Positions 1 to 64,000 of a DNA stretch of 64,000 nt are shown piece after piece. This stretch comes from Paramacrobiotus metropolitanus (Eukaryota > Tardigrada > Eutardigrada > Parachela > Macrobiotidae): NCBI RefSeq assembly GCF_019649055.1, contig NW_026570263.1:248001-312000 (forward strand), given 5' to 3'. A model generated the notes under the pieces. That model saw nothing but the letters and a program-made list of their open reading frames with translations. It was not told the origin of the DNA and did not search any database. The stretch's first letter is position 1; each line of letters begins with the position of its first letter. The translations under genes were made by a program, and so were the position numbers.

Positions 1-658
1 TGTCAGAACCGCAAGGATTTAGCTCAAAAGCTATAGAGTTATGTAAAGCCGCACCTTGACCACGCCCTCAAGATTTCTGAGGTTGTCAGAGTGGACACCT
101 GAGAGAACCGTTCTTAGCCGGCTGTTTCCGTTCAGCGGCGTCGCCGCCCATTCCAGATAAATCGGCAAGATTCGGAGCCACCCAAAAGGCCACGCAATGT
201 GCAACCGTTTGGCTGCTTTCGCAGCATTTCGTATCATTTTGCTTTACGGTCCATTTTCCTGTGCGTCGTGAAAGTACAGTTGGTTTTGCATCGTTCTCGT
301 TTAAAACGTCTTATTTTGCAATACAAAATGGTTCTTTGTGATTAGCTGTATCTGTATTGCAGTACTAGCAATGCTAATGGATAGTTGTACCTTCGCGCTA
401 CAGATTAATCGCGGCTTGTGCCGTGACCGCCGATTCACTTACACATCGTAGAACATGAAGTTAATATTGCTTAAATTCGGTATGCCGCTAACAGTACATC
501 TTTGTTGGTAGTTCGGAAGCAGGCGCCATGTTGCGGTATCTGAGAGCGAGCAGGTCGGCGTATCGGGGCAAGTGCGAAATCGGAGTCGGTGCAGGCGGAC
601 CTCACCACCACGAGTTTCCGACATCCCTTCTATGCCCGACTGCCCCAAACAATACCGG
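1..658. other. Left flank without a recognised gene
   Basis: Nothing convincing is visible here. A GC-richer patch at about 40-230 has an open frame on the minus strand (68 codons) but no recognisable domain. Positions 440-658 lie just downstream of the recombinase ORF and could be the 3' terminal region of the DIRS-like element; I could not identify its terminal repeat. Confidence 0.4.
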
Positions 659-1636
659 CTACCCGCCGTGGTAGTGGTTGACTGCTACTGGGCCTTCATT
701 GCGGATGTAGCGTGCGTAGCAGCTGCTTTTCCATCTCCCAGCGCGTTGGATCAGGCGGTCTGGTACGTTGTTGCTAGCAGCGGTGGTCGCGGCGCCGATC
801 CGGAAACTGTGCGTGTTAATCCGGTGCTGATCCGGGTGCCCCTCTAAGAGACGGTGAAGTGAGGCCTCAACTGAACGCCTGGTAAGGAAGCGGCCGTCTT
901 GGTGAACGAAGAGAGGGCTCCTTCCAGCCGGCAACATGAACTGCGCATGGGCAAGGTACTTCCGGTAAGCCTGCACGGGACAGACCGAGCGGCCGGTCGC
1001 CGCCAGCGCTACGGTGCAGCCTTGCCCGGTTTGGTCGGTCTTGGTGATCTTAAGGCGCACGACGACTTGGTTCCCGCAGTCCGTCAAGTCTTCACGCATG
1101 AGAGTGTGCTGAGGGTCGTATCGGTTTTCCCGTGGGCTAGTCACTTCGCCGATACGTAAGAAACCGAAGTACAGCACGGTGAAGACGGCCCATAGCAGCG
1201 ACTGTTCGAACGGGGAGATTCCGATTCGGCGAAGGTTGTGTTTGAGACGCCGCAATATCTGCAGGGTTACAGGCTGGCGTGTGTCCGGGCGCGGGGCAGC
1301 CAGGCGTCGGTAGCCTTGCAGTGCCCGCACCACGAGGTCGTGATCTGTGGGTGGTTTTACGTCCGCTTCGCGATGGCGGTTGTGGATGCCGGCGAGGTAC
1401 ACAGTAACGGTCCGGAACGATTTCTTTATAGTGAACAAGTGAGCGACGTATTCGGCAACGGTGTCCGGTATTGCCGGCAGGCAGTTGACCGATCGGCGGT
1501 TACAGAACGCTGCAAACTGGTTGAATGCGGCGTCGTACGTCTTCCTTGTAGATTCGGAGACGTGGGCGCTTAGCAGCCGGTCGAGGTTGACTGTTCGCCG
1601 TACGTTTCCAGTAGCTGCGGGAAGATATCCGGGCAC
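659..1636 (-). CDS. Tyrosine recombinase (DIRS-like)
   Basis: A 325-residue ORF. It would cut and rejoin a circular cDNA intermediate to integrate the retrotransposon, so no target-site duplication is expected. The catalytic set is visible: Arg161 in FGFLRIGEV, His276-x-x-Arg279 in THSFRIGAA, Trp302 in the place of the second His, and a Tyr at 307 or 310 in SSCYARYIR. The N-terminal half has the SAM-like fold pattern of phage-type integrases (SESTRKTYDAAFNQF). It overlaps the upstream RNase H ORF by about 67 bases, usual for compact YR elements. The frame is intact, so this is the best preserved part of the element. Confidence 0.88.
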   Translation of the reverse strand: MPGYLPAATGNVRRTVNLDRLLSAHVSESTRKTYDAAFNQFAAFCNRRSVNCLPAIPDTVAEYVAHLFTIKKSFRTVTVYLAGIHNRHREADVKPPTDHDLVVRALQGYRRLAAPRPDTRQPVTLQILRRLKHNLRRIGISPFEQSLLWAVFTVLYFGFLRIGEVTSPRENRYDPQHTLMREDLTDCGNQVVVRLKITKTDQTGQGCTVALAATGRSVCPVQAYRKYLAHAQFMLPAGRSPLFVHQDGRFLTRRSVEASLHRLLEGHPDQHRINTHSFRIGAATTAASNNVPDRLIQRAGRWKSSCYARYIRNEGPVAVNHYHGG

Positions 1637-3365
1637 GGATCCGGTTGCTCCAGCGCTGATGGTGCGAGCGTTCGGAATCTGTGGTGCTGAAAACGAGACA
1701 AAGAGTCAGCGATCGCGTTGTTAATGCCGCGTATGTGCTTTAGCGAGAAGGTCATGTTAGCAGAGGCGGCTGCCGCCAGCATGCGACGCATGATATCTAG
1801 TACGCCGGTGTTGGCCGAACGCAGGTTTTCCCACGCCAGCGTGGCGCCTTCGTTGTCACAATGGAAGATCACTCGCTTTCCGTGCAGCCTCGAGCCCCAA
1901 ACAATTAAACTGAGAAGTATGGGGATCAGCTCTAAGTACTCGATGCACGGTTTTTGCAGAAGAATCCATTGCGGCCAGCGAAGTTGAAACCATGAGCCTT
2001 GGTAGAATGCCCGAGTCCTTGAGTACTTGAGGCATCTGTGTACAAGTTGAGTACGTCTGCTCGCGTCCAGTCCGGCTTAATGAAGGACGCCGTACCGTTC
2101 CAGGCAGGGAGAAACTCCCTCCACCATGCGAGGTCTTTGTGGAATTCGGCGTTGACAGCAATCGTTCTTTTGTTGCGGTTGTCCGCAAGGAGAGCGATCA
2201 TCCGACGAGTGAACAGCCGGCTTGCTGGGATGCACTTGGTTGCGAAAGTGAGAGTCTCGATCAGGCTTTCGAGCTGTTGTTTCGTGCAATGATCACGGCT
2301 GCTCCACTCTTTTAGTGCGTCTTCAATGTTTCGTCTCTTGTCGTCGGGCAGGCTGAGGATCTGACGGACCGAGTCCAGTTGAATGCCCAGGAACGTCAGC
2401 TGAGTCGCGGGCCCCTCAGTCTTGTCGTGCGCCAAGGGGACCCCAAGCTCACTGCACGTCCGGGTCATGGTGTCCATTAATGTGCTGCACTGGTTGCTTC
2501 CTGGTTTGCCCAGGAACAAGTAGTCGTCGACATAGTGAAGCATACTGTTGAGACCGGTTACGTCTGACACGATCCAGTGAATTGCACTGGCGAACTGCTC
2601 AAACACGTACGGAGACGCCCTGCATCCAAAAGGCAACACGACGTCAAAGAAAAACTCACCGTTCCACTGATACCCGAGGAGGTTCCACTCCGCCGGGCGC
2701 ACAGGAATCAGTCGGAAGGCGGCTTTTACGTCCATCTTCGCCATCAGCGCACCTCTCCCGAGTTCCGCCAAGATCGAGACAGCGTGGTCTACGGTGCAGT
2801 ACTCGAGCGGAAGCTGCGTGATGTCGATATAATCGTTCACGCTGTCACCGTGCGGCTGCGATAAATCCAGAATGTTCCGGATATTGCCGTCTTTCTTTAT
2901 GCGAGCGCCCAGGGCGTTGCAGACAAAGTGTGGCAGCGGTGGGGTAGCGAATGGTCCGATTGTATGACCGGCATCGACTTCTTTGCGTATGCTGGCGGTC
3001 ACTGCGTGATGATTTTCGCGAGCACTGGCGGCATTCGGTGTTGACCGCGATTTCTGGGGTCCATCATGATAGACTGTGCAACCGTCAGTAAGTGAATTAG
3101 AAATGAATAGGCTTAACGAGGGGTCCGGATGGCGGGCGAGCAGTCTAGCGAAGGCGTCGGCTCGAAGCGGCGTCGTGGCTCTTGCCGGCACCGTCGCCCA
3201 CCTACTTTTCGAGTTTTGGACAGGTAGCCGTGCGGTGCTTGCGGTCCCCGCAGCTGGCGCATGCGTGGACTCTACCGGCACGACACGGTGTTTGGCAGTT
3301 ACCATAGCTGTAATTCCGGCAGATTTCCCCGTCTGCGGCGGGTGCCTGACGAAAGGGCAACCCAT
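1570..3365 (-). pseudogene. Reverse transcriptase and RNase H of the DIRS-like element, frameshifted
   Basis: The first frame (3365 to 1932, 477 codons) has the RT core: KMDVKAAFR (Asp212), LPFGCRASP (244-252) and the catalytic YVDD box (278-281). RNase H begins with LYTDASS near residue 447. The frame then shifts by one base near position 1975, and RNase H continues in another frame (CDNEGATLAW, then ADSLSRF) down to 1570, where it overlaps the recombinase. The single shift could be a mutation, an assembly error or programmed frameshifting; no slippery heptamer was evident. It should make the cDNA of the element from its RNA. Confidence 0.85.
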
Positions 3366-4536
3366 ATCCGGGCTGGCCTTTCCTGGGCGCGGAGCAGTTG
3401 CTTATGTAGTGGCCAACTTCTCCGCAGTTCCGGCATCGCTCGTCTGCCCGTCTTTCATGGCGTGGTTTGTCGTCCTTCTCCAGTTTCCCAACAAACTCGC
3501 CGGCGTTACCCGCTGCATTTTGAATGCAGTCGATATAGGTGTCATCGTGTTGGTGTGTCCATTGGTCAAAATCAAAAGGGTGACCCATCATGTGCGCGCG
3601 GAACTGACGATTATACTCGAGCCAGTTGGCGGTCGGAACCCCACGGTCGACGTATGATGCAATCAGATCCATGTACTTAAAGAACCGGGGGCCCAGATCG
3701 GGAGCAACATGAGAGCGGTAGCTGGCGAAAACCGTGAATGCACGCACCCACGATGAGTAGGAGTCAATCCTCACTTTCCCGTCTTCTGGCTTGATAGTAA
3801 CCTTTCCGTTGACAAACACCATCTTTGAGTCCAGCTTCTTCGGCTTTTCGACGCAGTTCTTAGGGAGCAGCAAATCGAGGTCCACGTATTCGGTGAGATC
3901 TAGAAGCTTTTTCTGCAGTTTCTTGGAAACCGAGCGAAAATAGGGGGGAAATGGACCTGGGCGGCTAGTGGATGGCATGGGTCCCAGACGACTGAACACG
4001 TCGGCGCGGCCCCCGAGGCGGTTGTCAGCGAAACGTAGCGGGGACCCATCCGACGATTCGTTGCTAAGGGAAGAGTGGGAGCGGCTTCGCTTACCTCTTT
4101 TCGGTTCGCGCTTCCGTTTACGGGTAACCTCCACGGCGTGGTTCCCGGATTGGTGTACGATTCGGCCGAGATCGTCGCCGATCTGGATTTGCAGCTGCGG
4201 TGGCGGCGGCGGCGGCGGCGGCGGCGGCACCGATGGGCCTGGCGGCGAGGTTGTCGATGGCCCCGGTGGCGGGGGCGCTGGTAAGCCTGGCGCCGGGTCT
4301 GATGTTGGAGGTAAGACCTGCCGCTCCATGATCGTGATCAGTTTATCGATTTGCTCTTGCTGCTTCTTTTGCTGCTGCACCACTGTCTGAAGCGTGGGCT
4401 CTGGGACCTCCGTGGCGGTGGGTTCGAGGACAGCCGCGGCGGGAGGATTTTTAGTCGAAACAGTCCGCTTTGCTCTTGTCTGTGGTGTCTATGATGCTGC
4501 CGCGGCCTGTCGTGCGTTTTCGCTTCTTTTAGTCAT
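3202..4536 (-). pseudogene. Gag-like ORF with two zinc knuckles and an early stop
   Basis: The protein would form the RNA-binding particle of the retrotransposon. The 393-codon open part begins with a Gln/Lys-rich coil and a Pro-rich stretch (a run of ten prolines, DNA about 4196-4230), followed by a basic region. It ends with a CCHC knuckle (CRNCGEVGHYISNC) and a further Cys/His cluster (CASCGDRKHRTATC). The likely ATG is at 4536, but an in-frame TAG lies at 4489-4491, 15 codons later; the frame is open again right after it. Translation might start downstream at a non-ATG or later codon, or the copy is dead. Confidence 0.8.
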
Positions 4537-4539
4537 GTT

Positions 4540-5190
4540 GGAGGACTTTCGGAAAACTGGGAAGAGTAAAAAACGAGAGGATAGAGGCAGAGTCCTTCAA
4601 TATGGATGACTCGTGCGGCGATGGAACTGCTCACTGTGCAGATCTATGGCTCAAGAAGGTACGTGAGGCTGGAAAACAGACGGAAATTTACAGATTGTGA
4701 AGAGTTTTTAAACATCTAAACGTCAACGATTAACACAAGAGAGCTCAAATGACAAATCTGGAATGATTCAGGCAGTTGAGAGTTAAAGAAAACTGTCAGA
4801 CGTTACGGAACTACATAGCGCCCGTGTGCAAACAGGCAGAGCGGAAACAAAATAGGTCAAGCAGACGGCAGCGACGTCTGGAAGAGCTGGGCGGCCAAAC
4901 AGCGGCCACCTGGAATTTAACATCAATTAGCGCGCAAATTGTCCTATTGTTTTTTAATCATTTAATAAGCTTTGTTATGGTGCATCTCACCAAAAAGCGA
5001 CGATTGAATACGCAAAAGGTCATCTTCCATCTACCTAGCGCATACGTTTTTTCGATAATAAAGACAGTCTTGTGGCGTTGTAGTGGTTCTTCCACCTAGC
5101 AGACGTTGCCGAGTTAAAGGCTGGCCACAAGGGCCCAGTGCCCCGACCCATGTAGCTGGCCGCAAGGGTGGGCGGACCAAAGTTTCGCAA
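4540..5190. other. Region upstream of the DIRS-like gag; no gene seen
   Basis: This should contain the 5' untranslated region and the terminal repeat of the element, but no repeat matching the other side was found. Short open frames here have no recognisable content. Confidence 0.3.
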
Positions 5191-5574
5191 TTAGCGGCCG
5201 CCGAGACGTTTACCAAAGCTGGAGAGGCAGTCGCCGGCGAAGGAGATGATGCTGGCGGCAAGGGTCAGTCCGGTGCGGCTCGTCAGATGCCCCGCAAATC
5301 CGTCGGTGTCGGTGTTGTTGACAATGAGCGCCGCCTGCGCCACGATGTCGGCCATGTGCTGGTAGGATTTGCCCTTGCTCTGGATGTCCGCCTGCATTTG
5401 CTGCGCGATAGCCACGATCTGCTTGGCCTTGTCGATCGTCACCTGCGTGTCCGTCTGCGCGTAACCTGCATCACGGTGAAACCGTAAATCAAGGCAGACG
5501 TTACATTTTTTTTAATGTGCCTAGGACTTACCAATGCATACAGCCACCAACACAAGCACGACCAGCTTCTCCAT
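5191..5574 (-). CDS. Small secreted protein, two exons, 105 residues
   Basis: Exon 1 is 5574 to 5532 and starts MEKLVVLVLVAVCIG, a textbook signal peptide; it ends in a phase-1 donor (GTAAGT). Exon 2 is 5465 to 5191, after an acceptor reading GATGCAG. The joined length is 318 bases, a clean 105 codons plus stop. The mature part is Gln/Lys-rich and probably helical (DKAKQIVAIAQQMQADIQSKG), then Ala/Ile-rich with one Cys (AGDCLSSFGKRLGGR). I recognise no family. The spliced model is well supported by the signal peptide and canonical splice sites; the function is unknown. Confidence 0.7.
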
Positions 5575-5599
5575 GGCGAAAGGGTACGGTTTTACGCTG

Positions 5600-6603
5600 A
5601 GTTGATAAAATAGCACCGTAAAAAACAATTATGAGAGAAACATAGAATAAGAAAAGCGTTTTTTGCAAGATTCTCGTCCATTGCGCTGAATCTACGCCCA
5701 CAACACCGGAAACGCTAACAAGCAGCGAGAGTTCACTGGCACAAGGTGATTTTGATGGCTAGCGCTGCGACAGTCAATCGGCGTTTTTTTGACGAAACTA
5801 ATGAACAAAAAAAACAACATTTAGCCGGCAGCTATCAGCGGTCTTTGGCCCCGCTTGCACAATGTGTTTTTTATCTATATTTGTTTCTTGATGTTCATGC
5901 GGAAGTGACAGTGCATGTCCGACGGAAATACGAATACTGTACGCGGCTGAATAAAATGGCGCAGAAGAACGACCCCGCTTTTAGGCACTCTGCTGCGCAT
6001 TTCGTACATCGTCATTTTATACGACGGCGCAAACCAGAATGGAACTGATGTTCTAAAGAAGCAATACGTCAAAATTGCCGACGACTGGTTCATTGGCTTA
6101 TTTTTTACTCGTATTAATTATTTTTCCCTGAATATAAGTGTATATAAGAAGGCAGCTTTGCGGTTTAACATCATGCTGATGTCGTCCTCAGTTTCTTATT
6201 AAACGCCGAGTCATTCTTCAGCTGCAGAAAATTAGTGTTTACGTAAACAAACACGCCTGATCAACTGCATCTCCGCTGCACAATCGAAAGCGCGTGTGAT
6301 TATCGTAGAAACCCGTCAAATTGTTTATTTCTGCTAGAAATACACCAAGAAACGTTCTAAGCTTTGTGAACGTTTCCGGTAAACAATAAAAGCTGATGCT
6401 GTGCGTAATTTCCCCGAAGCGACATAGTTTCCGCCAAAACAGCCGTGTAACGAACGTCCTGTATCGCTTAATCGGAGAAACAGTATAAAGGGTTTCTTGG
6501 CTTTACCGGAAAACGACATTTAATGTTGACAACAGCAAAGATTTCTTTAACGGTAAACATACTCAAGGCTGTTTACTGTACTACATACATTCTACCGCAA
6601 CCG
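5600..6603. other. Intergenic, upstream of the dioxygenase gene
   Basis: AT-rich with no gene seen apart from a possible TATA box (given separately). The open frames in this stretch have no domain content. Confidence 0.4.
6141..6148 (+). promoter_or_regulatory. Possible TATA box upstream of the dioxygenase gene
   Basis: TATATAAG lies about 460 bases upstream of the dioxygenase ATG. It would imply a transcription start near 6170-6180 and a long or spliced 5' untranslated region. The motif alone is weak evidence. Confidence 0.3.
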
Positions 6604-8238
6604 ATGGCTTTGCATCCCGCTCAGAAAAACGACGTTGCGGATAGAGCCGCAAAAACGGATAGAATCTGTATTCTGCATCACACCGGTGACCGCTCGATTA
6701 ATAATAAGGAAGATGGCCAGTGTCCGTTTGGCAGGAATGGATCGGTAACGAACGGCATCGTAGGGCGTGATTACGGGGAATATCTGCGGCTGGATTCACT
6801 CTTATCGAATGTGGATATGATGAGCGCCCGCTATCTGCCAGAGCCGGTACATGACGAACATCTGTTTATTAGTAAGTGCGTAAACAACCATTATTCTAGC
6901 AGTACGTAATGACAACGTAATACATGCTTGTTTGCTGTGCAGAGAGGTCACAAATTTGTGACCAAAGAAAAGGCTTTACGGTTTCTTTTTTCAGCCACCC
7001 ATCAGACGCAAGAAATGTGGTTCAAGCAGATCCTTTTTGAAATTGACTCAATACGCGACACTTTCCCGGAGAGGGATTCTCTGGATGATCGACAATGCAC
7101 CACTATATCGCAGCGCCTCCACCGGATCTCCGTCATCTGGAACGTGCTAATCGAACACTTCACCATCCTCCAAACCATGCAGCCTGTGGACTTCATGCGC
7201 TTTCGCCACCTTTTGGCACCCGGCAGCGGGTTCCAGAGCCTACAGGTATCCGCTTATAACCACCCATCTTTTTATACCAAAACTCGTCAGAACTGTACGT
7301 GTCAACCGTACGTAACGGAGAATATAACATGGTATATTGTACTTTGGCTTTAATTTCAAAGTTTCCAATCCTGGATCTCCTTTTCTTGTTTCGAAGAATG
7401 GCCTCGGCATTCTTAGGTTTTTTCTTAAAACCAGGGACCCACTAAGAACTTTATTCTAGTTTCGGCTGATCGAATGCAAACTCGGTTTGACCATGAAGCA
7501 GCGCGGCAACCCAACAGCGGTGTGCGGCGCATTCTCTCCGCCTATGCAAAGTACTCTCACGAAAGCCATTTCGGAACCGAGCGTGCTCGATCTGGTCAAC
7601 CAGTGGCTGGACAACATGGACACCGCGGACTTCGCAGCGCAGTACACCGAAGCCGTGCGCGAGTATTTATCCGACGAGCAACAACAGTTTGACCAGGAGC
7701 CGGATGCACACCGGCGCGAAATGCTAAGCAGAAACTTGGCGCAACAGAAACAAGTATTCGAAGTTGTTTTGGATCGGAGCAAGTACGAAGAAGAAGTCCA
7801 GACGAAGAAGCGACGAATGAGTTATAACGCCTTCATGTCAGCGCTCAAGATCACATTCTACCGAACCGAGCAGCGCTTCCAATCGGCTTACGCCATCTTA
7901 ACCGTAATATGCCGACTGCTTTTCTGCGCTAACGGTTTTCTGATTGGACGGTTTTCTTGCAGGCGCTCGTGGACATCGATAGCGCCATGAGCAAGTGGCG
8001 GTTTGCGCATATTACAACCGCCCAACGGATGCTGGGCAGCAAGAGCGGACCGTACTCCTCCGGTTACCTCTATCTGCGCTCGACCATCGGTGACCGCTAC
8101 AAGATTTTTCTGGATCTGATCAACGTCTCGTCGCATCTGCTGCCCGAACCGTATATTCCGCCTCTGAGCTTTCACCGAAATGGGACACTTTTCCCGCGAC
8201 CAGTGAACGACGTTCTCTTAGCCGGCAAACAAATCTAG
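6604..8238 (+). CDS. Tryptophan 2,3-dioxygenase, four exons
   Basis: This heme enzyme opens the indole ring of L-tryptophan to N-formylkynurenine, the first step of the kynurenine pathway, in the cytosol as a tetramer. Exons are 6604-6871, 6995-7245, 7460-7903 and 7963-8238; every junction is GT-AG and the sum is 413 codons including the stop, close to the usual length near 400. Family hallmarks are YGEYLRLDSLL, HDEHLFI (with the active-site His), THQTQEMWFKQ, GSGFQSLQ then FRLIECKLGL, and SSGYLYLRSTIGDRYKIFLDL. The exon 2 acceptor at 6994 was chosen because it joins HDEHLFI directly to THQ, as in the family; an earlier AG would insert about 16 residues. The substrate loop, normally GTGGSSG, reads GPYSSG here, one residue shorter and without the Thr. 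Confidence 0.93.
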
Positions 8239-8379
8239 TGCCGCCTGTGTATGCTCGTACCGGAAGAGAAAGCGTCAAATAACTGTTCGTGTTTGCTTTT
8301 CTAGAAAGCCAAGTGCTCTTTGTCTGGTGCCAGCATGGTACAGTAGCTTCTTAACCAATGTTGCACCATTTTGTTTGCC

Positions 8380-8385
8380 AATAAA
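8380..8385 (+). terminator. Poly(A) signal of the dioxygenase gene
   Basis: AATAAA about 140 bases downstream of the stop codon, a normal distance for an animal 3' end. Confidence 0.55.
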
Positions 8386-8489
8386 ATCTCTGCAAATGAC
8401 ATAATCCACCGACCCCGGCTGAATTTCAGTTAGCCGTTAAGAAAGCTTATTTACTGCATTCTACTGCTCTCATTAAATTTTCGAAATGG

Positions 8490-9727
8490 CTATGCGCGCC
8501 GACAAACCGGGCGCATAGAATTAAGCTGTGCGCCCCGAGTGTTCGGGCGCACAGAATTTGGCTTTGCGCCCCGAATGAAATTTTTACGGCAAAACCAGCT
8601 AAGACGCGTAATTAATGATTAAGCTTTGTTTAAGCATCGGATGAAGACACTAGCACCGGAACACGGGTCACCGGTGCAACCGGCCCCGTCGTCCTGGCTG
8701 AAGAAACCCCTCGTCTCCTCGCACAAGAGGGTGGGAGGGAGGGAAGAAGGATCTGATACGGAGTAAATGTAGATCAGCTTTACTTCGACAGCAACTAAGA
8801 TGTACTAAACACAAATGTGCAATCTCTATCCAACATCGTCAAACAGCGTTGCATTACTTCCCTTTAATCAGAGTATCATACTGCGCAGTATCGGGGTGTG
8901 CATCCCGATTCCCAACGACACACCCTAATGGCTTTTCTCGACGGGACACTGGCCAGCAAGTCGTCCAGCCTTGTAACCACCTCCGCTGCGTTAACCGACC
9001 GGAATTAGCCTTGCTGTTTTGCTACATTTTACGAGAGTTCTGCTAATTCTATTTTGCTACAGTTTTTTGCAAGGGGTGGACTTCGGTGCCATCCTAGATG
9101 ACCTCTGACAACAGATGTTTTGGGCAACCTCTTCAACAAACCAGGCGATAAAAAGGCAATACACAAAACGAAAATTTAACTATTATGGGTTCTCATATTC
9201 TGCAGTTCTCTCTCAACTTCTGTTCTCCTGCAACCAACCTTAAGGGTTAATCGAGTAAAAAAATTAAGTAAAAACCATCAACTACCGGTTTGCGTTAACG
9301 CAAATAAATTCACAGGTTGAGGCATATGTAAACTGTGGTCCTCGTATATGTGGGAATAGTACCGCTACTTCAGGACTGACACAATAAACTAGCAACTTTC
9401 CTATTATTTCTCCAGATTCTTTTCTGAAAAGCGCATATTACTTATATGAGTTACAGCTTTTGTGTGTTCTGGCATTAAGATACCTCATCAAACAATACAG
9501 CGTAATAATTCGACAGGAACAGGACATTTGACTATACAACAGGAAAAGTGAGTGGTTAAATAAGTAAGAAAAGAAGCCAAATACATAAAGTATAAAACCT
9601 TCGGAAAAAACATCAAATCGCCGATATTTCTGCGCCCGGAAATTCGGGGCGCAAAGCCAAATTCTGTGCGCCCGGACATCGGGGCGCACAGCTAAATTCT
9701 ATGCGCCCGGTTTGTCGGGGCGCATAG
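8490..9727. mobile_element. Inverted-repeat DNA element (about 1.24 kb) with palindromic ends
   Basis: The ends are inverted copies of about 95 bases (8490-8585 and about 9630-9727). Each end is itself three tandem palindromes built from a GCGCCCCGA...TCGGGCGC unit separated by AT-rich spacers (for example TATGCGC...GCGCATA). The interior is AT-rich with no transposase, so this would be a non-autonomous element. I could not see a target-site duplication in the flanks. Confidence 0.7.
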
Positions 9728-9769
9728 CAGTCACCTTAAATTGTATGGTTTTACTGTTTTTCGGATGTG

Positions 9770-10590
9770 TCTTTCTGGGCACCCGCAACGTGGTCGGTAC
9801 GAGCGTACATTTTTATAAAAATTATTGCGCTCATAGGTTTATATCGTCTGGATCCGTTTTTCCGCGGTTACCCGGAACATCAACGCGTGGAAAACGGTCC
9901 CCTTATCGGCGTCAGTTACACCATCCTGACGCTGGACTCGACCCACGCCGCGCTTTCGCTAGTAACCGCCACCGGAGAGAGGAATCCTACCGGCTCTTTC
10001 GAGTCCAACGGCTTACAAGCACAGGTGGAGTTCACGGTGCCGACGGTGTCTTCCGGATAAAGGTCATCGAGACGGTCAACCGCACAGCGTACCACCGCCT
10101 TACCGACATGATTCGGCCGACGCGGGCCAACGTCACCGCCGACTTTCCGCGCCCGGTGGAAGAGCAGGTGACTACCCGGGTACACATGATATTCGGGGGA
10201 AGTACCAGCGTTAGAATACCGGCATGGGACACCCTCGGATTCATGGACAGACCCGGCACTGATCTTGTCAACGTAACGCTGCCATACGATGGCGGCGTGG
10301 GCACCCCCCACCAGCTTCCGTACCCGCTGGGCGTCAAGTGAGCGCGAACTACATGGTGTTCGCCGTCGGCGACAACCCCGCTGGTCCGGGTGCCCACCCG
10401 GGGAACAACGTGATGCGTCCCATGGTTCTGACCCGGGCGTCGCTCCCACGCTGCCGCAGTGCACCGCCGACTACACCTCCTATGCTCGATGCTCGAAGGG
10501 TTACCTGTGCGTCCGCGGCACCTGGGACGCGGTCCTAGAATTCACAAACGAACAACGAACATCCTTACAAAACAACATACAGGTATATTT
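9770..10590 (+). pseudogene. Degenerate partial copy of the vWA/VWA7-like gene
   Basis: Three frames together match the C-terminal half of the two full genes at 12.6 and 15.7 kb: WSVRAYI and GLYRLDPFFRGYPEHQRVENGP (split here), then RIKVIETVNRTAYHRLTDMIRP, then a block ending in CTADYTSYARCSKG. Frame changes occur near 10055, 10340 and 10440. The N-terminal half, including the vWA domain, is missing, and the copy begins about 40 bases from the inverted-repeat element, which may have removed or displaced it. Confidence 0.8.
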
Positions 10591-10906
10591 TCATCACGCT
10601 TAAACTGCCAGTTTGTTTACTGCTTTTTGCTACAACACTCTCTTTCTGTTCTAATCGCAGTGTGCATTGTACGATAACGTATCAGTGCGCCGTTATCTTC
10701 TTTAGTAACTAATGCCGGATCTGTTTTTGCAGCTTTTCATTGTGTAATTATGCGTATAATTATCTGAGATCATCACCGCAAATACCGTTTTTGTTGTTTT
10801 GGTGGCTCTGACCAATAAAAAACATTGTATCCCGGATACCGATATCACCTATTGACATCGAATTCCTACTTCAGCAGCTGTAGTTCTGTTACCCAAACGT
10901 TGGCAA

Positions 10907-10913
10907 TATATAA
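10907..10913 (+). promoter_or_regulatory. Possible TATA box of the small membrane protein gene
   Basis: TATATAA about 140 bases before the ATG at 11051. This would place the start of transcription near 10940, a plausible short 5' untranslated region. Confidence 0.4.
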
Positions 10914-11050
10914 CGCGCGACAAAACGCTGCTTCGAACATCCTGAACGTTTAGTTGCCACAAAGTTACCAGGTTTCTAGAAGCTGTTGGTTTGTTCTGGA
11001 TTAATGGCACAACACTTCAGGCAACCGAATACTTTTTATGTGTCGCTAGA

Positions 11051-11335
11051 ATGTTGAAGTTTCTTCTAGTGGTGGTTCTCCTCAGTTCGGTGTTGAGCCG
11101 AGCTGCACCACGTCCACAGGCGACGAAGAGCGAAGCAGCGCTCGACCGGACAACAGCCAGTACCGGGAATTCAACGGCGGCCCCCATAACGGTTTCCGAG
11201 GGCCTGTCAGCCGGCGCCATTGCCGGAATCGTCATCGGATCCATCGCCGGTTTGATTCTGCTTATTTATGTAATATTTGTTGGAGGGGTCTTTCTGGGTC
11301 GATTGCACCGGATGTACGGGGAGGAGTTCGACTGA
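11051..11335 (+). CDS. Small type I membrane protein, 94 residues
   Basis: The ATG at 11051 begins MLKFLLVVVLLSSVLSRAAP, a signal peptide. A short Ser/Thr-rich ectodomain follows (TTASTGNSTAAP), then a membrane helix beginning GLSAGAIAGIVIGSIAG, and a short tail ending MYGEEFD. A paralogue on the minus strand at 58.9-59.2 kb shares the same plan, including the YGEEF end. The GLSxGxIAGIVIG block is also the start of the membrane segment of the two vWA genes next door, so this gene may be a shortened relative or share an exon with them. Function unknown. Confidence 0.72.
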   Translation: MLKFLLVVVLLSSVLSRAAPRPQATKSEAALDRTTASTGNSTAAPITVSEGLSAGAIAGIVIGSIAGLILLIYVIFVGGVFLGRLHRMYGEEFD

Positions 11336-11782
11336 CACCCGTTTTTGAAGGAGATCAACTAACCAAGACCTTTATTTACATGATTTGTTGGGTTGTAACG
11401 CGTATTATAACGCATTGCCCTGTCAGTATAGATTGTCAACCTATGTCGCCGCATTAATTGATTGCTCGATTAAGTAGCCAAACCCAGAACGAGCACAAAA
11501 CGATCTTCCACGCCACGAAGACCATGAAATGTTAGTCTCATAGTTTCTCTTCGTTAAAAAAATCCTCCTATGTCATCCCCGATCGATGCCAACCCAGGCA
11601 AGGATGGATATTCGGCGCCGAGAAGCGGAGATTTACAGAAAACCATGGTGCAGCAGGCCTTGGGCCAACCAACCTTGGGCCGGCTAACCGGAAAATTAAC
11701 CGGTGTTACGGATTTCTGCCGCAATCCGTCCTTACTCGATGTGATGGCGAAGGCTGGCAGTTTTGCGATGGAAATGCATGGG

Positions 11783-11815
11783 ACTCTTGTCCTTTTTGGC
11801 AAAAAGGACAAGAGT
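11783..11815. repeat. Perfect 15-bp hairpin
   Basis: ACTCTTGTCCTTTTT and its exact reverse complement are separated by three bases (GGC). It lies inside an open frame of 96 codons (11570-11860) that I cannot support as a gene. Confidence 0.7.
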
Positions 11816-12147
11816 GTTTGCCGCTTATTCTCTTGTTATGAATTCGTCGGAAGCTATTAAGAGTCCTTCAGCGAAGAGTGTGAGTAACGGCTGTCGCTAA
11901 TAGCTACTCCACACCATGCTTTTTGTGGTTTCCTGGTAACCCATGACTTGTGTTAGCAATTATAACCTTGACCACCGGTTTGCATGTACCTCTAACTGTC
12001 ACAAAATCAGTCAGTAAATATCCGAGCGAGAGTTCACGACACTTTTGTTGCGGAGCAAGTTAGTATCTGCACTGTGGCCGTGTGGCCCGTGTCCCTATAC
12101 AATCATAACATACCGCCACTAAAAAAATTGCAGACCGCAAAAATACG

Positions 12148-12156
12148 TATATAAAG
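12148..12156 (+). promoter_or_regulatory. Possible TATA box upstream of vWA gene 1
   Basis: TATATAAAG about 440 bases before the ATG at 12593. A long or spliced leader would be needed, so this is only a candidate. Confidence 0.3.
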
Positions 12157-12592
12157 TCTTGACTCCTCGCTAAACGATGTTCTTAAGCTGCCGGGCAGCA
12201 GTTAACTACAGATGGCCTACCACACACACGAAAGCACACGACAGGCTGACTCACCTCGATGATAGGGTCTAATGCGACGTCTGCAGAAGCACGCATCGGT
12301 TTATCTTATCAGAACAATGTTGCGCACACCGGTAACACAGACACTTTGTTTTCAATCCACTTGTCGATGCTTCTGGACGCATGAGATACGATTGGGCTGT
12401 TATTGGTTGCTAATACAGACTCCACCATACAGCCCAGCTGACAATGCTCAATAATTGTCAGCGTTATAACACGGGCAAATGGTTGTGTTGCTTAAAAGTG
12501 GCTAGCATCGCTCAGCGGCAAAGCATTGCACCCTTTCCCCGGCATTCGAAATTCGAATGCACCTATTACGCTTTCTTAGACATAATCTAGAA

Positions 12593-15163
12593 ATGCACAA
12601 GTTCTTTCTCATACTATCCGTTCTCTTCAGCGTGACGTTGGCGCAGGATGCAGCCCGTCGCGAGGCGACATTCAGCGCACTGGTAAAAATAACCGAGCTG
12701 CTCCTCAGTGATCCGACCTCCGGATTCCCCAATCCCAACCTCCCACCGCTGCCGTCCACGAATAGTCTCGACGGCGCCAATGAACTCTTTCAACTACAAT
12801 TCGGCTTCCCCGCTACGCAATCGTATTTACACGCGTTGCAGTCGATTATGGACGCCAACGTCTTCATCGACGGTGTAGCCAGCGGCCGCCGCGACAGCGT
12901 CGTCTGGCACGCCAACACCGAGGCGCCGACGCCCGTCGCCGAGCGGATTCTCGAAGAGTGGACCCGCGCCGCCATCCAGACCATCAACGCGCGGCAGTTC
13001 CATGAAGCCCGCACGCTGATTGGTCAGGCGCTGCACGTGGTCCAGGACCGCTCCAACCACTCCCAGGACGCCGCGGTGACCTTTCTGACCGGTGTCCGCA
13101 ACCAGACAATCGATCTGTTCCCACGCGTGCTGGGCATTCGTGGCAATTTTCCCGGCAACGATTTGGTCGTCGTTGTGGATACCACGTACCAAGAGGCCGC
13201 GCGCGTACGCTTACGGATGCTGCTCGCCCGCGTAAGGATCCTGAACAGCTCTGGAATGCTTTCCAAGAATCTGGCGGGATTCGCCCTGTATACCTTCGAC
13301 CGCCTGAACGCCATTCCCAAATCGTATCCGTACCAGAGAAAAGTGGACGATTTCATCGACCTTCTGATGAATCTAATTGCAGCGTGCAGCGCCCAGCGGG
13401 ACATCTGCACTGACACCGACACCAACCAGACGCACAGTCCACGCCGCGTTCTCGAGGCGGTCAGTCTGGCGGCCCGCAACGCCGACAGCCGCAGCACCAT
13501 AATACTAATAACCGACGCCGCGCCAGTGCTTACCAGCACTTACGCACCGCGTGTCGTGTCGGCGATTCTGGAGAGCAAACAGCAACGTCTGGTGGTCCTC
13601 GGGGTCGACAACGCCACCAAGCAAGGGGACTACGCGCGCATTATAGAACGCACCGGAGGGAGCTTGATCCACCAATTAGATTACCCGCAATACGGGAACG
13701 CCGAGCGGGTGTTCCATTTCGTCGTCCAGGATGACCTCGTCTTGGCGGCAGTGGTCGATCCTTCGCGCGCTGCGGAAAAAGAAATCGTCGTACCGTTGCG
13801 CGACACCGAACACCGCGCGGGAATCTGGATTGGCGGCGCTGGTGTCCGCGTTTGCGAGAAGGTCAAGGATGGCGAGTTCTGTTCGGAACATAATCCTGGA
13901 ACTTGGGTGCCCTTCGGTGGAAAGAACCGAACAGAGTGGCGCTTCACCGTCAAGCAGCTAGATCCGGCCACGCCCAAAACGTGGTCGGTACGAGTGTATG
14001 TTTCGACACAAAACTTTGTGCAGTTAGGTTTGTACCGTCTGGACCCATTTTCCCGCGGCCTTCCTAACTATCAACGCGTGGAGAACGATCCCCTCGTGGG
14101 CGTTAACTACACGATCATGACGTTGGGATCGATCAGTGCTACGCTTTCGCTGGTAACCGTCACCGGCGAGGAGATCCCAGCAAAGGCGCTTAAGACTACC
14201 GGCCTTGAAACGCTGGCAGAGGTCGCCGTGCCCGCGGATGCCTTCCGGATAAAGGTCACCGAGACGGTCAACGGTACCGCGTACCACCGCTTCACCGACG
14301 TCATCCGTCCGACGCTCTGCAACGCCAGTGTAAGCTTCTCGCGCCCAGTCGAAGTCCAGGTTCCCGGAGGAAAAACACTGGTCCGAATGCAGCTTGCGGG
14401 AAACACCACCGGGAGGGTCTCGGCAGTGGACCACCTCGGCTTCATCACCCGGCCAGGTGCCGATATTTTGAGCCTAGCGCTGCCATACGATGGCGGTGTA
14501 TCTCTTTTCAGCAACATCACCGTTCCGTTGGGCGTCAACTCCAGCGTCAACTACATGGTCTTCGGAATGGGCAACGACCGTCTTGACCAGGACACCCTTC
14601 CAGGGAACTATGTGGTGCGCCCGATGGTCCTGATTTCTGGCGTCGCACCCACGCCGCCGCAGTGCACCGCGAACGCCACGTCTTATAACAACTGCCCAAA
14701 AGGTCCCCCGTGTGCCAATGCCACCTGGGACACGGTCCTGGAGTTTACCGATGAATACGGCGGCTTCCTGGACACCTCCACCGATTTGAGGACAGAGCAA
14801 CAATCCAGCCCTTATAATCCAACCACTGGGACCAGCACGACTACCCATTCGATGCAGAACATCAATGGGACGGCGGTGTTCCGAGTGCAGCTAGACAACT
14901 ACACCTGTTGCCACGCCTTCCGCTTCTACTTGGCCGAAGACAGTGTGGCGCGAGGGGCCTGCGAGTTCGGCTGGGTCCATCCCACCACGACGGCGATGCC
15001 GGAAGGAACGAGCACCACGGCGATAGGCGTGACAGCGACGCCGGGGCCAGCGGACGAAGGACTGTCCGGCGGGGAGATCGCCGGGATTGTCGTCGGAGTT
15101 CTGGCGGGTGTGGCTCTCCTCGCAGGAATTGCCTTCTTTGTAATGAAACGACAACGTGCTTAA
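12593..15163 (+). CDS. vWA-domain (VWA7-like) secreted/membrane protein, copy 1, 856 residues
   Basis: The ATG at 12593 is preferred over one 36 bases upstream because it starts a clean signal peptide (MHKFFLILSVLFSVTLAQ). A helical region follows with ALHVVQDRSNHS, which resembles the LHTLQDFYSHSN segment of vertebrate VWA7. Then comes a vWA-like domain from about residue 190 (DLVVVVDTTYQEA), where the metal-site DxSxS is degenerate (DTTYQ). The C-terminal half has many N-glycosylation sites and paired cysteines (CTANATSYNNC, CANATW). The protein ends with a membrane helix (GLSGGEIAGIVVGVLAG) and the basic tail MKRQRA. It is intact, in tandem with a second copy 0.6 kb downstream. The VWA7 relation is by eye; binding partner and role are unknown. 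Confidence 0.82.
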   Translation: MHKFFLILSVLFSVTLAQDAARREATFSALVKITELLLSDPTSGFPNPNLPPLPSTNSLDGANELFQLQFGFPATQSYLHALQSIMDANVFIDGVASGRRDSVVWHANTEAPTPVAERILEEWTRAAIQTINARQFHEARTLIGQALHVVQDRSNHSQDAAVTFLTGVRNQTIDLFPRVLGIRGNFPGNDLVVVVDTTYQEAARVRLRMLLARVRILNSSGMLSKNLAGFALYTFDRLNAIPKSYPYQRKVDDFIDLLMNLIAACSAQRDICTDTDTNQTHSPRRVLEAVSLAARNADSRSTIILITDAAPVLTSTYAPRVVSAILESKQQRLVVLGVDNATKQGDYARIIERTGGSLIHQLDYPQYGNAERVFHFVVQDDLVLAAVVDPSRAAEKEIVVPLRDTEHRAGIWIGGAGVRVCEKVKDGEFCSEHNPGTWVPFGGKNRTEWRFTVKQLDPATPKTWSVRVYVSTQNFVQLGLYRLDPFSRGLPNYQRVENDPLVGVNYTIMTLGSISATLSLVTVTGEEIPAKALKTTGLETLAEVAVPADAFRIKVTETVNGTAYHRFTDVIRPTLCNASVSFSRPVEVQVPGGKTLVRMQLAGNTTGRVSAVDHLGFITRPGADILSLALPYDGGVSLFSNITVPLGVNSSVNYMVFGMGNDRLDQDTLPGNYVVRPMVLISGVAPTPPQCTANATSYNNCPKGPPCANATWDTVLEFTDEYGGFLDTSTDLRTEQQSSPYNPTTGTSTTTHSMQNINGTAVFRVQLDNYTCCHAFRFYLAEDSVARGACEFGWVHPTTTAMPEGTSTTAIGVTATPGPADEGLSGGEIAGIVVGVLAGVALLAGIAFFVMKRQRA

Positions 15164-15707
15164 ACAATTTGTTCAGATGTACAATAATTGAATGCACGGT
15201 AGCTCAATGCTGGTTCAATACATCACACGGCCTATTCAATGTTTCCAAATCTTCTCGTAATTTCTTACGCTTACTAAGGGTTGGTTATTTTACACATGGA
15301 ACGATCCGGGCGAAGCGTTGCATGCGCATACGAAGCACTATGCGACTCTCGAGCATCGTCGTTTGACTGCATAATGGTTTCAAAATTAATTCGTAATAAA
15401 TAGCCGCTTTGGTGCACGCGTTTCCTGTATGGCCATTTATCATCATCATCATTCTTATCTCAGAACAATACTACACGTACCGGCAACCACAGCAGCCTTC
15501 TCGAATGCCTTGCTTGTAACCCAACAGACGCATGAGATAAGATAGTAAGCAAGAGAATGAATGACTTAGCTAAGAGAACTTCCTTGTAGAATATTGAGCT
15601 GACATCCGCAGTGCTGAGCTCTCGGCGAATGAACACTGTCCGCACAACAAGAATAGCCAGCGTCGCTCTTTCACAAGGCATGCCCTTCTTCCTCGCCTGA
15701 GAAAACT
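15164..15707. other. Spacer between the two vWA genes
   Basis: No gene seen. AATAAA at 15395-15400 could be the poly(A) signal of copy 1. Confidence 0.4.
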
Positions 15708-15740
15708 ATGAAGCCCGCTTCCCAGCAAGTTAGCTTAAAA

Positions 15741-18245
15741 ATGCTGATATCCCTTCTGTTACTATCCGTCGTCAGTGCGGCGATGGCACAGACGCCAACC
15801 CGTCGCGAGGCGACATTCCAAGCTCTCTCTAGATTGAGGGAGCTCATCTTCGTCGAAGCCTCCCTGGGAATGGCCAATCCCCACCTCCTTCCGCTGCCAT
15901 TACTAAGCACCGACGAGTGCGACGACCACCCTCAGCTCTTTGGCTTTCCCTTCTCCGCGCCGCATTTGCACGCGCTGCAACACATCATAGACGCCAATGT
16001 GTTCATCGACGGTGTCGCCAGCGGTCGTCGCGACAGCGTCGACTGGCACGCTGACACGCAGGCGCCGACGCCCGACGCCGAGCGAGTTCTCGATGAGTTG
16101 ACCCGCGCCGCCATCCAGACCATCAACGCGCGGCAGTTCCATGAAGCGCGCACGCTGATTGGTCAGGCGCTGCACATGGTCCAGGATCGTTCCAACCAAT
16201 CCGTGGCCGCCGCGGTGACCTTTCTGACCGGCATCCGTAACGCGACGATCGACCTGTTCCCGAACGTGCTGGGCATTCGTGGAAAAGCCCAGGGCAACGA
16301 TCTGATCATCGTGCTGGACACCACGTACCAGGAAGCAACAGAGACTAGGTTAGTCATGTTGCTGAACCGCCTCCTGATCCTTAATAACACGCTACCCAAA
16401 CGCCCGGCGGGTTTCGCGCTGTACACCTTTGACCGCGTGAATCCCGTCCCAAAATCGCATCCATACCAGACAACCATGAGCGGCTTCACCGACCTCCTGA
16501 CGAATCTAATGACGGCCTGTACCGCGAAACGGGATATTTGCGTCGACACCGATATAAGCCAGACGAACAGCCCCCGCCGAGCTCTGGAAGCGGTTAGTCT
16601 GGCGGCTCGCAACGCCGACAGTAGTACCACCATCATTCTCCTGACCGACGCCCCGCCGGTGGTTACAGACAGCGCCGCTGCGCCCCGCGTGGTCTCCGCG
16701 ATCCTGGAGAGCAAGCAGCAGCGATTGGTGGTCATCGGGGTCAACAACGCCACCAAGCAAACGGATTATGCGCGCATCGTTGAACGAACAGGAGGGAGCT
16801 TCATCAGCTTGCCGAATCTCCCGGGGCAATGGGATGCCGGGGAGGTGTTCCAGTACGCTGTTCGGGATGACTTGGCTCTGGTCGCGGTGGTCGACAGCTC
16901 ACGGGATGCTTCCGAGGAAATCGTGGTACCCCTATACGACACCGATAAACCCGCAGGAATTTGGATAGGCAAAGCAGCTGTCCGCATTTGCGATGGGAAC
17001 GACTAGCAGTCCTGTCGGATCCACGAAGCCGGGACCTGGGTGAACGCCAACGCAACGGCCGACGGAGGGTGGCGTTTCAGCGTTAAGCAACTTGATCTTG
17101 CAGCTCCTGTAGCGTGGTCAGTTCGGGCTTACATTTCGACACAGAGCTTTGCGCAACTGGATTTATATCGTCTGGACCCATTCTCCCGCGGTCACCCCGA
17201 ATACCAACGCGTGGAAAACGACCCTTTAGTCGGCGTTAATTACACCATCGTGACGCTGGGCTCGACCAACGCTAGCCTTTTGCTGGTGACCGCCACCGGC
17301 GAGGAGATCCCTGCTAATTCGTTGCAGTCCGACGGCCTTAAAACGCAGGCAGAGGTCACCGTTCCCGCGGAAACCTTCCGGATAAAGGTCACCGAGACGG
17401 TCAACGGTACAGTGTACAACCGCTTCACTGACATTATCCGGCCGAGCCGGGCCAACATCACCTTCGAATTCTCGCGCCCGGTGGAAGTGCAGGTGCCCGA
17501 TGGAAGAACGTGGGTCCGATCGAATTTCTTGGGGGAATTGGCGGGGCGGTTCACGGCAGCGGATAATCTGGGATACGTTAGCAAATCGAATATTGAGTGT
17601 TTCAACTCATCGATAGCGCACCCAAGTGGCGAGACGAACAGCATCACCGTTCCGCTGAGCGCCAATTCCAGCGTTAACTACATGGCCTTCGGCGTGGGCA
17701 AGGATCGCCTGGACGAGGATGCCGGCCTCGGTAATCACGTAGTGCGCCCGATGGTCCTGATCCCGGACGTCCCACCCCCTCCACTGCAATGCACCGCGGA
17801 CGTAACGTCTTATAATAACTGTCCGAAAGGTCCCCAGTGTGCCCAAGGCACCTGGAACACGACCCTGGTGTTCATCGATCCCAATAGCGGCTTCCTGGAC
17901 GTTCAACGCTTCTTTGTAGCAGAAAATGTCCAAGCCGGCCCTTATTCGCAAAACGCCACGGGCAGCTCGTCGACTCTATGGAACACGGTTAACGGGACGT
18001 CAGTATTCAGCATGTTTCTTTACAATTATCCTTGCTGCCATGCCTTCCAGTTCTCGCTGTTCGTGAACGGTGAGAACACAGGACGGAAATGCGAGTTCGG
18101 CTCGGTCCATCCGACAACGACAGCGGCGCCGGTGGACGAAGGACTGTCCGGCGGGGAGATCACCGGGATCGTCATCGGGGTTCTGGCGGGTGTGGCGCTC
18201 CTCGAAGGGATCGCCATCTTTCTGATAAAACGACGACGTTCTTAA
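15741..18245 (+). pseudogene. vWA-domain (VWA7-like) gene, copy 2, interrupted by one TAG
   Basis: Same architecture as copy 1: signal peptide (MLISLLLLSVVSAAMAQ), QALHMVQDRSNQS, vWA-like DLIIVLDTTYQEA, glycosylated C-terminal half, membrane helix (GLSGGEITGIVIGVLAG) and tail IKRRRS. The reading frame is continuous from 15741 to 18245 except for one TAG at 17004-17006, at the point where copy 1 reads KDGEFC. No frameshift is present on either side. It is therefore a very recent pseudogene, a truncated secreted vWA protein, or a readthrough gene (the stop is followed by CAG). If truncated, the product would lack the membrane anchor and be secreted. Confidence 0.78.
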
Positions 18246-19163
18246 CAATGCGTTCAGATGCGCAATTGCTGGTTGCTCTGGAGCTAAATGCCGCGTGCGG
18301 TTACAGCCTAACAATAATCTATGGATAACAGAAGATTCGGCGCTTTTTCGGAGAACAAATAGCCGGCTTTGGTGAAACCTAATGAAAATTATTGACGAAG
18401 AAAGGTACCATAACCATCGGTGTCATTCGAAAATCTAGGCCGACTGCTCAATATACCAAATCCGCTCGTAGCTTCTTACAATGTAGGACTAAATGGTCGC
18501 ATAGCCCCATACCCAGCATTCTGTACGCAAGCGGTGCAGTGCACTTGTACGAAACGGATATTTTGAACTCACTCGTACAGTGTACTGCGCTGCATGCGTG
18601 CTGAATGTGGAGATGTTGGGTATGCGACCATTTTGTCCTAAGCTGTACTTTTACTAAAAGTTGTCCTTTTACGTGAGGGACGACCTTAAAGTCTAGGGCA
18701 GCAAATTCAGCCTGCGAATCGGCGACCCGGTATCGTCTTAATTCTTGTGAACCTCACTGCACTGATGACCCAAACTCTTTTTCAACTTAAGCAAATTGTT
18801 GCGTACGCAGCACCATGTCACGCTGTACGGCTGTAGCACAGTCGTTTTAATGCATAATTTCTTTATTATTTTGTAATGCATTGCCGCTTAGTTGTGTGGA
18901 ACCCTGGTTTATTGTTTCATAGAATGTACTACCGGTATCTTATGTTGTTTTCTATCAGACAGAAGGTTCCACCGGTATCTGCACCTTAGACCAGTGTTTG
19001 ATCTTCACCTGAAGGTATTGGTTGATGTTATTCAATTGGTTTTTTGAAGTATTAGTAATATCCAAAAAACATTTGCCAAATCACGAAGAGCACAGGGTTC
19101 ACAGCTAGTTGAAAGCGTGTAGCTTTATAAGCGTGTAGACAGAGCGACAGCCAGCACGATCCA
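18246..19163. other. Intergenic, no gene seen
   Basis: A partial inverted repeat occurs at 18489-18520 and 18607-18645 (ATTTGGTCGC-type arms around TAGGACTAAATGGTCGCATA and its complement). Otherwise nothing recognisable. Confidence 0.4.
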
Positions 19164-20521
19164 TCAAGATGTATGCAACAGCAGTTGTACGCCGCTGTTG
19201 CAGGGCGCCGGCGCATAGGGCGGCAGATCGTGCCAAGTCGACGAGCGCTGATTGGGCGCGGTGCCGCATGTGAAGTTCTGACCGGACACCTGGGTGCCTC
19301 CGTTGATCTTGAACAGGCAGGCATACTGAAGAAAGATCGTCAGCGCCGGACAGCCGCACATTTCGTCCGTCGGGCAGAAAGGGTTATTGTCCACGCTCAG
19401 ACTGCTGAGGACGTTGTAGCCCAGCGAACGGAGAACGCATTCCGGTATGGATTCCAAACCGTTCCGGCTCAGTGACACCGTACCGATCGGTTGCGTCAAG
19501 ACGTAGGGCGCGGAACAGTAGAGGAATTGCAGCGCCGGCACTTGCCCGTCCAGTCTCACTGACTAGACGAGAACGCCATTAGGATAAGGATGATATCAGT
19601 TACTTTAAAAAATCAAGAACTTATTACAGCTGTAAGGACTGGGAACGGACTGCGCAACGGTCGACTACGTCATCACTGTCGCATACAGAAAACACTGCTG
19701 CGCTAATGCTTATCATAGTCCCACAGACTTTTTGTCCCTTTTAAAAGATATTCTGACGCTTCTTTCTCATCAACAGCTTTCTGATATTTTAAAAGATCAT
19801 ATTGAATACAGACACCTCAGTTTCGGGGGGCTATAAATAGAAATCTGCTGAGGAAACTGACAAAAACGGTGAAAAACGCCGCGCATCTCCCTCCATGGCA
19901 GCCGCCCTCGCGCGTATGCAAGAGAGATGACGTCAAAGGGTTGGTTACCAGTCCTTCTCACACTATAGTAAGTATTGGGAAGGTCTGTACACTGACGTAC
20001 CAATGATGTTGTAAAGAAGGGCTTGAAAACGGTCCAGTCGAGGCTGACGAGATGGTTCCCGGTTAAGATGACGCTCATCGTCGCTAACGAGCGATTCGCG
20101 CTGCGTTGGAACGCCGCTGGTCCGATGGAGGAAATATCGGAATTTCCGAAATCCAGTTCCGTTAACTGCGAGAATCCCTCGAGGAAGCCGTCCTCCAGGT
20201 GACCGATTTTGCTTCGGCCGATCTTCAAACTAACGAGCTGGCCCTGGACGTTATGGAGAAAACGCTTAGCGGCGATGCTGCGTTGTTCTCGTTAGTGAAT
20301 CCGAAGAAGTACACCGTTCGCAATGCGGTGAGGTCGCCCGGCAGCGGCGGCGCATCGGAGCGGAGGATATTGCCATTTGCGGTAGTACCGAATTGAATTT
20401 CCCGGACATCTTTACGGATTTTGGTGACGTCAAAGGTACCGGGGATGACCACGGAGGGACAGTAGAGGGTTGTGTTGCCTGTCGATCTATAGCTGCAGCC
20501 CGGGCCCGGCACGTCTGCGGT
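19164..20521 (-). pseudogene. Leucine-rich-repeat secreted protein, copy A, broken
   Basis: Read on the minus strand, the N-terminal part (from about 20521, after a CCGCAG acceptor) has cysteines, then PPLPGDLTALR. The frame changes near 20270, after which LRR-like text continues (KIGHLEDGFLEGF, LTELDFGNSDIS). The C-terminal part (19559 to 19164) carries LSRNGLESIPECVLRSLG and a capping motif NNPFCPTDEMCGCP followed by FTCGTA. This Cys pattern resembles LRR C-terminal caps of extracellular proteins. The two halves are separated by about 250 bases that could hold an intron. The frameshift suggests a pseudogene. Copies B (21.1-22.2 kb) and C (60.6-61.5 kb) are paralogues. Confidence 0.72.
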
Positions 20522-20639
20522 AAACGATCGCTTGTGAACACTTCACTGCAGCCATTTATTTTGCTAGCGCTGATTGATTACAAGTTAAAGATGGCTCCGT
20601 ACCGTATCGGCACAGCGGCAAATACAAATTCACGGGAAT

Positions 20640-20930
20640 CCAAAAGATCTGTCGCGTCACGTCCGGTCTCAGCGAATCCCAGAGATCCACTCTCCATCAC
20701 GCTTTCGTCCAGCCATACATAGACTACTGTGCTATGGCATAGTCGGCACCGTATTTGGGAGAACAGGAGAAGCTGATAAAACGGCAACACGCAGCCTTAC
20801 GGACCATCACGGATAACAAGGAGCCGGTAACACCGCAACTGTACCTACAGCTGAGTGTAATTAACCCATGCAGTCGATCGATGGCGCAAGCAGTATGGCT
20901 GCACAAGATCAGTAACCGGCAAAATACCAT
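20640..20930 (+). pseudogene. Relic of a non-LTR reverse transcriptase C-terminus
   Basis: The plus strand reads, across frames, QPYIDYCAMAW, LIKRQHAALRTITD and KEPVTPQLYLQL, then AVWLHKISN. This matches the segment of the non-LTR element at 62.5-63.4 kb reading QPHFDYGSDTW, LAKAQRKALRAISD, ERVTPELYQKL and AVWLYKIYN. It is a short, decayed insertion beside LRR copy A. Confidence 0.72.
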
Positions 20931-21140
20931 TTAAGGGGACCAATACAAGGTTTCTCTGCTCTGGTAAAATCACTAGCAGTGAGAAAAATAATGGCACTGC
21001 GTTTGTTCGTTGCAGTTCTGTTAATGAAAACTTGTTCTTTTCTTAAATTTAAAATTCTCTGGTAATTTTCTTTGCTGTTTACGCTTGCGCCAGTTTCGAA
21101 GCGCAAAGTTTGTCACACACGATTTCCGCTAATGCAAAAG

Positions 21141-22240
21141 TTACAAATAAGAGACATCCTGGCAAAAAACGTCGAAAAGCAGTGCTGCAACTAGTAGCAT
21201 CCAACTGGTCCGCCACAGCAACCGCCCGGCGTTCGAGCAAACGACGTTGGGCGGCAAATGGTTCGAATGCCACAAACTCTGATTGGATGCCGAGCCGCAG
21301 GTGAAGTTTTGGACGAACAATAACGGACTGCCCAGCAGGGCACGATCGCCGGCCAAGCAGAGAAACGGCTGCATCGCGGGGCAACCGCACATGGCGTCCG
21401 TCGGGCAGAAGGGATTGTTCTCCACGTCCATCGTTATTCTCCACGTTATGGTGTTGACGTTAAAGGTGTCTAGCATGCATTTTGGCAAAAACTCCAGCTG
21501 GTTATTGCCTAAGTACACGTGTTGAACTGGGTTTAGTGATGCGGAAATTACTAGAGCAGTTGATAAATTTCAATCCGGGACGCTGCCAGCGCATTTCCAG
21601 CATCTGCAACAACACAGAGTACGCACATGTGGAAATGAAAAATTGTAGGACCGAAAAATACGGAAATCAGCTTGTATATGTAAAACCTCGAACAGTCAAG
21701 CACTAATTTGCGTAGCATGCGCGAAAACGAAACATCCATTCTTTTGTCCTATGCTATAGGTAGAAGTTCTACCTATGGCATAAGACACCGTAGAAGCTAC
21801 TGGCAATCTACGCCCATTTCGGCAATCGGCTGAAAGACGGCCCAGTCAATGCTCTCCAGCCGGTTTGATTGTAGTTGGATAAATAGCCCTGGCGCGGATG
21901 TTTCTCGTTAGAAGGCCATCTTGCTAATATGAGAAATGTCACTCCCGGTGAAATCCAGGCGCCGCAGTTGCGAAAATCCCTGCAGGAAACCGTCTTCCAG
22001 GGAACCGACCTTGCTGTATTGGACCTCTAAGGTCTGTAGCTGCTCTTTAAAGTTGTCGACGAATCGCTTAATTAGGATGCTGGTTTTGTTTTCGCCAGCG
22101 AAACCTTCCAGGTAGACATCTTGAGTGCGGTGAGGTCGGCCGGGAGCGGCGGCGCGTTGGATGTCAGGATGCTGTTGCTGTCTAGTAGAATGAGCAGCCA
22201 CTGAGTGCCAGGAACACCCCAGGGGGCCGCGCAGTAACAC
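21141..22240 (-). pseudogene. Leucine-rich-repeat secreted protein, copy B, broken
   Basis: The N-terminal part (22240 to 21908) shows PPLPADLTALK in one frame and, after a shift near 22110, LIKRFVDNFKEQL, KVGSLEDGFLQGF and LRRLDFTGSDIS in another. The C-terminal part (21518 to 21141) has LGNNQLEFLPKCMLD and the cap NNPFCPTDAMCGCP, then FTCGSA. The intervening 390 bases include a short imperfect palindrome at 21750-21782. As in copy A, the frameshift falls near the start of the repeats, so an intact product is unlikely. Confidence 0.72.
21750..21782. repeat. Short inverted repeat, 15 of 16 bases paired
   Basis: TATGCTATAGGTAGAA, one base, then TTCTACCTATGGCATA. It lies between the two halves of LRR copy B. 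Confidence 0.6.
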
Positions 22241-22249
22241 CTGCCGGCA

Positions 22250-22773
22250 ATTAACTATACAATTAAATTTAATTTAATTTAAACAATAGGTATACGTAAT
22301 TTATACTAATTTAATTAGATTACGTAATTCATTAGCGTAAACAATGGCTAATTTACAGTTTATTTAATTAACGAAATAAAAAATACTACAGTACATCTGC
22401 TTTATTGAAAAAATTCCCGCTGCTTTATCCCGGTCACCAAAATACATGAAACAATCCCCGTACCACATTTGCAAAATATCACCCCCGTACCACGTATACA
22501 CCATTCAAAACAATTTTATCCCCGTACCGCGCGTATAACAAAAACAAATCATCCCTACCACCACGCGTACACATAACAAGAAAACAAATGACACTGCAAC
22601 CACTCCGATGCATTAACGAAGAAAAACAAAACATTTAGGCATCCACTCATTCCGAATTCCGCGTTCCGTCCACATCGCTGTTCCACTCAACGTCCTGCCA
22701 ACAGTACAAATATTAGTGAAAATTAAAGCGGTGACATTTTCTTTAAATAATTAGGTAGTGGAACGCGTACAGG
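22250..22773. other. AT-rich spacer downstream of the H3-fold gene
   Basis: No gene. TTTATT (AATAAA on the minus strand) near 22360 could be a poly(A) signal for the H3-fold gene. A phrase of the type CCCGTACCACGTATAC recurs three or four times at 22450-22570. Confidence 0.35.
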
Positions 22774-24919
22774 TTAGAACAAACGTTGTCGATTATGGAA
22801 CTGCTTCGCAGTCATCTCGCCGGCTGGCACGCGAGTTATGTTGCCGTCCACAGCAACAACAACACCGTTTGGCTTCCGAACGCCACCCAACAACTGCATA
22901 CCCTCGGCGGGACCCTCCGCTTCACGGGGCCGGATGAAATCAATGCTGGCTGAAAACATAAATAAATGCGGCTCCGTTATACACTAAAGTTGTAAAAATA
23001 AAGTACCGTTGCTTGGTTGGTCAGACGATGCCGAAGACGATGATGACGAAGGATCTTGCGCAGCGGCTGGGCGCTGTCCACTACGTGCAGCACGTTCTTC
23101 AGCGAAGCGACGCCGGTGCGCCGCTATCGCACGGTCATACGCTACAAGTGTTAACAACCCATAGAATGTACATTTGCTTAAGTGTGTGTACGCGTTCAAC
23201 GCCTTACCTCGGCGACTTGCCAAGAACGATGGTGAGCACGCTGAACCTGGCGGGCCGATGGCTATACGGGGCTGTGGATGTGGCGTTGGCGGCTGGCTGG
23301 GATTCACCCCATTAGGCCGTCCCAGGCAGATACGTTTTGCACCCCCGGCACCACGACGCACTGCTAAACACATGAATGCAAAGTTATGCGTATGTACATG
23401 GTATAGTATTTGTACTCAGAATACGGTACCTGGTTGAACAGAGCGCGGTGGGGTTGGGCTCGGTGTTCGTCGATGAACCGGTGCGGTTGTTCGTGTACCG
23501 CGAGATCCACGCGCTCCACGTGCTGGACGTCCACGTCGTACCCCGCGCGAGCAGACGGCAGTTCCCGGGGCTCTACTTGGGGATCGAGTGCGCTGCACTT
23601 CAGCGGCAGCCGTACGGCCGCGGGTCGACACACCTTTTCCACGCCCACGAATGGCCCGTGCAGGCTGCATACCACGTCCACGCGTGCCTACAAAACAGTT
23701 CTGTGCATAATTAAGAAGTAAACGCAGTAGAATACCTACACGGAGTCGGACTGGTCGGGATCGGCGCGACTTCTTCATCTTCGTCAGACGACTCCAGCGC
23801 CAAAGGACGCTTCCACCCAGCGTGGCCGGTTGGTTTCACGGCTACGGCCGTTGCAGAACGCTGTGGTGCGGCAGCTGGTACATACAGGTTTTGGCGGCGC
23901 TGCTTCTGATAGTTCCGATATTTATTAATGCCACCTTCTGGACTGAACCGGGGATCGTTGCGCCAGTTTTGCTCCCGTGCATATTGAGCAAGGTCAAGAT
24001 CCCGCGGCATCACGGTCACGCGCTGTGCATGATCAGCCGCTGCGGCGCCCTTCTCGCAAATCTTAATAAAGAGGAACTCCGTCTTTTCCTGTAAGGCAAA
24101 TAGCGCAGCGGAGTGGATTGAAAAGTCCGGGCGCATGCTTTCCATGATCTCCCGCACGAGGCGCTGAAATGCCATGCGACCGCAAATTAACTCAACAGAA
24201 TTCATTCGTTCGCGAAGTTTCCGCATGGCTTCGCGTCCAAGTCGACGGGTCAAAATGCGGTCCGGGTCCGGCGCACGCGTCGACGAGCCAGCTGCACTCA
24301 CTGCACGCGCACCACATTCAGCAGTCGTACCACTGGCACTACTATGTAGTGCATCTTCGTCAGATTCCGCGGCATTCGACTCCACAGCGGCGTCCATACC
24401 GGCCTCGGGCTCCTCTCCAACACCCATTTCCTCCAAATCCGCCCGGTTGGCTGCCGCGTCCGCTTCGTCTGCTCCTTCATCGCCGGCTAGCTCCACACTA
24501 TCAGCCGTTGGAGTACGAACCGTGCTTATCATACGGTTCACGGCCGCCAGTGTGCTACAAAAAAAAATCGAATTTGGTTAGCACTAACTTGCTGTAACGT
24601 ACCGCATTATGCACAGTGACTACCAAATTCGAATATTTCATTTGCACAATTGGAAGTTATTGCACCGCGTACTGTACCTCATCGACGCCTCGTCTCCGGT
24701 CTGTGCGGGAGTGTCGTGCTCACTGTGTCCGGATGTGCCGGCTTTGGGCTGTGGAGTGGCATTCCCTTCTTCGTCGGAGGAGTCGCTGTCCCCGATGTCC
24801 GTGGTCAGTGGTTTACCAATCTTACGACGGATCACATGCTCCGTAGACGATGGGGGTGTGGTACGGGGTAGCCCAGTTGAGACGGGCAGCAGCTCCGGGA
24901 TCTCCATGGAATCATCCAT
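22774..24919 (-). CDS. Histone H3-fold protein with long acidic N-terminus and Arg/Pro/Gly-rich C-terminus, six exons
   Basis: Exons on the minus strand are 24919-24678, 24554-23740, 23687-23430, 23363-23208, 23141-23007 and 22949-22774. All junctions are GT-AG, phases match throughout, and the total is 594 codons with the stop. Residues 1-180 are acidic and Ser-rich. Residues about 181-275 match the H3 core: AMRKLRERMNSVELI (alpha N), AFQRLVREI (210-217), HSAALFALQEKTEF (alpha 2) and HAQRVTVMPRDLDLA (256-270). Loop 1 has the canonical H3 length. Residues 353 to about 480 are RG/RGR- and Pro-rich (GTRGRGMQPAR, NPSQPPTPHPQP), and the last 58 residues look folded. The ATG follows TTGAAG. The exon 2 donor was taken as CCGT|GTAGGT because it alone keeps the frame open. 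It could be a centromeric H3 or a lineage-specific variant. A viral origin is less likely, given six exons. Confidence 0.8.
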
Positions 24920-25294
24920 CTTCAACAAAAAGATACTAATACTCATTAACAAACAAATTGCACCGAATACCTGCTCTAAACCATCCTGTACCATAATTGC
25001 TGTATATGAGTACAGTATATATGAATAGTGTAAAATTTCGAATTTGGTAAGCAACTTGATCTACGAATACTTTAACTAGTATGTAATGCCAACCAAAATC
25101 GAACTTTTATTTCAGCAGAATCTGTACAATAACAAGTTTTTTACACCGCAGAACGCAACATATCACAAAAACAGAAGATCACATCATCAAAAAATGGAAG
25201 AACAGACATCAAAGAGTCAAAATACAGAATCTATAAAGAAACAAGTATATACAAAATCAGAATTAATTTGTACAAGAAATCATATGTACAGTAT

Positions 25295-25945
25295 TTACAA
25301 GTCGGTATGCTCATTGATCACCGACATTTCATTGCTCTCGTTGCTTAGAGCTTGTGCCAGAGGAGCCACGGTGCAACGGCGTCGAACTATCACCACGGCA
25401 GTGGATATGGCCGCGATAAACGCAAGCACACCGATGATGGCGTACACCACATTGGGCGCACTAAACGCTGAGTCGGGATCCTCGGCCGGCGGCTTGGTCA
25501 TTGGAACAGGACCATGGTCGGTGGCAATGGATGTCGCAGCGCTGCTGGGCGATATACCCGTGCCCGAATCAGTCGTGTTCAGCGCCACCGTCGTCGTGGC
25601 AGTGCTAGGGAGCCGGCCGCAGTCTGACAAGACCGTAAAGTTTACGGTCGGAGGCTCACGACAATCCAGGATCGGATTTCCACGGACATCAAACAGCCGC
25701 AGCCGTGGGAAAAAGTGGGCTAGCGCGGTGTATGGGACGCCGTACAGTCTGTTCTTCTGGAACAAGACAATCTGTACCCACTTTTCCGGGGAGCGAAGTG
25801 TAGGCACTGTGGTCAAGTCACGGCCGGCACAGTTGACCACGCCTTCCATACGTTCGCACTGACAGTGGCCAAAGCAGCGCGTTAATACACCGACGACGTT
25901 GCTGGCCACTGACAGTACAAGCAGACAGGTGAACAGGCGGGGCAT
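25295..25945 (-). CDS. LRR-type I membrane protein, 216 residues
   Basis: From the ATG at 25945 the protein starts MPRLFTCLLVLSVASNVVGV, a signal peptide. An LRR N-terminal cap with clustered Cys follows (CFGHCQCERMEGVVNCAGRDL, shown split as CFGHCQC and VVNCAGRDLTTVP), then one or two LRRs (LYGVPYTALAHFFPRLRLFDVRGNP) and a short C-terminal cap Cys. A Ser/Thr-rich stalk leads to a membrane helix (VVYAIIGVLAFIAAISTAVVIV), a basic stop-transfer RRR and an acidic tail. A TTGTTGCAG immediately before the ATG could also be a splice acceptor, so an upstream exon is possible. It differs from the 19-22 kb LRR family in lacking NNPFCPTD. Likely a cell-surface adhesion or recognition protein; ligand unknown. 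Confidence 0.75.
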   Translation of the reverse strand: MPRLFTCLLVLSVASNVVGVLTRCFGHCQCERMEGVVNCAGRDLTTVPTLRSPEKWVQIVLFQKNRLYGVPYTALAHFFPRLRLFDVRGNPILDCREPPTVNFTVLSDCGRLPSTATTTVALNTTDSGTGISPSSAATSIATDHGPVPMTKPPAEDPDSAFSAPNVVYAIIGVLAFIAAISTAVVIVRRRCTVAPLAQALSNESNEMSVINEHTDL

Positions 25946-26101
25946 CTGCAACAAAACGATTAGTTAGCAGCATACTGACTACGAATGTACATTCAGACAA
26001 GACGCACACGCATTTGACTCGGACGCGTTGACGTAGTTATTCACAGATACGCATACAGTTTCTGAAAATACATTTACCTTTAATTTCGCGCGAGTTCGAA
26101 A

Positions 26102-26854
26102 ATGTCTTTAGAAAATGCCGCTAACGCGCTGTTCCCGGTAGGAACTGGGGAGCGTATGATGAAAAACGGCGTGGTATACTACAGCACTGTTCAGCAGGAC
26201 GACGTTCATATGCTACAAGGAGTTTATAGGGATCTGTTTGCCCGTTTTGAAGACGCTCAGAAGTATTATCCTGACCTTACTATTGGCGTTAGAGCGCAGT
26301 TTGTTAAGGAAACATGGTTTCATCAACAGCCGCTTGGAGAAGTAGCCTTTGCACTGTATCCTAAAGAGGAAAAGGGGACTAATATCGCCTTCCGTGAGAA
26401 TCCAACTAAGTGCACAGAGGAAAATTGGAAAGAATGGCGCCCTATTGTCCGTGATTTGGCACATGGTCGTATGCGGAACTATTTGAAGTATCAAATCAAG
26501 AAATGGCGCAAAGCCTGCCCCAGTGTCGGCTATCGTATCCAGCAAGTTATTACGTTTGAGTGCCCAGACGGTAGTGGTGTCAAGGCTTGGAATGAGACAT
26601 GCACTGGTATATGTGATGACGACGACGATATCGGTCCTCCCGTACCAAAATTCGACTATTTCTATCAACGTGTGGATAAATTCGAAAAGCTGAAAAAACT
26701 GGAACAAGGGCGCGTTCCTTTCACTCAACCAGGCGATCTGGGGGAAGAAAAACGAGACACTATTGGCGGGTTTACACCACCGGTACATCCATCTTGGGGC
26801 GACGAGTTTGACGGAAAGCCGGCTGACTTACTCATTTTTGACGATGCCAACTGA
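26102..26854 (+). CDS. Unrecognised ORF, first of the Maverick-like block, 250 residues
   Basis: The start codon has a good context (GAAAATGTC) and the frame is intact. The protein is Lys/Glu-rich with a middle stretch rich in aromatic residues, an Asp run (CDDDDDIGPP) and a C-terminal Pro/Gly segment (GGFTPPVHPSWGD). There is no signal peptide or membrane helix. By position, in a capsid/packaging block, a structural role is possible, but I recognise no family. After its stop a GTAAGC...TTTATAG stretch looks like an intron before the next ORF. Confidence 0.55.
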   Translation: MSLENAANALFPVGTGERMMKNGVVYYSTVQQDDVHMLQGVYRDLFARFEDAQKYYPDLTIGVRAQFVKETWFHQQPLGEVAFALYPKEEKGTNIAFRENPTKCTEENWKEWRPIVRDLAHGRMRNYLKYQIKKWRKACPSVGYRIQQVITFECPDGSGVKAWNETCTGICDDDDDIGPPVPKFDYFYQRVDKFEKLKKLEQGRVPFTQPGDLGEEKRDTIGGFTPPVHPSWGDEFDGKPADLLIFDDAN

Positions 26855-26951
26855 TCAACCACGACTGGTAAGCTTTTGTTGTGCAAATTTAGTTTACAAT
26901 TTCTTGTTTGAAAACTATTTTTTAATTTTTCAATTTTTATTTATAGAAATC

Positions 26952-27197
26952 ATGGATCCTGAAACGCCACCACCGATTCCCGTAGAGGAAAAGAACTCTC
27001 GTGGAATTCTCATATGGGCTCTATTTTACGCCATACCGTTTGTGTTCTCTCAACTGTTCCGCTTAGTTGCTGTCATTGTTTTAAGAGTCACGGACCGATT
27101 TCCTATTCACAACATCATAATGCCCTTGATTTCGTTCGTTTTAAATGAATCACGTCGTTTGCTTCTCGGACGTAATAATGGAAGTGCAGTTGAATGA
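26952..27197 (+). CDS. Small membrane protein of the Maverick-like block, 81 residues
   Basis: The ORF starts MDPETPPPIPVEEKN, a Pro-rich head, then has a hydrophobic stretch (ILIWALFYAIPFVFSQLF) and a second one (IIMPLISFVLN). It overlaps the ATPase ORF start by up to 50 bases in another frame, typical of compact viral-type genomes. Function unknown; a virion membrane or minor capsid protein is a guess. Confidence 0.5.
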   Translation: MDPETPPPIPVEEKNSRGILIWALFYAIPFVFSQLFRLVAVIVLRVTDRFPIHNIIMPLISFVLNESRRLLLGRNNGSAVE

Positions 27198-27835
27198 TGT
27201 GTTTTATCACCCAACTTCTATGTTAATAAGTGGGAATTCTGGTTCTGGTAAAACCACGTTTGTTGCAAATATTCTCCGATTCAATAAACTCTCGCAAGTT
27301 CCGGAACGGGTTTATTGGTTTTACAAGCAGTACCAGGTTTTATATGATCAATTATTAAAAGAAGGATTTCCAATTACTTTTATCGAGGGTTTACCAGAAG
27401 AAATTTCCAAACCAAATTTTTTTGATAAAAAGCAAGTTAACGTTTGCGTGATTGACGACTTGCACTTGGAAGAAAAAACGAGCAAACACGTTGCCCAATT
27501 ATTTTGCAACGGCGGACGTCATTCCAATACAACGGTTATCTATCTGACACAAAATCTGTTTTTTAAACAGAGTTGTGGACGCGATATACGGCTAAACGCA
27601 AAAGTTATTGTTTGTTTTAAAAATCCTCAGGACCGGCAGCAGCTCAAATCCTGGGACGTCAACTTTTTCCTAACAAACCTAATTATTTTATGGAAGCCGT
27701 CACGGCCGCTTTCGAGAAGCCTTTTGGTTATATAGTTATTGATTTGCAGCACAATATTAGCGATCGATATCGACTGAAATCGTCCATTTTTGGCGAGCAT
27801 TTTCCTGGTTTTACCGAAATTTATATACCGGCATA
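27178..27835 (+). pseudogene. Packaging ATPase (FtsK/HerA, adintovirus/Maverick type), frameshifted near the C-terminus
   Basis: This motor would pump DNA into capsids. The first frame (ATG at 27178, or 27145) has Walker A GNSGSGKT, an aromatic YWFYKQYQ segment, Walker B with VCVIDDLHLEE, then GGRHSNTTVIYLTQNLF and CFKNPQDRQQL, the order typical of this ATPase family. At about 27648 one base is out of step: the annotated frame ends at 27735, while the conserved C-terminal region continues in another frame (EKPFGYIVIDL, then HFPGFTEIYIP) up to a stop at 27833-27835, one base before the next ATG. The tight end-to-start spacing supports the longer original gene. This copy is therefore damaged, or the base is an assembly error. 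Confidence 0.82.
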
Positions 27836-28165
27836 ATGGAGCGAAGTAAAACCGTTTCCAATATTGATTTATTGTCCTCCATAGCTAAGAGCAAGCCGAA
27901 ACTTGCAAAAGCTATCATTAAAAATTCGGAAGACACACTGATTGACGCCATTTCTGAATGTGCTCTTCAGATTGTTGAAGGCACGGTTCCAGTTTCTGAA
28001 TCGTCAAAAGCTCAACGGGTTCGACGTGTATTACCTTATTTAAAGTTACTGTCTAGAAAGTCTGTTTCCCGAAAAACTAAACGAAATTTTCTGTTAGCAA
28101 AAGGTTTTGCTTTATTGTCTTTAATTTTGCCTCCTGTGCTAAATTTTGTTCTTGGAAACGCTTGA
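27836..28165 (+). CDS. Small basic protein with hydrophobic C-terminus, Maverick/adintovirus-like pX type
   Basis: 109 residues, intact. The pattern AKSKPKLAKAIIKNSEDTLIDAISECALQI (split here by family position) and the end KGFALLSLILPPVLNFVLG match a small protein that commonly follows the ATPase in Mavericks and adintoviruses, in particular the ISECALQIVEG core and the basic SRKTKRNFLLAKG segment. In those elements it is proposed to be a core or minor capsid protein. Assignment is by pattern and gene order, not by a search. Confidence 0.6.
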   Translation: MERSKTVSNIDLLSSIAKSKPKLAKAIIKNSEDTLIDAISECALQIVEGTVPVSESSKAQRVRRVLPYLKLLSRKSVSRKTKRNFLLAKGFALLSLILPPVLNFVLGNA

Positions 28166-28167
28166 AA

Positions 28168-28896
28168 ATGGCACGACGAATGTTTTTGCTAAATGAAGAC
28201 CAGCTACGTGCTGTCAGGAAATCACGGAGCCTGTCTCCTGTACCTGTACAGCCTACGCATGCTCATTTGGACTATTACGCCAGTCCACTGACCAAGTCAT
28301 ACCGAGATATGACAAACTCACTGCAGAATCCGACAATGTCCAGCAGACAGCGTTTAAATGCTCATAGCGACGCTATGGAGCGTTACAACAACTATATAGG
28401 ACAGGCCACATTGCCTATGCAACCGCATCCTGCGCAGCATCCTTTCGACGAAACTGATGCTGCAACGCATGGTAGCGATAAGTGCACAGATAGAGTGGTC
28501 TTTCTTCTACCTGAGAAGCAGCAGAATAACGCACGCCATTTGCTTACTCACTTACAAGAGTACGGTAATTTTTCAATTGGGAAAAACCTGGAACTTGCAG
28601 TAAACGGAATTTTGAAAAACGGAACGAACGTTGTGGATTTAATCCGTTGGCTAACTACACCTACAAATCCAGGACCTTCACAAACTCCTCCCAATGGAAT
28701 AGAAGAAGTATTGGAGGCGATGAAAAGTTGCAATGCGCCGGCTACCTTATTGCCGAATATGCAGCGTCGTAGAGCATATTTGGATTTTGAACCTTCCGAT
28801 TTTTCATTTAATACACCAGAACGGAACAACAGTGGCAAACGAAGAAGCAACGCAACCCCCGCAACGGTTCGAAAAAACTGGAAACACTTTGGCTAA
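28168..28896 (+). CDS. Last ORF of the Maverick-like block, 242 residues
   Basis: The ORF begins MARRMFLLNEDQL at 28168, overlapping the stop region of the previous ORF; an alternative ATG lies two codons upstream at 28162. The central segment reads VVFLLPEKQQNNARHLLTHL then GKNLELAVNGILKNGTNVVDLIRWL (both shown only in part as motifs FLLPEKQQNN and GTNVVDLIRWL). This resembles a recurring Maverick/adintovirus ORF with a gt-i-gsNi-dLi core. The C-terminus is basic (NSGKRRSNATPATVRKNW). Role unknown; probably virion-associated by gene order. Confidence 0.55.
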   Translation: MARRMFLLNEDQLRAVRKSRSLSPVPVQPTHAHLDYYASPLTKSYRDMTNSLQNPTMSSRQRLNAHSDAMERYNNYIGQATLPMQPHPAQHPFDETDAATHGSDKCTDRVVFLLPEKQQNNARHLLTHLQEYGNFSIGKNLELAVNGILKNGTNVVDLIRWLTTPTNPGPSQTPPNGIEEVLEAMKSCNAPATLLPNMQRRRAYLDFEPSDFSFNTPERNNSGKRRSNATPATVRKNWKHFG

Positions 28897-28963
28897 ATCA
28901 ACAAAATTTCGGTTTTGGTGTGCATCTATGTTGAAAAACCAACTCTGTTAATTGTATTGCGTA

Positions 28964-31429
28964 CTAAAATTCAACCGCATTCAACCGATTTGCATTCAAC
29001 CGACTTTGGATGCCAACAGGGGGACGAGCTGGAGGGCGGATTCTCTCAGTGACGTTAGGACGATACCAAGCGTGGTAAAATTTTATGCGAAGTGTCGGAT
29101 GGGAGCGGACGTAATGAACAGATGCGCCTTCATCGCATGTTCGTTCCATTTTTTCTTCAACCGTAAAGCTGAGTTGACAGAGATGGTCACGAATGTGGAT
29201 CTCTCCTGATTTTAATTGGAACAACTGTCCCTCGCTGTTAAGAACCGTGTTAGCGCGACACTTCGTATGATTTTCGTCGGTAGTCCACACGTAGGTTACG
29301 TGCGGATGGACACTGGACTGGGCGAGAATAGACGAAGAAATTTCGCCGGTGGCGGACAGTACTGGACAGTCGTCACACGTCGTTTCGAGGGTGACGTTCT
29401 CTAAGAGACAGGTAGTGACGTCGGCACGGCGGAATTGGTTCCACCGGCGGTCAACCACAGGTATTGCGTCGTATAACCAAGTACGTCCACTTTTGGTCAT
29501 GGCGTTTCCACTACATGTCTTAGTTCTGACCATGTCACGGCACTGATCAGCGGTTACCGGGAGTGCTACCTCAAAATTCTGGCTGTAATAGCCGTCGAAG
29601 AAAAACCCTTCTTGTATCGTACTTTTCATAATCCTACGGCAAGCGGAGCCGGAGAAAACTCGAGTAATGTTCTTATAGTCGAGAAGATAGTACTTGACGT
29701 CATGAGTTTCTCTGATGGGGCCGTCTAACTGCTCGCACCGAATTAGCGCAGAAAGGTCAGCGATTCCCACGTATTTACTGCGTAAGCAGTCGCATAGCTT
29801 TTTGTTCAGTCCGGAAGTACCCGACAAGGTACAGAGCAGAAGAAGAACGGAAAGTGTCACAAAGCTGGGTAGACCAGCGCGCATGCCTTTTGCTGGAACT
29901 GGAGGCGGCGGTGCCTCGTTTTCTGGTCCTGAGTCATCGCTCGTAAGACCTTCCCGATTTCCTGGTTTAGCCGGAGTATATACGGGGTTGTGGACGGTAA
30001 GCCCCTTTCTCTGTGGTTCTTCGTCCAAATTCACAGTTACGGTAGATTCCGCGTCGGAATCAGAATATGCTTCCAGAAGAGGTGGACTGTCAGAGTCCTT
30101 CCTCGCAGTAGAAGCGTTTTCCGTCATTGGAAACAAATGCGCGCAATGAGGACATATGTCGCTAACAGCGCATTCTGCGTGATATTTGTGGCCGCGAATA
30201 CACTCCACCATCGGCGGAGTGCATTCTGCCAACACCACTTCCGTACCGCAAACGCACATTCGGTGGCGGTAGACGGCTATGAGACATTGGGTACAAAGGA
30301 AGACGGGACGACCTTTCTGGTACAGGACGCGGGCATCTGTTGGTTTATTACATCTTCCATTATTTTTACGCGTTTCGCAAAAACGAATGTTAAAAACGTC
30401 CGTCGTTCTGGATGAAATAACCTTTGCGTCTTCTCGATTCCTGTTAAGGAGTACGAAGTCCTGACCGATCGCCCGCAGGGCATTGTTCGTAAAGCATTTA
30501 CAGTCAAAACTGATATCCGTATCGTGGTACGCGACATGGCATGTGTGTTCCCTGGACGAAGTCGGAAAAATACCAATAACAGGAGAACTGTGTATCGGTA
30601 AAAACGGCACCAAAGCTTTAAAAGCTACTGCTCTGGCTTCGTCGTTGTGGGGAATCAATGTCAGAAATTGATATATTAACGGATGATTGTGAAAATTTCG
30701 GCGGTAGGTTTCGTAAGTGTCGGCAAGTTCACCAAGATTTTGCCGCAAAAGCCAAGCCCAGAGCCGTTTTGTCAGGGGCGCAGAATCGGGATGCGTTGTT
30801 TTAGCGTAGCGGAGTACTACACAGACCTGATCAGTGGGATCTGCGTAAGAATTTTCCTCAACTATGAAAAACGAATGCGCAAAATCGTGAGCTATTCTGT
30901 TATTGAAATCCCGTTGCGCGTGTTCATAAGAGACTTGACCGGGAGGATACCCCAGATGTCGATGGTAAACTCTGGTCGTCATACAATGGTCACAATGTTC
31001 GGGTTCTCGCGTACGATGCCCTGCCTGACAACTTTTTACGGTCAAATCGTTGGGATGCTGGAAGTAGCCGTCGGTAGACAACTCATGGTTGGCGGCTTTA
31101 TAAAAGCATTCCAGACAGAAGAAATCTGGGACAAACTTATTATATAAATTAAGACCGTAACGTTGAGCCCGATTGCTGCACCTCACGATCGGTGCATTGA
31201 GCTCGGAGTAATTAATGGTCTGGGCATCGCATCGGCCCGGGTCAGTATTACACTGAAAGGTCAACGAAGGCGTCGTCAAATCAAGTTGCGTCGTTGCGCA
31301 TCTGCATGCGAAAGGCGCAGGAAAACCGCGTGTCAATCCGTAATTCCCTACGGCTTGCTTAGCTAAGTAAAGTGACGGAAAGAACGGTTTGAGCGGTATA
31401 TCTGTGTCAATTCTGGAAAGGGCACTCAT
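28964..31429 (-). CDS. Env-like polyprotein: Cys/His-rich N-terminal half plus glycoprotein-like C-terminal half, 821 residues
   Basis: The first 500 residues contain several Cys/His clusters, ending in a RING-like pattern at about residues 385-430 (CVCGTE, HKYHAECAVSDICPHC). An acidic Pro-rich linker follows (PPPPVPAKG). A hydrophobic segment (LPSFVTLSVLLLLCTLSG, about 518-538) could be an internal signal or membrane anchor. The last 281 residues look like an ectodomain with many Cys and N-glycosylation sites and a WLYDAIPVVDRRW block recalling chuvirus-type class III glycoproteins captured by retroelements. No C-terminal membrane anchor remains, and the end is a tandem repeat of CGGTTGAATGC, so the 3' end seems lost. 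The frame is open a further 19 or so codons upstream of the ATG. The family assignment is inference. Confidence 0.62.
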   Translation of the reverse strand: MSALSRIDTDIPLKPFFPSLYLAKQAVGNYGLTRGFPAPFACRCATTQLDLTTPSLTFQCNTDPGRCDAQTINYSELNAPIVRCSNRAQRYGLNLYNKFVPDFFCLECFYKAANHELSTDGYFQHPNDLTVKSCQAGHRTREPEHCDHCMTTRVYHRHLGYPPGQVSYEHAQRDFNNRIAHDFAHSFFIVEENSYADPTDQVCVVLRYAKTTHPDSAPLTKRLWAWLLRQNLGELADTYETYRRNFHNHPLIYQFLTLIPHNDEARAVAFKALVPFLPIHSSPVIGIFPTSSREHTCHVAYHDTDISFDCKCFTNNALRAIGQDFVLLNRNREDAKVISSRTTDVFNIRFCETRKNNGRCNKPTDARVLYQKGRPVFLCTQCLIAVYRHRMCVCGTEVVLAECTPPMVECIRGHKYHAECAVSDICPHCAHLFPMTENASTARKDSDSPPLLEAYSDSDAESTVTVNLDEEPQRKGLTVHNPVYTPAKPGNREGLTSDDSGPENEAPPPPVPAKGMRAGLPSFVTLSVLLLLCTLSGTSGLNKKLCDCLRSKYVGIADLSALIRCEQLDGPIRETHDVKYYLLDYKNITRVFSGSACRRIMKSTIQEGFFFDGYYSQNFEVALPVTADQCRDMVRTKTCSGNAMTKSGRTWLYDAIPVVDRRWNQFRRADVTTCLLENVTLETTCDDCPVLSATGEISSSILAQSSVHPHVTYVWTTDENHTKCRANTVLNSEGQLFQLKSGEIHIRDHLCQLSFTVEEKMERTCDEGASVHYVRSHPTLRIKFYHAWYRPNVTERIRPPARPPVGIQSRLNANRLNAVEF

Positions 31430-31520
31430 GCAACTCGTAAACTCCGCGAGACGAAGATCGTCAAGAAAAGTATTGTTTACAGCTGTTATACGCTCGATTT
31501 TATTGGAATCCAGAAATGGT

Positions 31521-31751
31521 TCAAGATAACTTTTTTAGCACCTCTAATCGTGCAAACGATACCGCGCGTGCACTGGGCACTTCCGAAATGACAGTTGTCA
31601 AAACTGTGTGACGATTGGCAAGAGGATGAAGCTCATTAACAGCACTCACGTGACAGAAATGGTCAAGTACGTACCGGTTGCCCAAAGTCGTTGGGTTCAG
31701 AACGGTGTACCTGTGCATTGGTACCTGACGGCCGTTGGGATCAACGCCCTA
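31521..31751 (-). other. Open segment with a splice acceptor between pol and env
   Basis: On the minus strand a long pyrimidine tract (CTCTCTCTCTTTTGTTGTAG) ends at about 31752, then an open stretch of about 76 codons runs to a stop near 31521, in a different frame from env. In errantivirus-like elements env is made from a spliced mRNA whose acceptor lies just after pol, which fits this position. The change of frame near a run of six A (about 31533-31538) would disconnect it from the env ORF. Confidence 0.45.
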
Positions 31752-31901
31752 CAACAAAAGAGAGAGAGAAAATTAATTTTGGATAATTAAAATACAAAGC
31801 TATCATATAGAGTAAGCTATTTGTTTTATATCTTTTTTTTTTAATTTTGTTTTCTTTTTATTTGATTTTAACCGATGATACATGAAACAATTTCCATTTT
31901 A

Positions 31902-33665
31902 CTAATTACTTTTCTCTCTTTTGTTTAGGCGGTCCGAACGTCGAACCGTCTCCATTTCGTTAGTTCCGGTCATCGGAACGTCAGGTGGGGTTGTGGACAT
32001 TGGATCGTCTGTTTCTCGACCCTGTTCGAGATCAACGTTATCCAAGTCTCTTTTCCCCTTTTTAAGTGGTTCGGCCAGAACTGGCTCAACGTACGGTGTA
32101 TCCAAGCGTTCGCTATAGTGGCGCAAACGCTGTACATGGACAACCTGAGTCTTAGGCCGACCGGGAGAAACAATTTCTTTTGGCGGTCCCTTTAAAAGGA
32201 CTAGGTCGCCAGGGGCAAATGCGTGTTCACGCCGGGTTACGTTAAAGCGCGGAGCCGTCTTATCTTGTGCGTGGTTCGCCATGAGACCGGCAACCTCGCG
32301 TAAGTTACTGAGGTACGTCTGAATTTGACGTGGAAGCGTTTCATCAGGCTCTTCGAAATCGAGATTTTCACCAGGATTAATAATATTATCGATGGGATGA
32401 GTCGGGTTATACCCGTGTAACAATTCAAACGGAGAGACCTTAACCGTGTCATTTACCACTGTGTTCAAGGCAAACGTTATTGGTATCACAAGGTCATCCC
32501 AATTTCTATGTGTCGGGGACACATAGTGCGCAATCGCTTTAACGAGAACACCATTTATCTTTTCGGTAAGGCCATCGGCCTTAGGATTGCATGCCGTAGT
32601 CGTACGGTGAGCAATGCGCGCTAGGCGCAACAAATATTGCAAGAAACTTCCGGTGAAATGAGTCCCGAGATCCGTAAGGATCGACCGTGGGCACCCATGT
32701 CTGGAAATAACTTGCTCGTATAGAAAATGCGCCGCATTGGCGGCAGTTGCAGCCTTAACCGGCCGCGATTCGATCCACTTTGTCAAGTGATCGACAGCAA
32801 CAATTATGTACCGATTCCCTTTACTGCTCGGTGGTAATGGACCAACGTAGTCCATACCCACACATTCGAAAGGTTGACCGATTTTGATACGTTGAAGAAA
32901 ACCATATGGTGGTTTTAGCGGTGGTTTCAGTGCCTGGCAGGAATGGCATGAAGAAATGTATTCCGCAACATCGTGTGCCATGTTCGGCCAGTAATATTTA
33001 AGGTACAGGGCTTCGAAACACCGGGTAATTCCGGGATGACCCAGATCATCGTGATATGCCCTTAAGAGTGTGACCTTTAGGGAACTAGGCACCACAATGA
33101 GATAGACCGGATCGTTGCCGCGAAATACGATTTTATGCAAAATTTTCTCCTTTACGACGTAGTGCTGAATTCGCGTTCGAAATCTTGCGGTGTCGGTGGC
33201 ACCGTTCAGGATTCCCAAGATCTTTTTACAGAATTCGTCGGTTCCCTGTAATGCAGGGATGTCGACCGGTGAATCTGGTACGACTAGGGTGCAAATCTGC
33301 GGTAACGATGGTGGTAAAGGTGATCGGGAGAGAAAGTCAGCTACGTTATTGGCACTCCCTTTCCGGTACAGGATCCTTATGTTATATGGGCGCAAAGCCA
33401 GGATCCAACGAGCGAGACGACCACTCGGGGTCGGCGTTTGAAACAAAGGAATTAAGGAGTTATGGTCTGTCACTACTGTGAACGGTTTCGGACCTCCGAG
33501 GTAAAAATGGAATTTGTCAGTAACCGACCAGAAAATAGCGAGGAGCTCTTGCTCGGACGTATGATAGTACTTCTCTGCATCGGTTAACGAGCGACTTGCG
33601 TAGACAACAACTTTGAAGCCATCAGCTTCGCGCTGTGTTAGAACGGCGCCCAGTCCATCGAGATT
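31902..33665 (-). pseudogene. Pol remnant of Ty3/gypsy type: RNase H, zinc-binding domain, integrase
   Basis: The remnant lacks protease and RT. RNase H text starts at DGLGAVLTQ and includes YHTSEQELLAI, VVTDHNSLIPLF and ADFLSR. The integrase follows with an HHCC zinc site (DLGHPG then CHSCQALK), the first catalytic Asp in GMDYVGPLPP, the second in LTDLGTHFTG and the Glu in LTEKINGVL. The C-terminus (APGDLVLLKGPP) is the usual gypsy integrase tail. The open frame extends upstream to 33710 but the first 16 or so codons are not pol-like, marking the truncation point. Without RT the copy cannot be autonomous. Confidence 0.86.
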
Positions 33666-33710
33666 CGGAAATTTTTTTCGAGAATTGTCAAATTTTAGTT
33701 TGAATTTCAA

Positions 33711-36700
33711 TTAAAGTTCTTGGAGATAAACCCGGTTCTATCCCCGGGAACCCAGTAATTTTAAGGTTCGCTCCAGCGAACCCAATTATATTCGGTTCGC
33801 TACCTTAAGCTTTAAGTCGCCGAATTTTATCAGTCATTAATGCTTTACACCAAACAGTGAGCTATCAGATCAAATGACCTGCATTATAACCATGGTTAAC
33901 GCATGGTGTTTGTGTGAATAGACTGAGATCAAAATTTTCTGGGGCAAAATTAGATATTGAAGTTTAAAATAGAATAGTTAACGGACAAGCTGGTGCAGCA
34001 ATTTGTTTGCACAATGTCTACGCGAATGAAATATCGCTCACATGCTTCAACAATTACCTCAACTAACCCAGTCCAGAATCGATGTACAAAACCTGTCTGA
34101 AACAGCAATACCATCTGCTGTGAAGTCTCTGCAGAAAACTTGTCCGCAACAGCATAAAATTCGCTGTAATGTGTCTGATAAAAACCTGTCAGCAACAGCA
34201 TCGAACATTGATGTGAAAAAAATATAATAAAAAAAAGAAAACCGAACAGAATTCCGTACGAGATCGTACACGCGCGACTCGATCGCAGATGACGAAAAAA
34301 AATACCGGTCAGACACGAGTTTGGCATCGTAGACTGAATGCACTGAAGTTGCATTAACAAAAAAAAGGGGCAAAGAGGCGTGTGTTTAGACAAGCGAACG
34401 AACAATGTTTGAAACCAGTGACTTAAGATTAATAAATGTTGTTGCATCGATTTTGCTTCAGAAAATGAAATGTCTGTTTATTTGCGTGAATACGGTGTAG
34501 TGTTGTGGTTTTGGTGTACGGTTAACTTCTGATCAAAGTTCAAGTTCAAGGGCGACCGAATGATATCATCGACCGAACCGCATTTATTATAAAATGAGTC
34601 AGGGAATGTAAAATCTAAAACATTTATAAAATGAAAATTTGGTTCACTCCGGTTTTCTATAAAAGCATTCCAAAAATAAAATGCAGATTATTCCGCTGTA
34701 CTACCTGTATTTCTTCTAACAGTATCAAGTATAAATATTATTTGCATATTATTATCTGCTATTTCATGGATGTGTTCCGAAAATTTCAAAATGCAAAAAT
34801 AGCTGCTTTATCGTGTTGCTGGTTGACTGGCTTTTCTGCTTTTCTTATATTAGTTATGGACGGCGGACAGTCCTTTTTTCATGGAGAGAAGTGTTACGTG
34901 TAGACTTTGTTCTGATACTCGGCTCGCTACTTCTCCCTTGCCCAATGCCTGAATCACTTAGTATGTGCCGATTCTCGTGCTGATTGTCTTACTGATTGTT
35001 AAGGGCGATATACCCGTGCCTGTTATTATCTGATAGACCGTTCCACTTGTTGCTCGTATATACCGATGTTTTTGTGCTTTTCTGACACAGTTACCGCCAT
35101 ACAGTCTGATTTCCTTCAACAACAATCCCTGACTTGCATTTGCCGTCTCGTTCGTTGCCGTTTATGCATATTTCCGTAAACACTGCATATTAGACTACGA
35201 AACCGGCCGGTCTTATGCCGCCGTGACCTTTCCGTTTATTTTGCTCTGCCATAAATTATGTAACACTTTTTAACTTCCTTTTAAACACTACCATCTTACC
35301 TAGTGCGATCAGCGTTAATTGGGCAACCGCATCCCACTTATCATACAAGTCTATGGCAGATGCACCCGGCTTGATCGAAGCCGTGATGGGGGTCACTCAA
35401 GCACTGATATCCCTATTAATAGTTTTTAAGTCAATAGTATTTTTTTCAATACATTTTTTCGTACGTTTGTTCGTATATGATGCGTGTCATTCGCAGTATC
35501 ACTAGCTTAAATCGGCACGTTTTTTGTCCTGCAAGGCACAAATTTGAACACTCATCGCCAATTTTATGTGTTTGCATGATTTGTACAAAAATGTACTATT
35601 TAAACGAAAAATATGTGTTTTGTTAATCGGGAAATACCATTAATTATCGTACCATACGTGGTATTAAATACCATTCGTTTATAAATTTGTGTTTGGTCAC
35701 GGATGCAAATACATTATATTATATGCACGATTTTCGAGTTAAATAGTGTTTTTTCAAATTAATAATTTGCGAATAAGTACTAATTTATTTTTAGTGACCT
35801 GCGTGTGCTGCTTAGCCTTCAAGTACGTGAAATAGTGCTGCTTGGAGGTTAAGAATTTATTTGATCACTAGGTAGAATAAATGAGGTGTTGGTGCATTTT
35901 AATGAGTTTAATCATTAGAATAATCATTCAGGTGTTGGTACGATTATTATTGCTTGAGCCGCGCAACAGTTTTCAATCGATCGAAACAACCATGTTGATC
36001 GGCGCTGGCATCCATTTAGCTAATGACACAGGTTCTTTATCACTCTGAAAAGCTAAAATTGTTTAACCGTGCATGGAAAATTGTGATTTCAGTACATGTA
36101 CCGTCAATCTGAATTAAAGGCGTGTTACCCAAAAAGAATGCATGTGTATTATGGCGAGCAAGCCAATCACTAATTATTAATTGTTCATGAATAAGATCAT
36201 AAAATTATGAAAGCGCATCGCATTTCGTGGTCTGTCTAAAGCTCGCCTCGCTAATTCAGCAAACAATTATTAGTTTTTGCTAAACAAAATTGGTAAATAA
36301 AATAAAAGCATTATACATTCTGATGAACTTGAATAATTTCACTTAAAGATAAAGACCGGAATTCAGAAAGATGTTGCTGTACTTAAACAGCAAACTATAC
36401 ATGGTGCAGTCAAAAAATCTTTTCTGGAAACCGTCGCGGCGCTCTTCTTATCAATCATGTTTTAAGCGTTGTGTTATTGTTAACAATTAATTACCATGCG
36501 TACTGAAGACTGACAATGAGTGTCATGACGTACTACGCGAGTAACGTAAAAGTACCGCGGTACAGAAGTGCTGCTGTTTAACGAACGAAGTGATGCCTAA
36601 CCAGTGCCGCTCTACAGTAGTATAGGCTACTGGCCTAACAAAACTTATTAAGACGTAAGATTTTAAAGAGAAAATTTTCCCAGTGAATATGTAAACAGTA

Positions 36701-37087
36701 AAAGTACGAACACATTAATCAACAGGGGGGTGGCAATAATGAATGCAGCTTTAAACGATTATCATTTAAGCTTCCTGTTTCAGTTAGTTGCGCGAATTAC
36801 GCATTCCGACATAATTGCCTATTTCCGACATAAATAATTTTCTTGTCGACAATATTTTCGTGTATTGACGCTGAATTTTGTCTTTCAAGAGCAGATAATT
36901 ATGTGTGTACTAGACAAGATAAAGATGTACTGCGTGCACGTTAGCATGTCCGCAACGAACGTCACGTTTTTACACTGCTGAATCTAAAAAATGCTAAAGT
37001 GAATATAAAATGTATGTGAACGTTTTTTAATTTGTTTTACGCAACTGTCGCAGCTGGGCCCGGCACCCTTGTATATGACGTATAAAA
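33711..37087. other. Long AT-rich stretch without a recognised gene
   Basis: A small near-palindrome built on GGTTCGCT/AGCGAACC lies at 33770-33805, next to the gypsy truncation point. At 34090-34200 the phrase CCTGTCTGAAACAGCA and variants recur, suggesting an old tandem repeat. A 90-codon frame at 34631-34903 is Cys- and aromatic-rich, but I cannot support it as a gene. Confidence 0.4.
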
Positions 37088-37900
37088 TTGGCTTACTTGG
37101 TAGTTAATAACCTGCTGGACGAGTCCATACAGTACAACCGAGACGACGACCGCATCGTATTAACGACACTGCCCCCGAGCTATACCGTGATAAAGAGTAT
37201 GATCTACCGCCCTCGACTAGGGCGTAGTGTATCATTTAGCTGCAATGTTCCCCCCGGTGGAGACTGGCGAGCCATGACCTGGCTGCACCAAGGCCGCGAC
37301 GCCATTAGCGCCATTCTACCAGGCCAGGAAAGGGACGACCTCTTAGAAAAGTACTTCTTCCAGCATTTACAGGACATTATGGTCTTTCAACTCAAAAAAG
37401 TCAGCGTGGAAGACAGTGGTCTAGTGCAATGCGTCATTGACTTGCTGTACCCCGACTATAAGCCTCGCCGTCATGTCATCCAAAGCTTTATGTTATTACC
37501 GCAAATCACGCACCGTAGTGACGTCTTTGCTGCGCCGAATTCTACCATCATAACCGCCACCCCGGGCGAGAACGTAACAGTTTTCTGTGACATCTGCTTA
37601 CCCTTGCCAGTTGGTATTGTCACGAACATGCCTAACCACTTGATCTGGCGACATAAAGGTAGAATTGTCAGAGCACCATCGGAGGCGCCGTACTGGGTGC
37701 CCACGACCACACTCAACACACCGATTGTCGATTCAGACTACATGCAACCCCCCCAACAGACGCGGAAACGTGCTGCGCTATGCACTCAACTTTCATCCGA
37801 TTACGATGGCCGATAGTGGACCAGTACAGTTCTTTTTCCGGCCACATGAGGGCGTGCATGATTGGATTATGCAAGAAACGATATTTTTACGAGTAGTTTC
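37088..37900 (+). pseudogene. Two-Ig-domain protein, copy 1, frameshifted at a C run
   Basis: Ig domain 1 runs from IYRPRLGRSVSFSCNVPPG through MTWLHQG to DSGLVQCVI; domain 2 has TPGENVTVFCDICLPLP and LIWRHKGR. At a run of seven C (about 37748-37754) the frame changes: the first frame stops at 37816, while the homologous text (MADSGPVQFFFRPHEGVHDWI) continues one frame over to about 37900. The paralogue at 55.8-56.6 kb reads straight through this point. There is no ATG at the 5' end; an acceptor-like TGTCGCAG at about 37053 suggests that an upstream exon supplied the start and signal peptide. The second Cys of domain 2 appears as Phe (VQFFF against VQCLL), a further loss. Confidence 0.75.
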
Positions 37901-38000
37901 TACTAATTTTAATCTTTTTGAACTAAACATAACACCAATGGTTTCGTTGTGTGCGTTCATCGGTGCTATTACAGGCACAAACTGGGGCACGTTACGTTAG

Positions 38001-39394
38001 CTTGTCTTTAGCCGCAAATTAGAAACTCTTGTCCGTTTTAGCATCATTATACTTTTATAAATGCAGACTGCATTTAACATTATAACTGCAGTCAGCGAAA
38101 AGATTCGAGTCAACAATACTGTACTTATCATGCATCAATGTACGAGAATGCCGTATAAATACTTCTACCCTCATCGGCTACCCCATTTTCTTTATGAAAC
38201 CTGAAAAATTTACGCGACAGTTACATTATCCGAGTGAAATTCTGCATTCATTATTAAAATTAATCGATTTAACAAGACGTTGAAATCGTGTTGTCAAAAT
38301 CGCAAAATTAAAAATTTGGTCAGTTGGGCGAGTATGCCATGGCCAATATTATTCAGACTGTACAGACGATGCCAAGTAAGGAGGTAGTGAGAAGTACCAA
38401 CAGGTAGGAAAACCAAATGTAATTCAACTAGCAGACATGACCAATAGGTGCACAAAGACTAAACTTGTAAAGGAAAGGCAGTTCTAACGCGTAGTTCATT
38501 GTGCATAAAACGTTTACAAAGCAACTCATTTCCTGATGTACGAGTATCTACAGCTAGTTACTTTCACTTTCCGGTAATGCTGCTGCATGGCGCTGCTCCG
38601 CTTTCGTATCACGAATAAAAAAAATAAAGCACATAAGACAAAACAAAAAATTAAACAAAACAACGGAATGCTGATTCAAATTTGTAGTAATTATTAAGAC
38701 TATTATCCCATCTTTTACGTTAATTTTCTCAAAGTTCACAGAAAAATTTCACATTAACTTCAGAAACGGTCACCTAAGAATTTATCTCGCTTGGGCGGGA
38801 GCGGCACTGAAAACCCAGGAACGCAAAAGAGGGTGAAGTATTCTGCTGTAAAAACCGCTAGAAAAATTTTAAACGTACTTAATTTAACCAGCTCAATTTG
38901 CGTGGCGCCGCTTTGAACAACACACCAGATGCCAACTATCGCGCGAAGCGCGAAGCCAGCGAGCTATCTCGCCGCAAAACCTGCTAGAAATTCCATAAAA
39001 AATAGTAAAAATAATTTCGAATTTCTTTGCAGCGGAAATTAAAGGGCAAGATGTAAGGCTGTATCATGTTGATCGTGCAGCCCAGATTTTTTTAGCACGG
39101 GTCTGGCGGAATATGCGCCACATTATTGAAGTTACTTAATTTCGCCTACAAGTCTGCTCATATTTACGTTATACATTGATGATGCAGGCAACAATATGTC
39201 TAAAGCCGAAAGCGGTTGCCCACTGTAACTGTGTAACAGCAAAAACTGCAGAAAACTGTTTTTATTAGTTGACACTTGACAGATAGAGTACAAGTACAGA
39301 CTACGGACGTACTTCTGTTGGCCGCATGATCTCCTAATTTTGCTAACCGTAAACAAAACGGCATACTTGTATTAATGGTAATGTAAGTGACCGT
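38001..39394. other. Intergenic, no gene seen
   Basis: AT-rich, with a GC-richer patch at 38780-38990 that has no recognisable coding text. Confidence 0.35.
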
Positions 39395-39403
39395 CTGTGA
39401 AAT

Positions 39404-39500
39404 GGTTAGGTATATACCTCATAAACATAAACATAAACATAAGGCTTTTTCGCATAAACATAAACATAAAAATAAAGCTGCGCTGCATAAACATAAAGCC
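39404..39500. repeat. Left terminal inverted repeat of the 2.1-kb transposon
   Basis: It pairs with 41425-41509. Subterminal short repeats of ATAAACATAAAC may be transposase binding sites. Copy numbers of the repeat differ slightly between the two ends. Confidence 0.88.
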
Positions 39501-39888
39501 GTGATACATAAAGCATGTACCGCATAAACATAATCCGGATGCTAGGTATAAGTTTGCTTTGATTCAATCGACTGCACAAGCAAATCCGGGTGGAACAATG
39601 CGGTACATGAAGTACCGTTTCTTGTCTATCCAATTTGGTTCTACATTGATTCGGTCGCGTGTCTGAATGACTAAAACAATTTTCATCTGTGATATCTGAA
39701 ATTTGAGATTTTCAACTGGGTAATTTTTAATTTGGTTTGCCATGACGTCCGACAGCGAAGTGGAATCGGATAGTGAATCTCCACCGTCAAAGCAAAAACG
39801 GTACAGCAAAAGATTTTCTTCTATTCTTTTTTGAGAGTATGTAGCTGTTTGCAACGTATTTGTATTCATTAGAACAAGCAGTGGCTCT

Positions 39889-41340
39889 ATGGATGAATCT
39901 GCAGTCCACCAAGTTGCTCAAGACGAGGAAATTGTTGTTGACGAAGAAGCACTTTCTGTTAACGGATCTACGAACGGCGACAGCCATTCGGAAGGCGAGG
40001 TAGTTTGGCTGGATCCGGAGCCGCTTATTCTCTTTGCCCGGGGTGCCAGAGAGCGCTTAAAGCCGGAAACCGGGGATACGGCTGTCGGAAGAATTTGGAA
40101 AACGTAAGTTATCCAGTTAGTGTACCGGTAATGGCATTACGAATTTACATAATGTAATTAGGTTTTTAGCTCCAGCATTTTTTATATACTTATTGTTATT
40201 GCGATACAGCCAGGATACTTTGTTAGTTTTATATAATTTTATTGCAACACAGTAACTATCTCATACATTTAAAATAAACTGGAGCTGAACGAAGAGCGGA
40301 GTTTATTTCCAATTAAACCTAAATGCTTTTTTTGTTTTAGGAAGTCATATCGGGTGTTCCAAAGGCCGAAGTCTGAAAGACTGGCGGAAACTCATTCTCT
40401 GATCTTGAGTGAGCCAAATGTGGACAAGGTCGTGAATAACTCTTTGCCCAAGGAATATCAAGGAAGTGGATTCTTTGCCGTGAAAATTAAAGAAGGAGTG
40501 GTCGAAAAGGTGAAAAAGGTTTTAGATTTACTGAAGCGCGACGGAAACCGAACGTGGTCACAGCGAACCCGTACTTGGTGTCAGTTTAAGCGAAAAAATC
40601 AAACGTTTCATGTCTTTGTGGTCTACTATGATCACAGCTGCGAAGGCTTCCGAAAAACTGTCAGTTTTATTGTGGAACGCAATAACTCCAGACGTATGGA
40701 TTTTACAGTCTGCTACATTGCGGTTGTGCGTTACTATTGGTCGAAAGGAGTGACGCCAAAATCGTTTGACCCCAGCAAATATCGGGAGGAAAAGCTTGGA
40801 GAATATTTCAAAAAAGAACTTGCTTCGAAGTTTGACCCGAAGTTGCTTGGACCATCGACCGCACCGCGCCATGCGCTGCAAGAAGTAATTAAAGAGACTC
40901 CGGCTGAAATAATTCAAATAAATCCATCGTTCCAGATTTCGTCCGTCCGTCAAGTCAAAAATGCAAAGCAAAGCATTAAACGGCAACATTTTGGTCGCGA
41001 TAAGTTACAGTATATTTTGGACTGTAAAGCGGTAGAGTTACACTTTTACCAGTGTCTGGACGGCGGAAAATCTGAAGCCAGGCTTGTCAAAAGACAAGTT
41101 CATTTTATTTGTCAGAAATATCAGCTGGATTTGTTTGCAAAGTATGCGTTTGGTCAAGGATCGGTATGTGTGGATGTGGATGTTAAATTCAACCTGACTG
41201 ACGAATATACTGTAGTTCTTACCTGCCCCATGCCAGACCTTATTCACAAGGAACGCCGGACGGCGTTAACGTTTTTTGGTATGATTCCTATTTCCGAGAA
41301 AAAAGACACGCAGGTGTTTGAGGTTTGTCTGCCATGGTAA
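39889..41340 (+). CDS. Candidate transposase, two exons, 404 residues, family not recognised
   Basis: Exon 1 is 39889-40103, exon 2 is 40341-41340; the donor is AAC|GTAAGT, the acceptor TTGTTTTAG, phase 2, and the sum is exactly 405 codons. Exon 1 is acidic (DEEIVVDEEALSVNG), followed by a conserved-looking LDPEPLILFARGARERL. Exon 2 has basic stretches and aromatic-rich strands (TFHVFVVYYDH, FTVCYIAVVRYYW, ELHFYQCLDGG, HFICQKYQLDLFAKYAFG). No CCHC, SWIM or BED zinc finger is present, and no DDE triad can be assigned with confidence, although several isolated Asp and Glu are candidates. It is the only gene between the inverted ends, so a transposition role is inferred from context. A captured host gene is the alternative. 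Confidence 0.7.
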
Positions 41341-41424
41341 CCATTCTAGTAAGTAACAAAAATTACGTATAATAGTATGTGTTTTAAGGTTTATGTTTAC
41401 GTATTATGTATTAAAGACATTATG

Positions 41425-41509
41425 AGTTTAAGCTTTATGTTTATGCAGCGCAGCTTTATGTTTATGCGAAAAAGCCTTATGTTTATGTTTATGAGGTATA
41501 TGCCTAACC
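41425..41509. repeat. Right terminal inverted repeat of the 2.1-kb transposon
   Basis: Reverse complement of the left end, with GGTATATGCCTAACC at the very end. It starts about 85 bases after the stop codon of the element gene. Confidence 0.88.
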
Positions 41510-41573
41510 CTGTGAAATCACTAAGGCGTTTATCAAAATATTTTTGATGACGGGTCAACATATTTTTGCAGCT

Positions 41574-41758
41574 ACCGTATTTTTCGGATTAGAAGCCCGG
41601 GGCTTTTAAATTTTCATCGATTCCCAGGGGGAGGCTTATATGGTGGAGTATTTTGAAAAAACAAAGGGGGGAGTATTGTAAAATCAGGGGGAGGGGAGGC
41701 TTATATGGTAGAGGAGGCTACAATTCTGGAGGAGGCTTTTATTTCGAAAAATACGGTA
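41574..41758. mobile_element. MITE with TACCGTATTTTTCG ends
   Basis: The left end reads TACCGTATTTTTCGGATTAG and the right end CGAAAAATACGGTA, which are inverted copies; the interior repeats GGAGGCTTATATGGT. If TA is the target duplication, it would be of mariner/Tc1 type. This terminal sequence is, from general knowledge, a very widespread MITE end in animals and plants. Confidence 0.68.
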
Positions 41759-42435
41759 ATCAGTGACTTACAAGCACAGCACGAAAGCGTTCTGCAGCTT
41801 CTTGATAAAGTAACATGGAACCGGTAGAATCAATCTCGAATCGCGACAGACTTGTTTTGCTTTAATACATTGTTAGAAAATTTCTGTCATGGTTACAAAA
41901 GCAATGAGGTGTGAACGAGCTGAACGAAATTGTGCATCTGTATGGCTCTGCTCGGCTCAGGAGACAGCAACCGAAGAATTTTTATCATAAAAACCTACGC
42001 TTACAGCACAAACAAAAATTATTAAGTTGACTGAATTCATCTTCTTCAATAATTATTACTTTTTGAAGCTTGCGCAGTTCGGCCGATGTGCCAATTCTGA
42101 CGGTAAATACGATGGTTACTTGTTAGTTATTTTTATATTTCAAAATATAGCATGCACCTTTGTAAGTGTCTGTACAGTGTACATACGAAAAAGCCTATCA
42201 CAGCACACTACGATGTTGTAAAACTTCTGAAAACTTCTTTAAATAAAAATCAACTTTCCTCACCTGAAGCAATTCAATCGTATTCCAGGGTGCTTCTAAG
42301 CACAAAAATATGTCATCGTATTCCAGAATTCTGTTAAGACAAACATATAACAGTCATGGTAAATGGGGTTTGCTTTCCCAGCGGATAATAAAAAATTACC
42401 ATCGGCAACTAGTATACAGTATAGTGGCCTATAGT

Positions 42436-45400
42436 CGGCCAGGGTCAAAAAGAGGGAGGAATTTTGAGAGGGAGGAATTTCTGCGTGGTCAAAAAGAGAG
42501 AGGAATTTTTGACGAGAGGGAGGGAGGAATTTTAATATGGTCAAAAAGAGGGAGGAATGTTTTCGAAATTCAAATCAAGTACTAAGGGACCTCGAACCCA
42601 GGTCTCCGAGGTCGCCACTAAGATATTCTCATTATACACACAGTTTGAAGGGCTGAGTCCAACTGAAGTACTCCGCGACCTCGAATCCGCGACCTCGAAC
42701 CCGACCTCAATATTAGTTATATTTCTCAATATTGTTTTCACTATTTCTCATTATTTTTATGAATATCGTTTATTCTATTTCTGCATTTTTTTAAAATATA
42801 GTTTTGAATTTTGAAATATATTTCTGTATATACTACTATACTACTGAATGTACTTATTCGTATTTTGTGATAAGTTCAGATATATCTAATTATTTCTTGA
42901 CACATTTGTGAATATATTTTAAATATTCTAATTACGTTTTTAATTATATAACACATTTTTCAATATTTTTATTTCTGTGTAGCTCTACATTCTGTATTGC
43001 GTAAAACGTAAACGTAAAAATTCTGATCACAGTGTTTTGAGTATATCTGAAAAATAAAATACTGTAAATATAAACTGGTTAACAAAAACAGGGTTTCTGA
43101 AATTGGCATTCACTTCAAAATACATAAACTTTTAAGTATCAAAAAACATAGCATGCCGAATTATATTTAACTAGAACTTATACGTTGTTGTCCTTGCTGA
43201 TTATGTTCTAATCAGATTACTTGTGCAATGCTACTGTAGAGATAAATTCGAAAACCCATTTCAGATCAAATTTTCTTAATGGTTACCGCAAGCTTTGAAT
43301 CATAAATTCAATTTTATTTTTATATATTTTGTCACTGTTTGGATTCTAAAAGTGCACTGCAAAAATTAAATCTTGCTAAAATGGCATTAAATATTTGAAA
43401 CCCTGATTTTTGGAAGCAAATTAACAGCAATTTCCTTTATCTGCGGTTGACAACTTGACACATTGTAACACAATGACACATGACACAATGTTTCATAATG
43501 AGACTTTCTGATGTGCCGGTTTGTTTTAAAACTCATTGAAATCTCTAATAATATGTAGTATCTCCTAGTGTATAATCTCATAACGTCTCATACGCTTTTA
43601 GGGCAAGCGAGCAGCGGTTTTGTGATTGAAAATATATAAGGCAACGAATAAATTTAGAATTAACACGTAAGCGCTGAAGCTGCAGAGTCAGCTAGTAGAT
43701 CTAATTTCTCATTATAAACCACCTTGTTAAAATCGTACATGTAAATGCGCATAAGTACGTAAACCGTTTTAATACCAAGCAACTTATCTAGCATCTTTTT
43801 GTTCTTAAAAAAACACATTTTAAAAATCTTAAAAATTATTTTTAAGCCTGGAAAAAATACCAAAATTTTGGTGCCGTCACTTCCGCGTGAAATCCCACCG
43901 ACCGGTTGTTGCGCCCAAAAAACTCGTCGCGCTCGGAGTTGCGGTACGTGCGGTACGGACGGCCTGTAATTTTCCACGGTTTTTTTAAAATAATTTTAAA
44001 GCACTATGGAAAAACGATTAGCATCTCATTTTACATCTCATGCTGCATCATCAAAGTTTTGTTGTCGGAGTTTTGCATACATCGTGCTCTCTTTCCAGTA
44101 TCGCGTGTTTCCAATTTAATTTGACTATAGTGGTTTACTCATGAATAACTCAGACACAGAATTATCCAAGAAATAATATACAATTAATTTTAGTTTCTGT
44201 TTTAAAAAAAACTTAATAGTGCTTTTAAAATAACTGATATTAAACAAACCAGAAAAATTTAGGAATCCGCTCGAAAGTTTAAATTTAAATTTGAACTGAA
44301 CGTGAAAATAAAATTTTTTTAAACAGAATTTTTGTTAAAATGATTTTCATTTGGGCAGTAGTTAAAAGGTTAAGAAAAATAATTTAATTTCCGCTTCAAA
44401 ATTCACGAAACACTTTAAAATTTCAGATTTTTAAAATAAAAATTAATTAAGCAGCCAGAAAATTTTAAGATTTTTATTTATTTCAGTTCGACTGAGTTTC
44501 ATCCCATTCAGCACTTAACACTGGCAGTTAAGTTCTGTTGCGAATCGCCTCTCATCATTATACAACTCATTCTGTGCGCATGGATGTATACGAAATCTAT
44601 AGGAAAATAAATTCCTTGGAACTGATATATCAGTGTTTTTGCGCAGTTTTTGAGAACCAAATTAACGCCTCAGATAATATTCGTTCTGAGTTTTGGCTAC
44701 TGTTCCCGACCAGTGCTGAAGTGGATTTCTGGTAGCTACTTAGATTTAATTTAAGATATTGAGCCTACCTATGGATTTGAAGATGATAGTATGTATTGGT
44801 AAATCGAGATTTGGCCTATTATTTACTTCAAAATTAGGCTTTTTGACATTAACAACTCTACACATCTAAGGTATTTTGGCATCTATATTGAACTATTCAG
44901 ATGTCTTCAATTTTAGCTGTTTTGGTTGTTGTATATGCACCGACCTTGATGTTCTGGTGTTCGAAGATTCAGTTATCAATATAACTGTTAAGTTAATAGT
45001 TATTTAGGTTTCTTAACATTTTAAACAACTTATTTTATCTAACAAAAATAAAAAAAGCGAAGTTTTAAGGAGTAAATATTTTTGCATGATTATGTATTTT
45101 GGTTTAAAGCATTTTGGTGCTTAAAAATTGAGGTTTCCAGATAATGACATGCAAAGTATTTACAAGTGGAAGTTCAGTTTTAGGATACTGTAACCCGAAA
45201 TCTGGACATCCGGTGACGAAAAATTTAATGTGTTTTTAAAAAATTGAGAAATATTTAGAAATAATTGGAGATATGTACAGAAATATCAGAAGACTTAATT
45301 TTAGAATAATCAAAAATATATTCAGAAAGGTGTTAAAACATTGCAGATTCGAGGGACGCGGTCCGAGGTCTCGGAGCACTTCAGTTCGACTCCGAAAAGC

Positions 45401-45867
45401 AAACAGTGCATATATGTTGCATACCGTGGTGGCGACATCTGGGATCCGGTTTCGATGGTCCTCCAGTACTTTAATTCGACTCAGCATGTCGAACTGTATA
45501 GGAATCACCATGAAAATCTGAGGAGACCCAAAGGTCACGTCGCGACCTAAAGGTCACTAGTGCTTCCGTTTCATCGAGCCCTCGACATGTCTTGAATTAC
45601 AAACGCGGGCTCGCTTCGCTCGGGGACCCGGGTTCGAGGTCCCGGACTACTTCAGTTGGACTCAGCCCTTTAAACTGTGTATATAATGAGAATATCTTGG
45701 TGGCGACCTCGGAGACCTGGGTTCGAGGTCCCTCAACTATTTCGTTTGAATTTCGAAAAAATTCCTCCCTCTTTTTGACCATATCAAAATTCCTCCCTCC
45801 CTCTCGTCAAAAATTCCTCCCTCTTTTTGACCACGCAGAAATTCCTCCCTCCTTTTGACCTTGGCCG
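42436..45867. mobile_element. Non-autonomous DNA element, about 3.43 kb, with long inverted ends
   Basis: The ends (about 42436-42690 and 45640-45867) are inverted copies starting CGGCC(A/)GGGTCAAAA. They hold tandem GGGAGGAATTT/GGTCAAAAAGAGGG repeats, then a unit with GGTCTCCGAGGTCGCCAC and CCAACTGAAGTACTCCG. TATAGT flanks both sides (42430-42435 and 45868-45873), a 6-bp target duplication. The 3 kb interior is AT-rich with no transposase ORF. A third, decayed copy of the inner unit lies at about 45345-45500. Confidence 0.75.
45345..45500. repeat. Decayed extra copy of the inner repeat unit of the 42.4-45.9 kb element
   Basis: The text CGCGGTCCGAGGTCTCGGAG, CACTTCAGTTCGACTCCG and TGGTGGCGACATCTGGGATC parallels the corresponding unit in the right end (GGTCCCGGACTACTTCAGTT, GGTGGCGACCTCGGAGACCT). 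Confidence 0.6.
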
Positions 45868-45875
45868 TATAGTCC

Positions 45876-47330
45876 ATGCATTTGAGTGGTACACTAAAGG
45901 CGGAATACAAGACTGCAAGAGCGATAAACCGGCATAGAGCATGGCGTCTTTGTGTTGAAGCGAAGGTTGTTCTGAGCCAAATTGAGACGTGGAAACTGGT
46001 ACTATCCGCCCTTCAGCCTTCAGGTCGAAGTCCATGTGCTCAGCGACGCGCCAAGCATCAACGACGCGCCAAGCATTGTGGAATTATAGCGCGCGCCTCA
46101 CCGAACTACCGGAGTCTAATTTTCGTAAATCACAACGTACCTGGGATTTACCGCTCTGCAACGCATCGCTATCTACGCTTCTCGACGTTTTCCGCGACGA
46201 TGAAGTGAATAGAGCTAGACTGCTGTCCCAGTCGACTCCAGAAGCCGGCTTATGGCTAAATGCGTTGCCCTCGGCGCACATCGGCAATTTTTTAGATGAC
46301 GACACCATTAAGATTTCAGTTGGACTGAGATTGGGTGTAACTATTTGCGAGCCACACAACTGTGCGAAGTGCCACATGCCTGTTGATAAATATGGCCACC
46401 ACGGCCTATCGTGCCCTTTCTCCGCCGGAAGACACCCACGCCATGGTGGTCTAAATAGCATCGTTTGCAGAGCACTGGTGTCCGCCGGTATTCCTGCCAA
46501 GCTGGAGCCTCGCGGAACATCCCACACGTCAGAACGTCGCCCTGATGGATGCACCACGTTCGCTTGGAAACACGGCTTGTGTTTAGCATGGGATGTGACC
46601 TGTGTGGACACGGTAGCCAAATCCCACCTAAAATCCACGTCGGTAACCGCGGGATCTGCTGCCGAACAAGCGGAAAGTAGGAAACGCCAACTGTATTCGT
46701 ATTTCGAAGGCCCGCGCTCAAGCTCTGACTCTGACTCAGACTCTGACTGCTCAAACTCTGACTCTGACTACTCAAAGTCTGACTCTGACTGACCAAACTC
46801 TGACTCTGACTGAATAACCTAAGAAACCTAAGAAACCTAAGAAACCTAAGAAACCTAAGAAAACTAAGAAAACTAAGAAACCTAAGAAACCTAAGAAACC
46901 TAAGAAACCTAAGAAACCTAAGAAACCTAAGAAACCTAAGAAACCTAAGAAACCTAAGAAACCTAAGAAACCTAAGAAACCTATTAAGAAACCTAAGAAA
47001 TCTTCAGAGTCAGAGTCAGACTTTGAGCGGTCAGAGTCAGACTTTGAGTAGTCAGAGTCAGAGTTTGAGTGGTCAGAATCAGAGTCAGAGTCAGAGTTGG
47101 AGTCTAGGCCTATTTCGAAGGGCGGTACGACTTTGCGGCATTAGCCTTTGAAACGCATGGTCCATGGGGGAAATCGTCCATCAGTAAAGTAAAAGAAATT
47201 GGTAAACGGCTCGCAGATCATACCGGCGAACCCCCGATCTCACGAGTTTTTTCGTCAACGCCTATCTCTGGAGATCCAACGGGGCAACGCCGCTTCCGTA
47301 CTCGGAACCATGGTAGGGCTAGCTGCGCTA
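45876..47330 (+). pseudogene. Retroelement C-terminal region with Cys/His cluster and PD-(D/E)XK-like endonuclease, split by a repeat
   Basis: The 45989-46792 frame reads AGLWLNALPSAHIGNFLDDD, GLRLGVTICEPHNC, a Cys/His cluster (CAKCHMPVDKYGHHGLSC), then RRPDG and LAWDVTCVDT. The text is that of the C-terminal endonuclease-like part of reverse-transcriptase-linked ORFs seen in several invertebrates. The frame then enters a Ser-Asp repeat and stops at 46790-46792. After the repeat block, homologous text resumes at about 47107 (YFEGRYDF, then AFETHGPWGKS), so the repeat interrupts the gene. The RT itself is absent, and the 5' edge coincides with the end of the 42.4-45.9 kb element. Confidence 0.68.
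46718..47106. repeat. Self-complementary repeat block: (CTGACT)n, (CCTAAGAAA)n, (AGTCAG)n
   Basis: The left arm (46718-46812) is built of CTCTGACTCTGACT. The middle (about 46817-46998) is roughly 20 copies of the 9-mer CCTAAGAAA. The right arm (about 47000-47098) is AGAGTCAGAGTCAG, the reverse complement of the left. A single strand could fold into a long hairpin with the 9-mer array as its loop. Confidence 0.9.
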
Positions 47331-47339
47331 AATGAATTG

Positions 47340-49264
47340 TTTTTGGTGTGATAACGACCGTTTTTGACTCTCGAATGTACTCATGCTTTGTGAAATAAAA
47401 ACAGCATCAACGTACTTATCGTTCTGCTGGTGTGTAATAGCGATGCAAACCACTAAGAGATGCAGTTTTTCCTGTAAAAGAAAACAAGAAACATGATGTC
47501 TTTTATAATTATTCTTTGCCCCGATTCGAATCGTGCAGAATGAGTCAAATCACGGGTGAATCAGCGGCAAGACGAAGCTATTGTATATTATGATTATGGC
47601 TCAATGACAGGCTCATCTTGTTCTCACCTATATCAACAGACAATAATAAGTACAGTATTATTAGTATACTGATATAATAATATTACTAAATGGTGTGTTC
47701 TCTTTCTAAATTGTTTACAGAATTTATTTATCCAGGTTTGTTCACAAGTTTGGAAATCTTGTCCAACGGATGATATTAGTCAGTAACTTTGGCAGGATGT
47801 TGGGTGATCGGTGCTAGGTGCTGAGGTGTTCACATTCACCAGATGCATGGGTTCGGGGTTCATAAATAAAACCTTCGGAATTAGAAAAAGTTTTCATTAT
47901 AGGAATGACAAAATATGATTCAAATACCTATTATAGTAAAACCTGAGAAACCTATACTGTATACATATAGTAAAACCTATAGTACGCAGCATATCGTGAA
48001 ATTATTTTGAAAAGAATTACGCGATAAAATTATTAAGAGACACAAATCTTGCAATTGATAACATTTTAATTAAGGATCAGATAACCTCATATTGCGCGCG
48101 ATTCGCACAAAAGTTCGATTTCAATCACTCTGAAATACTGAACCGCGCGTCTGTATAGAAAACGGCATCTAATAGCAAATGTAAGTATAATTATTATGTA
48201 TTTATGCTGACGGTATCATTATTCATTTTGTGAATAATTAATTAACCGGTATTGTTTTTTCGTAAAATTGCTTAACGGAATCACGAAAAATAAAGAACTC
48301 TGTGCTATTAAAACTGCAAAATAAAATTTTTAGACACTCGCTGTACTGTAATAACTGAATTTTCTGTTCGGCATACGACAGTCATACGATCATGACTGAT
48401 AAGCTGTTCACAAACTGAACATTTTCGATCGCACGAGTATGAAATTGTAAAATAAATAAAAACACGTAAAATGACGCCGCATCGTAGCGGCACTGCGAAG
48501 AAAATGGAAGGTTTAATTACGTAATAATATTGGCAAAACATTGTTATGGAATCTGTTTACTGTGAAGTTTGCTTGAGTGTGCATGGCTGAGTGTGCTGTT
48601 GAAGCAAACTGGTCCGCGGCAGCCACCTCGCGTACGCGCCTACATGCAGTACTCTGGCTAGATGATCCAAGCGACTACCACTTATCTAACACTTCGTTTT
48701 TCTATGTCTCCTTAACGAAACTTCCCGTCAATATTTTGGAACAGAGAATAAAATTTCAGAATTTTTTTATATCTTGGAAGTAGGCTTTTATGGCGAACCA
48801 AGAAAGTTATTTATAGCAGATTTTTACTACTATTGTAAGGTGAGCGTAACATAAGGTCGGGTTCCGTGCTTATCGTAAAAACAGACTCAAATCAGATTTA
48901 ATAGACTTAAATCAGGCTCAAATCAGACGCAAATCAGGTTCATCTGCGGCAGTGCCTCCGGATAATAAAAGGACCTTTGGCCTCCTGATATTGATTGGGT
49001 GCTCAACTAAGCGAAGCGGCGTATGTTTACTCTCTCTATGGTCAAACTGCCGGCCGAATTTCCTGCCGGCAGAATTTTTGTGGGGTCAAAACGCCGGCAG
49101 AATTTTTTCAACATTTTCGACTTTAAATTAGTTATAATAAAAATACTAAAATATATTACCTGCCTCGAGGTAAACTTGCCACGCGGTGTGCGTCTGTACA
49201 GTATGCGTTATATCTTAAGAATGATCCCGGTGACGGTGTGCGACTGTGCGTTTACATTTCGGTG
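47340..49264. other. Intergenic, no gene seen
   Basis: AT-rich with dispersed short repeats; at 48888-48945 the phrase CAAATCAG recurs with A/G variants about six times. No coding text recognised. Confidence 0.4.
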
Positions 49265-49434
49265 CCCTGTATGCATACAAGCCCAACCTCGGCCTCCGGC
49301 GTCGGTCGGGAAAATGTAGGACTGAATTTTGATTGTTTTATTCTATAATTGTTAATATGTAATGATTATGGAATTATTGATTAGCAAACTTTACTGTAAA
49401 GTCTGTCATATGACGAACTACTACTCTTCTGTAT

Positions 49435-50095
49435 ATCCGGCGAAAATCCTTACCCTTGTGTCTGACCGGCGAAAATCCCTACCCTCAGTCTAACCGGAGG
49501 AAATTCCTACCCCTTTGTCTAACCGGCGAAATACCCTTCCCTTTTGTCTGACCGGCGGTATTTCATACTCCTTTTGTCTATCCGGCGAAAATCCTTACCC
49601 TTTGGTCTGACCGGCGAAAAACCCTGCCCTTTTGTCTGACCGGCAAAAATCCGTACCCCTCTGTCTAACCGGACGAAATTCCTACCGTTCTGTCTAACCG
49701 GCGAAAATACCTGTCCCTTTGTCTAACCAGCGCAAATCGCTATCCCTCTGTCTAACCGCCGAAAACCCCTACTCCTCCCCCTCCGTCTATCCGGCGAAAA
49801 TCCTTACCTTTTGGTCTGACCGGCGAAAAACCCTACCTCTCTGCCTAAGCGGCGAAAATCCCTGCCTCTTTGTTTGACCGTAGGAAATTCTTATCCCTCT
49901 GTGTGTCTGGCGAAAATCCTTACCCCTGTGTCTGCCGGCGAAAACCCTTACGCCTCTGTCTAACCGGCGAAAATCCATGCCCCTTTGTCTGACCGGCGAA
50001 AATCTCTACCCCTCTGTCTCACCGGGGAGAACCACTTACCCCTGTCTGACCGGCGAAAATCCCTAACTCCGTGTTTAACCGGCCTCAATTCTGTG
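49435..50095. repeat. Minisatellite, about 30-bp unit, first array
   Basis: About 22 degenerate copies of TGTCTAACCGGCGAAAATCC followed by CTACCCCTC. Confidence 0.85.
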
Positions 50096-51389
50096 CTCTT
50101 ATGTCCGCATGCTAAAATCTGTCTTGCCGAATTGACATTATTTTAAAACCATCCGAATGCCGAAATTTCCACCTGAAACAATCAGTAAATGCGTCCGTTT
50201 ACTAAAATTTTTTTAATTTGACATGGTTTATTATTTGGTGATCACGTTTGTCAACTGCGCAATCGGTTTTCCAGCCAATTATTATGATGACTGATTTTAT
50301 TATTATCAGTATTATTATTCATAATTGTTATTTGTTTATTTCTGATAGTAATATTTATTATTCCTTTGTTTAGATGTTACTTTTTTCTTTTCAAAACTGA
50401 GTGCAGAACTTTATTTTTTGTTTTAGGAATAATATTTCTGTTAACAGTATTGGTTATTAAATTATCGATAAAACTATTATTTAGTTTACGGAACCGTATA
50501 AGCAACAATGGTATGGCGAAAGTCCAGCCTGATGCAGCGAGTGAATGTCCGCATAATGAAATTTATTTCTTGCGCTAAAATGAATTTATGGGGAAATGGA
50601 AGAGCACCAAAACAGTGAAAACACCGCTCTTATAATAATCAGTAGAGTAATTAATTATCTAATTAATAATCCATAATAATAGTAATGCACTCAAGAAATA
50701 ATTCTTCCTCCACTAATAATCACTAGCATACCGCGAATAGTTAAAAATAAAAATGTCACGTGCGAAAACCGAAGTCACTGTGCATATAAGCAGAAAAAAT
50801 ACGCAATTAATTTCATGAAATTTGGTGTCTGGAACTTCAAAGTAACTTTCTACCAAAATCTAAGACGCAGCAATGATGTTTCCGATTATACGTAAGTTAC
50901 CCGTTGCCTTACAGTTAATCGCGTTATACTGTTGCCCTTTCCTCTTTCCGCCAAAGAAATGATAATGTACGAGTACTATCGCTCTGCCAGTTACAAAATA
51001 TCGACAAACAGGAGTATTAAGTTTTACTGATTACTGATGTACCGTAGTTTTTATGTCTCAGTTTGCCACGCTGTGTCAGCAGTTTCCGCTCGAAATATGT
51101 GCATTTCCGCCAATCCACTAATAATTACTTTATGATAAGCCAATCAGCAAAATTCGTTTTGGTCGTGTTTCGTAATTCGAAGGAAAAGAAGGTCGAAAAA
51201 CTAAAGTTATAGGGACAAACTACAGGATTTTAGCCGTTTATTTTTAGGACAAACTACAGGATTTTAGCCCAACCTCGGCCTCCGGCCTCGGTTGGGAAAA
51301 TGTAGAACTGAATTTGGATTGTTGGTTTATTATTATAATTGTTATTAATGATTAAAGATTTATTAATTAGCAAACTTTACTGTAATATG

Positions 51390-51742
51390 ATGAACTACTA
51401 CCTCTCTGTCTAACCGGCAAAAATCCCTGTCTCTCTGTCTAACCGGCGAAAATCCCTGTCCCTTTGTCTAACCGGAAAAAGAGGGGTATGAGTTTCCGCC
51501 GGTACCGGCGGAAACTCATACCCCTCTGTCTATCTGGCGAAAATCTTTACCCTTGTGTCTGATCGGCGAAAACCCCTACCCCTCTGTTTTACCCGGGAAA
51601 ACCTCTACCCCTCTTTCTAACCGGCAAAAATCCCTGCCCCTGTGCTTGACCGGCGAAAATCCCTGCTCCCGTGCTTTACCTTCGAAAATCCCTCCCCCTT
51701 TTTCTAGCAGGCGAAAATCCTTAACTCTGCTCAACCGGCCAA
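51390..51742. repeat. Minisatellite, about 30-bp unit, second array
   Basis: About 11 copies of the same unit in the second half of the duplication, with the 48-bp palindrome inside. Confidence 0.82.
51480..51527. repeat. Perfect 48-bp palindrome
   Basis: Two 24-base arms without spacer, meeting at CCGGT/ACCGG; the sequence is a head-to-head inversion of one minisatellite-like unit (AGAGGGGTATGAGTTTCCGC and its complement). Confidence 0.9.
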
Positions 51743-52985
51743 AATTCTGTGCTGCTGTGTCCGCATGCTAAAATTTCTCTTGCCGAATTGATTTTATTTT
51801 AAAAAACCACTACTCGTAGAATGCAAAAATTCCCGCCTGAAACATGAGTTACTGCTGCTCAGTCCGCATGCTAAGCTTTCTCTTGCCGAATTAACTTTAT
51901 TTCAGAAAGCCAACGAATGCCGAAATTTCCGTCTGTAACAATGAGTAAATGCCTCCACTTGCTAAAATGTTTTTAATTTGACATGTTTTTTGCATTTGGT
52001 GATCACGCGTGTTAGCTGAGCAATGGGCTTTCGAGGCAGTTATTACAAATACTGATTTTTATTATTATCAGCATTACTATTCATTATTATTATAGTTTGT
52101 TTATTTCTAATAGTAGATATATTATTCCTTATTTTTAAGTATTACTTTTTGTTTTCAAAACTGAGTGAAGAGCTTTGTTTTGTATTAAAGGAAAAACATT
52201 TCTGTTAAAAGAATTAGTTAATAAAATTATCGATAGAACTATTATTTAGTTTACGCCTTTACGGAACCATAAAAGCAACAATGGTATGGCGAAAGTCCAG
52301 CTTGATGCCGCGAGTGAATGTCCGCATAATGAAATTTATTTAATTTGCTGAAATGACTTCATGAAGAAATGGAAGAGCACCGAAACACCACTCTTCGATC
52401 AATCAGTAGAGTAATTAATAGTCAATAATACTAGTAACTCACTCAACAAATAATTCTTCCTCTACTAATAATCACTAGCATACGGCGAATTTTTAAAAAA
52501 TAAGGATGTCACGTGCAAAAACCGAAGCTGTTGTACAAATAGGCAGGAAAATTACGCAAACTAATTTCATGAAATTTGGTGTCTGGAACTTCGAGGTAAC
52601 TTTCTTCCAAAACCTGATACGCAGTAATGATGTTTGCGGTTACACGTAACCTGTTGCCGTACATTTAATTGCGCTATACTGTCGCCCTTTCGTCTTTCCG
52701 ACAAAGAAATCATATTGCACTATCGCTCTGCCAGTTACAAAATTTCGACAAACAGGAGCATTAAATTTTACTGATTACTGATGTACTGCAGTTTTTATGT
52801 CCCAGTCTGCCACGCTGTGTCAGCAGTTTCCGTTCGAAAATATACGCATTTCCGCCAATCCACTAATAATTACTTTATGATAAGCCAACCAGCGAAATTC
52901 GTTTTGGTCATTTTTCGTTATTCGAAGGAAAAGAAGATCGAAAAACTAAAGTTGTAGGGACAAACTACAGGATTTTAGCCGTTTT

Positions 52986-53796
52986 TTAAGCTATCGCACG
53001 AAATTCTGCGCCGGACAGTGTTGGAGGAAAAGGGAGAAAAAGAAACGGCGGAGTTAGGATTGTATATATAATAATAACAATTAAATGTCAATATACCCGT
53101 GTTTACGTAGAAGTATACATACTACGAAAATGCGCCATTGCGCTAAGTAGTAAACCGGCGCGCAGCGTACTTACATGCAGGCAGCAAACAGTACATATAA
53201 AATTTTATATAAAATACTTAAGTATCCTGACTATGCTTAAGTTTTGTGTAAAGTATGGTACCACGAGATTTCCATGTTGCCCATGGCAACTCGCCATGAG
53301 ATTGTCTCGCCTCATTATTAGTTCACGATAATTTAAAAAGCAGATCGCTTCTTCACGACGAGACATTTTGGTTGCTTACTTTAGCGCATATACTGCACAC
53401 AATATAATATTATGCGTTGTTTACAGTAAATAAAAGTATGTTCCCATAAAGGAAACTTCTGACCTTAACTGTACAGTATTGAAAAAGAAATTAAATTTAA
53501 ATTGGTAAATTTAATTAAATTTATTGACCTTTCACTGTTCGCTCACATATAAGTCAGTCTATTTACATGTACTGATTGTACTCGTATCTCTATTTATGTT
53601 TCTATATGTATATACTGTACTATCAGGTTATTAAAGTTATATTATGTAGCATATAAACCCATATAAAACCATTTTCGCACCTTTAATTATATAACTGAAT
53701 ATATATTTGTCTTTATATATTCGTTTTGTTACATATATACATATTTGCATATGTACATGCAGGCGCAGTATAAATGGCAACGGACACGGCAACCCG
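52986..53796. other. Intergenic, no gene seen
   Basis: AT-rich; no coding text recognised. Confidence 0.4.
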
Positions 53797-53799
53797 CTC

Positions 53800-54645
53800 G
53801 GCTAGACACTGGCTCACGCGATGGTCTTCAAGAAAGTCCGGCAGGCGCTGGGCTTGGACCCCTGCATTTTCACCCGCTCGAGTGCCGCGTACGTGATAAA
53901 GGAGACGCTGGAGCACTTCCTTCCTTAAACATCCCCATCTACGACATTTACGGCATGAGGAAAGCTCCGGTACGTCACGCTTAACTTTTACAATATAGTG
54001 CGATATATGTAAATTACCTAATAAATTACTGCCTTTTCTAGCTCCCCACACACTAAACCTGCCCGGCGCTTTAAAAATCGGCTCGGGAACTGGAACTGAT
54101 GACAAAGATCGACAAGCCAGAGATTGGGCGACTAACGCGCCGCTGGAAAGGCTGACCAAGCCCGCATAAGAATGGTAACATTATTTTGATGAACTTGAAG
54201 TTTCCGTACTAGTCAATAATTCCCTTGGTTTTTTATTTATTTAAATATTTTGGCTTTTTATTGTCTTTATAGTATGGGTTTTTTAATATTTCTACGTATT
54301 CCCGCCATCGCTATATTCCGCCATCGTCACAAATTACATTTATGGCATCTATATCTTTGCAGGATTCACGAGAACATCGGCCAGGACGTGAGCACGGTGA
54401 CGGAGGCCGCGTCGGACTGACCAGCCTGCAGAAGATTGTCGAGAAGCGCATGGCGCTGCATGATCAACAAGCGCGTCACCAGCCGCGCCCAGTGCGTGCA
54501 GAAATTCAAGCTGGTCCCTTAGGACTACAGCATGCCCAGCAGCGACTGGGTTCCACGCTGAAACTGAAGTGCAACGTCGTTGTCGTAAAGTACAGAGCTA
54601 TCACTGAGATCACAGAGCAGTTCTACGACGAGACCGATTCGTGAG
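53800..54645 (+). pseudogene. Long-chain acyl-CoA synthetase (bubblegum/ACSBG-like) pseudogene, C-terminal exons
   Basis: Three exon-like blocks remain. Block 1 (about 53800-53969) reads AHAMVFKKVRQALGLDPC and IKETLEHFLP, then after a one-base shift near 53920 LNIPIYDIYGMRKAP, ending in a GT donor. Block 2 starts at 54042 after TTTTCTAG with SPHTLNLPGALKIGS. Block 3 (about 54355-54645) shows a stop early on, NKRVTSRAQCVQKFKLVP, a second stop, DYSMPSSD, and, one frame over, TLKLKCNVVVVKYRA ending QFYDE. Introns are still recognisable, so it derives from a gene copy, not from a processed mRNA. The functional enzyme would activate fatty acids with ATP and CoA. Confidence 0.82.
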
Positions 54646-55774
54646 CGAAGCCACTCCCCTCTCTGACGTGAATCCTCGTTGCCGCTCGCTCCTTTCCTTT
54701 TCTCCCGGTTATTCATGCGTGCGGAGAGAATGCATGAACTTGCACATTGTTTGCTCACTCAGTCTTTTGCCCCTTTGAGGATTCTCATTTTTTCTGTCGT
54801 AGGCACCACATTCTAACATTATTACATGATGTTAAGTGTCTCTTGTTGAGATCCATTCGTAATAATCCGTCCTATATTCTGCGTAGATCAGTATTCGGTG
54901 AAGTATGGGCATTTGCAGCGTCAATGTAAGCACCGCAGAATACCTACAACGTCCGACTTAAAACAGTAACGGCTACAGTACGTTTTCCCGTATACTGCGC
55001 AAAAACTACCCGTAGCCTCTTTGCATTTTTTAAAGAACAAGAATAATAAAAAGAATAACAAGAATCATAAAAATATAAAATCATAAAAATAAAAAAAATA
55101 TACGGCGCACCTACAGTATATTATCGAAGACAAAAATATTAACAGTCACTTTGCGACATTAAGTACGAGTACTGTACCTGAAAAGTAAGTATCCAAGGTA
55201 GCAAACGCGTGCGGCATTTAACCGCTAGATAAATAATGCTGTAGATTGATTCGTCTATATTTTTATTTTTTCTCGTTTTCTCGTCGGTTATCGTATTAGT
55301 ACAGTGTACAACCTGCATGTAATACTTCAGCGCTCCATACTTCTTCCCATAATAAAAACCTTTTGGACCTAGTTTTCGAGCAGAGCGTTTTGAAAAACTA
55401 AAAATACCTTATTTCGAACCCCTATCAAAAATTAGATATTTTTTTACACTAAGCTTAGCAAAAACTGATGACGAGACGCGCGCGTTGACCCTTAAATTCC
55501 TTAATGAATGCCTTTTACATTATGCAGATGAAGCAGCATAGTAATTCATGCACGGTCTACGTCTACAGAGATCTTCTAATTTACGGCTGGTGGAATTCAA
55601 CGATTCAAAGAAAAAAAGACAAACTATTTATTCTAGTGGGTCTTTCATTCGCCGAGCCATTGAATTTGACCGGTCGCAAAAAAGGTTATCAGTTATCACG
55701 CGTTTAATGTTAGGTAAAAGTTGAAACTAACGTAACGCGCTCACTTTTTTTCCTGATATGGCACGCTCAAATTT
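54646..55774. other. Intergenic, no gene seen
   Basis: AT-rich; no coding text recognised. Confidence 0.4.
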
Positions 55775-56620
55775 TCAGTGAAAAGATTGCGGGCTATTCC
55801 TGGGAAAAATAAGCAGTGTCGTCGTCTTAACTATCCACTCGTGTATGCCCTGATGCGGCCGTAACAGGCACTGCACGTATCCTCCGTCGGCCTGAGTGAC
55901 ATTCCGAAAGTGCAACTGGGCATGCACCAGCTGTCCGGGGTTGTTGGTAAACTCTGTGAAGCCCGATTCAAAGTTCTCTCCGGTGGGCATCGGGAGTCCG
56001 TAAGGCTCCTCCCAGGGACCAGAAACGATGCGGCCACGGTGGACCCACATCATGTGGTTGTCCAAATTCATTGCAATGCCTTCCGGGAGGGGCAGCCGGA
56101 TACTGCACTGCACCGTGACTGTCTCGCCCTCAGTGGCGGTCACGTAGGGAGCATCGAGCGCGGCGAAGACGTCGCTGCGGTGTGTGATCAACGGCAGCAG
56201 CTGGTAGCGCTGCAGGACGCGGCGATGGGGCATATAGACGTGGCCCGAAGGCTCGATGATGCACTGCACAGAGCCGCCGGAGCGCATGGTGACGTTGGGA
56301 ACTACGAAAATCAAGGTGAGGTTGACGTGAGTAAAGTTGTATTTCTGCCGCGTGGTGTTCTCCACCGGCACCGGTTGTCCATCCCTGAAAACGGTGCGGT
56401 CCTGGTGCAGCCAGGACACGTGGCGCCAGTCGACGCCGGCGGGAACACTGCAGTTGAACGCCGCGTCCTCCCCTAAACGCGGCCGGTACACCACGCTGTC
56501 CGTCACGATATTGCTGGGCACCATTCCAGGCAGTATGACCCGGTCGTCCTGTCGGTTAATCAGCATCGCCTCCGCAAGCCTTTTCTTCACTAACAGATGA
56601 GCCAGTTGTAATTTTCCCAT
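55775..56620 (-). CDS. Two-Ig-domain protein, copy 2, 281 residues
   Basis: Ig domain 1 spans VYRPRLGEDAAFNCSVPAG, VSWLHQDR and GGSVQCII; domain 2 spans TEGETVTVQCSIRLPLPEG, MMWVHRGR and DGGYVQCLLRPHQG. The core Cys and Trp of both domains are present, and there are several N-glycosylation sites. The ORF has an ATG at 56620 but no signal peptide (MGKLQLAHLLVKKRL), so a leader exon may be missing, or the protein start lies elsewhere. The C-terminus ends shortly after domain 2 (TTLLIFP), where a further exon with a stalk or anchor could follow. It is the intact paralogue of the frameshifted copy at 37.1 kb. Ligand unknown. Confidence 0.72.
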   Translation of the reverse strand: MGKLQLAHLLVKKRLAEAMLINRQDDRVILPGMVPSNIVTDSVVYRPRLGEDAAFNCSVPAGVDWRHVSWLHQDRTVFRDGQPVPVENTTRQKYNFTHVNLTLIFVVPNVTMRSGGSVQCIIEPSGHVYMPHRRVLQRYQLLPLITHRSDVFAALDAPYVTATEGETVTVQCSIRLPLPEGIAMNLDNHMMWVHRGRIVSGPWEEPYGLPMPTGENFESGFTEFTNNPGQLVHAQLHFRNVTQADGGYVQCLLRPHQGIHEWIVKTTTLLIFPRNSPQSFH

Positions 56621-57466
56621 AATTATTTATTTCGTTTTCCTTAAACGTGCACACCCCATAATTAAACTGGGGTTCAGAAAGTCTAGCGGCTTCAGTCGCC
56701 TTTCAACGCCCCATTACTTGTATAACGAAATCTGACGCATGGCCTCCATTTTTTCATATAGGTGAGACTGCGATCGAACAGTGCGTTAGAATGATACTTA
56801 TTATTATTTTCATAATATTATGTCACACACTAAATTTATGTGGCATAATAATGCATTCGAGGTCGTTCAGCGGTTAGACGCACGGCAGGCACGGGTTTTA
56901 TGTACCAGTGGCGAATCGAGGTGGCTTTTTGAGCTGGGGCCAGGGAACTCGCTTAAAAAGAGAAGGAGTATTGTGCCGAATATTTGGCTGTTTCAGCAGG
57001 AAAAAGTTTCGCAATGTGCCTCCATTTTGCAATTTTTTTTAAGCCTCCGCGCTGGGGTAGAGCATGTCACCTGTAAAGCTGCAGCCACCATCCCCACTAA
57101 TTTATCATTGGTTTCGATTTCCGTCATCGGCGATTCTTGTTTCATCAGTAATTACTTTCACCGTTCCACTTATTATTGTCAACGCCGTCCGCGAGGGGCA
57201 AGAGTTTTTACTCGAACTAGATAATTACTCAAAAATCGAATTTGAAATTAGCATAACAACAGCGTATTTCTTACCACGGCGTCCGCCCTTAATTGTAAAA
57301 ATATGAATCTGTGGTAAAATGAAGACCAGGAGTCAGGATTTCCTGTGCAAAAAAGTAGCCGCGCGCTTGCGGGTCAGAATGGAGAAAGGAACAAACTTTG
57401 ACCTTTGTAAAAGTTTTTGTAAAACTCATGCGAATAAAGGTTGCGTTCCGTTTTGCTAATCACTAC
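56621..57466. other. Intergenic, no gene seen
   Basis: A 134-codon open frame at 56820-57224 has no recognisable features and is not supported. Confidence 0.35.
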
Positions 57467-57604
57467 TCACAGCTCAGTGACGGCGACCTTTGACGTGATG
57501 GCAGACATCCCGTACACACTTGCAGCTGCATCATTAAACACCACACGCATGCTGACCACAGGAGTCCAGTCCTCCGCCTGCATGTAGACATCATGGCTCC
57601 CTTG
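57467..57604 (-). CDS. Orphan terminal exon of an unidentified gene
   Basis: On the minus strand a TTACCTTGCAG acceptor is followed by an open phase-0 stretch of 45 codons with good coding character (YMQAEDWTPVVSMRVVF, then AVTEL and a stop). Upstream exons on the minus strand, at higher coordinates, were not recognised. It may be the 3' exon of a gene with distant exons or a relic of one. I do not recognise the family. Confidence 0.35.
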   Translation of the reverse strand, partial: QGSHDVYMQAEDWTPVVSMRVVFNDAAASVYGMSAITSKVAVTEL

Positions 57605-58936
57605 CTGCAAGGTAATGTAATTCGAGATCCGTATATAGAAACTACTTATAGCAATTTATGTAATAAGAAATAAGGCGCCAGGAAGGTAAAATCTGCAGTA
57701 ATATATTACCTAATTTAATTCGACCTTGACAGTTGCCCCCTTTTCTATAGGTACTGTGATAACAAGCTAACAATCTAACAGGCTCCAATCGACTTCTGGT
57801 ATATCTGACTACCAACTTTACCTAATACTGTCCTCTACAACGTTGTTATTATTATTGTTGTTGTAACGTTGTTACTGTTATCAACTAATAGTACTATACT
57901 TTACTCCCCGGCGAAGTAACGTAGGTAAGTTCGTACTAGTTACAGACTTACAGTACTCAGAAAAGACTAATTAAGCTACATTATTTCATAATTATAGTTT
58001 TATTATAAGTACAGCAACCTTAGCAACAAAGTCAGTGCAGACAAGTGAGACAACCTAACAATGTACAGTAATCTGCTAACATAGGCGAATTTAACCCCTT
58101 TGGGTGGAAGGCGCAATAAGAACCCGGGAACCCAAAGCCAATGAACTAATCTGACCCGGAAACTGCGTCTGCAAATCATCATCAGTGAGCATAGATTACC
58201 CGAGTTGGGACAAAACTTTTTTTAGTGCGTTATTGTGTACAACACTTGTTATAACGCACTAAAAAAAGTTTTGCTATAACTCATGCTCACTCTCTCAGTG
58301 AGTGCAATGAAATCTTTTGAAAACAATTAAACTGGTATAATTTGCGTGTAATGCAGAGTGTCATGTCAAAAATTACAACAATTACAATCAGCAGTTAATC
58401 TATTAACAGTTAATTCTTAATAATGGACATTTCTTACAGTAAGAGACCCACACATCACTTAACATTCAGCACCAACTGACCCATGCCGTCGTCTAATCAC
58501 AGGAAATATCTGATCTAAGTTTGCTCCTATCAGTACCGTTCCCACGATAGATGTCGCATTGCCTCGTTGGATTTCGATGCTGCTCGGCCCAACCCGCACG
58601 ATAACAGTAGGGGGGGGGGCAGAAAATGCAACAGGAAACCGGCGAAAAGCGGGCTAAAGAGGAGTTGCTTCACCGGTAGATCAGCATCGAAGTCCAACGC
58701 GGCGATAAGAAGCATAAGAACGGTTTAGTGCAGGAATCTGCAGTGTGCCTCCCTGCTACAGGTTCCGACCGGTGTTTCCAGTTGCTTTACGTTGGCAATC
58801 ATCACGACTAATTCTTTCTCCGGATTCTCACCATATCGACTCAACATCCGTCTTTGCTTGGTTGTCTAGATAGCTGGATGGCAATGGATGTTTTACGTAA
58901 ATATCTTGGTTAGATGGTGCTCTAGCCAGGCCATTG
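57605..58936. other. Intergenic, holding one long hairpin
   Basis: No gene seen. A G9-10 run occurs at about 58610. The hairpin at 58211-58273 is listed separately. Confidence 0.4.
58211..58273. repeat. Inverted repeat with 23-bp perfect arms
   Basis: Arms 58211-58233 and 58251-58273 (CAAAACTTTTTTTAGTGCG... and its exact complement) flank a 17-base spacer. A cruciform, small RNA hairpin or remnant of a MITE are possible. Confidence 0.85.
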
Positions 58937-59212
58937 TTAATAGAACTCCTCCCCGTACATGCGTAACCACGCACCTAGAACGCCCACTCCAAAACATAAT
59001 ACAACAAAAAGAACAACTGATCCAATGACGATCCCGACGATCGCTCCCGCTGACAAGCCGTCGGATGCTGTTATGGTGACAACCGTCGCATTCCCTGCAC
59101 TCGTTGTTGTCTGGTCCAACTCCACTCCGCTGTTCGCTGTCTGGCGGTGTGGTGTTGCTCGGCCCAACACAGCACTGATAACCCACGCCAGTACAATTAG
59201 CTTCAACAACAT
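58937..59212 (-). CDS. Small type I membrane protein, paralogue of the 11.05-kb gene, 91 residues
   Basis: From the ATG at 59212: signal peptide MLLKLIVLAWVISAVLG, then a short Thr/Ser ectodomain (TTTSAGNATVVTITAS), a helix starting GLSAGAIVGIVIGSV, and the end MYGEEFY. Length, order and both end motifs agree with the protein at 11051-11335 on the other strand. The frame is open upstream of the ATG but that text is not signal-peptide-like. Function unknown. Confidence 0.72.
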   Translation of the reverse strand: MLLKLIVLAWVISAVLGRATPHRQTANSGVELDQTTTSAGNATVVTITASDGLSAGAIVGIVIGSVVLFVVLCFGVGVLGAWLRMYGEEFY

Positions 59213-60597
59213 CTTTCCCAACAATCTAAAGGAAAACGAGTTGTCTGTTATCAAAAACGCCTTGCCACGGATCCCTGTAAGACCGGGTAACGTTGTAACA
59301 ATGGATATAACGCAGTAAACCAAATTTGCTTCAGAAGCAGATTTTCGTCGCGCGCTAAATATTTATTGCCTCTGTGAAATTAAGCTCTGACTGCCTGGAA
59401 TGCGGTGCGCCATACACTTTAGTCAACAAATTATCTCAATGTCCGGGATAAAACACTTTTTATTGATAAAACCACAAAAACAAATAACAATACAATCAGC
59501 AGTTATGGTCGATATAAGAAATCAGTGTTTCACATTTAATCAGCGAAAATTACAAAAACAGATCCGGCATAAGTTTCAAAACCAGATAACGAAAGGCTGA
59601 TAAGTTATCTTTTAATGCAGCGATCCAAACCGAAGATACCCACAATCCAGTATCAATCCAGTACACAAATTCTTCTTCTGAAATTTAGCGTGTAAATTTA
59701 GCGTGTACTGTGTGAACTGTCTGCATCGCTGAGAAGAATTTCTGTTGGCAAACAAAATCGAGCTACATTACTTAGCAAGATGTTATGGCGCGGTGTACAA
59801 GAACCACTCATATTACAATGAACCTAAGTGATCTATGACCTTAGACTAAGCAGTTCGTTAACGCGTTTTTTGCCTTTTTTGTAAAGATGGCGCTAGACTT
59901 GTTTGGCTGTTAAGAGAACGCTGTCCACTCTTTGTGGGAGTGTCAGGAAAACGTTGCAACGGTCCCGGTAATGTAACGCACACAGGGTAACCGGAGGAAA
60001 GTGGCCCGCTCTTGCTGCCCAGCATCTGTTAGGTGGTCGTGATATCCGCATACCGCTACGTGCAGGAGTATATGAGTCGCTAAACCGTTTAAAAGCTTTT
60101 TTATAAATATCATTTGTTTCTAAACTTCGCGGACGTCTTTACATCGTCCTTGAACTTTGAACGCTGCTGTTGTGGAATTACGATAACGTACTTTACGTTC
60201 TCTTGCCAACTTCTTTGTCTCAATTTTCTACGTTGTGTCAGCTGCCTCGAATTGGGTCCAAACCCAGATTGTGTGCTGACGTTAAGGTGACTGAATTAAA
60301 TTAATTATCTGCAAATTAAATTAATCATCTTGGTAAGTACTAAGCAGCCAGCATTTGCGGATATAACTGTGGGATATGGTCTCTGCGAACGTATGAAGTT
60401 GAACTGTAGTAAATGCGGTTCACAAATGTATGGTTACGTTCCAGGGTTTTATGTATTACTTTTAGCACTTATACTTGTAGTATACACGGAGAACGGCGTT
60501 ACGCCGTAGCGCATAACTTATTATGTATCAGATTTTTATCATTTCAAAGCGAAAAAACATTATAACATGAGACAGCCGAATGCCGTCAATGCAAAGG
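59213..60597. other. Intergenic, no gene seen
   Basis: AT-rich; no coding text recognised. Confidence 0.4.
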
Positions 60598-61521
60598 TCA
60601 CAAACACGCAGAGCACCAAACAGCAATGCTGTAACTACAAGTACAAGCAGCCCGTTCGTTCGCATCAGCGATCGTTACTGGTGCAAGTCCTTCGTTACTG
60701 GTGCAAGTACCGTTGGGCGGCAGTTGCTTCGGACTCCACAAAAGCTGATCGGATGCCGTGCCGCAGCTGAAATTCAGACCGTAATTCCAGGTGCTGGTGG
60801 TGAAATCGCAGAGAAAGTGCAGAAACGGCTGCATTTCGGGACAGGCACACGTTCCGTCCGTCGGGCACAGCGGGTTGTTGTCCACGTTCATATGGATGCG
60901 GCCGCCGCTTTTGACGTTAAGAGAGTCCAGCATGCACTGCGGCAAAAACTCCAGTTGGTTGTTGCCCAACAGCACGTCGCTGGTAAATTGAGGGAAGCTG
61001 AAATTAGTAGAGCAGTGGATAGATTTCAGTCCCGGACGCTGCCAGTCCAGCGCTAATCTCTGTGACGAACAAATGCTGAACAGAACGATACAGTACCATA
61101 AGGAATAATTCATTGGCGTATCTTAGGTTTCTTAGGTGACCGAGATATCGTTCCCGGTTAAATCCAGTTCGCGCAGCTGCGAGAATCCCTGAGAGAACCC
61201 GTCTTCCAGCCACCCACTTTGCTGTGGGTGACAACAAGGCCATGTAATCGGTCTTTGACGTTGTCGACGAACCGTTTGATCAGGACACTGGATTTCCTCT
61301 CGTTAACGAAACCTTGCAGCGTAGCCTGCAGGAGACCCGAGAGGTCGGCCGGCAGCGGTGGTGTAGTGGATGACAGGACGGTAGGGTAGTCGTCGCGACT
61401 GATGCCGATATGCTGGACGTCTTTGCGGATGCTCGCCACGTCAAAGTTGTCTGGGATGCCGCGAGAGTTAGAGGGGCAGGAAAGGTAAAGGTCAGCCGTG
61501 TCCAATCACCAGTAGTAGCAG
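60598..61521 (-). pseudogene. Leucine-rich-repeat secreted protein, copy C, broken
   Basis: The N-terminal half (about 61505 to 61158) has TPPLPADLSGLL, LIKRFVDNVKDRL and SKVGG; the frame then shifts near 61225, with LEDGFSQGFSQLRELDLTGN continuing in another frame to a stop. The C-terminal half (61113 to 60598) carries LLGNNQLEFLPQCMLDSL and the cap NNPLCPTDGTCACP, then FSCGTA. The organisation and the location of the frameshift agree with copies A and B at 19-22 kb. It begins with what could be a fresh signal peptide (MNYSLWYCIVLFSIC) for the C-terminal half alone, so a short secreted protein remains conceivable. Confidence 0.68.
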
Positions 61522-62300
61522 TCGGGGTGAGGCCACGGACCCTCATCTACAGTACAGAAAGACGCCTATCAAATTTACTTTGAAACCTCGTACCAGCGCT
61601 GGCAATTAAGTCGTTCAAGTTAAACCCATGAACTGAGTCTAAGGATCATCACGGCTGTCAACATCTTATAGCAATTACTCATCATTATTATACTAATATT
61701 TTCTTTTCGATCTGTATATGTACTCACTCTCTACAGTATATCGATGGCTACACCGCACCACGTCAAGGAGGATAAGCGCGGCTAGCCCGCAGAAGTAAAC
61801 GAACGCAAGATCGTCGCATTGTCATTTAAGTGGCGAAGATAGCGCGTAATCGCCGTTGTATAGTGACCTCGGTTTGCAGATTTTATGGATTGCAAGGCCT
61901 TGCTTGAGATTTGATTGGCAGACCTACGGGATACCCAAACTGACTATCGTAGTTTCCGTAAGAGCACAAAAACTTTTACCCTTTTACACTGAGTTTATAC
62001 CAAAGAGAAACGGCGTCCATTTTGCACGTGCTGTCTATTTCCGTTACCGTTTTCTTTGTTTCCTGTGATTGTAGTAATAACGCGCAAGTGTCTGTTGTCT
62101 GTCGATAAGGCCGAGACAAAAACGTCTGATTAAGTCTGATTAAATGTTTGTATACTTGTTATGGCAACAATGAGAAACTGTTTTTCTGCCATTAACCACG
62201 TAATCCTTGGTAGTTAACTGGTTACGAGCTGCTCCATTGAAAGGGCTGGTACCGGGGCAGAGCTACTGTGGTGCTACGTATCCAGCGAAAGTGAATTGTC
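61522..62300. other. Intergenic, no gene seen
   Basis: No coding text recognised. Confidence 0.35.
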
Positions 62301-62519
62301 TCCGAAAAGAACTGCGTTATCAGTAGTTTGAAGCATTGTCCCTTGTTAAAGGAATGGAAGTGAATGAAGGAATCGTTTTGTATCAAATTCTTGTGGAAAC
62401 ACTGTACAAGAAATCCGATAAAAGCGGTCGAATGTAAGTTAAATAAAATTGATACATTAATGACCTGCCGGCATTGCGCGAAATTCGGTGTATTCGTAGT
62501 CGCCAGTCGGTGATGATAG

Positions 62520-63368
62520 TTGGATAACATGATAAGTATAGTATATAGGTCGGGAGTGCCGCAAGGCACAAGGATGGGGCCTGTGTTGTTCATTGTGTAC
62601 ATAAACGATATGCCAAATGGAAATGACGCAGAATTGTTCGCCGATGATACGGTACTGTATGGCATCGGCCGCACGAAAGAAGAAGCTGCAGCGAAGTTAA
62701 GCGTGCAGATTGGCAGTGTGACAACCTGGCTTGCAGATAACACCCTCTGCATAAACGAAAAGAAGTGCAAACTCATGTACATCTGTTCCGAACCGAAGAA
62801 CAGCCAACCTTCTCCAGTGGTGATGATCAATGGCTACCAGATGGAGGAAGAAAAGTGCGTAAAGTATCTGGGGATCTACATAGACCGCAACCTGAAGTGG
62901 GGAACGCATGTAGATCACGTGCTGCGAAAAGTTAACTACGGTATCGCAATGATTAACTGCGCGAAAGACGGCCTGGATCTGCCCCAGCGTAGGAGCCTTT
63001 ACCATGCTTGTGTGCAGCCACACTTCGACTACGGGTCGGATACGTGGTCACCGGCATCTTTGGCTTTGCGCGGCAAACTGGCTAAAGCACAGCGGAAAGC
63101 ACTGCGGGCGATTTCTGATTACAAGGAGCGGGTAACCCCCGAGCTGTACCAGAAACTGCGCATCCTGCCGGTGTACGACCGTTGGAAGCAGTCCGAGGCA
63201 GTATGGTTGTACAAGATCTACAACCACGAAGCGTACCATCCTCCACAGTACCTGGTCGACATGATTGACTTCACGGATGTTACAGCGCGGTATAACCTCC
63301 GGAAGCCAAAAGAATCGAAGCCAAAGCGAAGAAGAAGATCGGGGAAGGCACGTTGGCCATGCGTTTAA
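62520..63368 (+). pseudogene. Non-LTR reverse transcriptase, C-terminal 282 codons
   Basis: It begins near the conserved block SGVPQGTRMGPVLFIVYIND, continues to the catalytic FADD (ELFADDTVLYG), then the thumb region CKLMYI, KYLGIYIDRNLKW and the conserved QPHFDYGSDTW. The frame ends KRRRRSGKARWPCV. The N-terminal endonuclease and RT fingers are missing, as expected for incomplete reverse transcription. This part is still open without stops, so the insertion is fairly young. Confidence 0.88.
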
Positions 63369-63534
63369 GGGACATTTTCGAGCGCATACAAAACGTTAAT
63401 ATGCAGATACTCAGCGTTGATGGTGTTGGTTTTTTCAAATTTGCTCTCCGAATGGTGGATCTGTCGTAATCTTAACGTTGTTTTTGTAGCGACCAGACGT
63501 TGAAGTCCCGTTAAACGGGTTGTCTGCTCTTGAT

Positions 63535-63535
<1 letters not shown>

Positions 63536-63566
<31 letters not shown>
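63536..63566. repeat. (TAA)n microsatellite tail
   Basis: About ten TAA/AAT units directly downstream of the retrotransposon 3' untranslated region; it marks the end of the element. Confidence 0.88.
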
Positions 63567-63567
<1 letters not shown>

Positions 63568-64000
63568 TTCCATGATGTACGGCTTTAATAAACTAACGGT
63601 TAATACGAGTGCATGCGTACTTATGTTCTCTGACTCCTTATTGATTGTGTAAACGCCGTGTATTATTGTCGGCGTTGCTTTATCTTTGTAAACTGCTACA
63701 CGCTAAAACAGAACTGTGATATTTGGTTTTCTTGAAAGATTAGTCTAGACTAAAATTTAGTTGTGAATTGCAGTTGCTGATACGAACTTATGCTATGAGC
63801 GCTCTTGTGTCTTGTTGCGAAAGCATAAGTTTGTGTGGGGTATACCTACCGGAAGTCACAATTTCTGGATAACAACATCATCCAAAATTATTTTATTATT
63901 TATTCGTGCACGTACATGCTGAATTGGTTTATTGGTTGTTCGTGGATTAGGCATAAGATATAGTTCATATTCTTATGTTCCCACGTTATCTTAGATAACG
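63567..64000. other. Right flank, no gene seen
   Basis: No coding text recognised. Confidence 0.4.

Follow-up and report, generated by a model that had tools for sequence, protein, structure and literature searches.

A histone H3-like gene probably captured by a Polinton-type virus-like element lineage in the tardigrade Paramacrobiotus metropolitanus

Single histone H3 genes are found in the Manila clam xenomavirus and in NCLDV genomes, where they occur without partner histones and are thought to act with the histones of the host. Some of these viral H3s display extended N-terminal tails, and their histone folds are 73–87% identical to a host H3. A bracovirus histone is a further example of a virus-borne single histone with an extended tail that acts in host chromatin (for all of these, the available part of PMC9145170). 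Histone-like genes termed "Histoid" are present in xeno-class adomaviruses, once beside adintovirus-like virion proteins (available part of PMC11071296). For Polinton-like viruses, no histone protein gene is described in the available parts of PMC12721341 and PMC12220804; the latter reports six histone 3′-UTR stem-loops in a PLV/virophage set. The terms Polinton and Maverick are absent from the main text of Talbert and colleagues (PMC9145170) and from PMC11222145, and neither appears in the available part of PMC10145014. The available part of PMC11244446, on viral insertions, has no histones found, and a survey of tardigrade transposons names Maverick once and histone never (PMC11071193). A literature search, consisting mostly of titles and abstract openings, yielded no published report of a Polinton-borne histone. 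Thus viral H3 is already known, and for H3 in Polintons we found no report in the literature so covered.

The window analyzed here is a 64,000-nt stretch of contig NW_026570263.1 of P. metropolitanus. It carries a gene for a 593-residue H3-like protein within the left part of a Polinton-type mobile element (Table 1). The gene is similar to the xenomavirus and NCLDV H3s in being a single H3 without partner histones, but differs in its core, which has 41% identity to human H3.3, in its long head and tail, and in its presence in a multi-copy integrated element (viral H3s from the available part of PMC9145170). The adomavirus Histoid is likewise a histone-like gene in a small animal DNA virus, once with adintovirus-type virion genes, but it is paired with a papilloma/polyoma-type helicase, whereas an rve integrase and a type-B DNA polymerase are found here; the comparison is one of gene content (available part of PMC11071296). 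The bracovirus histone, unlike the window H3, is an H4, belongs to a polydnavirus and has high identity to insect H4 (available part of PMC9145170). The element itself is similar to Polinton/Maverick elements and adintoviruses in its A32-like ATPase, rve integrase, DNA polymerase, inverted ends and length of 22 kb. The explanation that appears best, with a probability of roughly 0.8, is that a histone H3 was captured by a Polinton-type virus-like element lineage in P. metropolitanus and kept as an element gene.

Table 1. Coordinates of the H3-like gene and surrounding element features (window positions)
Feature	Position	Strand	Evidence or remark
Gene for 593-residue H3-like protein	22774..24919	-	six exons, GT-AG introns, open frame
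Exons of H3-like gene, window copy	24919-24678, 24554-23740, 23687-23430, 23363-23208, 23141-23007, 22949-22774	-	
H3 core (alpha-N helix + histone fold), residues 180-276	23969..24259	-	Pfam Histone, PDB H3, dN/dS
Left part of Polinton-type mobile element	22184..28970	.	unit repeated on eight other contigs
Left terminal inverted repeat arm, 205 nt matched	22184..22388	.	91%, inverted, vs right end of C18 element
Cargo gene, small leucine-rich-repeat protein	25295..25963	-	LRRNT E 0.0017, under Pfam cut-off; inside repeated unit
Element ORF, no match	26084..26854	+	inside repeated unit
A32-like DNA-packaging ATPase	27145..27735	+	Pfam Pox_A32 1e-7
Element ORF, no match	28081..28896	+	inside repeated unit

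The sequence-only reading of this DNA had joined six exons into one frame, and this model is confirmed at the sequence level. All ten splice sites of the five introns are GT-AG, the joined frame has 593 codons followed by a stop, and the copy on C18 (contigs are given as C numbers) is of equal length when spliced; the gene model is therefore regarded as real. The window exon limits were applied to four aligned copies. The C18 copy keeps 10 of 10 splice dinucleotides, the start and the stop, and also has 593 codons. The C84 copy is open over 543 codons with three splice dinucleotides missing, the C266 copy is broken (2 internal stops, two splice dinucleotides gone), and in the C95 copy the frame is gone, interrupted by 20 internal stops. 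Partial copies are found at C9:239056 and C442:12850.

A profile search gives a significant histone match for the core: Pfam Histone matches the exon-2 frame at 2.9e-17, over positions 109–199 of that frame. A PDB search matches H3 chains to the same frame up to 7.9e-18, the top ones being H3.Y, H3 and H3.2; CENP-A is not named among the best 60 of 174 matches. A chance fold match is ruled out by these two values. The histone fold is ungapped against PDB H3 chains (two alignments shown) and in the H3-core alignment, and the alpha-N helix is present. The core, which the sequence-only reading had placed at residues 181–275, one residue shorter at each end than counted here, is thus a true H3 histone fold.

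Outside the core the protein departs from H3. The N-terminal tail of canonical H3 carries K4, K9, K27 and K36; the window protein is without this tail and has instead a head of 179 residues, which is acidic (37 D/E vs 11 K/R). The C-terminal tail consists of 317 residues with 56 K/R vs 20 D/E, 16 RG/GR pairs and 37 Pro. A long acidic head and an RG/Pro-rich tail had been described before, as had the changes within the core, and the counts and the core alignment agree with both: by the H3 numbering assigned from that alignment, Ile is found at loop-1 Phe84 and Gly at Thr107, and loop 1 is of H3 length. The core retains His113, Ala114, Arg116, Thr118, Asp123 and Leu126, which we take to be H3–H3 contact residues, and Arg49, Arg69 and Arg72, presumed DNA-contact residues. 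Arg63, Arg83 and Lys115, which we likewise assume to contact DNA in H3, are replaced by Gly, Ser and Gln, so nucleosome formation may be weakened.

The possibility that the gene is the centromeric H3 (CENP-A) of the tardigrade, raised by the sequence-only reading, has to be weighed against these features. CENP-A displays a longer loop 1, Trp at Phe84 and Ala at Thr107. The window protein shares with CENP-A a divergent H3 core and a long head, and its core is constrained, but it has no loop-1 insertion, carries Ile in place of Trp, and is encoded by a multi-copy element gene. Its core is also closer to human H3.3 (41% identity over aligned positions) than to human CENP-A (33%). Relatives of the element H3 on C19, C36 and C16 do carry the CENP-A-like loop-1 Trp; the top PDB match of C19, an H3.3 chain, has a loop-1 Trp too, and the AU test does not reject (p 0.15) a tree that joins the window family with C26 and human CENP-A. 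Among the other H3 genes there is, however, a far stronger CENP-A candidate. In the H3-like protein of C26:419706-419981 (L048:1383-1988), loop 1 is longer by 3 residues, Phe84 is replaced by Trp and Thr107 by Ala; this protein is the best CENP-A candidate of P. metropolitanus. Since the window gene is multi-copy element cargo with an H3-length loop 1 carrying Ile, and since the C26 candidate exists, it is not considered the centromeric H3; loop 1, copy number and the C26 protein rule out this identity, which is judged very improbable. The other suggestion made before, a new H3-derived chromatin protein, holds at the level of descent. The sequence-only reading as a whole was supported in part, and it overlooked the Polinton-type element of which the gene is a part.

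In a tree of 21 H3 cores, 3 of 17 inner branches are well supported. Besides the grouping with human CENP-A given above, four others were not rejected: all nine element-type rows together (p 0.38), the same rows minus two C103 rows (p 0.35), the element-type rows with the CENP-As and C26 (p 0.29), and C26 with the CENP-As (p 0.39). None of the five groupings being rejected, the tree favors no single origin of the element H3. The host H3-like genes on C15, C34 and C47 (two) (L013, L019, L035, L036) include some with Arg/Ser-rich heads, and their frames break where host H3 genes carry an intron.

Values of dN/dS indicate that the core of the element H3 is under purifying selection (0.06–0.16). 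In the window group the core gives 0.15 for C43–C84, 0.16 for C18–C84 and 0.15 for C43–C18, and two pairs of the C16/C9/C36 group give 0.06 and 0.07. Outside the core, the exon-2 frame gives 0.33, 0.33 and 1.64 for the same three window-group pairs and 1.07 and 0.92 for the two C16/C9/C36-group pairs; the ratio thus approaches or exceeds 1 in three of the five pairs, with small counts and few changes in the recent ones. Whole-frame values range from 0.23 to 0.86 across eight pairs, the ninth (C16–C19) being saturated; the frames run stop to stop with some intron codons included (for the window gene, some 16 of the 191 codons beyond the core). For C16–C36 and C9–C36, the core shows about four times the synonymous divergence of the remaining frame (C16–C36, 0.38 vs 0.10), and recombination between elements is a possible cause.

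The complete open frame of the window copy, retained although its element is truncated, would also be expected if the tardigrade had domesticated an element-derived H3 for a use of its own, such as one in the germ line. But the C18 frame is equally open and the C43–C18 pair is recent (dS 0.09 over the whole exon-2 frame), so the intact window frame needs no host function, and domestication appears quite unlikely.

Polinton/Maverick elements are roughly 15–25 kb long, end in inverted repeats, encode a double-jelly-roll major capsid protein and give a 6-bp target-site duplication on insertion. A repeat search with window positions 17500–34000 shows that the unit 22184–28970 recurs on C18, C266, C84 and C95 at 78–93% identity. 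On C250, C441, C393 and C115 the unit is shared at 78–93% mainly from about 24763 on, and the remainder consists of weaker pieces (about 68–79%). The left terminus is common to the six copies compared (window, C18, C84, C95, C393, C115), and their flanks are mutually dissimilar. On the right side the eight other copies, except for C266, which differs, run on together beyond 28970; the window copy ends at 28970 beside a different, Gypsy-like repeat that starts at 28987. The H3-like gene is thus situated in the first 6.8 kb of the element.

The C18 element is 22,036 bp long (982,665 to 1,004,700) and is bounded by 222-bp inverted arms that are 97.7% identical. A search up to 1,002,700 gave nothing above shuffles for the right inverted repeat, which was found further right. 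An exact target-site duplication was not found at C18, the one copy inspected (flanks cacgtg and atgtgg). The portion of C18 that is absent from the window encodes a 463-residue candidate capsid protein, a very basic 171-residue protein, an rve integrase (Pfam, 4.4e-12) and then a type-B DNA polymerase in two overlapping frames (DNA_pol_B_2, 3.2e-19 and 1.8e-6); the truncated window copy therefore has no polymerase. Ten relatives of the 463-residue protein are present in the protein database, but Pfam gave no match and PDB none that is credible (best E 0.11); the protein is a putative capsid protein by the gene set around it. The A32-like ATPase is 96% identical between C18 and the window, where its frame has 196 codons vs 230 in C393, C18 and C84. 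ATPase, integrase, polymerase and inverted ends together mark the H3-bearing unit as a Polinton-type element by gene content and termini.

For the two flanking ORFs of the unit (26084 and 28081), searches of Pfam and PHROG at E 0.1 gave nothing. The LRRNT-type protein, a second possible host-derived cargo, displays a probable membrane segment (by eye). Other LRR-like genes lie at window positions 21141–22273 and 60598–61122.

The P. metropolitanus assembly searched is 169.8 Mb in size. The window ATPase has at least 151 matches in it (150 of 352 candidates scored) and DNA_pol_B_2 at least 169 (79 of 507 candidates scored), so that Polintons are numerous in this genome. There are 64 Pfam Histone matches, of which 63 were translated together with the window's own. 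Divergent H3-like loci are situated 2,744–3,633 bp from an ATPase match in 13 of 14 cases tested, C36 being the sole one without a nearby ATPase among the matches listed. When the partial copies at C9 and C442 are counted, neither of which has an ATPase within 4 kb among the matches listed, the linkage is 13 of 16. Random placement of 352 ATPase sites gives a probability of 0.017 that a locus lies within 4 kb, the H3 loci having been chosen after the list was seen. The H3-like loci of C3, C26, C103 and C251 and the host H3 genes show no ATPase within 4 kb among the matches listed (by eye). On C103 (two) and C251 there are further divergent H3-like frames with a loop-1 Trp, possible remnants or host copies.

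The nine top-scoring ATPases among the matches listed are all in H3-bearing elements, and no histone match lies within 70 kb of any of the next 17 ATPase loci (66–81% identity). The H3 gene is therefore not essential to the wider element group. This pattern agrees with an H3 that entered one element lineage once and diverged afterwards, a history that trees of so short a core cannot prove. Neither the ATPase search nor the H3 core alignment found relatives in viral contigs. A protein search with the exon-2 frame yielded one distant CENP-A-like match, and one with the H3 alignment yielded 50 proteins, of which the 11 read include one "uncharacterized" P. metropolitanus protein.

The region is rich in repeats and its copies are 78–93% identical, as would also be seen if a host H3-like gene had been copied by segmental duplications around an element. 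Against this, the copies have a common left end with unrelated flanks and the inverted ends lie outside the gene; these termini rule out segmental duplication. The distance to the ATPase is moreover near-constant in groups whose cores have 35–51% identity to the C19 core, and this explanation is extremely improbable.

Capture by the element lineage being preferred, the presence of the H3 in several element copies suggests that the elements use a stolen histone on host chromatin. The core would fold with host H4, giving dimers or tetramers that may associate with element DNA or become part of host chromatin. In place of the normal H3 tail the protein has its acidic head and basic RG/Pro tail, so such particles would be without the host H3 tail marks. 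The likely benefit would be that element DNA is compacted or sheltered, or that host silencing is blocked, during replication and packaging. It is most likely, in our estimate, that the window protein pairs with host H4 and shapes viral or host chromatin. Eight CENP-T_C/H4-type family matches are found in the genome and are assumed to include H4, since host histone clusters contain several of them. None of the eight is on a contig with an H3-bearing element, so the partner H4, unless too divergent to detect, would be that of the host. Nine loci showed no histone 3′-UTR stem-loop at the Rfam gathering score, an uninformative result because the host histone clusters among the nine also gave no match.

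A histone condensing element DNA inside the capsid, in the manner of a core protein, would agree with the linkage to a packaging ATPase and with the basic, RG-rich tail of the protein. Its head is acidic, however, and C18 already has the separate very basic 171-residue protein beside the candidate capsid gene; a role in the virion is thus unlikely.

A second histone-like gene, similar to H2A, is present as five near-identical divergent copies (C31:159027, C90:103391, C158:28918, C41:261481, C10:708406), open on C31, C90 and C158 and with stops on C41 and C10. The one sequence searched against PDB matches H2A at 1.1e-17. In four of five, an A32-like ATPase lies 8.9–10.3 kb away on the same strand. 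Another Polinton group thus probably carries a captured H2A-like gene, with a linkage that is weaker than that of H3, as it is judged by distance and strand. A wider idea, tentative and on balance unlikely, is that animal Polintons build their own chromatin from separately captured host histones, the H3 from a CENP-A-like ancestor, as an aid to persistence or segregation in germ cells; such an ancestor is possible because of the loop-1 Trp of the C19, C36 and C16 relatives.

H3 is one of the most conserved proteins known. The element H3s combine a constrained core with rebuilt tails, seven element-type cores having 37–52% identity to human H3.3, and would serve as natural variants for learning what an H3 core must retain. 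The idea of stolen histones acting against host silencing, which concerns transposons and DNA viruses, would become directly testable in an animal. There is also a caution, namely that divergent "H3 variants" from genome scans can be element genes.

Other mobile elements and genes are found in the window. The Gypsy-like element (28987–33710) carries RNase H and integrase, with copies up to 97% identical on many contigs; downstream of pol is an 856-residue ORF with the look, by eye, of a zinc finger and a membrane glycoprotein. Positions 659–4488 contain a tyrosine-recombinase retroelement, probably of DIRS/Ngaro type (Phage_integrase 2.3e-6, zinc-knuckle ORF). The neighboring genes at 12506–18245 appear paralogous by eye, and the first of them matches the VWA7 N-terminal domain (8.5e-7) and probably has a membrane segment at its C terminus.
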